Of a DNA stretch of 64,000 nucleotides, positions 1 to 64,000 are shown piece after piece (position 1 is the stretch's first letter; the number at the start of each line of letters is the position of its first letter). The stretch lies in contig CM067526.1 in NCBI GenBank assembly GCA_034509925.1, positions 14,331,510-14,395,509 of the forward strand, given 5' to 3'. Source of the DNA: Hirudinaria manillensis (Eukaryota > Annelida > Clitellata > Hirudinida > Hirudinidae). A program made the translations under genes and the position numbers. The notes beneath the pieces are model-generated. The model saw only the letters and a list, made by a program, of their open reading frames with translations, made no database searches and was not told the DNA's origin.

Positions 1-95
1 AAATGTTCAAATACAACACGCAGCCTCCAATATGGGACGCAATCACATTTGTTTTTACCTTAAGTGGTCATTTAAGTGAAGGCACATCTGAAACT

Positions 96-1247
96 TTAAT
101 CGCACAGCATTAAGAGGAACCGGGTGTATATTTCGACGCAGGCTTCTTTTCTTTCTTTATAATATTCTATTCTTTCTGATACCTGGTCATGGAAATCTTG
201 TAGTTCCATTTTTATAAATTCTATTGCGTCATCCACGTCAGAAAGAAGTCCATGAGAAGATTCCTCCTCTTCCCCTTCCTCATCTGAATAATTATTATAA
301 TAAGGTCCTCATTATTATTTATTACGACCGTTAATTCAATTGCAATCCTTTAATTTATATTTTAAGGTTTTAATTTAAACAGAAGAATAAAATAAAACAT
401 AAAGACGTTCCTTGCGTTTCTGGCAAAGAATCTTTGACTCTTTTGAGTTTCATCAAAATGTCCTGCAGTCGTTGATTTTTAGTTTCAAAATTCTTCTTTA
501 CTTCAGTTTCAGAATGATGTGCCAATGTGAAGTTTTGTATGGCCTTTTGAATGTGTCCCTTGATGACCAAGTTATCTTGAGTATTCAACCAATTTATTAT
601 TATTATTATTATTATTATTGTGCATTATATTATTATTATTGTGTATTATATTATTATTATTATTTCTATATGCTTATTGTTCAATTAATCTTGAATAAAT
701 TGCCCTGTTGCTATTCAATCGAGCTGCAATTCTCACCAATCAGATGCAACATATTTTTTTTTAAGTCAGCCATATTTTCAGAACAGTTTATGAAAAAATT
801 TATTGTTTATAGATGGCTCAACTTTGTAACAAATCTTTGTACTTTTTTTTATATCAAACAAACGATTTGAAATGAAGAGGAATTATTCGTAACGGCTCTT
901 ATCAATATGTTACAAACCGTTATGTTTTGTAATTCTCATTGATTTACAAAACAAACTCTTTTCAATCACTCGTAAATATAATTAAATTACGAAAGATTTG
1001 CCGACAAATGCCGTTTAAAGTTGCTTCTAGAAAATGCTTTACCTTCTTTTAGATAATCCTGTATTTTTATAACCACGGTTTCCTTGAAAAGCGGGCTTGT
1101 TCGCACTTCGTCCCAGTTGGCTAACGCCAAATCCGTCTTGGACAGGATTCCAATGCTCGCCAGGAATTTCGTCATTTTGCTTATTACTTCACTTTCGACT
1201 GCAGGACAAAGAATTCTCTTCAAAGTACGTTCGAGAGGAGTGTCCAT
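96..1247 (-). CDS. LKYFD-domain / coiled-coil gene, promoter-proximal first exon
   Basis: Spliced minus-strand gene. Exon 1 (1247-1043) starts at ATG and encodes one ~65-residue helical domain homologous to the plus-strand LKYFD copies: a basic helix, S-E-x-I-S-K-M as the RI helix, then an L-x-x-x-x-W-D-E core and a final IKIQDYL helix. It ends phase 1 at a GTAAAG donor. Exon 2 begins at 575 after TACTCAAG and encodes a charged coiled coil of about 55 residues; its 3' boundary, near 400-420, is unclear because no good phase-1 donor is visible. Exon 3 (283-96) begins after ATTATTCAG, is acidic then helical, and stops with TAA. The layout matches the gene at 12434-13345 (domain, coil, coil). 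Function unknown; a soluble oligomeric adaptor is a guess. Confidence 0.6.
595..665. repeat. (ATT)n microsatellite
   Basis: Three ATT blocks separated by GTGCATTAT and GTGTATTAT, in the first intron of the minus-strand LKYFD gene. Confidence 0.85.
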
Positions 1248-1297
1248 TTTTAGCGACCGTGTACTACTTTGGTCTTTCGAAAGTCTACGTAGCTTGT

Positions 1298-1305
1298 TTT
1301 ATATA
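1298..1305 (-). promoter_or_regulatory. TATA box of first exon at 1247
   Basis: Perfect TATATAAA on the minus strand, 51-58 bases upstream of the exon-1 ATG. The same element sits at nearly the same distance from the sister first exon at 2225. Confidence 0.55.
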
Positions 1306-2029
1306 AGCTCGAAACCGGCGTTAATCGTTGAGGTTTGAACACGGTCGGGATTTCCTTCATATGATTTTCTATTGATCTTTAACTGTTATTGAAAGAATAA
1401 CTTTAAATTAAGAAAAGGAGATTTTTCCATACAAATCTTTGAACGTTGACCTATTATGTTATGCCTGGTTATTTTCCCGCTTATATTATTAGGGTTAGGG
1501 TTAAGGTCAACAGATGACCAACTAAGTAAATTTAAAATAATTAATCGAATTAACTGGCTAATTGTGACTGCCCGAGAAACAGACACAAAATGATCGCCAG
1601 TTATATATTCTCTTCAGCCCAACCTCAATTTAAAATCTTGAATGGACCACTCACATTTTATTTCTCAATTATTGTTATTAATTAATTGTTATTACTGTTA
1701 TTAATTAACTTTTAAATGCTTTTATAATCTCGAGTTTTCTTCAGTGGTCTTCAGATTCAATTTGGTTTTCTTCGTTGAAGTTAAGCGGTTAACAACAGCA
1801 ACAACATAGTGAGGATAATAAAGCAGGATCCACGACACTAGTCGTCTCTTGCCATTGCATCACACACCCTTGGATGGTCTGTCAATCATAAAAATCAACA
1901 TGCAATAAAATTGAGTTAAATGACTTGAATTTTAATATAAAGTGTTATTATATAAAAAATGTGCATGAGTTAAGATCTGATTTTAATTGGAGCACAAATT
2001 TGCACTTCATCTGAACTGAAAAAGCTTAC

Positions 2030-2225
2030 TTGTTCTTAAATAATCTCTCAGTTTGTCAATAACTATGCTACTGAAATCCGGACTGCTTCTCAATTCAGCC
2101 CAGGTGGTTCTATCCAGATCTGACACCTCAGAGATTTGTCTTTCTGCAAGGAACTCGGTCATCCGGGATATATCTTCTTCACTCACGACTGCTGGACGTA
2201 ACACTCTTCTCAAAAAATCATCCAT
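2030..2225 (-). CDS. Alternative LKYFD first exon (minus strand)
   Basis: ATG at 2225 opens a 65-residue helical domain (MDDFLRRVLRPAV start, EEDISRMTEFL helix, W-A-E-L-R core, VIDKLRDYL end) that is clearly paralogous to the exon at 1247-1043. It ends phase 1 at a strong GTAAGC donor at 2029. No coiled-coil exon of its own is visible between 1248 and 2029. The simplest reading is an alternative first exon that splices over the 1247 exon into the shared exons at 575 and 283, which are phase compatible. It could instead be a lone duplicate without a downstream partner. Confidence 0.6.
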
Positions 2226-2289
2226 TTGCGCACCGCAGCAGCTCGAAAAGGAGATGTTTTATACCAACTTTGGATGGTTTTTTCCATGG

Positions 2290-2297
2290 TTTATATA
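2290..2297 (-). promoter_or_regulatory. TATA box of first exon at 2225
   Basis: TATATAAA on the minus strand, 65-72 bases upstream of the ATG at 2225, in a C-rich context like the one at 1298. Confidence 0.55.
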
Positions 2298-2940
2298 AAG
2301 GGTTGTGTATGATGCATAATTTCGGAGATTGGATTAACTTGGGAAATTGGATTAAGTTGGAAAATCCATTTTACATTTTTAAAAATCGAACAGGTGCGTC
2401 CTCGCATTGCATGAGATTTAACTAAAAATGTTTTATGTTACGTAACTGAGCCCCGACTATGCAACTTTTATATGCATTGAGGATTTTTAAAGCAGTCCTG
2501 CATCTTGGAATATTTCATGGGTGCTGTGCTGTATATTTTGAACTTTTTGGAATGCTTGGAATTTTACAAGGAATGTTTCAGTCCATACTACTATTGAGGG
2601 ATTGGTTAAGAAATGCTGTATCTATTTAGGAAATCTTTTGAGTGCTTAAAATTTTGAAACAATTTTCAAACAATCTTAGGAAATATCTCAAAAATATTAC
2701 ATAAAAAATGTACGCTAATCCTACAACATAAGGAGTGATTTAAATATAGCAAATCACATCAACTACTACCTAGGGAATGTTTTGACAATAACATTAAAAG
2801 GGTGCGGTCATCTGGAAACTTTTTAAAAGATATTCTATATCCGCCATAAAGCCATAAGAAAGAAAGAAATGTTACTGACACCTATGGAATGTTTTAAAAA
2901 TATTGGAAAAGCGCCATGCCATCTAGCGAATATTTTAAAA

Positions 2941-3038
2941 TTATCTAGACCCAGCTAGTCGTTAAAGCCACCTACCGAATGTTTTGAAATTATCTAGACC
3001 CAGCTAGTCGTTAAAGCCACCTACCGAATGTTTTGAAA
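2941..3038. repeat. Two-copy 49-bp tandem repeat
   Basis: Two nearly perfect copies of a 49-base unit that contains TCTAGACCCAGCTAGTC and CCACCTACCGAATG. The near identity points to a recent duplication within the older degenerate array; a weaker third echo occurs at about 3975-4015. Confidence 0.85.
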
Positions 3039-3329
3039 ATTATTTGTGGCAAAATTAAAAATATCATATCTGCCATCTAGGGAATGACTCTACACTAATG
3101 AATTTTACCTTATCGAGAAACCTAAAACAATGCTGCCATCTGGGGAATAATTTTAAAATATTTATGCCATCTGGGGAAGAACTTTAAAATAATAAATTTA
3201 TTTTCTAATTTTGCATAAAAATTAAAATAGTTTTGCTATATGTGAAATCGTTTCAAAATATTACAACATAAAACCTGCTTTTATTTTCATGAATTAAAAA
3301 GAAATTATGCCATTTAGGGATTGGCTTAA

Positions 3330-3850
3330 CAAGGCCTATTTGTGTTTCCACCGGAACTTTTTCCGGAAGTTAAAGAATGCCTGCCATCTAGGCCACCTGT
3401 CTAAAACAAAGACTACCGATCGCTTTTGAATGCTTGGAATTTAAAACATTCACGGCATCCGGGGATCCGTTGAAAAACGTTACACGGCTTATTTAACTTC
3501 CGCCGGAAGTTTTTCCGGAAGTTCCTGCCACCTAGGGCACCGCTCTAAAAGAGTAATCATTGATCGTTTAGCAATGCTTGGAATCTTTTAGGAATTTAAA
3601 GCATTTCCGGGGATCCGTTGAAAAACTTACACGGCTTCTTTAGCTTCCGCCGGAAGTGCACCGCCCTAAAAGAGCATTTATTGGTCGTTTAGCAATGCTT
3701 GGAATTTTTTAGGAATTTAAAGCATTTCCGGGCACCTGTTTAAAAAGACAACACGGCCTATTTGTGTTTCCGCCGGAACTTTTTCCGGAAATTAAAAGAG
3801 CCCAACCTAGTATAAAAGAATACTCATCGCTCGTTTAGGAATGTTTAGAA
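3330..3850. repeat. Tandem array with palindromic TTCCGCCGGAA elements
   Basis: About four diverged units of 130-200 bases. Each contains an ACACGGC(T/C)TATTT-like stretch, a palindrome related to ACTTCCGCCGGAAGT, a TTTTCCGGAA(G/A)TT arm in some units, CTAAAAGAG, and TCGTTTAG(C/G)AATG. The CCGGAAGT core matches the ETS-factor consensus. No coding potential. Confidence 0.7.
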
Positions 3851-4431
3851 TTGTTTTGAAAATAATGGACAAAATTTAAATGGTACAACTCTCTAGAGAC
3901 TTTTAAAAATATTCTACTGACACCTAGGGAATCTTTTGAAAATATTGGGAAACGTCTTTCCATCTAGCGAACGGTTTTAAATTATTTTGGCTAGTAGACC
4001 GTTAACGCCACCTAACCATGAAAAATATTTCTGGTAAAATTAATACGCCGCCTCCGGGGGAATATTGTGAGAGAGGGGGTCATAAACACCAGCACCCGCG
4101 CATCGTAAATTCTGTAAGGTCAGTTCAAAGCAAACGTCAGTCGACCTTGACAGCTAAAAAACCCATAAATATCAGATTCAAAAAGCTTCTATTGTTCGTT
4201 TAGGCCATCATTCATCAGTTGTAATACATGTGAAATCACATTCATGTCATTGTAAAATAATTTAACTTTGTTCTATGGTGCAGTCTTGACAATGAACTGC
4301 GGTTAAAATAGGTGAAATACAGCATAATATCTTTATGCAAAGGTATGCCATACTATTTCATTAACATATTTGAGATTTAGAAATTGGCAATATTGGCATA
4401 GAAATTCAGTTCTTTGCTTCTTTCGACACGT

Positions 4432-5947
4432 TTAATTGAGCATATCATTGACCGATTCCTCGATGATCTTGACAAGCTGTCTGCACAGGGCATCCAAAAT
4501 ATCTTTCTTGAGATGATCTGCCAAAGGCTTGCTGAAGTTTAAACAAAAGTTAGCCTCAGATATGAATAATGTTTATTTTAAATTGATAATAATGCATGGT
4601 AGATAATTTATTTATATTCATTTGCATAACTAAAATGAACCAAACTTCTAAATAATAATACATTTGTATATAGATATAAGTTCTCCAGAGTAAGTGATTT
4701 AGGGGTATTTATTTCAAATTCATCTGATATAACAAATGGCTGAATATCAAGAACATTATATAAATACATGTAAAATGTACTCACAAAAACATTTATAATT
4801 GCATTTAACTACCAGACACTTATCTTGAGAAGAGAGTATCAAATAATATTATCAAACAATATTATTAGACAATCGGATCTCGTCTAAAAATAAAAGCTCA
4901 CAGAAATTCCTTTTCCCCCTTAAACTGCAGGATGAACTCTTCGACCTCTGTTAGACAGAGGGTTATGCCAAAGACAAACCTGTCGTTGACATCGTCCTTG
5001 ATGATTGCACAGGGCAGGTCATAGTTCGCTCCCCTCAAAGACACGGACAACGAGCCCTCATCTTCTTCTGATTCGTCTTGGAATTTCCACTGAAGCTCCA
5101 TTTTGAGGTTCATTCCGTGCAACTGCATCGCTAAACTGGTGCCTGGAGTCACACGGACGTCCGAGTGCGGGTATTGAAAGGTCAGGACCTACACAGAAAA
5201 TAAAGTCTTTGGTTAATTAACCTAAAAATTATGCTAATCAATTGTATTTCATTAAATTACAAATTTAATTATGGCCTTGGTTTAATCCACCATTATGACT
5301 TTATGGATGTCTTTTTGTATATTGAGCTGTCAATTGTAAATCATGTGTTTATTGCTGAATTTTTCTTCTTTCGTGAAAATTGTCTCAAAAAAACCTTTAA
5401 ATTCCAGAGGTAGACCTTGTGACCATTGGACTTGAACACGTATCTTTTGAAAAATGGAATGTTTCCATCCACGACTTCTTCAGAAATTCTTTTGGCCTCC
5501 AGGTTTCCAATGAACTTCAAGCCCTCTTTCGTCATGTAAACATCACCTGCTCTGACCACATCGCAGACTGATTTTATTGAGAAATTAAAACCATTAGAAA
5601 AAGTTGAAATGTTAATTGATAATAAGTTTTAAGAGAATCAATAAACTTTATAAAACAAAATAAGTTTTAAACTCTGTAATTACATGGTTGCAATAGCTAT
5701 TATTATTATTAATATTATTTTGATAACTTTAATGCATTAATTTACATCCAGAAACTTCTTTGAACTTTGTGAAACTAGATTGTTGTAGCAAAAGTATATT
5801 TACAAGATGTTACTAACACACCCATATCAATGACTTGTAAATAATAGCTGCTAAACCAGTTAATATCATCCAATAAGATTTAATTAATCAAAACATACCC
5901 AAGTTTCCAAGGAATGAAAACCCTACAAGCAATTGTGTCCACCTCAT
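4432..5947 (-). CDS. Short secreted BPI/LBP-family (TULIP) protein
   Basis: Four exons: 5947-5899, 5567-5395, 5188-4902 and 4531-4432, intron phases 1, 0 and 2, giving 202 residues. Exon 1 encodes a signal-peptide-like start, MRWTQLLVGFSFLGNL. The mature part follows the N-terminal BPI/LBP/CETP pattern: V-R-A-G-D-V-Y-M-T-K-E-G-L-K-F, IPFFKRYVF, VTPGTSLAMQLHGMNLKMEL, QWKFQ, then GITLC and DALCRQLVKII. Cysteines near residues 152 and 186 match the conserved BPI disulphide pair. The family binds lipids such as bacterial lipopolysaccharide in a hydrophobic barrel. At ~200 residues this is a single-barrel, PLUNC-like size, less than half of two-barrel BPI. It could be another TULIP lipid carrier; an immune role is inference. 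Confidence 0.72.
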
Positions 5948-6839
5948 GTTTCTTCACTTTTTAAATCCTCGTGTCCCTCAAACAAAAGTATTATCCTGTT
6001 ATTTTAACATGTCCTGACATAAATACAATCAAATGCATAGAAATACATGAAATCTCCCCTATAACCAGCAAATATACTAAATCCTAACCTTGAAGTTTTG
6101 TGATCTTCCAAACTAATGTGACGATGCGTCAATGAATTAACTAATAAAAATAATATCACTCGACAAAATTACGACTCAACAAGCAATCGCTAGCAACCTC
6201 AACAAGCAAGGTTTACTTTACACCTTCCCAAGACAACTTCAAATCAATAAATTTGAATCACTTCTGCCCTGCTTTAATTAAAGTCTTGATTGATCACAAA
6301 ACATCGAACAGCTGAGAACATTTTCAGCAACCCAAGTTACAGCAGGTCAAGTCAAATGTTACTTCAAGTTTCACTCTTTCAACATATAAACATAACAATG
6401 TAATAATTTGCACATTCACAAACAACAACAACAACAACAACTGGTCATCACTCATCAACTGGAAATGCCATAAACAGAGACAAAACACTGAAAAATTTAA
6501 ACTTTAAGTTTTATTCAAATGTAAATAAAATAATAATAATAATCCAGTCTTTAAGCTCTTCAGAAGTCATCCAAAACCTGTTAAAAGCACAAATCAATCG
6601 ATCAGAAACATTTCACATATGCACCAAAACTATGCTAAAATTAATATTAAAATCATAAATATAATAATAAATAGTATTCTAATACAATAATAATATTCTT
6701 TATAATGTTAATTCTCATAAATTTCACTTAGTAACAAAGCTCCACACCACACCCTAACAAGGTCAGTTTAAAGGTCAATAACTTCAATCAAAGGTGGCAA
6801 CATTTAAAACAAATTATCAAACAAATAATAAATCCAACC
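5948..6839. other. Intergenic, AT-rich
   Basis: No exon seen. It holds the upstream region of the BPI-like gene, a short (AAC)n run near 6421-6441, and a minus-strand AATAAA (6510-6515) about 325 bases beyond the HEATR1 stop codon that could serve as its poly(A) signal. Confidence 0.5.
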
Positions 6840-9800
6840 TCAAGACATGTCATTCTCCAAGATGCTCCTCAAAGGTCCCGCGAGGACCTCCCTGCCGAGT
6901 TTGGCAACGACTTCATCGTCGTCGTCAACGATTTCCACGACGTACGGACAGACGTCCTGGAGGAAGACGTCGTTGACGTTTTGCATGACTTCCGCAACGG
7001 ACTTGACGACCTTCAGCGCCAAGATCTTGACCTCGGACCTGCGGTGTCGCAGCTTTTCGTAGATTTTCTCGAAGAGCATCCTGGAAACATCCGAATCCTT
7101 GACGGACTGACACATCTGAACGAAGCAGTCGATCAACTCCGCCTCCGTTGCAGGCGTCGTCCTTTCCATAGTGTCTGCCAGAGCCTGGTACAAAACTTCG
7201 CCGGCCTTGGTCGCGAAGGCGTCGTCCCTGTCGTTGACGTGACACGTTCCGATCAACCTGTAAACGTTGACGACGCACGCTTCGTAAACGTCCCCGGACT
7301 TCTTCAGCGTTTCCGTCATCAGCGGGATGAGAGACTTGGAGAACATTCCGAAGAGACCCCTCAGGATTCCGGCAATGCTTTCCATCAGACGGAAGAACGT
7401 GACGACGCTTTCTTTGCTCACCAGAGTCAGATAAGAATTGAACATCGACTTGAACGTTATCTCGGACATCAGGTAGATCAACGGAAGGACGGATTCGACC
7501 AAGTGACCGTCGAGAGCATCGAAGTTGTTTCCTGGCGACCTGCGTCCGTCGTGTCTGACGGTCAAGAACTTTCCTATGAGGGATTGGAGAGAATCTCCGT
7601 GCACGGTGAAACAGTCTTTGGTCAAGGTCTTGCAATGATGCTTGAAAATCAAGAAGGTAACTTGAACCGATCTCAAGTCTTCCTTGACGAGTTCCTTGTA
7701 GCTGCTCTCCAATGCCGGCACGAGGACCCTGGTCTCGATGCTGACGGCGAGTGCCAGCAAGATGGCGTTGAAGTCTTCTACCGCCAGGTCGTGCTTCATC
7801 GCCCTGCCGAGGGCGCAAACCAGTTCCGTCAGGCGACGACCGAAGAACTTTCCGAGATTAGCGACGAGTTTGATGACGGCCTTGTTAAGGCAGTTGAGCG
7901 AGACGCCGCTCTTCATGATTTTCTCGCTACCGTAGAGTTTGGTGACGAACGTCATGATCTGGTCCATGTGAGGGAGAAGTCGGATCTTCATGACGTTCAC
8001 AAAGTCAGAGAAGCAGAGCAGAGCACTGTCGACCAAAGCCACACTGGATGTCTTCTCGATGCCCAGACACAAGATGATTGGACTGTAACACTCCTTGAAA
8101 CATTCCCAGTGAGTTTCTCCGTAGACCCTCATCATGAGCTTGAGATTCAGGAAGCTGAGCTGCTTCGAGATGAGATCGAGCTTGGAGTCCTTTTCTTCCT
8201 CTGAAGACGAACCGATAATATCTATGAGTTTTGGAACGAGTCCGAGGGAGCTCTGAGAACTGCCGACGTCCCCTCTCTTCTCGATGGCGACGAGATGAAC
8301 GTTCAGCAGTTCGAGTCCTTTGCAGTTGATGTGCACCGAATCTGCCGAGACGAGATTCTCCACGACTTCCACGAAAAGTTTGGACGGCATGAAGTTGTTC
8401 ATGCGATCGAAAACGTTCTGAACGACCTTGATCAGCGACGGCCAGAATCTCTCGTTGGTGCTTCCTTTCTCTGTCGACTTCTGCTTGCCATCTATGTCGT
8501 GCATGAACCGAACCGTGTCTTGGACGAGGGTCTTCACTCGACTCGAATCTTCGATTTGGGCAAAGAAGATCCTTCTGTCGAGCAGCAAGTGCACGACCCT
8601 ACTGAGATGGTACAGCATCAGCCTGCACAGTCGCGGCTGTTTCACGAGAGCCTCGTTCACGACTTCGAGTTTAGTCCCGTCTTCGTTCAGCATTTTCCTC
8701 AGGAACTTCACGAGATTGACGAGGAGGACGAGCATCGTGTCCAAAGGATAGTTCGACACGACCAGCGAGATGACGTCGTGCTCGGAGTTCAGTAGCTGCT
8801 TGAATTCTGCTTCGTCGCTCGACGCCTCCCTCTTGCAAATGCAAGCCTCGACGATCATTATCACGACCTTCCACAAACATCCGTCCACGTCGAGAGAAAG
8901 CAGTCTCTCCATCAGCGGACCGAACCTGTGCTTTGGAATGTGGTGTCTCGAGTCTACAAAAATTCTGAGGACGTCGAGCAGCGTCTTCTCCGCAGACTCG
9001 TCTTTCAACTGCTCCACGGAGAACATGACGACGTCGACGAGGGAAGCGAGAATCTCGAAGGAATACTTGTCGTCGTTTTGAAGGAATTCGTTGCCCATGA
9101 ACGAGAAAACGGAGACGACGTTGTACAGAAGATCTCTGGGAAAGTAGGGAGCGATGGCCGTCATCAGGATCAGCACCTGTTTCTGAGTCTGGAGATTGGT
9201 CGTACACCTGAGGCATTGGGCCAAGATCTCGACGTTTATATGCATGCCCTTCATGTCCGTCAGAGATGAGACGATCTTGTGCATCAGGACGAGAATGAGT
9301 CTCCTACAGTATTCGACATCTGAACCGCTCTCTTTGGTCAGCCTAGTCAACAAGACCATCAGGAGGTTAGATATCTTGCAGCTCTCTTCGGCATCTTCCG
9401 GGAGCTCCATGATTTCCATCAGGAAAATGGTCTTGGTGATGTCGATGTTCTGTAGTCCCACCCTCATCTTCTTCAGTTTTGGCTCGCTTTCATTCCTGAC
9501 GAGCTGCAATTCTTTCTGGAGGAAATCCTCGCTGAATGTCAACTTCCTGTAAACTTTGGTCTTGAAAAGTCCCTTCTGTTCAAGAGAGATGTCAAGAAGC
9601 TGTTTCAAGATTGCATCGTTCTGTTCAATCTTGAATACGTGTCTGAACTTGAGGATACTCTCCACAGCCACCACAATCAACTGCTTGCCATGACCATTCT
9701 TATTAGCCAACAGTTGGTTCAACACCTGAGCATAGACACCAACTGAACTCTCGAAGAGACTGATATTGTCCAGAATAGCCACGATTATGGTGACATGTTT

Positions 9801-11420
9801 ATCTTCTCCATCATTTACATATTCACCGATATGCTTCTCAGCAAGTTTCAAATATGCATCCCTGACTTCATCCAATTGAAGTTGACTTACACATTTCAAT
9901 AGAGCCAGAACAGTATCTGTGGTACTTTCATTGTTCATAAGAAGAGATGTGATTGAGTCAAGGCATTTTCTTACTTCCTCATTCTTGAGCTTCTCTGTGC
10001 TGAAGAATTTCTCAAAGACTCTCGTCAGAGCCGTGTCATCCTGAGTAATCTCTTCCTGCTTTTTGAAAATCTTTGCAAGGAGAGCTGCTTGCTCTGGTAC
10101 ATTGGAGCTTGAATGCTTGGCAACAAAGAATTTCATGCAACGAGCCCTGACGGCGTGATGGCCAGATGCCAGCATGGAAACGACTTCATAAAAGTTCTTG
10201 GATGCTAGAACTCTGAACTTAATTTTATTATCTTTCTTCTCCTCCATCTTGTTGATGGCTTCTTCCGTCAACAAAGGAGCAGCTGCAGACTGATCCACCT
10301 CGTCGATCTCCATTTCTTCATGGACTGCCTCCTCTCCTGGCTGATCAAGTTGCTCAACAATGCTCTTGATGACCCCTGTCTGGTCGTGATTCTTCATCAG
10401 TTTTAACAGTGGCAGGATGTCAAAGAGTCTTGCTAGATTAACAATTTTTTGCAGCTTGATCTTTGAGAATTTGAACTTGGCAAAAGCTTCTTCTGGAATT
10501 TCAGATTCACTGACCATGACCAGAAAGTTCAGTGACAGTATGACGCTCTTCACCAGCTCTTCTGAGTGACGTTTTGATATCACCTTGCAGATGTGATTGA
10601 TCTTATCACCAGTCAGAGTCACCATTGCCATCAACCTTGGCAGGTACTCATAGCACTTTGCCTCCCAAGCAAGGCACTTGGATTTGATTCCAGTTGTCAG
10701 AAACTCCAAAATTGATGCCACTGATTCTTGACTGATGTCAATTGTATTCTGCAACATGTCCAGCATTATTTTGAAACAGAAGTCAATTCTTTCTGTAAGA
10801 GCTGGACTCTCAGCTCCCAAGACTTCAATGTAGGTGCTCAGAGTAGACAGGACAAACCTAAAGAAACCTCCATCTTTCTTGCAATGATTAACAATGACTA
10901 CCCTCGGCAGGGGCATGCCGTGCTTTGCGCAGTCACTCAGCCAGTGCCATTTGCTAGTTGGATTTTCTAGGTTGAGGATTGTCAGAACTTTGACAAAAAT
11001 TTTTGAGTTGTGAAATGGAAGTATGGTCATGATCCAGTCATCCATGTTGAAGTGATTGATTTGATGTCTGTGCACTAACCACTCCAATGTCTGTTGAGCT
11101 GTCCTCATCAGAAAGTAAGGAGATATTTCAATTAAGTAATCCAGAAGGATCTTGTCCAATTTCTGATTCACTTCCTTTGAACATGTGGCTCTGTTAAAGC
11201 TAATGGAGTCCTTGTTGAAGAGGAGATTCATGTACTTTGCAAGACTTTTGTTCTTCTTGATGAGTTCCTCAAGTCCTTCCAGTGCAATGTCGAGAACATC
11301 ACTGGCGTCCAAAGATGCTGCATCTTTTGAATCGAAGAGGAGAGAAACCTTTTTAGCTTCTAATGCCTGAGTGACATGAGGAACGGCAAGTCTCTTGAGT
11401 TGTTGTTGAAGGGAAGTCAT
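6840..11420 (-). CDS. HEATR1: HEATR1 / UTP10, U3 snoRNP-associated HEAT-repeat protein
   Basis: One uninterrupted 1,526-residue frame. The start MTSLQQQLKRLAVPHV matches the N terminus of animal HEATR1 (MTSL-xQQL-xRLA), followed by SPYFL, LEWLVHR and H-x-x-x-N-x-D family motifs in the first 130 residues. HEAT-like helical pairs fill the middle; the BP28CT region lies at roughly residues 1180-1400, and the protein ends with a final HEAT repeat, so both termini are intact. HEATR1 is a nucleolar t-UTP subunit of the small-subunit processome, needed for rRNA transcription and early 18S processing. At 1,526 residues it is well short of the ~2,140 of the human protein, so internal HEAT repeats have been lost. 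A single 4.6-kb coding exon is unusual for this intron-rich window. The C-terminal half is much richer in CpG than the N-terminal half. Confidence 0.93.
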   Translation of the reverse strand: MTSLQQQLKRLAVPHVTQALEAKKVSLLFDSKDAASLDASDVLDIALEGLEELIKKNKSLAKYMNLLFNKDSISFNRATCSKEVNQKLDKILLDYLIEISPYFLMRTAQQTLEWLVHRHQINHFNMDDWIMTILPFHNSKIFVKVLTILNLENPTSKWHWLSDCAKHGMPLPRVVIVNHCKKDGGFFRFVLSTLSTYIEVLGAESPALTERIDFCFKIMLDMLQNTIDISQESVASILEFLTTGIKSKCLAWEAKCYEYLPRLMAMVTLTGDKINHICKVISKRHSEELVKSVILSLNFLVMVSESEIPEEAFAKFKFSKIKLQKIVNLARLFDILPLLKLMKNHDQTGVIKSIVEQLDQPGEEAVHEEMEIDEVDQSAAAPLLTEEAINKMEEKKDNKIKFRVLASKNFYEVVSMLASGHHAVRARCMKFFVAKHSSSNVPEQAALLAKIFKKQEEITQDDTALTRVFEKFFSTEKLKNEEVRKCLDSITSLLMNNESTTDTVLALLKCVSQLQLDEVRDAYLKLAEKHIGEYVNDGEDKHVTIIVAILDNISLFESSVGVYAQVLNQLLANKNGHGKQLIVVAVESILKFRHVFKIEQNDAILKQLLDISLEQKGLFKTKVYRKLTFSEDFLQKELQLVRNESEPKLKKMRVGLQNIDITKTIFLMEIMELPEDAEESCKISNLLMVLLTRLTKESGSDVEYCRRLILVLMHKIVSSLTDMKGMHINVEILAQCLRCTTNLQTQKQVLILMTAIAPYFPRDLLYNVVSVFSFMGNEFLQNDDKYSFEILASLVDVVMFSVEQLKDESAEKTLLDVLRIFVDSRHHIPKHRFGPLMERLLSLDVDGCLWKVVIMIVEACICKREASSDEAEFKQLLNSEHDVISLVVSNYPLDTMLVLLVNLVKFLRKMLNEDGTKLEVVNEALVKQPRLCRLMLYHLSRVVHLLLDRRIFFAQIEDSSRVKTLVQDTVRFMHDIDGKQKSTEKGSTNERFWPSLIKVVQNVFDRMNNFMPSKLFVEVVENLVSADSVHINCKGLELLNVHLVAIEKRGDVGSSQSSLGLVPKLIDIIGSSSEEEKDSKLDLISKQLSFLNLKLMMRVYGETHWECFKECYSPIILCLGIEKTSSVALVDSALLCFSDFVNVMKIRLLPHMDQIMTFVTKLYGSEKIMKSGVSLNCLNKAVIKLVANLGKFFGRRLTELVCALGRAMKHDLAVEDFNAILLALAVSIETRVLVPALESSYKELVKEDLRSVQVTFLIFKHHCKTLTKDCFTVHGDSLQSLIGKFLTVRHDGRRSPGNNFDALDGHLVESVLPLIYLMSEITFKSMFNSYLTLVSKESVVTFFRLMESIAGILRGLFGMFSKSLIPLMTETLKKSGDVYEACVVNVYRLIGTCHVNDRDDAFATKAGEVLYQALADTMERTTPATEAELIDCFVQMCQSVKDSDVSRMLFEKIYEKLRHRRSEVKILALKVVKSVAEVMQNVNDVFLQDVCPYVVEIVDDDDEVVAKLGREVLAGPLRSILENDMS

Positions 11421-12433
11421 CGTCTAGAAGAAATACAATAACAATTTTCTCTAGTATTAAGAGTTCTGCTTGATAGCCTTATATAACGCAATGCGAACAA
11501 AACATGACAAAACTCGGTTTAACATTAAGCACTCGTCAGTATTTAAAGTTTCTCAGTATATTCATCCATAAAAGCTCAATTACACCCACTTTTTAATATC
11601 TTTAAACGAATCACGCGGCATCCGTTCAAAATATGAGTGATAATTAATTACCCTTCTGCAGTCTGGATTAAACATGTAAATTGGCGTGTAATTTTACGAA
11701 ATATAACTCTAAAATAAAAAAATCTTAAAACACAATTAACTAAATTATATTTTAGAATTTTAATTATATTAAAGATTTATATTAGACCAAGGCTTTAAAA
11801 AATCTAATTGATCTCGATTTTGATTATAGCACATCACATCTAAAGTCTACAAATAAAAAATGTTACGTTTTAAATGTGATTTAGCTAAATTTCAGAAATG
11901 GTTCGCACTTTCATTGGTTTTCATAATTATTCTCAGAGGAAACAGATGTGAAATGTGAAACAGCATTCCTAAAATAAAATTTAAATATATTATGCCGAAT
12001 TTCTATAACAACGATGGTTGAGACAATAACTGTGGTAGATCCAGATTTTGCATGACCCTCCCCCCTCCCGATAACTTTCTTACAATTTTTTCTACACGAA
12101 TAATTTTTAATAAACTTAGATTACCAGACAATCTCTGCTTTCCATCAAAGTTCTTGAAATTCTAAACATTTATTCCATAAAATCCAGCTCATATAAAAAC
12201 TTAATTTTCTAATTTTTTCAATATTGAAAGCTAAAAAGACATCAAAACATACATTGGTTTAAGTTGTATTGCATTAATTATACAATCGTTATATGCCCTA
12301 CATTTGGCATAAATAACCAGTATGCAATGCTAAAGCAAAAATAATATTTTGTGTTTACACAAATCTGTATCCAAATATTAACATTTTTCACTTTATGAGC
12401 TCAAAGTAGCAAAAAATACATAAGATTCATAAT
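11421..12433. other. Intergenic, AT-rich, no feature seen
   Basis: Upstream of HEATR1 and downstream of the minus-strand LKYFD gene. No supported exon or clear repeat, apart from a short C-rich stretch (CCCTCCCCCCTCCCG) near 12056-12070. Confidence 0.5.
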
Positions 12434-13345
12434 TCATTTGAAAGCATCTTGCACATTTTTCTTTTCACCATTGTAATGTCTTTTTCTTTTTTCTCCAAGC
12501 TCCTTGTTAATTTTCAGTTGTTGATGTGCACAAGTTATCTCACTTTCTATTTCAGCAATCAAATTCTTCCATTTACCTGATTTTTTTGCTTAAAAAGTAA
12601 ATAAACAGACAAGGTTTGTAAATATATCACATTTTTTAATAAATAAAAAGTTAAAAAGAATTTTTTCTAATTATTAATGTCCTTTTTAATAACCTTTTAA
12701 GGAGACAAATAATTTAACTGAGATCATAATATGTAATTGTGGCCAAATAAACTTAATTTACTTGCAAATTTTAAACTTATGCTTCCTTTACAGCCAACAA
12801 ATCAATCAAAAATCACTCACCATGAGTTTGTGCCTCACGTTTTAAATCTTCAAGTTTATGAAGTCTTTTTCTAAACTCATTTTCTTCGTTTTCAAGCATT
12901 TTAAACTCTTCTTTTTCACATTCATTCAAATATTCAATTTTGTTGCTGGCATTTTTAATGTCCGTTTCTTTCTGTTTGGCTCTGTCCCGATCATTTTCAA
13001 GAATTTTAAGGTCATTGTTAACAAATGTTTGAAGGACTTCTGGACATTCTGCAATTACCATCACGATTATGATATTTTATTTTCCTCTTGCATCGGATAC
13101 ATATATATAAACCTCAGTATAGGTCGTTTCATAAAATGTAAATTGCGATTACCTTTACGAAGATAATCCTTTATTTTTCCAATAGAAATCACAGTAAAAT
13201 GTTGATTGGTCTTCAACTTTTTTTCGCACGTTTTGCTCATATCTCTCATGGAAAATATCCCAAGGGTTTCTAGAAAGCTCGTCATCTCCCGTATTTTATC
13301 ATCTTTAAACGAGGGAGGCAAAATGTTTCTTAGCGAACTTTCCAT
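12434..13345 (-). CDS. LKYFD-domain gene with two coiled-coil exons
   Basis: Three exons, 13345-13153, 13048-12821 and 12588-12434, both introns phase 1, giving 191 residues with an exact frame. Exon 1 encodes the domain (MESSLRNILPP, DDKIREMTSFL helix, SIGKIKDYLRK end). Exon 2 is a charged heptad-like coil of 76 residues (LKILENDRDRAKQKE and onward), and exon 3 a second coil ending KNVQDAFK. Donors are GTAATC and GTGAGT; acceptors are AATTGCAG and CTTTTTAAG. A small upstream exon at 13639-13609 (MMAGLDDSTI, phase-1 GTAAGC donor) could add an N terminus if the SAM-like exon is entered at GAGAAAG just before its ATG. No membrane segment. Function unknown; self-association through the coils is likely. 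Confidence 0.72.
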
Positions 13346-13608
13346 GATGAAATCTTTCTCAAAACACGAATCAACACCTCAGAGGGAAATAGAAACGGAT
13401 GATTGAGGGAATTTCCGGACATGTCATTCCAATTTTATTTGCTAAGTCATTCCAATATAATTAACTATTCAATAAAATATTTACTAAATGTGAAATATTT
13501 AAAAAAATAGCAAATATCTTGTGCTTTTAAGTAGATTTTAATTTAGAAAATAATCTGGGGCGAAAGTAATGAACGAAAGCAAAGCATGGCAAATCGCAGG
13601 CAGCTTAC

Positions 13609-13639
13609 CGATTGTAGAATCATCGAGGCCTGCCATCAT
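13609..13639 (-). CDS. Possible small upstream coding exon
   Basis: ATGATG followed by eight codons (MMAGLDDSTI in total) and a strong phase-1 donor GTAAGC. Phase 1 is the phase used by every LKYFD exon boundary. It may be the first exon of the gene at 12434-13345 or of an unseen isoform. Very short, so only suggestive. Confidence 0.3.
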
Positions 13640-14388
13640 GATTGTTTCATCACTTGAAGACGAAGAGATATTTGCACAAAGTCAATCAACCGATTGTAAT
13701 TCCACAAGTTTTACAGCAATGTATTCATAAATTTAACGACATTCTAACAATGAGCATCACTATCATACCACAACTCATTGACTGAAAGTTCATCTTCAAA
13801 GATATAACGAACAAGCCCTTCAGAAAGAGTTTATTTTAAAATAAAGCAAACCGTTTGAAAGTTTCCATTAAGGTGAAAACACCAAAGAAACGTCTTCTAA
13901 GCACTAAATTGAAAATATCAATTACCCAATACTTTAACTTTGCTTAAAACAATGCAAGAGAGTTTGAGTGCGTTTTGAGTGGTCTGAAGTCCGCCGGACC
14001 TGTGCCATTTTAATGAACTGAATTGTTATTATTATTATTATTATTATTGACATATATATTACATATGGTTACAAACTTCAGTCAAAATTGGAGTTATGAT
14101 GGTTTGACATTATGACAATTGATTGTCACTTGCACATAGAATTTTTAACTTTAGATATTCACCCAAACTCAACTAACTTCTTAAATGCTACCATTTTTAA
14201 CACTACAGCAACGAAATGTAGCATTCATCAAGTTACTGACTTATTAATACCACTGAATACCACAACTATGACTAAAAATTCCTTTCCAAAGATGTATCCA
14301 TGAACAGGCAGTTCAAAATGGAAAATATTTTAAAACGAGCCAGACTACTTTAAAGTTTCCATTAAAGTAAAATTTAAATTAATTTGTA
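13640..14388. other. Intergenic, no gene supported
   Basis: AT-rich. Contains an (ATT)n run at about 14023-14048 and two similar stretches, near 13848-13875 and 14350-14375, sharing AAAGTTTCCATTAA. One short plus-strand frame here has no homology or splice support. Confidence 0.4.
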
Positions 14389-14802
14389 TTAATTGACATA
14401 TTTGTCAGCATATCTGTGGAAGATTTTGAGTTTCATATCAACTTTAGTGTGATAGGTATCATCATTCATTTTTATTGCATCGATTATCTTCTGCAATTTC
14501 GAGTACAACTCTTTATCTTCACGTTTCATCATTGGCTGACGTCCCATTTTTAAGCCTGAATTGAAGTTGAAGTCATTATGTTAATAAATGGTTATTAACC
14601 ACTGGTTAAATAAAGAATATTTTAACGTCGTTTAACGTAATTATAACATTTGTAAATTATAAACAAAATGTATGTTAAACATTACAATAATAAGGATATC
14701 ACCTTGTTCGGTTAAGTTACTCTCTTTGGTGTCCGTAATGTCTTTAAGCGCTTTAGATATTCTCTCAAAATCCCAGTCTCCCATTGCATTAATTTTCAAC
14801 AT
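14389..14802 (-). CDS. Small two-exon helical protein (doubtful)
   Basis: Exon 1 from the ATG at 14802 to 14703 ends in a phase-1 GTGATA donor; exon 2 (14555-14389) starts after CTTCAATTCAG with two bases, so the frame closes exactly for 88 residues ending KYVN. The frame stays open upstream of the ATG, so the true start may lie further up. The sequence is charged and helical (FERISKALKDITD, KELYSKLQKIIDAIK) but does not show the LKYFD pattern. It lies head to head with the plus-strand gene at 15196. Could be a diverged or partial family member, or chance. Confidence 0.35.
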
Positions 14803-15153
14803 GCAATTCCAATTGCAGCAATCAAATGATGTTATAAAATATTCAAATCTACTCAGATCCTTCCTCTGACAAATCACCGAAGATACGCTGACCGTTCACC
14901 TGGAATTTCCCGAAATAATCAAATTTTGAAAAGCAACAAATTTGTTGCTGAGTTAATGCAATTTCAAACTAATAATATTAAATTAAATAATACACTTATT
15001 AATGCGTTTCAACATTTTTTATATTTAATTTATTCTAAAAATAGAAACAAATTCAAGCTTTTAAAAATTATTTTGTTAATCTTAAGCGCGATATTAAAAA
15101 AAACATTTAATTAAATTAATATATCCTGCCAGTAAAGATGAAATATAATAAAA

Positions 15154-15161
15154 TATATAAA
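15154..15161 (+). promoter_or_regulatory. TATA box of first plus-strand LKYFD gene
   Basis: TATATAAA followed by CC, 35 bases before the proposed tiny first coding exon at 15196. It is the same element and downstream context as the two minus-strand promoters at 1298 and 2290. Confidence 0.5.
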
Positions 15162-15195
15162 CCAACTTTATGCATGATTTATATTTTACACCTTC

Positions 15196-16138
15196 ATGGG
15201 TGAGTCAAATTATCATCCAGGTGAGAAAGAAATTGGAAATTACACAGATCAGCATTAAATTGGTATGGTATCATATCAGATGTATAGTTTGCCTGCACAC
15301 CTATTCAAAGTTCTAAAGGTTATAACTACATTTTGCTGTTGTTTATTGGTGTTTCTAATTTAAAATGCTTAAAATTTGTCAAATGTTTTAAGGGAAAATT
15401 TAAACTGCTTTAAATGTTCCAAATATTCAAATCAACATTTTCATATTTTTCAGAAATGAGTCTTGAAAATGCTGTTAATGAAGCATTGGAGGGTTCTGAT
15501 GAATCAAGAATTGAGTCTGTTGTTGTCATTTTAAGAAATGGAGGTGCAAGCAGAGCAGACGATTTGAAGTATTTTAATTGGAGTTCATTGAAAGACCTCA
15601 GAGAATTGACAGACATGGAGATCAATAAACTCATGAGATATGTTAAGACATGTTAGGCAATCAAATATTTAATATAATTAGATTAATTAATATGTAAACA
15701 TGTGATAATATAATATTTTAATGAAGCTTATAATAATGTCATGAATGTTTACAATCATGTGCTATCTTATTGATGTCTGCATTTAGTTTCATGGACGAAT
15801 TCTGTTAAATAATTATTAATTTAAGAAATTTATATTGTTATTTAAATTTAAATTAATATTAATTAATGTTGAATCTTTACAATATGCATCAAATTTCAGA
15901 TCATCCACAAGAATATGAAGAACACAAAATTAAAAAAGTTTTGGAGGACAAATTGCTTCGAGACAAAGAACTCCTGGAATATGGCAACCAGTTGCAGACA
16001 GAATTGCATCGCGAACAATTGAGGTTCAATGAAGACGTTAATAGAAGGAATTATTCAGAGCATGTTATTGAACATCAACATCCTGCAACCCAAAGAACTG
16101 ACAACTGGTGGATTTTGTTTTGGTTTAATTCAACTTGA
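15196..16138 (+). CDS. LKYFD-domain plus coiled-coil protein 1
   Basis: Exons 15196-15199 (ATGG before a perfect GTGAGT donor), 15454-15651 and 15900-16138, all introns phase 1, 146 residues in total. If the four-base exon is not used, translation can start at ATG 15456. Residues ~5-69 are the domain: EALEGSDESRIESV, GASRADDLKYFNW, SLKDLREL, MEINKLMRYV. The last exon begins with the family signature H-P-Q-E-Y-E-E-H-K and forms a coiled coil, then ends with an aromatic tail (NWWILFWFNST) that matches the start of the membrane segment of the gene at 25400, so it may be a weak membrane anchor. AATAAA at 16139-16144 almost touches the stop codon. Confidence 0.7.
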
Positions 16139-16144
16139 AATAAA

Positions 16145-16915
16145 CCTTTAATTTATTTTTTTCTATCTTTGGAAGGGAGGCTACTACAAATTTTATACGG
16201 AGATTGTTCTGTTGCTGTGGTAACTGAAATAATTACGATAGGTGGAAACTGATGCCACATTCGGGGAAACATTGGTAACTGCTTTGTGACTGATCACCCG
16301 GCTTGTTAACTAATTAAAAATACAGATTTATTAGCCTGTTAATCGATTCAGACTTCCAATACAACATACATTCAAAGATGTTTGCATTTTTGTTCTGAAG
16401 TTTGATTTATTATCGAACGTTATTTTGATCGTTTATTTAAATTGTTGACGAACCAACTAACTTAAAAAAGCACATACGGATGTTTCTGAATAAAGCCAGT
16501 AGTGATAACACTTGGTGTGTAATGCAGTATTACGACAATGTTAGGTCACAAATACTTACCAAACATTTTGCAAATATAATGGAGATAATTCATTGTTATT
16601 AATCAATCAAAATTACGGGGAAACAATTTGGAAGCACTTGGAACTATTGGGTTTCCCCATGTTTCTTCGGTTCTTCATCAAATCGACTGTTAATTTTTTT
16701 AATTAATTATTAGTCACAATTTTTGTCGTTCTTCTGTGGTTTAAGTCTTCAACATTTTACATTCGTAATTTAGTTTGGCCCGAGCTGGATTTACTTACTT
16801 TTGTAAACAAGATCAGGGGTTATCCCCATATCGTATTGCGGCCAAGTTGGAAACTTTTTCTTAGCTCGATAATTCCATAAATATAGCTCATTTTATACTT
16901 GTACATTTGTATTAG
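16145..16915. other. Intergenic between the first two plus-strand LKYFD genes
   Basis: No exon seen. AT-rich. A TATA-like ATAAATATAG at about 16877 lies some 40 bases before the ATG at 16918 and could drive the large gene directly. Confidence 0.4.
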
Positions 16916-16917
16916 AA

Positions 16918-19900
16918 ATGAATATTGAGGAAACTATCAATAAACTGTTTGATGGATTTGAACCACCAAGAGTGAATTTCATCACAAATGTTTTTATGGA
17001 GAAAGGCCTCGATACAGTTGATAAGTTGAAAACTTTAGATTCAGATTTTTGGGAATCTCTCAGGGGATTGGAACATGTTGGCTTGAGCTTAGACTGGAGT
17101 TTTGCTGAAGAAGGTCTGGAGCTTATTTAAGTTTTTTAATGCTATTTGTTTCCTTAATTAATTATTTAATTGAACAAAATTAGATTCAAATTATTACAAA
17201 AGTTGAGTGGGGGGATATCCCCTTGGGCAGCTTATTTCTTCTTTTTTCCTTGAGTTTTGTATTTGGAGAGATTTATAATTAATTTCAATTGCTGCTAACT
17301 AATTAATGTTAATGTTAATTAATTAACTAATTAATTAATAGAATAAAGATTATTTTGAAAATTATTAAAAAGTTGAGCATGCTTGGAAATGGAGAATATT
17401 TAAACATCTTAAGATTTAAGACATCTTTAATAACAAAATCAATTTAATTTAGTTGAAGAAGCTACCAAAAAGGCTTTGGAAGGTTCTCATGTCTCAAGGA
17501 TCAACTTCTTTGCAGAAGTTTTGAAGGAAAATTTGGAACTGAAAAATTTGAAATGGTTTGGATGTAAACATTTGGATGCTATGAAAAAGTTAACAAAACC
17601 TGAACTCTGTGAGATCAGAAGAGTTGTTAACAAGAGTATGAAACCTGTTTATTTTAATTATTAATATTCAGATATTATGATAATGAAATAAGTAATTATA
17701 CTGATATTACACATCGTATTATGCATAAATTTTTTGTTTAAAATATTTCTGTGGCTTTGAACTCAGAATTTGATCCAAGAAATGTACTGACATTGTTTTG
17801 ACATTTTCTATTTATCCATTCAAAGTAGTTAGACATGTAATAATTAATAATGTTTAGAATCTATGAGATTTTATATTTTTATTATTACAGAATTTGAGGA
17901 AGATGATAATGATGAAAGCAATGGTTTTTGCTTGTACTTTAATGCTTCAAATTTAGAAAAAAAAATAAAAATGTATGGGGAGTTTAAGGTAAAAGAAGCT
18001 TTCAAGGAATTGACGGACAATGAATTTGAGAAATTTAAAGAAAAAGGTTGGAGAATATTCTTTAAATCAACTTAAATGAATAGTTTTCAGATTAATTGAT
18101 AATATGATTAAATTGATAATATGTTTAATAAGACTAGTTAATAATATGAAACAATTTCATTTGCAGTTCAGATTTGCAACTCTATTTCAGGTAACATAAC
18201 CATGACGAACCAAATTTTAAAACATGCACCACTCTTTCGTTGAGTTTTATAGTGAAAACATCATAATAAAACTTGATAACTAAATAGATATTAAATAGAT
18301 ATATTAAATAGATATTAAATAAATATTTATAAATGTAAATGGACTTTAAAGAAGTTTTTGCTGGGTTATATTGATGTTGACATTTTTTTGTGAACAGAAC
18401 TTGGGGTGTCAATTGGAGAGTTTCTTGCTTCAGCGATATTTGAAGATCAAAATGATCCCAGGATCAGTTCAATTGCTGGAGCCTTAAAGAAATATAAGCA
18501 AATACAAGTGGTATATGGATTTCTTCATTCCGATTTGATGTTTTCAGAGGATCTCAGAGGATTTGATGAACTTGATTTTAAATTATTAGAGACATCTTTA
18601 GAAAAAAGTAAGCAGTTTTGTTAAGTTCTTATAAACATTTATGATGTTTAAATGCTTTATTTCTGAAAATCTGATAAAGAAACATTTCATCCTTAATCAA
18701 CCAAACACCTGAAAACCTTTAAATTAACATTAACATAAGTTTCTAAATGTTGCTCTCAACCCAACCTACACTTCCTTCAGACCAACTAAAAGTATAATTT
18801 AAATGTAAATGAATTAAAGTACTTAATAAGAATGGCAGTAGCCATATTAACAATTCCTTTTGGTACAAATGATGACATCCTGCAATGTCAGTTCATGGAA
18901 CTTAGCATTAAAAATTGATATGATGCAAAGCATGGTTGAAACTTTGTTTATAACTGTTTTATTTTTTAAAGAGCTTGAAGAATCTGTAGCTGAAGCATTG
19001 GAAGATTCTGGAAGATTGAGGATTAAATTTGTCACAAAAGCTTTAACAAGACAGAGTCTATGGGATGCTTATAAATTCTTTTCTGAGGAAGATGATTTTG
19101 GTAATTTACTTAGAAATTTGGAAATTATCCAAGAATTTACAAACTCAGAGATCAGTAATTTTGTGGGATTTACTCACAAAAGTTGGTAATTTAACACTTT
19201 GTTATCATTAGCACATATTTTCTCTTACTTATCTGAATTATAATCTCGTAAAACATTTAACAGGCATTAAAGAAGTTATCAGTGAAATATTGGATGTTTG
19301 TGATGATTCAAAGATTGATTTTATTACAAAAGAATTGAATAGGATTGGAATATTTGAGCAAATTCATTTGATTGAAATGGATCACAAGAGATTGCAATAT
19401 GTTCAAGGATTAACTGAAGATGAGTTGAATAAAATCAAGGTATTTATCAGGAGAGGTTAGAAAAAAGTTAAATATTCTATGAATTTGAAATATTTTTAGT
19501 TATTACTATTATTTGTTTATTTATTTCCATTGAGTTATTTCTATTATTTTTATTTTTAATTATTGTGAACATGGATTGGATGAAACTTCTGATGAAAAAA
19601 AACATTTCACAGTAGAAGATCTGACTTTAACTGAAATCCTGACTGAAATTATGAAAACTGACAAACGAAGGACTTACTATTTAAAGAATGTGTTGGAAAG
19701 TTGTTTCGGATTTGATTCAACGAGGTTACTTGGCGTAAACTGGAAATCCTTGGAGGTCCTACTGGGACTGAATGACCTCGAGATCAACAAATTCATGGAA
19801 TTGATACAAATAAGTCTTGGAGGATTGACTGATGTGGAAATAAATAAAATTACAAGATTTCTTGAAATAGGTTTTGATTCTTTTAAACTCTTAAATTAAA

Positions 19901-22900
19901 AAACCTTGTGTTACTTGGCAAAACTGAAAGTAACAAATGATTGATTTAAAGTTTAAAAATTACAGAAATGGCCATTGAAATGGCAGTAACAGAAGCATTG
20001 GAAGGTTCTCATGAATTGAGGATAAACTTCTTTAATGAAGTTTTGAAGAATAATTTTGATGTGACGGATTTGAAACAATTGGATAAGAAATACATGGGTG
20101 CACTGAAAAAATTGTCAAAAGCTGAGTTCCATGAAATCGGAGAATGCTCTTCTGGTGTGTTTTGCAATATTAGAGAGCTGCCTGGTCAGAAAATTTTGAG
20201 CCTTGCAGTCTTTAGTAGTTTAATTAAGTACTACTATTAACTTAATTAATTTAATTATAATTTGAAAGTATTTAATATCAATTTTAAATTAAAAACAATT
20301 TAAATTGAAGCAATTTTCAATTTAATCACTGATTGATAACTTTGTAAGATGTAATGGCCTAATGAAGTAATTGTTTAATTGCTTGCTGGTGGAATCTCAA
20401 ATAAAACAACTTGAAGAAAAATATTTAAATTGTCCATATTTAATGTCTTTGACTCATAAAATTGACACAAAAATGTTATTGGATTAAACTGGTCTGAAAT
20501 AATAAAATTATTTTATAAAAATAACAGTTTAATTTAAAGTAAACAATTGTTTAAATAAACTTTATTTTTAATTTTTCAGAAATAATGATGGAACATGAGA
20601 ATGACATTTACAAACTACTTAGAACTTGTGGTTATCTAGATGATGATGATGATGATGACGATGATCATGACCTTAGTAACTTGAAATTGAAGTTTTTCAT
20701 ACACAATTGTATTTCTGTTGTTGAATATTGCGAAATAGTTGGATGTCTGAAAGAAGCAAATGAGTTTGAAAAACTTAAGAACTTTCAAAAGTTATTTGAA
20801 GGTACCAAAGTGTTCCAATGAAATGAAGATTTGGTGTTTATTAAAGTTAATTAAATGTTATTTTAATTACAGTTTATACGCCTATTAAAGAAGTTCTTAA
20901 TGAAATATTTAAAGAATCTGATAGCTCTTTGAGGATTGATGCTATTGCTGAAGTTCTGAGGAGGCATCGTGTGTTTGATGCAGGCAGTTTAGATTATTTT
21001 GATTTTGAAATCCTAAATGATTCTCAAGAACTTTCCATATTTGAGATAAATAGAATAAAGGATTATGCTCTGAAAAGTTGGTTCTTTTCAAGGTTTTCAA
21101 AGCATATTTCAATTTTTGTTGAGCATTCCAAAAAAGAATGAGATGTAAATTAAAAATATTTAATGTATAAATTGTTTTAAAATTTAATTTTAAAATATTA
21201 ACCAAGTTATAAATATTAACCAAGTTATAAGTTCAATGCTCCCTTTGCACATGGAATTCTACTCTTAATAATCCAAATTATAATTGACTTTATTGATGAC
21301 AAATAAATTAATTAAAGTGAATTAAATCCATTATGAAATCTATTTTAACTTCATCCATTTTGAGATTCTTAAATTTGTGAATGTCTAATATTCTTTTGAA
21401 AAAAAAATTATATAAATAACTTGTGCAGGGCAGGAGATGACCATTGAAGAGGTTCTTGCTGAAATATTGGATGATCCTGATTATGATAGAATCAAGCATG
21501 TTGCTGATGTTTTTAAAGAATTTCATGATATACACATGGCTAAAGATTTAAGGAAACATTGTTGCTTACATGGATTAGGGAAGATTGATGTGTTGGGATT
21601 TAATGAATTGAGGAAACATTTCGAGAAAGGTGAGCATGTTTATGAATTAAATTGCATAAATTTGAAATTAATTACTTAAATAATTAAATACTTTTATTTT
21701 TGAATATGATTTCATGTTCTTATGATTTTATGTTCATAAGCAAGATTTGAATGAAAATCACAATTGATAAAAATTGATAATCCTTCAGTTTTTCATTTGA
21801 AATGTTCTGTAAATTACTCATTACAACTTATTATAAAGAATTAATATGATTTTCACAAAAATAGTAATTGAACAAGCTGTAGCAAGAACATTAAAAGATT
21901 CTGGTGTTTTGAGGATCAAATTTGTTACAAAAGCTTTGATGAGGAATGGACTTGGAAATGCATACAAATTATTGTATCCGATGTTTGATGAACCGGACAA
22001 CCCACAACCAATTGATATTTCACACGATCTGTCAGATTTTGAGATTGGTAAAATCGTGGCATTTGCTCGTAAAAGTTAGTAATTAATGTCATTGCTGTTA
22101 TGATCTAATATCGCTGTTATTATTAATAAATTTTAATTGTTAAAGTCATAATTTAAATTTTCATTGCCTCGTTTTCTTTCAATTCAGATTAAATTATATA
22201 ATAAATTTATTAAACTATATATTATATAATTTAATTTATTATATATAATTTATTACACTATATAAGAAATTTATTATATAATTTAATCTGAATTGAAGGA
22301 AAATAATAATAACAGTGATATTACATTATATAATAAATTCAAGGTCTTAAAGAAGTCCTTGCAGAAATATTGGAAGGTTGTGATGATTCGAGGATTGATT
22401 TTGTCACAAAAATATTAAATAAGAAGGGAATTTGGAAGCAATTTCACTTGATTCAAATGAAATATAGATTGAAATATGGATTGAAGAACGTGCAAGGATT
22501 GAAAGAGGATGAAATTTCCAAAATCGATAAATTTGTTGAAAGTGCAAGTGAGGTCTAAAGATCGTATAAATTAATCTGCATTCTATTTTTAGCTAAATTA
22601 GTTTGTAAGGGTTTTTTTAATATTGTAAAGTATTTTGTAAAATTGAGATATATCTAAATTAGTAATTGATAAATAGATTAATTATACTTTAATAATAAGG
22701 TCTGATAACGTGTGATGTAAACTGCATTTAATCTTAAAAATTTAATTTAATAACTTTTTTGATTTCATGATGCAGGCAGAGGGGATGTTGAACTATTTGC
22801 AAGGAGAATATTTGGAATTTCTGATGTCAAAAGAATTAATTTCATTGTATGTGTCATGAAGGAGCATTGTTTATATAATGCATTGTATTTATCACATAAT

Positions 22901-24978
22901 GAATGGGAATTAATGGAGGCTCTCAGGGGATTGAATGAAACCGAAGTGGAAAAATTCCTGGAAATTATTCAGAAAAGTAGTAAATTTAAGGATTTTAAAA
23001 CATCTTAAAATGATTTTTAAATTAAGAAAAATTAAAAAATATTGAGACTGAAAGACTTATGGATGTGTTTGGAAATGTTTAAATTTATTTTTAATATCAA
23101 CAATGTCTTGAGATTCTGTTTTAGTGTTGAGGACAACAGATGAGAAAAAAAATTAAATTAAATTAAGTTATTGTTCTTTTCAGCTCAGTACATTGAATCC
23201 ATCAGATGCAAAAGAAAGAATCAGATGTCAGATTCATTAGAATTAATTTCAACTAATAAAAGAAGGTTCAGTGGTTTTCTTATTGCATTATTTCTCTGCA
23301 AATTATAATAATAAAAATATATTATAATAATAATATCATTATATATGTTTTAATATTAATTTTTGTTTCAAAAGAGGCAGTAGTCCTTATTTTCAAGAGT
23401 TTTACACTTAAAGTTGCATTAACCTGCAAACACATTCATCCAAGTATCTTGAAAATTAAGTTTAAGGCAACAAAGTGTTTTGTTTAAAATATCTTAAATT
23501 ACTTTTTGCCAGCAGTTGTGGTGTTTGTAATTGATATAATTGTTACTGGTGTTTCATGAATATTTTACAATAAAATTAAGTCAGTGCATCACAACTAATC
23601 CAAGTTATTAACACAACTGCCAACTGTTGACCTCAAATAATGCTTATATTATATTAACTCAAAAAAATTAGGATAAGATTATTTTTTGGAGAACATTGTA
23701 TTATTTTTTAATTACACTGAGGCAATTTTTAAAGTAAACTTTATTCATATTTTAAATTTATTTCAGAAAAATTCCAAATGGTTTGTTGGGGGGTTTAGTT
23801 GAGACTTCTGAATCAGACAATCCTTGTGAAATAAGTAATTTAGAATTCAATTTTAAAAAAATAAATTCCTTTATTTTTTAAATTAAATTGTTTTTTGTTT
23901 TTATTCATTAATTCAACAACATATTATCTGACACCCCAACAATCTAATGAACCTCACACATCGAACAATTGTAACAATTTCATTTTAATATTTTAATAAT
24001 TTTTACAATTTAAGTGAAATAGGTTTAATTTTTCAGTGAAAGGAATTGAACACAAGTTTGAAGTTGTTAATAACAAGATTGAAGTTGTTAATGACAAGAT
24101 TGAAGTTGTTAATAACAAGATTGAAGTTGTTAATGAGAAGTTTGAATTTATTGAAAACAAACTCAACAATGTTCTTAGTCAAAATGCTACTTTGAAAAAA
24201 ATGTTGGAGGAGCTTCTTCAACAAAAGAACAAAGGATTAGACAGAATTGTTGATGATGGAGTGTTTGACAACGAAATGAATTGTGCTGAATTGCCAACAA
24301 CAGCATCGAATACACAACCTCAGATCATTAAATTTGTTGCCCAAGGAGATGAAATAAGAGGACTTAACCTTTTTAGCTTGCCTCCTTTATTCAGTCAAAA
24401 GAATTTTGAAACAATTACAAACAATAACTTACATTTGCCAATAAAAACAAATAAGGAGTTTCTCTCTGTTGAAATTAAATTGAATGAATCTCAGGACTTT
24501 TATAAGTCACTTGTAGGTCTTTATGCTTATATTTTGTAACTTGTAATTGTAAAATATTAATTTAAAAAAAAACAGGTAAAAATGATTTCAAAATGTGGTG
24601 GATCAAATGTCAGAGATGCAGTTTTCAGAATAATGAAAATGTTGCTCTCCCATGATTTGACTTTAAACATGACTTGGTCAGGCAAAGTTCCTGGGAAGAT
24701 GGGATTTCAAAGCTCAAAACTCATGGGAGCAGTTGCAGGTGAAGATACTTAATCCTTGAATTAGTGATCTGCATTATTACATAAATCATTATCATTTCAT
24801 TATAATTAATTAGTTAATTCCTTGCTTAATATTTCAAGATGCGGTGAGGATGAACCCCATGACATCAACAGCAACGGATGCAGAATGTGAATCATTTGTG
24901 AAGTCGTGGCTTCGAAATGCTCCTGACAGATACGGAGGGAGGAACAAAAGACGTGAAAGAAGGAACGCAGATTTATGA
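16918..24978 (+). CDS. Fourteen-copy LKYFD array fused to coiled coil and DUF4806
   Basis: Nineteen exons reconstruct to exactly 1,254 residues. Coding exon limits: 16918-17113, 17453-17635, 17891-18046, 18398-18607, 18972-19181, 19264-19455, 19613-19870, 19966-20154, 20580-20801, 20873-21076, 21429-21629, 21865-22074, 22344-22547, 22776-22976, 23184-23265, 23767-23834, 24037-24512, 24576-24738, 24839-24978. Internal exons 2-14 are all class 1-1 and each holds one helical domain; those at 17891 and 20580 are the most diverged. Two linker exons follow, then a coiled coil with repeated NKIEVVN heptads (24037-24200) and a C-terminal DUF4806 domain. No signal peptide or membrane segment. It is likely a large intracellular scaffold. 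The weakest junction is the GTCTGG donor after exon 1. The product may really be many splice forms, since any internal domain exon can be skipped in frame. Confidence 0.68.
24413..24978 (+). other. DUF4806 domain at the end of the array gene
   Basis: Spans the last three exons. Visible family landmarks in order: LPIKTNKEFLSVE, then CGGSNVRDAV-x-R-I-M-K-M-L, a MTWSGK core followed by K-M-G-F, the DAVRMNP motif, and TDAECESFVKSWLRNAPDR before a basic GGRNKRRERR tail. These match my memory of DUF4806, a eukaryotic domain of unknown function that often follows a coiled coil and sometimes occurs in transposon-related genes. The basic tail may be a nuclear signal or bind nucleic acid (inference). 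Confidence 0.78.
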
Positions 24979-25097
24979 ACTCAGAATTTTAATGACGTTG
25001 TTATTGTTGTGCTTCATCAAGTGCCTTGTTGCATTTCAACCATTTTGTTGATACATTTTCCATATTTCTTCTATTTGAACACTTTTTGGTCTCAAAA

Positions 25098-25103
25098 AAT
25101 AAA
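25098..25103 (+). terminator. Poly(A) signal of the array gene
   Basis: AATAAA 120 bases after the stop codon at 24976-24978; the sequence beyond is A-rich. Confidence 0.5.
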
Positions 25104-25399
25104 ATTTTGAAAGATTTCCATTTTAATGATGAATTAAAAAAAACGGCATGTTCCGTCACTGACTTGTTAATCCATAATTAAAATGAAGTTATAATTTTTT
25201 AAATATCTGGTATTGGACACTAAATTGTTTTTATCAGCCGAAATTGATCAATTATTTTTATCCCTGGCGCACAACAGCACCGATAAAAATAGCTTTTTTG
25301 GTTTCTAAAAACAGAAAGCTGGAAAATCCCCGAATAAGCTGTTCAAGAGGTGAAATAGATGGGCCGCATCCGCGAAAAAAACAACAAAAGATTTGAAAG

Positions 25400-26326
25400 A
25401 TGGATGAAGGTGGGATTATTTAAAGTATATTAATTAAAATAATTATTTAAAACTATTTTGTTGAACCAAAGTAATGCCTTTCCAGAAGTTGAGGAAGTCG
25501 TCAAAGGAATTTTGGAAGGTTCGAATGTTTCGAGGATAAAAAAAGTAACGGGACTTCTGAGGAAGGAAGGCGTCAACAGAGCAGACGATTTGAAATATTT
25601 CGATTGGAAGTCTTTGGAGGAACTTAATGGATTGTCAACAATGGAGATAGAGAAGGTCATGAGATTTGTTCAACAGAGTCAGTTGTTTGAAACAATTTCA
25701 CTGAATTTCTTACGTTATATTTAATTATTTTTATATCCATTAATAGAGGAGATTTGACTTTTAATTGTGGTCAAACTTGTCAAGAATTTTTAGAAATTGA
25801 TGGTAATAAATTTATTTAAAATACTTAATAAAAATGCCATTTATTACTTAAATTTAAAAAAAATTGATGGCAAATGAATGTGTAACAAGATTATATTTTA
25901 TTTATGAATTACATTAAACATTAAATGCAGTATTAAATTACAGTGCTAATATTTATAAAATATTTGTGAATCCAAGATTTCCCAGATGAATATCGAGAAC
26001 ATAAGAAGAAAAGGAATGAAGAACTGAGATTGGAAAGGGAAACTGAACTTTTAAATTTTAAAGTAGAAGCTGAAGCTTCGTTGCAAAATGAATCCTTTGA
26101 ACGAGAGAAAGTCAGGAAAGAGGTGGAGGACAATCAATTTGAATTTTTGGAAAGAAGTGGTGGCCAGGAGGTTTTACCATCTCATGGAAATAACGAGTCT
26201 TGGTAGAATAATTAAATTGTTTTAAAGTCCTTTGGTTTGTTATTAACAAGACTTTGATTAATCTTAATCAGGTGGTTGCTATGGTTAGCTATGTTATGGC
26301 TTTTAGTTTCAAACATTCTGAGGTGA
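25400..26326 (+). CDS. LKYFD-domain, coiled-coil, membrane-anchored protein 2
   Basis: Exons 25400-25409 (MDE plus one base, GTGGGA donor), 25486-25677, 25977-26202 and 26272-26326; phases 1, 1, 2; exactly 160 residues. The domain (VVKGILEGSNVSRI, RADDLKYFDW, MEIEKVMRFV) is followed by N-F-P-D-E-Y-R-E-H-K-K-K and a coiled coil. The last short exon encodes a strongly hydrophobic helix (WWLLWLAMLWLLVSNIL) and stops at AGG-TGA, giving a C-terminal membrane anchor with almost no tail. The stop codon lies inside a perfect GTGAGT donor, so read-through by splicing is possible. Downstream, 26626-26900 holds decayed copies of further exons seen intact at 29568 and 29942. Confidence 0.7.
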
Positions 26327-26625
26327 GTATTAATGTTTTTGTTTAATAATTAGTTTTCAAAATGGTTGCTAATCTTTGGCATTCTTTAAACTTCTTCAAA
26401 ATTAATAAAAATTAATTTTAAACTTTAAACTTCTTCAAATTTAATAAAAATTAATTTTGAAGAAGTTTAAAGAATGTCATTGGTTATTAATTCCAAATGG
26501 TTTGAGTCCGGCATGTCTAATTGTTTAATTATTAATAGTTTCTGTAATGTATTCAAATATAGCTTTCCACTTACTCATGAAATATAAACATATAAGATAA
26601 TATATTTTGAATTATAATTGAAAGG

Positions 26626-26890
26626 TGGTTCCAAAGGCCCAGAAAAGTCCATTGACAAAGCAATCACTGGATTATTTGAATTTTGTAGGCATTGAAATTG
26701 TGATAAGTTAATGTATATTTTATTAAATAATGTTATACTACTTTATTGCAATAGTTTGGGATGAAATTAAAACTAATTAACAAGTTTAATCATCAGAAAG
26801 CATAACTCACAAACATTAACCACATTTTTTTTATTTTCAGAGCACAAAGAGAATAAAAGTGAAGAATATTTGATTTGTGAGCTCTGAAAA
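26626..26890 (+). pseudogene. Decayed LKYFD and coiled-coil exons
   Basis: A remnant of the exon at 29568: K-G-P-E-K-S-I-D-K-A-I-T-G-L-F-E-F then a premature TGA. At 26842 comes a remnant of the exon at 29942, H-K-E-N-K-S-E-E-Y-L and then TGA, missing its Y-P-E-A-Y start. Both sit in the same order as in the downstream duplicate, so this is the broken 3' half of an older duplicated gene. Confidence 0.65.
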
Positions 26891-26899
26891 TATAAAACT

Positions 26900-28032
26900 C
26901 AGGCAAACATCCCAAAGTGGCCGAGTTTTATACCAAGTTTATTAACAAAACTTTTAAGTTTCTTTACACTGATAAACGGAGGATGTGAAGTCTGAATCAA
27001 AAATAATTTTCTTAATTCTTGAATATTTTAAACCTGTTCGCAACTAATTGAAATACACACTTAACAATTAGGGTTTCCTTCCAAATAAAAAAAAAATGGC
27101 TTGCATAAAGCTAGCCGGGCGTAAATTACCATTGTTAAAAAGCCTAGATATTACGCAGCCGGGCAATAATCGAAGCAATAATTCGAAATCTAAAACTCAA
27201 AAAATAAAAAAATTGGCAAAATGAAAATATTTTATTTGCACTTATTTTGTCTGGGGTTATTTATTTTCGGTTGAAATGTAAACAACTTGCTAGCTCAATT
27301 TCGGGCAACCGGCTGGCCTGATGCAAGTGCATAGAAACAGTCTCAAAGTTACAGACCATTTTGACCGATTTAAAAATCTTTTAAATGGATGTTTGAGAAG
27401 TATGTGGAATGTCAGTCAGTTGTTAGTACATTTGTTTACTGATTTATGTATGGTTTTGCCATGAGTCACTGGCGGGTTTGGTTTTATTCAACTATTTTCG
27501 TTAAGAAAATATTTTGGTTCAAAATACGCATTCAAAATATTGACAAAAAATATTCTAGAAATATTTGAGATTGTTGTAAATAATTATAGGTGCTTAATTA
27601 ATTTTCGGTGTAGCATCCCTACTTTTTTCTAAGTGGGGAATTCCAGGCATAATCACTCAGGCTGAGCTCGATGTAGCAGTTACATTGAAATTTGTTTCGC
27701 TTTTTTTAAACAAAATAATAAATTTTTAAAGTTACGTATTAATTCGAGTCTCTCCTTGAAACTAAATTGAAATTTCCAGCAAAGCAGTCACTGAATTCTT
27801 CTTAATGCCTGCCTTTTGAGCCTATGCATATATTGTATATTAACAGCATTTCTTACCATAAATAATTTGATTAACCTTCAATAAACGTTTGGTCTAAAAT
27901 ATTGGGCATCTTATATTTGTAGTTTTGATATAACTCAATTCTTAGGATTAAGTGTGCTAATTGTTATAAGTGTTATAAGTGTTTCAAGACATTAATTAAC
28001 GAAATGTCTTTAATTTTATTCTGTCCACACAG
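26900..28032. other. Non-coding part of a duplicated segment
   Basis: No exon. Parts align by eye with 30110-30560: the GTCACTGGCG stretch (27464 and 30339), the AATAATTATAGGTG stretch (27582 and 30438), and a GGAAATTCC or GGGAATTCCA core that follows each. Confidence 0.5.
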
Positions 28033-28034
28033 AG

Positions 28035-30105
28035 ATGGATGTTACTGAAGTTGTGACTGAAATGTTGAAAGGTTCTACTGATAGCAGGATTGATGAAGTT
28101 GCAAACCTCTTGAAGAAGGGAGGTGCAAACACTGCAGACGACTTGAAATATTTTGATTGGAACACCTTGAATGATTTCAGAGGATTGTCAAACATGGAGG
28201 TCAAGAAAATCATGAAATACGTTCAAGAAAGTGAGTCCATTTGATTAAAAGCATAAAGTTATCATTGCAATAAATATTATGCAACGACTTCTGTTCTGAC
28301 ATTGGAAGTGGTCGATAAAAAGATTGATAATGATAAATGAACTTTGTCATGAGCCTGAGCATCAGAACTGATTTGACTTGATATAAGCTGATAATTATAG
28401 TTATAAGCAGTTAGCAAAGAAAAACAAGTTCAAATTCAGTAAGCATACAAAAGATATTGTGTTGTTCACATACACTTTTTAAAAAATGCATCAACTCAGA
28501 AGTCTTGCTAATTCAGTTTCTTTACTTAATTCATAGCTCAGTTTATTTATTTATTCATTACTCATTATTTGCAACCCAATACAGTTACTTGTCAGTAAAA
28601 ATAAGTAATAGTTAATAACTTTCTTTACAAGTAATGAATTAGGGTTAGGGTTACATCACTGTATGATGTAAGACATTATCATCATCTAGCAATTACAAAC
28701 TATTATATTAATAATAATAATGATATCTTTATTAATTATTAAATTATAAATCTTGAAAATCCCACACAAAATGGTAACAAAAAAAACCTAATCAATGAAT
28801 TTATATAACATAAAAAATGAAAAAAATTGCTTTTATACAAATTATACAATGTAGAATATAATGTGCAATATTAATAATAATATTTTCAAAATATTATAAA
28901 ATATTTGTAATTCCAAGATTTTCCTGACGAATATCAGGAGCATAAAGAGAAAAGAGACAAAGAACTGAAACTGCAAAGAGAAACTGAACTTTTAAATTTT
29001 AAAATTGAAACTGAAGCTTTGTTGCAAAATGAATTATTTAAACTGAAGGAGATCGGGAAAGAAGAAGAAGAGGAAGAGGATGATGATGATGATCATGGAT
29101 TTGTAATTGTGGAAGGAGACACTGATGGTGAACTTTTACCGTCTCAAGGAAGTTATTCTGGAGTGTTATGGTATGATCTTTATGAAATCATAACATTTCA
29201 AACTCTTAATGGTTTGTTGTTAACAAGTCCTTGATTATTAATCAGGCTTTTGTTAAGGATTGTATCGTGGCCCCTAGGTTCAAACAATGCAGGGTAAGTA
29301 GCAATTTAATTTTCTTAATTTGATCTCAAAATAGTCACTCATTCTTTTAATAATTTTGAATTAGTTTGGTAAATTCCATTACTTATTATCTCCCATCATT
29401 TCTCTCTTTGAAAACCATTCAAGGTTAGCATACCTGGTAATAGTAGTTTCTTTAAGGTTGTAAAGTGTATCTTCAAATTTCTTATTCTCAGATGTAAACC
29501 TATAAGCAAACATATATTTTGAATTATATTGATTTGAAAAGTGATGTCATAAAATACCATTTCAAAGGCCCAGAAACATCCGTCGATGAGGTAATCCCTG
29601 AATTATTTGAAGACTCCTCACAGGTTAAATCCGTTACTGAAGTCTTGAAAAGGAAAGGTATAAGATCAGCAGATGACCTGAAATATTTTAATGAAAAATC
29701 ATTGAAAAATCTTGGATTTGAAGAACCTGTGATCAATGCAATTATGAAGTTTATAGAAAAAGGTTACAAGTTCAAGTAACCATTTGTCATTCAGTTTTGG
29801 GCTAATGTGTTAATATTTTATATTATTACTACAACTCATCATGTATGGGCCACAATAGACATTGTGATTAACAATTAACACCTAAACATTAAAAAGTTTA
29901 ACTCACACATTTAATTTTATAATGATTTTTTTTATTTTTAGAGTATCCTGAAGCGTATGAACAGCACAAAGAGAATAAAACTGAAGAATATTTGCGTAAT
30001 GAGCTCTTAAAATTTAAAACTGAGGCAAACATCCTAAAGCAGCCAAACTTTACAGCAAAACTTTTAAATATGTTTATGTCAAAAAATAAAGAAAGTGAAG
30101 TGTAA
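28035..30105 (+). CDS. LKYFD-domain protein 3 with two alternative 3' ends
   Basis: Exon A is 28035-28230 (domain, ATG start, phase 1). Set 1: 28918-29170 (coiled coil, N-F-P-D-E-Y-Q-E-H-K start, then an acidic E/D run) and 29246-29297 (hydrophobic WLLLRIVSWPLG, stop GGG-TAA), giving 166 residues. Set 2: 29568-29762 (second domain, 64 residues, SADDLKYFN core) and 29942-30105 (coil beginning Y-P-E-A-Y-E-Q-H-K, stop TAA), giving 184 residues. Both sets keep frame from exon A. Set 1 into set 2 does not, because exon 29246-29297 would end phase 2 while 29568 needs phase 1. So either one gene makes a membrane-type and a soluble two-domain form, or set 2 belongs to a separate gene whose first exon I cannot see. 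Confidence 0.62.
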
Positions 30106-31190
30106 ATACAATTTTTTTGATATTCTTGCATATTGTAAACCTGTTTGTAACTGATTAACAATCCTTTTCGAATTGGTCCTTCCTCACGAATAAAACTGCA
30201 TCGAATGTCGCTTATTTGTCTTGAAGTCTCAAACAATAGTGGCCGAATCATAAATATTTTAAAGAAATGCTTGAGAAAAGTGCAGACCTCCAGCCGGCCC
30301 AAAGGCATGTATAGAGTGTTAATTTGGTTTCGCCAGGCGTCACTGGCGAGTGCGTTTTTATTTTTCAACCTTCGGTAGGAAATTATGCATTCTAAATATT
30401 TGTACAAGAAATTTTATAAATGACTTAATTTATTTTGAATAATTATAGGTGGTTAATCAAATGTCAGCGTATCATCTCTGCTCATAAATGAGTTGGAAAT
30501 TCCAAACATCATCCTGAGGAGGCTTTTGTATTTCAGTTTTAGTATTTTAGTTCCCTTGGAATTTGTTTTTAGGTGTTAAATAAAGCTTTAAAATGTATAC
30601 CGTAATTCGTGTCTCTGAACTTGTTAATTCGTAACAAAGTGATCGTTAGATTTATCTGTTTCTTGGTCAAATCTGCTGAAAGTTTTACTAAATTCAAGTG
30701 GTTATTTTTTTGGCGAGAGTTAATAAATTATAAATAAGTAAAAGGTTTGCACGCATTGACATACATGTATAATGATAAATAACCACTTTCTTAATCTCTA
30801 TTGAACCACTTCAGAAGTGAAGCTTTGAAAAACCGGGAGTCACAGGTTTATCTATTAACATCCCAGATATCAACTGCATTTGTAATTGAAGTTAAGTTAC
30901 TGGCTAGTAAATAATATATATTTATTTGCAATAATTAAAAGATGTTTTCCATGAGAACTGTCTGTATTTGATTTATTTAAAGATATTTAAAGATATCAGT
31001 ATGCATTCTTTGCCTATGATTGGTTGAAATAAAACTTTGGATTTGGTATTCATTTCCAATCATTTAAGTTATATCTTAATATCACAATAATCCTTAGAAT
31101 AAATCAATCATGACCCTTTTATATTTAGTTTGCTAATACCACTCATGGAAAATAACATGATAATGTTAAATTGTATTTCAAAAATTTATT
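30106..31190. other. Intergenic, no gene supported
   Basis: The first part mirrors 26900-27700 (segmental duplication). The remainder is AT-rich without exons. A 169-residue open frame on the minus strand (30407-29898) overlaps the real exons in antisense and shows no domain. Confidence 0.45.
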
Positions 31191-31202
31191 TTGCAGACAA
31201 GG

Positions 31203-33581
31203 ATGAAACAAGTCATAGCTAAAATATTGGCAGGTTCCAGTGATAGGAGGATTAATGAAGTTACTAGACTCTTGAATGATGCAGGTGTGAAAACAGCAGA
31301 AGATCTGAAATATTATGATTGGAACAACTTGAAGGAACTCAGAGGATTGTCAAACATGGAGATCAGCAAAATCATGAGATATGTTCAGGAGAGTTAGTTA
31401 ATTTGATTTCGTTAAAAAGCACAAAAAATAATAAATATTCATAATAAATGGTGTAATTATTTAAATATTTTTGTAAAATAATCTTAATAATGTACATTAT
31501 CTAATATTTTTGTATATTTACAAATATATAATCAATTAATAATTAATTAGATATAATAAAATATATCACAGGTATAAATTTTAAGACTAAAACAAAATTA
31601 AATTCTTTAATGAATTCGTTGCAGATTTTCCTATTGAATATAGAGAACACAAACAGAAAATGGCTGAAGAGAGGAAGATACAACACGAAACTGATATTTT
31701 CAACTTAAAAGTCCAACAGGAGAAAAAAATTCAGGAGGAGAAAAGGAAGATTGAAGAAGAAACGGAAAGAAGACTGAAACAACAACAAGAAGAATTTGAT
31801 GAATTACAAAGGAATGCTAAAGATGAAATTGAAAAGTTGAAGCAAAATTCATCACTTATAACGATCGATATTTTGGGAACAACTAGAAAGTAAATGCTCT
31901 TAAACATCGTTTTTGTCATGTCCATTTTGAAACAATCATGAAGCATTTTAATCACATAACTATTCAAATTTCACTCAGATTTTTTGTTTGCAGTTTATGT
32001 GCAAATATTAAGAAAAAATTTAAATCTTCAACTGGCAATATGGAAGGTGAAAACATTCATGCAATCAACAGTCATTTGAGTTGTCAGCATTTATCATTGT
32101 TTAGCAGTGTTTATACTTAAATTTCAAAAAGCTCCAAAATCTTAGCTATATTCTTGTTATTTGTTTGTCCACAATACTGTTTGTACAATAATATACAAAA
32201 TAACAGATCAATAAAAATAATTGCAAATAATTAAATAAAATTTTCTTTTAAGAAATCATTTGCAGAATATTTTATGGATTTCCTGTGGAAAGAGTTAATG
32301 AAATTAAAGGAATTTTCCATGAAAATGGTGTGGAAACAGAAAATGAATTTAAATATTTTGATTGGAAACTATTGGACAATTTTCAAGGGTTAACAAGTGC
32401 AGAGATCAACACAATCATGGATTTTGTTAAAGAAAGTTAGTTTCGATATGATTTGTATCTTAATGACATCTTTTCTGTGAATATTTTAATGCAAGACAAT
32501 AATTATTACATTTTATACAAGTATTATATATTGATAATAATTAATATGTTACATTTATTATAATGTTTGCATTACGTTCAAATGTTAAAGCTATAGTAAC
32601 ATTTCTTAGGTAAAACTGTTGTTGCTTGTTAGAATTGGATACTTAAAAAAAAGAATTATAATGTAAAATAAGAACTTATTTTTAAAATTAATTTGATGTG
32701 AATTACATGTGAATTACCATGTTCCTTTCAGAATTTCCAAAAGATTATAAAAGACACGAACAAAGAAGAGATGAAGAGAACAGAATGAAAAAAGAATTTG
32801 CAGAATTTAAACCAGGTTGTACACTAATGTTTTTAACCCCACAAATATCACCACTCTTGTCATCCACTATGCCTAATAACTTGCAATATAAAAACTTGGT
32901 GAAAATATTTAAATATTTATAACATTTAAAAAATTTTGAAGTGGCAGATGGAAAGGCAAACATTGAAGAAGCCATTTCCAGAATATTTTATGGGTTTCAT
33001 GTGCAGAGAATTGATCAAATTAAAGGAATTTTCCATGAAAATGATGTGAAAACAGAAGATGAATTGAAATATTTTGATTGGAGGGCATTGGATGATTTAC
33101 AAGGAGGGTTAACAAGTGCAGAGATCAACAAAATCATGGATTTTGTTAAAGAAAGTTAGTTTTAATCCAATTTGTATCTTAATGACATTTTTTTCTACAA
33201 ATACCTTGTTGTCAAACAATAAATATATTATATTTGATACAATTATTATATTTATTTAAACAATTGAATAATAATTAACATTATATAATTAACACATTGT
33301 AATGTTTCTCATTATATTCATGTATTAAAACCATAATAAAATTTCTTAGGTAAAAACTGCTGTTGCTTGTTAGAATGTGACAAATCTGCTGTTTAAAAAA
33401 GAAAGTATTATAATGTAAAATAAGAACTTATTTTTAAAATTAATTTGACGTGAATTACATGTGAATTACCATGTTCCTTTCAGAATTTCCAAAATGTTAT
33501 AAAAGACACGAACAAAGAAGAGATGAAGAGAACAGAATGAAAGAAGAACTGGCAAAATACGAAAATGCTGCCAGCTTTTAG
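31203..33581 (+). CDS. Three-domain LKYFD / coiled-coil protein 4
   Basis: Seven exons: 31203-31392, 31625-31889, 31994-32046, 32253-32435, 32732-32815, 32948-33154 and 33484-33581; phases 1, 2, 1, 1, 1, 1; exactly 359 residues. The order is domain 1 (KQVIAKILAGSSDRRI, TAEDLKYYDW), long coil starting N-F-P-I-E-Y-R-E-H-K with a run of E, K and Q, a short basic linker, domain 2 (CRIFYGFPVERV, FKYFDW), a short coil (KFPKDYKRHEQRR), domain 3 (SRIFYGFHVQRI, LKYFDW) and a last short coil. Domain 2 plus coil and domain 3 plus coil are a very recent tandem duplication including introns. No membrane segment. The 5' exon border lies at TTGCAG (31191-31196), which implies an untranslated first exon. Confidence 0.7.
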
Positions 33582-33631
33582 CATCAGTTGCTCTTTGAAC
33601 ATATTTAGAATGAAATCATGGAACCTGATTG

Positions 33632-33632
33632 G

Positions 33633-33708
<76 letters not shown>
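33632..33708 (+). repeat. (GATT)n microsatellite in 3' UTR
   Basis: About 19 uninterrupted GATT units between the stop codon at 33581 and the AATAAA at 33772, so it lies in the 3' untranslated region of the three-domain gene. Confidence 0.9.
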
Positions 33709-33710
<2 letters not shown>

Positions 33711-33771
33711 AATGTGAACCACAGAAATGTGAACCCAATCCTAAATTTATTTATGTGCTTCAACAATTGTG

Positions 33772-33777
33772 AATAAA
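33772..33777 (+). terminator. Poly(A) signal of three-domain LKYFD gene
   Basis: AATAAA about 190 bases after the stop codon. Confidence 0.45.
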
Positions 33778-34343
33778 AATGACAATATTTAAAACTTGAT
33801 TTCTGATCTTCTGGAGTCGTGATTAATTTTAAATAAATAAGCCAGTTTTGCATATTTACCATAAAGTGAAATAATATGCAAATATGAATAAATTTAGTTT
33901 TCGAGAAATTTGCAAAAATGTGAAGTTCCTAGTGTTGTTGTTGGTGGCTTTTTGCATAAAGAAACTTGGAATTTCCGCGAGTGTTGATCGTGGCTTTCTC
34001 AGATTATTCCATTAATTTCCTGAATAACTAAATGCATAATTTTCAATATTTGACTAAAATTAAAAAATATTAAAATAGATAGGAATTGTTGCTAATAATT
34101 TATAAGGGTGACCAAAATAACATCGCTTGTCTTCAGTTTCTATTAAAAGAAATTTGGGAAAACCCTGCATCATCAATCGTTTGAGAAAGTCGAATTATGT
34201 TCTGGAGTGAGAATTGAGTTCTTTAAAACGTTATAATATATTAATTTAAATATTTTATCGATTAATGACAATATGATGATTTAATTAAATAATTAATTTT
34301 CCTTTTAAATTTCAAACACAAATTCACTGAAAATTGAACAGAT

Positions 34344-35325
34344 ATGTCCGTCAAAGATACAGTCTCTGAAATTCTGAAGGGTTCTCCAGAAGCCAGGATC
34401 ATCCAGGTTGTTGATGTTCTCGAAAGAGGAGGAGTTAGTACAAGAGATGATTTGAAGTATTACAGCTGGACTTCATTGAAGGAATTTGGAAGTCTCAGTG
34501 AAATGGAAATTAATAAAATCATGAGATATGTCCAAACAAGTTTGTCATTCTGAATATTATTTTGCCTCAATTGTTATGATCATCATCACAGATTTTATAT
34601 ATTAAATATTTTAGTTATGAATGTGTCATCATCATCATCATCACCATCACCACCACCACCATCATCATCATCAGAGCTTGTTGTTTCATAACTAATGACA
34701 CATCATCAACTTTCATTTAATCCAAACTCCAGTCTGCTGAGAAAATATATAAATAGAAATATTAGTGTTTAAATCTAGTATTTTTGTTATTTTCAATAAT
34801 TCTCCTATTAAATTGTTATTTCTGAGATTATCACGTAATTAAAGTTTGTTTTAAAATTTTACAGACTTCCCTGAAGAATATAAAGAGCATAAATTGAAAA
34901 AGGATGAAGAGGCAAGATTGGAGAGGGACGTTGAACTCTCCAACCTTAAAATTGAATCGGAGAAAGAATTGCAACGAGAAAAAAATAAGCATCAAGAATT
35001 AATGCACAAAAAATTCATTCAAATCGACATTCATCCGAATGCAGAGGAATGCAAGATGAAGTCGAGGAGAGCCGAGCTTTCGGTCGGCGGAGATCGTCTG
35101 AAATGCCCTCTTCAGATCTTCATCTTCATCATCATCATCATCTTTGCTTTTATTGTAAATTCACCCCTTTATCTGTTGCTAGGAGGCAGTGTTTTATTTA
35201 TCGTTGCCTATCATTTTGATCAGAATGGCCAAGTAGTTCAGTGGAAGCTGTGCATTGTCATTTACTTCGGCAGTCTCTTCATTTTCCACATCATTCCTTA
35301 CCTTGCAGGGAGCACAAATGCTTAG
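34344..35325 (+). CDS. LKYFD-domain, coiled-coil, multi-pass membrane protein 5
   Basis: Two exons, 34344-34539 and 34865-35325, phase-1 intron, 218 residues. Residues 1-65 are the domain (SEILKGSPEARIIQV, TRDDLKYYSW, MEINKIMRYV). Exon 2 starts N-F-P-E-E-Y-K-E-H-K and forms a coiled coil to about residue 105. Then come three hydrophobic stretches: CPLQIFIFIIIIIFAFIV, YLLLGGSVLFIVAYHF and LCIVIYFGSLFIFHIIPYL. This is the only family member with a clear multi-pass C terminus. With the domain and coil on one side of a membrane, it could act as a membrane-bound recruiting partner for the soluble members (inference). AATAAA follows at 35569. Confidence 0.72.
34625..34674 (+). repeat. (CAT/CAC)n run in intron
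   Basis: A run of TCA and CCA triplets inside the single intron of the membrane-type gene. Confidence 0.8.
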
Positions 35326-35568
35326 GAACGGCAACAGTATACTCAGCCTCTCTCTCTCTGTCTCCCCATTCAAATGATGCTGAATATTTTTGACAACCAA
35401 GTGACGATTATTTTATTCCATTGAATGAATTATGATTTAAACTATTAATAATTATTTAAATTAAATAACTAATATTATTTAATGTTGCACTAACATGTTC
35501 ATGACTCATTTCATAAATTTGATTCAGAATGGATCGTTAATGTTTAATTCTCTTGATGGTTTTCCCCA

Positions 35569-35574
35569 AATAAA
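35569..35574 (+). terminator. Poly(A) signal of multi-pass LKYFD gene
   Basis: AATAAA 244 bases after the stop codon. Confidence 0.45.
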
Positions 35575-36092
35575 AACAATCATCCGTGAAGGATGGATGG
35601 CTTGATTTTTATATTTGTTGAAATTGATTTCTTAAAATCAATATCAATTAATTGACAAATGATGGGTGGAAGGATGGAAAATAAAGTGAAAGTGGTTTGC
35701 TTGTTCCTTGTTCAAGCAAGTAACAAATGATTTTAATGAGAACAATCTATCGATTGACACTGCGTTCGAAAATCACGCCACGGTATTTTGGATGTTTTAG
35801 GATTAATAAAATCATTTCATTTAATTTAAATGATTAAGCAATCAAATTGGTTAATAATCTGTCTCAAATTATGACAATAGTTAAGTCGAGACATGGAAAC
35901 ACTGGGATGTAATAACATGCCAGTATTAACATGCTGTGTTTCTATACTTGGATGTTGAACTTCACTGAACTGTCAATAAACATGGTGTTTTGCCCCATGT
36001 GGGACCCAAAGTATCCTTGGATTTCAATTCCCTTTTGAGGAGCACTTAATGACCGTGTCATTTATTGCACGTTAATTGGTACAATAATGACA

Positions 36093-36141
<49 letters not shown>

Positions 36142-36906
36142 TAATAATAACATCAATAATAATAACTAAATAAAGACTCCAAAATAATGTATCAGATTAA
36201 TGGAAATTATTATAAAAATCAACCAAAATATTATAAACAAAAACACCATCAACAACAACAACAACAACACCATCAACACCAACAAAAACAACAACAAATT
36301 ATCTCACATTTAAAACATTAAATCCACTTCAATCATTATCATGGCTTTTTAAAAGGTGCCGAAGTTCAAAACGCCAAATAACCACCAATGAGACACCAGT
36401 GAAAATCGGATTTTCCAGAATAAATCACGTGACCATTACAGGTTTTCATGCACTTGATTGTCTCAGGTGTGAAATAAATATTACTTGATTAGTTATGAAT
36501 TGCATGTTGATGCACTTTTTCAAAATTAATTATTTTGCATAATTTGTAACCCATTTATTTGATATTTATTTGCATATTATTTCATATATATTTGCATATT
36601 ACTAATAAACACACGATGTACTGCACAAACACAACTTGATTGATCATGCATTTCAATGCAACGCCCTTCTATTCAAAGGCTTTTGACACGTCAGCACAAA
36701 AAATGAATTTAATGGGAATTAGGGACAGAAGTCTGCAAAGAGAAAAGTTCTGAGATTCCTTGAAGGTTTGCAAGTAACAATAATCACTTAATTATTTGGT
36801 TTTAATTATAAACTGCTAATTTAATACAGGAATATCTAATTTTTTATTGAACTCCATTCTAATTATATGCGTGAAACTTTAGAAATCTCATTTTCAAAAC
36901 TTGCAG
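35575..36906. other. Intergenic with (AAT)n and (CAA)n runs
   Basis: No exon. (AAT)n is at about 36088-36150, a (CAA)n/(ACC) run at 36245-36297, and repeated TATTTGCATATTA near 36566-36602. Confidence 0.6.
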
Positions 36907-37230
36907 AACGACTCCGGAAGTATGGAAAAAATAGATTTCGGAGATCACTTGTCTGCCCACCATCGGAGACCCAGGGAAAACCCTTTAGAGGAAGTCTGTA
37001 AATTTATCTTCAAAATGATTGTTTACCTTTTCAATGGTTTCATGATGCTGTGGCTCGAGTCTGGATACTTGAAAGTTGCATCGGCTATCGTCTCAAATGT
37101 GTTCCTCCTTCTTCAACTCCATCCTGAAAACGTTCCTGATTTTCAAATGTTTTTCTTCAACCTTTTGTCGATAATTTTACATTTCTTAAAAGATGACTTG
37201 TTGAAAATTCTTGAAGATGCATTGAGATGA
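36907..37230 (+). CDS. Orphan exon, ~102-residue hydrophobic protein
   Basis: ATG at 36922 opens a frame to TGA at 37228-37230, preceded by an acceptor-like AACTTGCAG at 36898-36906. The product starts with a charged MEKIDFGDH stretch, then has two hydrophobic helices (CKFIFKMIVYLFNGFMMLWL and the region around VASAIVSNVFLLLQL) and a third amphipathic one. No resemblance to the LKYFD family or any family I know. It may be the last exon of a gene whose earlier exons I cannot find. Confidence 0.4.
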   Translation, partial: NDSGSMEKIDFGDHLSAHHRRPRENPLEEVCKFIFKMIVYLFNGFMMLWLESGYLKVASAIVSNVFLLLQLHPENVPDFQMFFFNLLSIILHFLKDDLLKILEDALR

Positions 37231-38416
37231 CATTGTGTGACATGTAATAACCCATCCCTGCATAATACGTAATCGTTTAAAATGAATGAAAACAATTTAT
37301 TTTTAGATTAAAAATAACATTTGCAATTTTGAATTATTGTTAAACAAACAAATACAAATTGTTTATTTTTTAAAAGAAAGTTTTCACTTTTTTAAATTGT
37401 TGTCAATCAGTCGATTGCAACGTTGTGATGTTGTGATGTTGAAATAGTTGATGAATATTACTGCACTATGATGCTTTAAAGGCACTCAGTTGACTTTGAA
37501 AGGATTTAACAAATGGAATCTTTAAGGTCACAATTCCAGCCACAATTTGAATAATTTTAGATAATAGCTTCGGAGAAAAAAATAAATTACAATAATAAAA
37601 AATAATTGTATCGTCAACAACATTGAAGTTGCAACACCGATCTGATTGATAATTGGGACGTAAAGAAACATGTTAAACATGCTAAATAAGAATGATTGAA
37701 ATCACACACACAGTCGCAAGCTCACGTGCATGCGAGGGTTGATTTGAAACGACGAACGATTTAACTTGAACGAGAAAAATTTAATCGAACAATTAAACAA
37801 CAAAATCTTTTAAAAACCATAAATTGAAAATAATAAATTAAATTTTAAAATTTGAAAAAATCAAATGTCAGTCAAAACCAACAGTGGACCCATTCTAAAG
37901 TTGCACGAACCGACAGCCTGCAAGGCAACCGGTCTCGTCCAAGCATTTCGGGATTGAAGAACCTGTCAATTTGCAATTGACTGAGGATTGCAAGAACACG
38001 TAGCTTGAAATTCATCACAAATCAAATTCAGAAATGATTTTCAATCAGTTTTCTAGGTTTTCATCTGTGCTTTAAAACATGACCAAGGCATGGACAGTTT
38101 TGAATTACGCATTCCTGGCTTCTTTGATATGGGAATGAATTGTGATTCAAAACAACTTTCAAGCAAATTTTGTCAACAAAACTTTGATCCTGCCTTGTTT
38201 ATAATCAGCATTTAAGCAATGAAAAGAAGTCTGAAATCAAAGACAAACTTCTAAAACTTTGAGATTATTTCTACACTGATTCAACATTTTGATTTTCAAT
38301 CGATTGCCACAAACATTGCAGCATTTTAGTGAAACAAGGTCAACAAAGACATTTATAATCGTGCAAAAAACATCCAAATAGAGAAAAAAGAAGCATTTGA
38401 CGAATCAGAGGAACGA
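37231..38416. other. Intergenic, 3' flank of the kinesin gene
   Basis: No exon recognised on either strand; AT-rich. The minus-strand 3' UTR of the kinesin should begin at 38416, but no consensus AATAAA was noticed close to the stop. Confidence 0.4.
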
Positions 38417-41400
38417 TTAAGAAGCATCGTGGAGGAATTCTAAGCTTTTTCTTATTTCTCTTCGTGCTCTCGTTCTTGCCTCGTAGCAGTCGGCAACGAG
38501 TCCGAAGGAGTTTCCGTCGTCGTCCAAACGCAAAGCGCCGACGGTCCTCGCGACACGTCGATCGCCTCTCGGAAAAGAATCCCGAATCCTCGTGCAAGAC
38601 TCTTCGCTGGAAGAGCTAACTTTGAAATTCCTGACGGGAGTCGAACATTCAAATTCGTCTCTCTTGCGTCCATGCCCGGACGACGTCTTGCTCCTTTCTC
38701 TGCCCCCTCGTTCGATTTTTACAAGCTCGTCGACTTCCCGAGAACGTCCGACTCGTGTCGCGACGGCAGCTTCTGACGCGTAGAAGTCCTCGGCATCTGA
38801 AGTTCGATCGAAATTGGGAGAATCGATGCGATCCGAACCGAACGACCTCTCGTCCAAGCAACGAGAGGCACAGTCGGCGTCCCGATGATGATGATGATGA
38901 TAATTCAGATCCGATGCATGACGCAAATTAAATGACATTTTGGGCTCTGAAAAGTCGTGCCCGAGGCCGAGAGGAGATGAAACCATCGAGGAGTATTGCC
39001 TCTCATCTCTCCTGGATGTTCTCATTTTTGCATTCGATCTTTGATCGACCACAAATTCCTTAAGAGGATTGGACATTTCGTGATTTTGCGTGGCCTCTTT
39101 CGACCTAATCCATTCCATGCTTGAAAGCCTTTCTTCTATTTTCCTTCTCGAAGCTTCCAATCTTCTGCAGTGCCTGGCCAGGAATTCTTGATCGAATCTG
39201 ATTGTTGGATAATCAAAAGCGTCATCTTCTCGATCTCCGATCTCAAAGAATCGATCGATCGAATGACTTCTGCTCGTTCTCTGAAGCTCGATCGGATGCG
39301 CGCTCTCTTCGAGAAGATTCAGGTAAAGATCCGTCTGTCCGAGATGGTAGTTGAGTTGAGCCTCCGACAATTCGATTTGAACCTTCGAAGGCACCACCTG
39401 CTTGGCCAGCATTTCGATCATTCGACGTTTTTCTCTTTTAAGTCTGTTGATTTCACGTTTCCAGTTGTCGTGTTTGTGATGTAGCGTGCTGCCGGTCAGT
39501 CTGCTCAGGGAGTGCGTTTTACGACGACAGTCTTCCGTGTTTGTCCAAGCGTCACGGACGAAACGATTTCCGTGGAGAGTACCGGGCGAAGCGCTTCCCC
39601 TGTCGGACAGCCAAACGGGGGTGTTGGTGCAACGATCCTCGAGCCCTGAATCATGAATTGGGGAGCCAAGGAGTACGTGTCTTGATGTGTCGGTCCAAAG
39701 TTTCCTGGATGCAGGGGACTTTGATGATTCCTTGATATGCTTGGAATGTTTAGACGACAAGTCGGATGGCGTGGGCATTCTGTTTCCTGACGCGCTTTCT
39801 TTCTTCTGCCTCTTCTCAACCGATCGGAAAAACTTCATCGGATGAGATCTGTTCAAATTGTCTCCGTCGAATAGCAGAGTTTCAAATTCATCCTCGATGC
39901 ATGTCCTGACTTCCGTCATCGAATTTGACATTCTCACGTTCTCGGCGTAAGACGGAGGAGAAATAATGTCGTCATCGAGAAGTTTCAGTTTCCTGTTGGC
40001 ATCAGATGATTTGCTTTCATCTTTGAATTTATTTTTGGTTGGAGACAAAGAATATTTGTTCGGACCATTTTCATTCGGACTCGTTTTAGACGACCTCCCA
40101 AATGTTGTCGGTTGTAGGATGTCCTCTGAGAACTCCGAATCGGTCACCAAAGTCGAGACGTTGTTCTTGCAGATCAGATATGAAGATTCACTTTCACTGG
40201 CCTGCCTGGTTTCTGTCGAGAAACTTTGATCTCTGAGTTCGGAACTCTTCGGGGAATCTGTTCTCGGCACAGGAGCATCACGCCTTGGCGGCTTGGAACC
40301 ATCGGGAACGAGGTCAGCAAAGGCAGTCGGAACACGTTGGACAACATCTTCTGTCGGTTTGGTAGAATGAGAATTGTCTGATATGCTGGGAGTTTTCTTC
40401 TGTAAAATAGGAGATGTCTGGGTTTCAATGACTCTCTTTTCAGGATACGTCTGCGTTTCAATTGTCCTGTTGTAACTCAGGGGGGAATCGACAAACTGAC
40501 GAATATTGGCGACGCTCAGACATTCACGGCTATTTCTGAAGGTGGTGTCATAGACACTAACGTGGGTAGTTTGGGGATCGTTTATAAAGGCAGAGATGTG
40601 ACTTGAAGTCGTAGCATTTTTTATGGTCATGGGGCAACCACGGTGTTGCTTAGATTCAGCAATTGGTGATCCTTCTCTTCTCGGAATGAGAGGAGATGCA
40701 AGTCGGTCGTGTTCGTCGTTTGTTGGATGACTGCGATGCAACAACATCATTCTAGAATCATCTTTGACTGCAGCTGAAGATTCCAGAACTTGCGAGAACT
40801 CCTTTAAAGAGCCGCTCGAACTATCTTCTCTGTAAGGCAGAAGCATTTCATCAAAGGATGCGTCTCGGTCGCTGGTAGTGCCGAGGCAGTCCGCCTCCCC
40901 TTCGCCTTTGTCGATGTTGTCCTCATTCAAAACAAAGCATTTGACGTCGTTCCTGTCACCGTCGACATATTCACCAGAACCATACATCTCTCGTTCAAGC
41001 TCCATGCTTCCAATTTCTTCATCTTCAGAAGCATCTTCTCCAACAAGTGGTGCTTCAATAGTATTTTCATCATCTTCATATTTATCATCATCGTCATCAC
41101 CATTGTCGAAGGCAGTCCCATAAAGTACGTTCTCTTTACTATTGTCGACTATTGACTGGATTCCCACACCGTACTGGGATACGTTCTTGAGACTGCCGTG
41201 TCCGTTCAGAAACCGTCGAGTTTCCCTTCCGCACACTTCGTCGACATCGGGGTCGACGAGTACCAAAGTGATGCTATCAATGGAATCGTAAGTACCGTGC
41301 CTCTTGGCTTTGTCTTCTGGTGACCTCAAATCATCCAGAGAGCTGGAATGCTGGCGTTCCACTGGAAAGTCTTTGTTGTTGACTATTTGAAATGTATCTA

Positions 41401-44400
41401 GTGTGTCATCGTAAACAGGAAAGGTTAAGTCCTTTGACTTCAAAATCTCTTCTGTAGTCTCAATGTGATCAACTCTTGAAACATTTTTCCCTGCATTATA
41501 AATGTTGTCTAATGCTCCTTGGACTTTTGAATGCAGCCGTTCTGCCCACTCTAACTTGCTAGTTACAGTAATGGAAGAGGGAAGCTCCTTATAATTGGGC
41601 ATAAGGCCCTCAAAAAGCTCACTATCTTCTCCCAATAAATCTTCGTCGCTTTTAGAAAGATGAGACGTCACTGCCAGGTTTGAAGTCGATTGGAATGTCC
41701 TGTGGTCTGGAAGTCCTGAATGAATTTTTGGAAGCGACAAGAAATCAGAAAGCGTTTCTGCACTTTTACTGCTGCCATTGAATGATTTGATCTCGTTATC
41801 CTTCATTATTCGGCCGGGGGTTACGGGCTTCTTTGCCGAATCTAAGAAAATCTTTAACTCTGATACGTAATTTGGTTTTTCAGGCGATCTCAAAAGAAAG
41901 CTAGGATCGGGAAGAGACTCACTAGTCGGTATCGTAGATGCAAATTGGGAATCTTTCAAATTGTCTGACAAGCAATTGATATCGTATATGGATACAGCAA
42001 CATCTTCCTTATCAACACTTAATTTTGATGACTCTGGGTTAGAAAAACTCGTATTTTGAATTTCAGTAAGAGAATGATCAGAAGGCAAACGAATGGGTTT
42101 TTCAATTGTTGAAAGAAGTGAAACATCAGTCTTGGCAATTGGAGCAGCACATGCATCAGATTCAAAGCTTTCATGTAATATTACAGAAAATTCATGCACT
42201 GTTATTCCAGATTTCAAAGAAGGCTTGTAAGAAAGATGCTCTGCATTTTTATCAGACTGGGTTTTATTAAAGTCATCAAACTCCTTTTGCTGAAGCTGAG
42301 AAGGAATATATTTAGTGGCCAAACTTCTTTCAGTGGTCAATTGCTCATCTGAAAATGTGACCTTTGATTTATTCCATGATTCGTTCCCCAATGGATCAAT
42401 GCTCTCATTGTCTTCCTCTTTCTTGATTGCAGATGTTTCCTTAGAATGGTTGAGATCAGACTCTGAGTTCAATTCTTTTGCAACTCCCATAAATTCTTCA
42501 TCTTCACCATTCAGAAGTTCTCTTTTAGTCACAACAGTTGGTTTTATTTCAATGCTGTAAGAACATCTTATCAAGTCCGACATTTCTGAATTTTGAGGCT
42601 CTTCAATTAGAACAGAAGCAACCGGGGTGCTGTCCAAATCATTTGTCTCCTCTGGCAGTATTGGTTCAAAATGTTCCTGTATTGGCTGGAGTCCAAAATA
42701 CTCAAACTGCTTATCTTGACTACTCTCTGTAGGGTAGCACAGCTGAGACTTACCACCCAAAACCAAATTAAGAACTTTAGGTTTTGGATCCAAAGTTTTC
42801 AAATGAAACGATTCCATCGGAGGGTAGCAATCGAATCCCAAGACTTCGGTCTTGTCGTAATATAACTTCCGACCATCCGAGTCTTTTGATGCAGCGAATT
42901 GCTTATCAGTCAAGTCGCAAGAAACGCCTTTATGATTGACATAGGTTGAGTAGGTTTTGTTTGATGAAATTTGCATCTTTTGCTCGTCACCATTGAGGTG
43001 TTTCTGATTCACAAGCAGAATATTTTGATTCATTTCTTTTGCTAGAGTGTTATGAATGCATTGCTCCTCTTTTCCATCCATAGTTATCTGACAATCGAGA
43101 TTTGGTGTCAACAACTTATCTCTATCTGTGACTTCATCCTCAGTCCCTCCAGTGTTTCTGCTACTAAACTTTCCAGATATCAATTCCTCTGCTTTGGCTA
43201 CTGCCGACTGATACATTTGAATGGTCTTATATATGTCGTCGATGCAATCCTTGTCTCGAAGATCCAAGCCTCCGTCGCATTTGAAGTCTTGACTTCCTTC
43301 TTCGCTTTCTCCTGATTCTGTTCCTTCACAACTAACAGAAACATTTCCAAAACTTCCATTGTCTGAAAGAATGGCATCAACTTCTGATGAACCTCTAGGT
43401 GACTTAGAATAATTGAATTGATTATTTGAAAAGTAAACAGATTCTGGAGCACCATCCACATTCTGAAGGCTTTGATCATTGTTGGGCTTAAATGAGTATT
43501 CATAATTTTCATTTGCTGAAGCAGAATGGTCGAAATCAGATTCTGTGTTCAAATCATTTGCAATAAAAACGTTACAGTGTTTGGAGGAAATATTCCTCAG
43601 CTGGTCTTCATCATAGTCTTGATGGCACAATAGAGCTGTAATACCAGGAACAATTTGAGATGTAGCCACTTTTGAATCAAATGAGAAGTCGCTGGATACC
43701 AATTCAATATTTTTAACAGAATAACATTCTTCCTCTTCGAATTCCAAGCTTAGTGAAACAGTCTTTGTCGGTGATTCATTAGAAAAACTAGATACACCAG
43801 AGTCATTACTTGCAATGGAATTCTTGGAGAAAGTATCAAAGTTACTTTCGGTGCACTGACAAATGCCATTCTCTGGGATGTCTTTGCGATGATCGGTCAA
43901 AGAAGATTCATTGCGAACAAAATCGATTTCCATGAGATTTGGTCTTTTTTTGTGCTTCTTTATTCTCATCCTTCCATCCTTTCCCAATTCAAAGTCATTG
44001 ACGTCCGTGAAACTCCTTCCGGTAGTTATGTTGTCTTCGGAGCATCTCTTGACGTTCAAAGAACGTTTGCCGTCGTGCGACGCCCCGACGTCGTTGCTTT
44101 TGCTTGCATCACTCAGGTTACCCAAACTCAGTGATGATCGCTTGTCAAGTAAAGGGTGGCATTCAAATGTTTTTGCATCTCCGACCTCATGAAGAATGCT
44201 TCCGTTGGTTAAATCTGACTTTTTATTTAAGTCAAAGCGAACGTGTTTTCCGTTGCCTGAACCGATTCTAGGCAAGTCGCCCGAATTAGGATCCGCCGAC
44301 GAATTGGATCGTTCGCCGAAGCTTGAATCGGACTGCAGGGGCAAAGTATAGTTAAAATCTTTTGGAAATTCAATCTGCTTCTTGCAATTCTTTAATGTAG

Positions 44401-45618
44401 TGTTAACCTTGTTTGATTCAAGAGACTTGAAAAGGTAAGAAATGTAGTTGCCAGCAGTTTGTCTTAAGCTCTCTTCAGAAACTTTATCATTTCCATATCC
44501 ATGATAGATTTCTCCCACCTCCTTTCCTGGTTCAGCTGACTTCCCAGTTTCACATATGAAATTATTTTTTTCATAGTTGCAGTTATCAGCACTTGAAGTC
44601 AAACTTTGAACATGTTTTGGCAGAATAGATACCAATTTATCTCCTTTGATCAAATACTTGACCTTATCTTCTCCATCATCACCGACTCCAAAATTCTTTA
44701 GACTCTCAAGCTCTGTATCAACTTCACTTAAAAATAAATCATTGGAATCCACTCCTGGGATGGAAGTCTTGGTGTGTGCATGTTCATTTTTAACAGACTT
44801 CAAAATATTTTCATCAGTGGTTTGAAAAGAAGTTAAAGCAGTTTCAAGTGCATAGAATTCTGCATTTTCATCGCTCAACGTTTTCCTCTGCGACTCGATA
44901 GACTCGTGACTTTCATTCGAAGCTTCTTTTTCTAAATCGGCGCATTCTGAAATTCTGGAACCCTTTTCTTTAAGTCTGGCCATTAGACTGCTCATGGAGC
45001 TAGACTTCATCCTGCTCTTTTCTAAAGACTTCGAAGATCTCAAAGGCATCCGAGGCAAACTCGTCCGATTCGAGAGACTTTCCAGGTCCGATGAGTCGGT
45101 CACGTCGACCGAACCTTCTGCCAAAACTTCTCCGACGTTTCTTTCCACGACGGCAGAATTTTGTCCTCCAAGCATTTCATTTATTTTATCATCAACTTTT
45201 TCAATATCTAATATATTGCTGCTAGTAATCTTATCTCTCTTGTCATTGTCCTCTTCATCATTACCATCACCTTCATCAGCAAAATATTGAAAGAAAACAC
45301 CGTCCACGGCACAAACGGTTTTTTCGTGCTCGAGTTCATCTTCCTCCTTCCCTTCGTTTCCGTCTCCGTTGGTGCTGCCTGCAGAACTGGCGTCTGCTCC
45401 TCCGTCTCCTTTTGAGTCAGAGTTTTGCATGTTTTGCTCAAAAACAGTGTTCCTGGAACTGGGATTTTCAGACTCCATGGACATATTTTTGTGGAAGTTA
45501 GAAACAGCCATGGTCTTGATCGGAGGCCTATTTTTGCGATCCAAAGAATCGGTAGAGAAATCGCTAAAATCAGAATCATTTTCGAGGACTGGTCTCACTG
45601 TGGATTTGAATTGAGCAC
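38417..45618 (-). other. 7.2-kb terminal exon: disordered kinesin tail
   Basis: One open frame of 2,400 codons from the TTTCAG acceptor at 45619 to TAA at 38417. It is mostly acidic and Ser-rich, low-complexity sequence with several SSLDDL-like and DSG-type motifs. Near the end are two related DTS/DAWTNTE elements, then a basic coiled coil ([19 protein letters not shown]), a conserved-looking [20 protein letters not shown] helix, and a second coil around [19 protein letters not shown]. These helices may be the functional cargo or microtubule contact. The last ~1.8 kb is GC- and CpG-rich compared with the rest of the exon. Confidence 0.8.
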
Positions 45619-48600
45619 CTGAAATTTAAAAGAAACAGGAATTGTAATATCCCTTGCATTGCTTTAAAAAAACTTGTTATAATCAAATTGTTTTTATTCA
45701 ATCAATGGAATGTGAGCATGTCAAAGCGTGTTCAAAACCAGACAGAATTAACAATTTTGTGTAATGTAAGCTTATCACAGGATATCATTGATATGCATCT
45801 TTCTAATTTATAAAAGCAGGTTCTAAAATAGCTGGTCTCCATACACAATGGTACTTAATGAGTTTTAAAAAGAACACAGGTAAGTTTGATCATCACTCAG
45901 GTGCAAAATCAATTTTTTTTATTTTTTACTCGGGTAGAAAATATTGACACAAAATTAATGCAACATCATCATCTAAAACATAAAACATTAAAAAAGTCAG
46001 AAACAATCTCTGCAGTGCTTACCAAAGCTGGAGTCTGCTGAAGAAATCATTTTGGCAGATTTTGGCACTGAAAAACTGGAGTCCAGAGTCGGAGGAGTGA
46101 TCGTGGAATGGACGAAAGTCTCGGCCTTGGCCATTATTTCTACAGACGAAAGGGATTTTGGAGAATCCATGAAACTCAGTAAATCAGAGGATTCATTCAA
46201 ATGATCATATTCACTTCCCACTGGACTGAGTCTCTTTGCAAATTTCAGTTTTGAGTCACAATCAACTTCTTGGCTTATAAAACTGTGATCAATGCAAGCA
46301 TTTAGATTCTCCGGTTCCATAACGTCCTTGCTTTCGAGAAACGTGGCAGTTTTACATTCAAGAGACTCCGAACTTCTAAATTTGGGACTGACACGAACAT
46401 CTGTTGGATTCGTTCCACAAAGACTGGAAGATGATAAGAATGGATTACGAAGGCTCAGAGCTTCAAACGACGAATGGTTGCGTTCTAAACTGTCGTCGCC
46501 GGTGGTTACCGACACAGAATCCAGCGATCTACTCGATCCGGAAGTCCGACCCGACCTGAATTCCAAAACGCTGTCAAACTCCGGGCGATGCTCGGATGAA
46601 AACGCACTGCAAAGACTCGAAGCAAGCGGAGGCCTGTGAAATCGGTCGCGATTCGGATCGACCTGCCAGAGGAAGAAACCCCGAGAGAGATGATCGTTTC
46701 TGCAGTCCGAGGATCCGGAGGCCAGGGACTCGAGTCGTAACTCGAGGTTTTCGATCTGACGATGCAGCGAACCGACTTCCTCGCACATCCTCTCGTCCCT
46801 CTCTCTGTAGTCCTGCTCCAACCTCAAAATGGCTTCCTTTTCGAGTTCGTTCTCTGCCGACTCCTCCGAGAGCGTCGCACGGCGACCCGTTTGCAAGGCT
46901 TCTTCTCTCGAGCGGAGGACCGCCATTCGTCGGTCGATGTCCTTCTTGTTCCTTTCGTGACTGGTCCTCAATTCGGCCTCCTTCTCCAGACAAACAGACC
47001 AGGCTTTCTCCAAGGCTGAAATCTGGAGCTCCATTTCACTTCTGTTTTGATTTTACAAAACAAAATGAATTTTGTTCAATTCCAATAATGAATTAAAACT
47101 TCACAGACAGCTATCCTATGTTATTTTAATCCAAGAAATTTGAATCCAAATCTGAAGTGCTTAACCAGTATTACTTTTACAATTAAACCAAGAGCTACTT
47201 TTTGCTTTACAAAATATTCTAGCTGAATATAATGTATTTAAGTAATCTGCTTTATGAAGACTAACCTTCAAATTTAAATTTAAATTAAAAATTATAGTAC
47301 ATTAGAATCCAGCATTTGAAACTTTATTCCTTAGCACCACAAAACACAGGTGCCTTGCAAAAACAGTAACAGAGTAGCTGCAGTTATGGATACAACAAAT
47401 CATGCCAGCCTCATAACAAAGCCTCCTCACTCCTTAGAGACAAGAGTGAGAGAGTGATAAAGTATTAAGAGATGTTTATCCTCAGAGCAAACAGAACAAA
47501 ATCTCTGCGACTAAGTAATTGTTTTTATCTCCGTTTGTTCGTGACAAAAATAAATGTTCTATTACTTTTTGAATTTGTACAAACCAACTGCGAGTGTAAA
47601 CGTTATTTGACCAAAGATTAAGGATTATTACCAAAAACGCATTGGATTCAGTTCTTAAAAAAATAGTCTTAGAAACATAGACTTAATGCCCTCATCAAAT
47701 TACTCAATCTTAGGAAAGCCTCAACTTTGTCTTGCTGTATTTTAACATTAAAAATAAATTAAAACCGATATTTATAAAATGCAAATGGAAACTCTCATAG
47801 TAACCACCTACAAAACTATAATTATCATAAACTTATCAAAATTCTTTTGTACAAAAATACCTGAAACACTCACCTGAATTTAGAGTTGTCTTCAGTGTGA
47901 TCGGAGCTGCAGGTAAAAGAAAAATTGAGTTGGAACTAATCAATGTTGACGAAGATGATGATGATGATGACGCTGATAATTACTCACTTGGTAAGACCAG
48001 GAGCACCTCGATTCTCCTTGGTACCAGTGCTCTTACCGTGACTCATCAGAAGGTCATCAGGAAAACTAGGCCAGGTCAAAGATAGCTTTGGGGTCAGATC
48101 ATCGTCGAAGCTGCCCTTGCTGACGAACAAGTCGCCGAGGCAGCTTCGGTCGCCGACGTCGTCGCGACGCTCGAAGTCGAACCGACGACGTTTGCCGACT
48201 GCAACTGGCATCGAATTGAGGCTACTACATCTCAGGAAAGAATGCGTGGAGGAGGAAAGGAAGCTTTGGAGGACTTCTTGGGAGTTGTTCTTGTGGCTTG
48301 TGACGAGGCTCTGAATGAAGAATCGATTTGTGAATTAATGCACGCCAGGGAATTGAGTCGATCCTTGGTGATGATGATGATGATGATGACGATGATGTCG
48401 ATAACGGTATTAATGATCATCCCTTGAACTCTTAGATTCAATAATTCGATTATTGAGCGAATGTGACATTAGCCAGAAGGGCAATTATAAAATAATTTAA
48501 ATAGCAGACAGAAAATGACTATCTTGTCAATGCACAACACCTGCCAGGAATGTCACGCAAATCATTCCTGAATGGAAACACTACTCTTTCATGATTAACC

Positions 48601-51600
48601 GGAAGAAGGATCAAGTGAGTTCTTTAGGTACAAAATCTCATGACACGTCTCTACGATGACGATGGTGATGATGATGATGATGATGATGATGGCTAATAAA
48701 GATAAATGGCGAAACTGATAAAGTAAATACTTTAAAATGAAAAATACATTACTGGGTCCAATGATAACAGAGCGACCACCGAAACTGAGGAAACAGTACA
48801 GAAAGCATTAGTTCAAGGTTCAAGTAGGCTTTTCAGCTTATTTCGTCTCATTGAAGTGTTCTTTTTAATGGCTCGCAGTCTTTGTATCAGAATGTAAAAT
48901 CCATTGGTTGTGTTAGAAAAATCCAAATTACATTGATGAGATCATTGAGGAACTTGTCAAAGAGAGTTGGATTCGAAAGAGGTAAATCATCATTCAGTTT
49001 TAATTTCATTAAAGAGAGAAACTCACAAACAAACTGCATCTCAGAAGCCCAATTAATATCGGTTCCTAATACCAATTAATTTTCCATCATGACTGCTAAC
49101 TATCCAACCAACCCTCCTACAATTTATAAGGTTCCTTCGTGGTTTCAAAAATCAGAAACACCAGGAAATACCTTTAATTGATCACAATTCCTCCCCAGCT
49201 CTTGGAATCTCTGAAATCTTCCCGGGAATCCGCGCGAAGGATCGACCGCGTAGTGATGACTTCTTCTCAAGGAGAGGAATTGTCTAAATCTGCTGGAGTT
49301 TCTGAGTGCGTTAAAATTGCTCAGCATGTATCGGACAAGAAGACGGGCTGCAGGAAAGGACGATTATTTTATGACGATTGTTCCTCCATTATTCAGCAGA
49401 GAGATGTTCGGGGATGGCAAGAGAGAGTTCACAAATCGGTCATCTGTTGGATTTGCTCTTTGGTCGAAAATAATTGGAAGCGAAAGGAATGCTGTGTAGC
49501 TGGCACTTTCTGGGCCTGGAACAGGTTCAAATCTCTTTCCTTGATATGGACAGGTGGATTCCAGGACAAATAATCACAAACGCCTCTTGAAGACGACCGG
49601 ATGAGTAGCATTTATAATGTGGTTAATTCTAAGCCAACTTGAGTTACCGAAACGATCAAAGCCCACTTTATGTGGCAGGACTTGAATGAAATTGAGGAGT
49701 GTTTTAATGAGAAATCCACAAATTAAGAATCAGTTGCCAATTCAGAGAATCCAAGATCACTTTTTCTTTCAATTATTGTGAGAAGTTACAAGCACAATTA
49801 GAATTCTTATTCTGTTTTATCCAAATCCAACCAAAATCATCCACATAATAAGTAATAGTAACAATTTTGTTTCCCCAAAAGTGTTACTTAGTATTCCTGC
49901 ATCCAGGAATTACGAAATAATAAATTAATTCAACCTGTTTATTAAATTTTTCGAAAATATTTAAAAACGAAATATACAATTTCATGCAAATAACTCCTCT
50001 AAACGCATGCTTAGGCTTGCGCATTGCTCCTTGAGTGGCCAGTGCTTTATAGAGAGCGCAAGGAGAGCAATTGGTGACATTTTTTATGGTGACGGTTTTT
50101 ATGGTTCTTCTTATTCTTGTTCTTCTTATTATTGTTATTATTATTATCGCCGTCATCATCGTCATCGACTGATCAATTCAGCCTACATGATCTCCTGCGT
50201 GCACTTGAACCTTGAAGCAAAGTAAATCCTGCCACATATCTCAAACATTCATCTTCCCATTCAATATTTTTCATCCATCGATCCAATTTTTCGTTCATCA
50301 ATCGGCATGGCATCTTTGTTTTTATTTTATTTACTCCTGCCACGTCTCCATGGCAACATCACCTGTTGCGATGAGGTCAAACTCACCTTACAGGTTAGTT
50401 GAATTTATCAGATTGTTAACAAAACAACACTGAAATAACCGTCAATTATTGCACGAGACAAGATATTTACAAGTGCACTTAAAGATCCAAACTCGGAGGA
50501 TTTTAAAATTTCAAGTACAAGGTAAAAAACATTAATAAAAAGAATTAAATACAAAAACAAGTTTATGGGACAAAATTTGCCAAACAGCGGTGTTATTTAT
50601 TCATTTACATGTATCTTATCTATTTTAAACTACAGATTCAAAAATAGGCAGCGAGCCAATGCCATGTAGCTGGCACTTTGCCAAGCCGCGCCCACAGCCA
50701 CACAAGTTCCACACGAGGGCGCCAACCTGGTCGTCGTCTGATTACCAAAACATCAAAGCGTGGACAGATAAAGTTTGGACCTGCATATTCTTAAGTTTTG
50801 GGTGAGCGTTTAAAACTTTCCAAAAATCATCTCGTCTTTTCATTTTGCCAAATCCATTTTTCCAGTTCTCAGAACATAAGTTAGAAGTTGATTAGACGGA
50901 TTCAATTACACATCTGTGACAGATTTTTCATTTTCCCAAATAATTTGTTCAAATAAATCATTTTAAAATAAATAACTCCGTTGTCTTAATTTGTGCCGAA
51001 AGTGTCGATCGTTAAGGCGAGTTAAGGTCTGACGATTGCAAGGAATTTGATATTGAGTTTTATTGGGTATATTCAATGTGTAACTATATAGCATTTCAAG
51101 CTTTGAAAATTCAGCTTGATTTGGACCACTTACAAACTTTGGATTTGAAGGTTAACATCTCATTTACCTCAAAATGTAAACCAACGAATTCACTAGGATA
51201 TCATAAGTAATGATCTGCTCCCATAGCATCAGTCGAGCTTTGCTTTAAGTTAAGTTAACTTAAATTATGTTGTGTGATTATTAGTTTCCAGAACGAACGA
51301 AAAGAATTCTTAACAAAACTTACATTGCAAGGAACCAGTTTTCTCTTTGGCTGTTTATGTGGCACCAACAGAATTTATCATCAATTTGAAGCCGTTACGA
51401 TGTGGCTTAGAACACGTCTCTTTAGAACTTATCTTAATTATTAATTATAATTCATTAATTGCTTAATTGAAATTAATCGATGATTTTGTCGACAGTTTGT
51501 CGAGACGAGTCGCAGCGCGTTTTCTTGCGGTTTTTTCCGGGACGATTTGCAGAAGCAAACGGTGACGAAATGAAATTGCTTGCACCTCGTTCCATATTTG

Positions 51601-54600
51601 GCTCAGAAATCCATCAATGAAATCGATGGACGCACGCGAGCGACGGAGGGGGTCGTTCGTCGATCCTCGGGTCGGGAGCGGACGGGCAAACAAAGACGAG
51701 AAGGGATCGGGCGGCGGCACTTCGATCGTTCAAACATTCTTATCATCACGAATATGATGATGATAATGATGCTTATACAGGGATGATATAAGCAATTAAT
51801 TGGGAAATACAAAATTAAATAAATAAAAATTATGTGTCTTCTAACGGGATCAAATGAATGAATGAATGAGTGAAAGGTTGTATTCGTAGGACAACTTCCA
51901 AAGAACTTATTGATCAGCCAAAGGAACCGTGGTTTTGCACGAATGGTTTTAAAAGGAAAGAAGTTCCTGCAGGCATTTTACATGTCGGGACTCGTACGAA
52001 ATCCATAGATTCAAAAATTAATTCAAAAATCGCGAGACCATTCTCCCGAGCAAGTGAACGGAGAAAGGATGAAAGTAATGGAAAATTGGAAAGTCATAAT
52101 TTAGGGGAATCGAAGTCTCAAAAACACGTCTCGAAGCAGACCTCAAATGCTCCACCTCACCGTGCAAAGATTTATTAACGGAGACGTTGCTAAGCGACGC
52201 CGGACGCAAACGAACCGACCTAGGAAAACAATTGCTATTTTTGGAAAATGACATTTTTACGATTATGATGAAATTTAAAATAAAAATATGATTTCTGGTT
52301 GCAAAAAAAAATGATTTGCAACAACAAAAAGTTGACATTTGAACTTTAACCACAAATCATTGGAAACTCATTGAAGCACTTGAAGCACTAACCCTTCTTC
52401 GTCTTTTCGTTTTCCTGGGAGTCATGTAGGGATTGACAAACTTGAATTTCAGTCTTTTGCCAAACCTTATGATGTCACCTGGAGAACAACGGTGGTGATG
52501 ACAATAATAATGATAATAACAATAATAATAATAATAATAATAATTAGTAATAATAATAACAACAATAGCAACAAAACAATAATATTAATAAGAACAATAT
52601 GGCAGTTGAGATGATTAATTCAATTTAGGGAGCGATAAGGCAGATAAGAAGAAAATGACAGAAATTCTTGCCTTGTTTGGGCCTGTGTGGTCCTGTAATG
52701 AGGACGTCATTAACATAAACCTTGAACGAGGGGGATGACGACGACGACGATGAGTGAGATTGCAACGTTGGCAAGGGGGAGTCAACAACCACATCCAAGT
52801 GGTTTGACTGTGGTGGTGGTGATGATGATGGCGGAGGTGGACAAGAAGGCAGTGGAGGAGGAACAGCAGCAGATGGCAATGGTGATGATGATGATGATGA
52901 TACCATTGGCGGAAGTATGGTTATGACGTTGCTCTGGTTTCTAAAGACGCAAAAGGCCTGACTTTCGCTGTCAAAGTCATCGTCGTTATCATCATCATCT
53001 TCTGGTTTTATGATCTCTGACAGGTTGATAATTGTGTCACCCACCTGTATGGAACATCATCATTATCATAATCATCATTGTCATCATCATCAAAACCTCA
53101 TAAACGTGGAAAAGGTCATTTTTCAGTGACTTACATGCAATTTGAATATCTTTATACCAATTTCGTCGTCGTGATCGTCATCATCATCATCATTGCCATC
53201 GTCCTGCAAGCCGATGAGATGCGGAACGTTGGTGAAGATCTCCACGGTCGAGCGATTCAACGGATTGACTTCCACGTCGACATCCTGCAACGACAAGAAC
53301 AACCAGAAATTGTTTAGCTCACTATGACCATCGCCATCATCATCATCATCATCACCGACTTACCTCCATTCTCCTCCACTTCTCCAGGAAGTCTCTGGTG
53401 AGCACATCGACCTTTAAGAAAACAATCAATCGATCATTCAATCAATCAATCATTCAATCGATTGATCCCTCAACCTTGTAGCCTTTGTTAGAATTTATTA
53501 AAATTTATTAAAAATTCATTAAAATCTATATAAAAACCTCACCTTGTTTTCATCCATCCTCAGCTGCTCTGAAAGGTCAACCTTTTCGACTGGGGTCACA
53601 GCAGGAGGGCTTAAAGAAGTGGTGTCCACCTGGTAATAAATCGATAAATAAATTTATTATTAATCAATAATAGGAAATTAATTAAATAATTTATTTATTA
53701 ATTAAAACATTATAATGTGAAAAACACATTCTTCAAAACATGTCCTTCTGATTCTAACGTTCTAGGTTAAATAAATTATTGTGAATTATTATGAATTATC
53801 AGGAATTTTGAAATATTCCACCAAAATTAAAATGAAAAGGCAACATGCCTGGCAGAAACTGGTTGTCGTGTTCGATGGCCTGTGATTCTCTGAAACCGAG
53901 TGGTTCTTTGGGAAAAAATCGTTTAATTGGTAAAGCAATTATAAATAAATCAAATAATTAATTTTAAAAAAAATATAAAACAATAAAACAATTTATAAAA
54001 GAAAACACAACAAATATAACAACAACTGCCAACTACTACTATGTTGAAAATTTGTTGGTCCAACTTTTGATACCCAACATAAATTGTTAAAATCTCATCT
54101 CAACTTTGTGATCTCTCAACTGACATGTCGTGCAATCAATCAATCAGTCAATCAATCAATCAATCAATCAATTCTCACTTTCGTGGTTGATTGAACCAAT
54201 CCTGCAACTTCAATGAACATTGAAATGCCAACAGAAACAACAACAGGCAACAACAACAACAGGCGACGACTCCACAGAATGAAGTCACCTTTGCAGACGA
54301 CCAAATTTATTCTCAGCCAGTTTGCTGGTTATCAAAGCTAAACTAATTGATCCCAGATTCCTCTCACCTGACGATCGTCATCATCACCATCGTTATCTCA
54401 CTTTCCCTCATCTTGTATTTACATTCTCACTTTGATTATTCCATAACCTTTGACCTATAAGATCCATTGTAAGACCTGCTTAACTGCAATTATTTTGATC
54501 CAACGGACATGAAAAGTTATTTCAATATTTCATTCTTAATCCATCCAAAATTTCACCAATCCATTCATCCATCCATCCATCCATCTATCTGATGGCCATA

Positions 54601-57600
54601 ACACCTTTTCATCCACTCATCCATTTCACAATCCATCCATTCGTCGGTCCTCTTGTGTCCCGAAACTTCTCTCGAAAGAAATTTCAGGAATGGGAACTCA
54701 TTTGAATGTCATTAAATAACATCAAGTCATGTTAAGCTCTACAAAAATTCATCTGTCTCTGGTGGTGATGATGATGATGATCTGTCTCTGGTGATGATGA
54801 TGGTGATGATGATGATGATGATGAAGAATGCAATTTCAGAATGGGATGGAATTCATGAAAACATGAAAAATTCATTTATTGTCATAAATGTCATCAACAG
54901 CAATATAAATAATTAAAACATATAATAATAAAAAATAATAACGATAATATTAATAATAATAATAAACATATGATTAATCACTACTATGATTGCATTCCAA
55001 CCTGTTGATCTGACAGCAGATTCTTCAATCTCCTGATCTCAGCCTTCAAGTCACCAATCAATTTTGTCACAGGATCCTAAATAATATCAATCATTAATTA
55101 CTGTAATAACAGTAACAATAACAACAACTATAATAATAATGAATAACAATGTAAACAATAATAAAATTATATTTATTATTAAAATTTATATTATAATATT
55201 ATTATTAATAATAAACATAATTAAAATAACAATAATAACATCGACACGTTAATTATGGCCTGCTCCATTAACGTCATCATAATTTATGATCAGCCAATCC
55301 AATTGGAAATCCAAGCCAACCGACCTCATTAACCACGGGCTTGTTCACTATGGTTTTGGCTCTCTGGCCATAATAAAGAGTGTTGATGGTCTCAAAGTAG
55401 GAACAGCTCGATGGAGAAACGGCTGAAATGTTAACAATCTTTCATCGTTTATGATAATATTTCAGTCACCTGTCTTTCCAATTGCATCAAATTCTCTTTT
55501 GTCACAAAACATCACAATCATGATCATCATCACCACCGCCATCGTCGCCGTAGCAACCTGCTATCATGACGGACACGGCGTTCCCCTCGAGGCTGTCCTT
55601 GAGTATCCAAGTGAGCGTGGAATCCCTGTAAGGAACGTAGACCTGTTTGTGCTGCTTTGTGACATTGTCTGAGCTGTAAACAACGATTATTAAATAAATA
55701 ATAATATTTAATTATAATAATAATAATATTTAATTAGTATTTAATATTTAATACATATACCAATTACATCAAGAATAGGAATTATTTTTAACCAGTTGAG
55801 TTTGTTGATGCTGTTGCTGCTGTGGCGATGTTGGGGACACGGTGAGGGAGACTTCGATGGTGGCAGAGGAGAGAAGGAAGGTATGTTCCAAGTCAATAGA
55901 AGTGACCTTTGAGCTGGAAGGTCATTAGTATTCGACTGGCATTAGTTTATGAATATTAATGGTCAATACCGTAACAACAATAAGTAGCACTAAGTAATAG
56001 TAATAGTATAATATTTCTCTTGATGACCTAACCCTAACCCTTTATGATGACCTTACCCAATGCTTGTATTACAGATCCCAACGTAGCCAGTGATTTGTTG
56101 ATGTCCGAACCTTCCTTCATCCTCAACTTGTCCACCTCGGCAGAACCGTCTGCCCTCTCGCTTATCATAAATTATGAAAATTTAATCATTTATTTTGTTT
56201 ATTTAATTTTACTTTCGTAAAGAAGACAGGCTTAGGTTAGTTATTTAATTAGAAATAAGCTAATAATACTATTTGACAACCTTCCGGCAAGATCGACCAA
56301 ATTGATTTTACTCCTCCTTTCCATAGGATGGTCAGCATCCAGATTGGCCTGGAAATCATTTGATGACCTAATTACAACTAATTAGGACTCGACCAAAAAA
56401 TGTATTAAAGCAACACAAAAAACGTTGTCATGGTGACCGATGAATCGAGAGGCCAATGCCATTCAATCTTCGAACCTGAGTGAACGTGATTGAAAATATG
56501 GCGTGACTTCTGCTGCTCGTGCTGTGGGCTCGTGTGGATGCCGTTTTCCTTTGAAAATCGTGAAAAAGAAACGAGTCATTAAAATGGTCGCATGGTGAAC
56601 TTCATTTGAGACGAAGGTTGCAGTAACGAGGTATTATTATTAATATCAAAGCAGGCAATAACAATCATTTAAATTTGTCTCCAAATAATGTCCAATTATG
56701 CAAATAAATTCAAGAGAATGTCTAAAGTGGTGCAAAAGAATTGTTCGCAAAACGTGTTCTACAACACGCCACCTATCGAACGATGAAAGCATTCGCGTTG
56801 CACCCTACCGAACATTTTGAAAATTTTGAAAGTAACACCTAGCGAATCCCAACGGCTGGCGATATTATTTTTTTTTTTAAATTCAAATAAACATCTAATC
56901 AACCACTTTTGAGAATATTAACTAACAAAATTATTAATAATTTTTAGAATAAATTAAAAATTATTCTAAAATCCTGTAAATCTGTAGGAAGTACTTAAAG
57001 TATTCTCAACTTCACTTTAACACGTTTTACCTGTATAAATTTCCTCTTTTGACGAGCTTCTGAATCGAGAGATTGTCCTTCACTGTGTGCTGGGAGAGAC
57101 CTTTTGGGGGAAATATCAGTTTTTTATTTTTAATTTTAAAGTTTTGAGAAATTAGGAGCAGTGATTTCAATGTTACAATTGGTAAACTTATTACGAAATT
57201 TAATTGGTTAATAATAACTTTTTAATAATACAATTTAACAATAATATAATTTAATAATAATATAATTTAATGACACAGCAGATTTATCACCGTGGCTCTC
57301 GTGATGTGACCTTGAGTTATGTAAAACCTTTCACTTTCAACCCTCGAGTCGAATCACTTATTTAATTTATTATTATTTTATTTAATAATATTTAATTTAT
57401 TATTATTTAATTTATTAAGATTTAATTTATTATTATTTAATCTATTATTATTGAATCTATTATTATTTAATTTATTATTATTTTATTTAATATTATTTAA
57501 TTTATTATTATTTAATTTATTAATATTTAATTTATTATTATTTAATTTATTAATATTTAATTTATTAATATTTAATTTATTAATATTTAATTTATTATTA

Positions 57601-60600
57601 TTTAATTTATTATTATTTAATTTATTATTATTTTATTTATTATTATTTAATTTTATTATTATTTAGTTTATTATTATTTAGTTTATTATTATTTAATTTA
57701 TTATTATTTAGTTTATTATTATTTAATTTATTAATATTTTATTTATTATTATTTAATTTCTTATTATTTAATTTATTATTATTTAATTTATTATTATTTT
57801 ATTTATTAATATTTAATTTATTATTATATAATTTATTATTATATAATTTATTATTATTTAATTTCTTATTATTTAGTTTAGTATTATTTTTATCCACCAT
57901 TAAACATCAGAAACGAGTCCCGCTGCCGACCGAGGAAGCAAAGAAGTCTCGAGTTCGAGTTTTTTTTAACTGCAGACATCAAAACCCCACTCCAAACTCC
58001 CACAAAAAATTAAGAAAACGAGACTCGAAAGGCAGGACTTTAAAAACCAGTCAAGGACTGCTTTGTGATGTTAGAATTGACTTTGTTTTGTTAACAATGT
58101 CGAGTCATTTCTCGATCTTTGACGTACAAGATTATTTTTAAAACAATAAAATTTAAGCCTAGTTTTTAAATTGGAACATCACATCTAGTTGTGACTTTCT
58201 CTGGCAGCTAAAATCCTGCTAATGGACCATCAAAAGGAGATCCATTACTCAAACTTGGACTCCATCCTCTATCCTTTGAATTTCATCAACTGCCAAAAAC
58301 TCCAAAATATCCTCAAGATGCCAAGTGGCACATCACCAAAAGCTGCAACTCAAACTGTCCAAATCTCGATTCTCAAATTTTCTTGCTCAAAACCATTACA
58401 AAAAATTCAAACAAATTTTTTCAGAAGATTTGCAGACTTATTCGACATATATTAATTAGGATAATATTTTAAAAAATAATAAAAATAATTACATTTACAG
58501 AAAAGTCATCATTATCATCAGCACCATCATCAATTGTATAATCATCATCATCATCATCATCATCATCTTTCATTACATAAGAGCACCTGAATGTTCACCC
58601 AAGACTAGCTTTATGATCCAACACGTACTCTCATGTACTTCTCAATCCTTATTGATAAGCAAACATCCTCCACGAGGTCCGATAATGCTTCATGTTTAAG
58701 ACCTAACCTAAGCCTTTTCTTTACAGAAAAAGAATTAAAAAATAAATTTCTATCCTAATCTTGTCTGGTTATGATTATGATTAGTTTAGGGCTAGGGTTT
58801 GGCGAGTGGCTAAACCGATCGAGACGGCACGACGGGTCACGGCAAAGCCCACCTTCGACGTAAGGGCCCGTCTTCGGATGCTCCCTGACCCTCAGGTGCT
58901 TCTGAAGATCGTGCAGGTGTTGCTGGTGATGATGACGACGATGAGGGAGGAACCTGTACCTGTGGTGGCAAGGACTGCCGCGTCCTTGCGACAAACTTTT
59001 CGTCGGTCTCAGGAGGTCGTAGACTTTCTCGTTGTAAATTTCAATGTAACTGGAATAATAATATTAAGTAAATGTTTATATTAATAATTATTACACTTAA
59101 AAAGTTGTTTGAAACTCAAAAAAAAAATCGTTTCTAATTAGAACAACAAAGTTCAAATGAAGCAAAACTTTTTCCAGAATGATTAACGGATAATCTTGAA
59201 CTTATTTAACTCATGCCAAACAAAAATAACAATATTAATATTAATAATAATAATAACAATAATCATCACCATCATCGTCGTCGTCGAAGTCAAATGACTC
59301 ACCTGGCCGATACATTGAACGAGACAGTTTCTCCTGAAGTTCTTTCCTGCCACATTGACTGTGATATTTTGTCAAAGATTCCCTGAAATTGTTTTTCACA
59401 AATTGATGAATGAGTGACTGAGTGAATCAATGAAGAAAGACATGAGCAGATGAACAAATGAGTAGACATTCACCTCACATAGTCTTGGGATGAAACCAGG
59501 ATTTTCCTGATCAAAATATTTAAAATGTTTTTCTTTTAATAAATGAATATTATATAAAAAAATATCTTAAAAAAAACAAATTGGATATAAAAATCAACCA
59601 ATCACTGACCACTGCCAAATTGCTCACCCTTCAGTGCAATTACCTCCTTTACCAATCACTTCAGCAGAGTCAACATGTTGCAGCAAACAATTTATGGCCA
59701 TTATTGTTGTTATTATTATTATTATTATTATTATCAGAAATATTTTGGAAAAATAAAACTAGAAAACAAAAACAGACTGAAATCATGTAAAGGTAATTGT
59801 TGACAACCTTGGATATGTGATTGCAGCATATTGATTATGTTGTTATATCTTCTAACTCATTCTTAAGCTTTGACTAGAATTGGAATTAGGCTAGTATTTT
59901 AGGGTTAGGGTTAGGTATAATTTAACTTAAATGTTCATATAAAGAATTTTGATCACTTATTTAAAGTATATAACTTAGGGTTATGGCTGTGATTATGGTT
60001 AGGGTTAAGGATTGTGATTAGGGTTAGGGTTAGGTTAGGGTTAGGGCTAGGGCTAGTGTTGTGATTAGGAATAGGGTTAAGATTATGGTTAGGGTTAGGG
60101 TTATGATTAGGGTTGCAATAAGGTTATGTTAGGGTTGTGACCAGAGTTAAGGCTGGGATTATGGTTAGGGTTAGGTTTAGGGCTAGTGTTGTGATTAGGA
60201 ATAGGGTTAAGATTATGGTTAGGTTTAGGGTTATGATTAGGGTTAGGGTTGTGATTAGGGTTAGGGTTAGGGTTTGGGCTAGGGTTGGGATTAGGGTTAG
60301 GGTTAAGTTGAGGGTTTTAATTAGGGTTGGGATTATATATAACTTAAGCCTCTGCTTAAATAATCATAGGATCACCTAACTTTTTAACAACCTATTTAAA
60401 GCAAAAAGCAACATAATGATATAAGAAGTATAAGAAAAAACAATTTAATTTAAACGAACATCCAAAAAGATTTGAATAAAAACCGGCAATATTTATTGTA
60501 TAGTATTTATGGTTGCATTAATTTCACAATCACCACCCTCGAGGTCATCCTCTTCGTGGTCTTCGTCATCATCAATGTCAAACATGATCAAAGCCAATGC

Positions 60601-63600
60601 CACTACCACCATGAATCACAACTTAGGTTCTAAGACAACATAATTAGGATAATAATTTTTCTAAAACAACCCTTGAAATATGTTTTAACTGATCAATCCA
60701 ATAAGTTAACTTAAGAAGATCAAATGGATCTCAGTAATTGCTTATTAACAGATGGCAGGATGACTTATTTTGTTAATTATTGTTCCAATTATTTTTTATA
60801 AATAAACATGAAAAGACCGAAATTTAAGGTAGTAGACCAATCGGTGGATGGATAAGTGGTTGAGTGCATGTTCATGAGAATGATGGATGGATATTTAAAA
60901 ATATATTCTCCAGTTTAACAGCATTAACAGCTGAAAATGCAAGCTCAGCAAATACTTTGGAGGTGTCTCTGAATTGAATTAAAAACAAAAAATAACTGAC
61001 AAATTCATGTTACATTCACGTTGAAAATATTTACTGAAAAAGAATAGAAAAAAATGAGGAGACAAAGTAATAATGGCATTAAAACATATACATGTATGTG
61101 GTGTGGATGCATTGATAGAAAGATGGGTGGAATTGAACAGAAGAAGAAAAGTGCATGATGGACCAAGTATCACATCAAGTGAGTGAGTGAATGACTGCCC
61201 GGTGAATGAGGTCAAAGAAGTTAACGAATGTCCGTATGAAAGAGTATGGCAAATGGATGGATGGATGGATGAATGAACGAATGAATGAATTAATGCACAA
61301 GATACATGCAGAGGAACAAAGAAAAATGTATCTAATATAAAGAAGACATTGACTTGGAAGAATTGAAGCAAAGACAAAAAGTATTGCTAACCCTAACCCT
61401 TTGTGATAATTTTGTGTTTAGTTAATAATTTGCCTTTAAATATTTTAATGCAAAAAAATTCATCATCATCATCATTACCGAGATGAGGTAAATAACCACG
61501 TGGATTAAATCTGACCTCATTTCCCATCATGGTATAGGTCTTCCCTGACCCAGTTTGTCCGTAGGCAAAGAGGCAGACGTTGTATCCACCGAACACGTGA
61601 TCCAGCAGGTCAGGACTGAGGTCATCGTACACCTGATTGGTCGGTCGATTTGCATAATTTATTAATTATGCCTTTTGAATGTGAATAATTAATGACGACA
61701 ATTACGATTATTAGTCTAGAGGCCGCTAGAGTAATTACATCTCCTTTGAAACAGGATGTTGAAGAGAGATGATGAGGACGACGACGAGGACGACGATGAT
61801 GATGATGATGATTGTACGATAAAAATAATTAACATAACGAAATTGATTGTTATTGTTGATATACTTGAAAAATAGTAACTGAGTACAACAGAACGACATC
61901 GATGATAATGATAACGATGATGGCGGTGATGATGATGATGATGATTCATGACATCCTTGATAAGTCTAAGATGGTTGTAGTGAATTTTAAGCCATTTTAA
62001 GAGCTGCTCTGTTTCTTATCTGGAAATTAAATTATCACGTGACTTTTTTCCTTTGTGAATCCGTCCGTGAAACATCCGTAAACCTTTCATTCGTCCGTTC
62101 ATCCATCCGTCCATCCATCCAACCATCCATCCATTCTCGACCAATTACAACTCAGGAGGAAATCCTTGACCACGAGACACACGCACACATGCACAAGTGC
62201 ACACGTGCATCAGGAAGCATTGAATGAAGTGTTTGCTCAGATTTTGTCCAATGTTTGCCTCCCTCCTTCGAAGGAAATTGTGGGTCCTGAGATCCTCTTA
62301 TGTGGATCCACAAAGTCAAACAACCTCGTCCTGGGCAGGAGAGATGATGAGTGGATGAGAGGAGGAGGAGGAGGAGAATTGGAAAGGCCTGGAAAGATGG
62401 AGAGATGGTGCAGGAAAAGTAAGAGACAGTTCGGTGGGAGACGGGAAAGCCGTGACTCAAGAGCACCTTTCAACTCCTAACAAAGGAATCGTCCAGGTCC
62501 GGTGAGTCTGCAGGTTTGTATTGAGCCGAAACAATTGTTTACGGATGGTGATGATGATGATGACGATGATGATTGATGATGATAGTGATGGTGGTTCCAG
62601 AGAAAGATTTCTACTCTTCACGTAAGTACCAGGCATAAAAAGTAGAACTTGAGATAGCGCTTACGGCTTGAGGCCACATTAAATCAGCAGGCAGGTCATC
62701 GAGTACTAAAGAGTCACTTCTCCAACATCTTTTCCTTCCATTCCTCCATCAAGTGAGTCATCCACAGGAGCAAGACACGACACGACACGACATCAATTTC
62801 AAATTTATTAGCAACAAAAACTTGTTTCAGCAACCAAGCACAGTTTAATGTATCGAGTTACATGCAGATTGGCACCAGTGGTTCGGGGAAAATCATGACA
62901 GATTAATTCGTACTCTTCGTGACTGCAGCTGATACGGAGGGAATCATTAAAATAAATTACTAGGTGGCTCTTCTTAACTGAACTCCTTAAGCTCAGATGA
63001 ACAGGCAAATGTGCAACTGGTCCAAACTAACTCAGAGCTATTCAACTACCACTGAAAGGAGGAGGAGGAGGACGACGACGAGGCAATCTATTAGTGGCAA
63101 ATACGACCTTTCGTTATCCACCTGTTGAGTGGACAGAGGTCCATTTATCTGGAGACACCGCCATTTACGAGACACGACCTGAGACTAGGTGAGTGAGTGA
63201 GTGAGTGAGTGAGTGAGTGAGTGAGTGAGTGAGTGAGTGAGTGAGTGAGTGAGTGAGTGAGTGAGTGAGTGAGTGAGTGAGTGAGTGAGTGAGTGAGTGA
63301 GTGAGTGAGTGAGTGAGTGAGTGAGTGAGTGAGTGAGTGAGTGAGTGAGTGAGTGAGTGAGTGAGTGAGTGAGTGAGTGAGTGAGTGAGTGAGTGAGTGA
63401 GTGAGTGAGTGAGTGAGTGAGTGAGTGAGTGAGTGAGTGAGTCCGACGTGGAGCATCATAAGGAATGACTGATTGTTTGAATGGATAAATGAACGAATGA
63501 AAGTAGAGCAGGAATGACTCAACAAATGACCCCAAAGAGCGACACTTTCCCAGGACCATCGGTCACCACGTGACACTCGTAAACCAATTACATTCAGTCA

Positions 63601-64000
63601 CAGAAGTTATTGCTTTTGAAATCATTGGTGGTGATCATCTTCCATTTGGAACTTTGGAAACGTTAATATTTTATCATAAATTATGCATAATTAACCGCAC
63701 TGTTAATTAATATTAAGATGTAATGATTATTACCCTATTGAGTTGATGAATAACCTTTATATATTAATTACTAACATATTACAATATAATTATTTAATAA
63801 TTATTATTTGAATAATATTCAAATGAACCTGAAAATGATGCATAAATAGCACATGAAAATCCAGAAAACACTTACAGTCTTCTGCGAAGCAAAGTGAACG
63901 TGACGAGGATCTGTCGACCAAAAGATCCTGTCGAAGTAGAACCTCTTTTTTCTGCATCGGCTGTCGGCAAGGATGCTCTTCTTGTTCTCCAACTGCGAAG
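38417..64000 (-). CDS. Giant kinesin-3 motor protein, KIF16B/STARD9 clade (5' end outside window)
   Basis: Twenty-one exons reconstruct in frame for 3,520 residues: 64000(partial)-63876, 61632-61516, 59506-59474, 59382-59303, 59049-58853, 57100-57031, 56548-56476, 56348-56281, 56160-56057, 55913-55793, 55673-55558, 55422-55325, 55076-55002, 53629-53543, 53411-53364, 53284-53135, 53044-52672, 52478-52393, 48310-47988, 47041-46023, 45618-38417. Order: motor, neck, FHA domain, coiled coil, then a ~2,400-residue acidic, Ser-rich tail. The motor walks on microtubules using ATP; neck [18 protein letters not shown] and PHLIGL entering the FHA match KIF16B/STARD9. No PX or START domain is visible, so the usual lipid-binding end is missing or unrecognised. 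The 4.1-kb intron 52392-48311 could hide another exon. Confidence 0.85.
46023..48310 (-). other. Kinesin post-FHA and coiled-coil exons
   Basis: Exon 48310-47988 starts at SLVTSHKNN after TTCTTCATTCAG (phase 0) and ends phase 2 at GTGAGT. Exon 47041-46023 starts phase 2 after AAAACAG, encodes a ~105-residue coiled coil ([16 protein letters not shown] through [14 protein letters not shown]) and a Ser-rich disordered part, and ends phase 1 at GTAAGC. Frames fit both neighbours exactly, so I place them in the kinesin gene. Confidence 0.7.
48311..52392 (-). other. Large kinesin intron with unassigned open frames
   Basis: 4.1-kb intron by the present model. It holds (GAT)n at 48367-48400 and 48659-48692, a plus-strand 131-codon frame (49178-49573) and a CpG-rich minus-strand stretch (about 51720-51560, VPPPDPFSS to SQIWNE followed by a phase-0 GTGCAA). 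Both may be chance or an alternative exon. A TAGCTGGCACTTT word occurs at 49498 and 50668. Confidence 0.4.
52393..53284 (-). other. Kinesin FHA domain exons with Asp-rich and Ser/Pro-rich insertions
   Basis: Three exons. PHLIGL opens the domain, VGDTIINL starts the second exon, [13 protein letters not shown] and PKQGDIIRFG mark the terminal strands, and [17 protein letters not shown] closes it. FHA domains bind phosphothreonine; in kinesin-3 this one also packs against the neck. Loops are swollen by an Asp run after GLQ, another Asp run after KPE, and a Ser/Pro stretch of about 55 residues, all made from GAT, TCA or CCA triplet repeats. The intron between exons 2 and 3 uses a GC donor (AAG|GCAAG at 52671). 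Confidence 0.72.
54764..54823. repeat. (GAT)n/(GGT)n microsatellite
   Basis: Two blocks of TGATGATGA and GGTGATGATG triplets around repeated ATCTGTCTCTGG in a kinesin intron. Confidence 0.75.
57356..57892. repeat. AT-only minisatellite, ~15-bp unit
   Basis: More than thirty tandem units close to TTTAATTTATTATTA, with TAATA variants, inside the kinesin intron between 57100 and 58853. It is almost entirely A and T, with rare G or C. Confidence 0.9.
58500..58568. repeat. (ATC)n microsatellite
   Basis: Interrupted ATC triplets in a kinesin intron. Confidence 0.8.
59899..60330 (+). repeat. Degenerate interstitial telomere-like array
   Basis: About 430 bases in two blocks dominated by TTAGGG units, mixed with GGGTTAGGCTAGGG, TTAGGAATAGGG and GTGATTAGGG variants. 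A segment containing GTGTTGTGATTAGGAATAGG is repeated at about 60055 and 60188, so part of the array grew by longer duplications. It lies within a kinesin intron, not at a chromosome end. Confidence 0.85.
61241..61300. repeat. (GGAT)n/(GAAT)n microsatellite
   Basis: Short ATGGATGGATGGATGAATGAACGAATGAA-type tetranucleotide run in a kinesin intron. Confidence 0.7.
61774..61812. repeat. (GAC/GAT)n triplet run
   Basis: Triplet repeat in the first visible kinesin intron; further copies follow at 61894-61945 and 62545-62590. Confidence 0.75.
63189..63442. repeat. Long (GAGT)n microsatellite
   Basis: About 63 perfect GTGA/GAGT units over 254 bases with no visible interruption, inside the first visible kinesin intron. 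Open frames through it are only repeat artefacts. Confidence 0.95.

Follow-up and report, generated by a model that had tools for sequence, protein, structure and literature searches.

A repeatedly duplicated, exon-encoded five-helix domain of predicted SAM/HhH-type fold in two gene clusters on one animal contig

Introduction

What is the small helical domain that is encoded by exon after exon in a stretch of animal DNA of 64 kb (hereafter the window), and what kind of genes do these exons build? The window is part of contig C1 in a genome of 148 Mb (23 contigs), and its GC content drops to 26-30% per 4-kb step over 12-36 kb, compared with 34-43% on one side (1-12 kb) and 36-41% on the other (36-56 kb). 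A preliminary description had reported an undescribed domain of SAM-like or death-fold-like helix layout in at least 22 plus-strand and three minus-strand exons between positions 15454 and 34539. Here, we assess the copies, their exons and genes, their relatives, and the position of the domain among the SAM, helix-hairpin-helix (HhH) and death folds.

Results

Domain copies in the window

An iterated profile search seeded with five domain copies gave 24 domain matches in the window: 20 near-full copies on the plus strand (15462-34541), one partial plus-strand copy placed straight downstream of a full one (19816-19866), and three copies on the minus strand. Without iteration, the five-seed profile matched 17 domain frames at E<0.001, the five seeds included; relaxing the threshold to E<0.01 raised this to 18, and to E<0.1 to 20. 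As 20 Markov-shuffled windows yielded no match at all, even at E<0.1, a chance origin of the copies was rejected. The minus-strand copies are the most divergent group, all lie below 13.4 kb, and were weak with the five-seed profile (E 0.015, 0.58 and 2.6). A profile of the 29 other copies, from the window and the second cluster described below, found all three (E 4e-6, 6e-6 and 2e-4), with the proviso that its 20 window copies had been gathered by an iteration that itself took in the minus-strand copies; in a profile-profile comparison, the alignment of the minus-strand copies matched that of the others with 97% probability. The three minus-strand exons initially reported are thus present, albeit outside the interval given for them, which holds the plus-strand copies; of these, 20 and a partial one were scored rather than at least 22. 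The divergent parts of the array are as follows.

1044..1235, minus strand: divergent domain copy of the minus group (29-copy profile E 2e-4; iterated profile 1e-17)
2028..2222, minus strand: divergent domain copy of the minus group (29-copy profile E 4e-6)
13154..13345, minus strand: divergent domain copy of the minus group (29-copy profile E 6e-6)
12816-13076, minus strand: coiled-coil-like frame after the 13154-13345 copy, seen by eye; no match to the coiled-coil exon profile
16918..23008, plus strand: twelve divergent domain exons in a row (16924, 17452, 18430, 18974, 19266, 19627, 19974, 20884, 21443, 21867, 22346, 22802) and the partial copy at 19816, from profile and splice-site inspection
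24018..24539, plus strand: open reading frame that follows the divergent run and encodes a heptad-rich coiled coil of another kind (sub-threshold matches only), possibly the end of the gene to which the run belongs

Exon phases and gene models

The internal exons had been described as phase 1-1, and this was largely borne out. Ahead of 19 of the 20 plus-strand domain exons stands an AG with two bases between it and the first full codon (the exception, at 31203, has none). A phase-1 GT follows all 20, although for three exons (16924, 19627, 21443) it stands 19-55 bases beyond the end of the match; both dinucleotides are common, and the tallies are plain counts. What reads as a conserved final serine of the domain is mostly translation through the splice donor A|GT. 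After the strong copies comes an exon whose product opens with FP/YP-x-EY-x-x-H, or nearly so, and then forms a charged coiled coil. Pairs of domain and coiled-coil exons number eight in the window and four in the second cluster, and in all 12 an AG stands exactly two bases before the F/Y/H codon, which matches the phase-1 donor ending the domain exon; a thirteenth look-up, at a locus without a known domain (L020), found no motif. Such symmetric phase-1 exons allow copies to be added without breaking the reading frame.

Nine of 12 gene models splice in frame to a stop codon, namely G15, G25, G28, G29, G31 and G34 in the window and genes C1, C2 and C5 in the second cluster. The start codons of the models are assumed, and the modelled part of G29 contains no methionine. 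Models G32a, G32b and C3, translated from at or beside a phase-1 acceptor, do not close in frame because their first exon was not found, so that the statement that the spliced lengths of every gene divide by three holds for nine models and fails for these three. A single giant gene comprising the strong copies was rejected, as coiled-coil exons with stops recur after them. The window genes consist of the following exons, all on the plus strand.

15456..15651, plus strand: G15 domain exon, start at an assumed ATG, acceptor 15454 (profile, splice sites, in-frame model)
15900..16138, plus strand: G15 coiled-coil exon (HPQEYEEH...), phase-1 acceptor, in frame to stop
25400..25409, plus strand: G25 proposed first coding exon (M-D-E), in-frame splice to 25486, model only
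25486..25677, plus strand: G25 domain exon (profile, splice model)
25977..26206, plus strand: G25 coiled-coil exon, to stop; alternatively with a donor after 26202 (splice model)
26272..26320, plus strand: G25 proposed membrane-segment exon (WLLWLAMLWLLVSNIL), in-frame splice from the GT at 26203, model only
28035..28230, plus strand: G28 domain exon, start at an assumed ATG, acceptor 28033 (profile, splice sites, in-frame model)
28918..29234, plus strand: G28 coiled-coil exon (acceptor, in-frame model)
29576..29762, plus strand: G29 domain exon, acceptor 29574, no start codon modelled (profile, splice sites)
29942..30105, plus strand: G29 coiled-coil exon (acceptor, in-frame model)
31203..31392, plus strand: G31 domain exon, begin taken at an ATG, no phase-1 acceptor found (profile, model)
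31625..31893, plus strand: G31 coiled-coil exon (acceptor, in-frame model)
32253..32435, plus strand: G32a domain exon, first exon not found (profile, splice sites)
32732..32922, plus strand: G32a coiled-coil exon (acceptor)
32948..33154, plus strand: G32b domain exon, young duplicate of G32a, first exon not found (profile, splice sites, dN/dS)
33484..33581, plus strand: G32b coiled-coil exon (acceptor)
34344..34539, plus strand: G34 domain exon, acceptor 34342, with the best genome match of relative P0122 (70% identity)
34865..35325, plus strand: G34 coiled-coil and membrane exon, with the best genome match of P0122 (36% identity)

Coiled coils, membrane segments and a second cluster

A profile of 12 coiled-coil exon starts found, at E<0.01 in the window, only the eight from which it was built, and at E 0.015-0.02 a short match at 13782 and a broken remnant at 26777. 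With this profile, no usual coiled-coil exon was recognisable in the window beside the divergent copies of 16.9-23 kb or the minus-strand copies, which slightly lowers our confidence in the explanation offered below; these copies may form multi-domain genes or carry other tails. Membrane-grade hydropathy (>1.6) was predicted for four of the nine spliced models (G34, C1, C2 and, as a borderline case, C5) and both full-length relatives; the other five models have none. G25 would gain a membrane segment from an extra exon, in frame, at 26272, which we put forward as a proposal only.

The second cluster is situated about 190 kb from the first on contig C1 (14.553-14.562 Mb) and comprises nine domain copies, four pairs and a single one; its genes C1, C2 and C5 each encode two domains in a row. 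Whole-genome searches returned 14 matches for the main copy, three for a minus-strand copy, and 14 and 18 for the full-length relatives, counts that are lower bounds, and every domain match sits on contig C1 in one of the two clusters. A weak match at L017 (E 0.38) was left out of the copy count, and one match on contig C12 (E 3e-4, two stops), found with a full-length relative, covers the membrane part only. In the earlier reading, neither the coiled-coil exon that follows the strong copies nor the membrane segments had been noticed, and the second cluster and the full-length relatives had been missed as well.

Full-length relatives

A search of 5.8 billion proteins with a full-length alignment of nine sequences (A3) gave 7350 candidates, among which were two relatives, with E-values of 1.6e-54 and 1.9e-48. 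They are referred to as P0121 and P0122; their contigs, 1133 and 991 bases long, both belong to the 'lgn' source. P0122 covers 99% of the query row at 46% identity and is collinear with G34 along its whole length, including the junction RYVQT-N-FPEEY; P0121 (40% over 48%) consists of two tandem domains, like C5. Both read across the predicted exon junctions, and their collinearity with the spliced models supports splicing. Uninterrupted frames on contigs of about 1 kb are what one would expect of spliced transcripts. The best genome matches of P0122 are the two G34 exons, those of P0121 the three C5 exons (60, 63 and 33%). With identities of 60-70% in the domain and 33-36% in the tail, the relatives are not G34 and C5 themselves and should therefore stem from a different species, unless the assembly lacks the genes in question. 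Judged by sequence identity, the domain is better conserved than the tail, whichever source the relatives have.

The alignment of the 66-residue domain alone, in a search that compares only proteins 0.55-1.75 times as long, gave nothing at E<=1 among 159 candidates. There was no relative among viral contigs in a search with one copy; the viral structure library returned 41 matches to P0121 at E 1.4-9.6, none of them at 0.001. PADLOC gave no match to the two relatives at E<=0.1, Rfam none at the gathering score, and a literature text search on the motif letters brought up nothing related.

Predicted structure

The preliminary description had proposed to predict the structure of one copy and to compare its fold. 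AlphaFold predicts five helices for one copy (pLDDT 87, pTM 0.72). Its model of P0121 has a pair of these domains, a helix of 47 residues (142-188) and, with low confidence, a helix at the C-terminus. The 50 structure matches listed align 55-62 of the 66 residues at 1.8-2.4 Å. Among the matches are the SAM structures of SLy1, Eph and CASKIN, with the SLy1 SAM domain aligned over 59 of 66 residues at 1.8 Å; the tandem SAM pair of CASKIN2 aligns with 116 residues of the P0121 model, but at 7.0 Å. The predicted domain has the five-helix SAM fold with its long C-terminal helix, and the comparison lends support to the initial guess that the domain is SAM-like. Conserved columns chiefly form the hydrophobic core; columns 35, 36 and 41 around L-K-Y-F are acidic, columns 18, 38 and 58 basic, and column 55 in the last helix is strongly acidic. 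Polymerising SAM domains make head-to-tail contacts; the charges of the present domain follow no clear pattern by column and would fit the presence of such contacts as well as their absence.

Family membership

That the domain matches no named family, as first stated, was upheld: no Pfam model reached its cut-off in any of the 32 copies, in the four of nine spliced models that were scanned, or in either relative. The best sub-threshold Pfam matches of the 32 copies were SAM_TNK (E 0.003) and SAM_2 (E 0.004), in two members each, and P0121 scored 18.1 bits with SAM_2 against a cut-off of 20.5. The alpha-CTD model reached 13.1 of 23.8 bits with the main copy and at best E 0.022, in two members; HHH_5 was absent from the 16 Pfam families matched by the 32 copies. 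Sub-threshold NCBIfam matches were to RAD51 (0.0055, in one member) and the NusA repeat (0.013, in two). A profile search of the PDB gave 21 matches up to E 10, including alpha-CTD (E 0.0055), DMC1 (0.2) and NusA (1.2) and nothing named SAM; the top match (E 0.0038) looks like a designed protein.

Profiles built from the same genome were compared with hhalign. The SAM alignment (A2) contained 19 of 29 genome matches (21 were fetched, and two with stops were left out); against it the domain scored 22.5 (P 1.7e-4, 49% probability), in register over helices 2-5. None of 100 column-shuffled versions of the domain alignment (A1) reached this value (maximum 13.1), and neither did the reversed alignment (12.1) or the shuffled SAM alignment (maximum 11.9). 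The score against HhH was 26.4 (P 1.2e-5, 81% probability) with a profile of two sequences only; column-shuffled A1 gave at most 12.6 over the recorded values. The minus group alone scored 12.8 with SAM (1% probability), and the death domain, represented by nine of the 17 Death-model matches in the genome, 15.9 (4% probability). Elsewhere in the genome, 29 SAM exons pass the Pfam cut-off, so that the present family stands at an unusual distance from the SAM models even by the measure of its own genome. Collectively, this evidence supports a place in the SAM/HhH fold group rather than membership of either named family. The sequence family is accordingly unnamed in Pfam and NCBIfam, as the word undescribed had implied, but the domain does not look like a new kind, its predicted fold being already known.

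Selection and decay

The helical domain is real, exon-encoded and repeatedly duplicated, as had been proposed and as the profile searches, shuffled controls and splice sites confirm. In seven of nine copy pairs dN is smaller than dS; one pair is saturated in dS, and in the youngest (G32a/G32b) the ratio is about 1. The stretch 26620-26995 is a broken copy that resembles the G29 unit with stops.

HEATR1 and a glutamate-receptor fragment

HEATR1 occupies 6843-11423 on the minus strand and has two close relatives (86% and 83%); apart from these, local identity does not exceed 39% in the 120 matches listed of 125. A tree was made of 32 HEATR1 rows, those with names being bilaterian animals and fungi and none known to be a cnidarian, sponge or ctenophore. 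In it the HEATR1 of the present genome sits on a branch of 4.07 changes per column with open forks around it; as far as these sequences go, the tree shows fast change in HEATR1 alone, without placing the phylum. One glutamate-receptor exon fragment, out of 38 matches, is AMPA/kainate-like in the 60 listed of 251 PDB matches.

Discussion

We favour, with a probability of about 0.58, the view that the two clusters are tandemly expanded small animal genes whose products carry heads of the SAM/HhH fold on a coiled coil, some with a membrane tail, and serve as oligomerising scaffolds that are in part membrane-anchored. Each gene would encode one or two N-terminal five-helix domains of this group, perhaps more in the 16.9-23 kb run, followed in the strong copies by the coiled coil opening with FP-x-EY-x-x-H and, in several members, by a putative C-terminal membrane hairpin or tail. 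Where present, this tail would anchor the protein, the coiled coil would pair chains, and the domains might associate with each other or with SAM-like domains of partner proteins. The resulting assemblies might act as scaffold or adaptor; a part in host defence or in recognition is conceivable, and we propose it because of the tandem expansion. The copies, the exon phases, the architecture of the models and the full-length relatives are observed, and the fold and the membrane segments are predicted; membrane insertion and its topology, oligomerisation, the cellular role and any immune role we infer. The arrangement of head, stalk and, in some members, membrane segment resembles that of membrane-tethered scaffolds.

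How the head should be classified is the point on which the alternatives differ most. That it is a SAM domain which has drifted below the Pfam cut-off is compatible with the explanation that we favour, merely more specific, and we regard it as a serious contender at somewhat less than even odds. It shares with the SAM families (SAM_1, SAM_2, SAM_TNK, SAM_EPH; SLy1, EphA, CASKIN) the five-helix layout with a long last helix, the sub-threshold sequence matches and tandem pairs as in CASKIN, and both the score with the SAM exons of the genome, well above all shuffles, and the near miss of P0121 with SAM_2 speak for it, as do the structure matches to SLy1, Eph and CASKIN. It differs from them in that no scanned sequence reaches a Pfam cut-off and the PDB profile search brings up nothing with that name; moreover, the minus group by itself barely matches SAM, the HhH profile scores higher, though from two sequences, and the SAM exons of the same genome that do pass Pfam imply that divergence of the lineage alone is no explanation. 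A further alternative is an HhH domain of the type found in the RAD51/DMC1 N-lobe, the C-terminal repeat of NusA and alpha-CTD, which may bind nucleic acid. We consider this rather unlikely: it would fit the fold and not the scaffold role, its profile is the one built from two sequences, HhH models likewise stay below the Pfam cut-off, and the coiled-coil and membrane context, with membrane-grade segments in several members, sets the family apart and is ill suited to DNA binding.

The broken copy and the dN close to dS in the youngest pair might suggest that most copies are pseudogenes in decay or pieces of mobile elements. The dN values below dS in seven of nine copy pairs, the acceptor kept in every pair of domain and coiled-coil exons, the close counterparts of two genes in another source, and the restriction of domain matches to two clusters on one contig make this improbable. 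A death-fold adaptor family, to which a small helical domain with a coiled coil in a tandem family could have pointed, was rejected and is scarcely credible, since five helices are predicted and the profile score falls below those of both SAM and HhH; the death domain is a six-helix bundle. The death-fold-like layout initially suggested is therefore not upheld.

For the genes as we prefer to read them, the young duplicate pair and the broken copy amount to birth-and-death which, together with the tandem expansion, would fit a putative function in defence or in recognition. Tandem expansion is also seen in recognition families of invertebrates, C1q among them; the present family is like them in its arrays and differs in its domains. 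A bolder version, which we hold to be decidedly doubtful, sees an invention at the level of the lineage: coiled-coil proteins with a membrane anchor would have acquired an HhH/SAM module by way of its symmetric phase-1 exon, and would have multiplied into a changing system of clustered receptors or adaptors, for defence or self-recognition, that is unknown outside the lineage.

The finding adds to a known fold group a sequence family that is unnamed in Pfam and NCBIfam, and provides a clean example of exon-by-exon multiplication of a domain within an architecture of head, stalk and, in part, membrane segment. Should the clusters differ from one individual to another, or react to infection, they would represent a new lineage-specific recognition system; otherwise, they would still usefully illustrate the extent to which a SAM/HhH domain can diverge.

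Genes and repeats around the domain cluster

Two further sets of reading frames lie on the minus strand of the window:
6843-11423 (-), long uninterrupted frame of HEATR1 (UTP10), 1527 codons
38420-47052 and 58758-61665 (-), frame of 2402 codons and, upstream of it on the same strand, kinesin-motor-like frames

Among the matches listed, and also in the tree, the HEATR1 of the window is far diverged from that of other animals, with the exception of two close relatives. The frames upstream of the 2402-codon frame resemble exons of a kinesin motor, and together with the 2402-codon frame they perhaps constitute one large kinesin gene. Close to the divergent minus-strand domain copies, a FPRWQ/CPRWQ-like pattern recurs in several short frames (2838-3587, -).

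Immediately past the second cluster of domain copies on the same contig, a segment of at least 2.5 kb is duplicated (L019:7451-9955 and L020:5139-7696), with likeness in many of the frames listed. In the genome, the glutamate-receptor ligand-binding model has at least 38 matches (contigs C2, C5, C9, C11 and others); the single fragment examined (1/38) is AMPA/kainate-like among the PDB matches listed (60 of 251).

Possible further copies and a broken remnant of the domain unit

Three additional stretches bear on the content of the cluster:
17851-18075 (+), reading frame ending in a domain-like last helix (LTDNEFEKFKEKG)
20555-20821 (+), reading frame ending in a domain-like last helix (NEFEKLKNFQKL)
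26620-26995 (+), broken G29-like remnant, with its parts read by eye: start of a domain exon plus a coiled-coil piece

The domain profile search of the window gave no match to the first two, which lie in the divergent run of domain exons and are possibly the surplus plus-strand copies counted in the preliminary description. The remnant is positioned about 3 kb upstream of the G29 unit (a domain exon followed by a coiled-coil exon), and in-frame stops, read by eye, interrupt its coiled-coil piece. This stop-bearing remnant is a sign of birth and death within the domain cluster.
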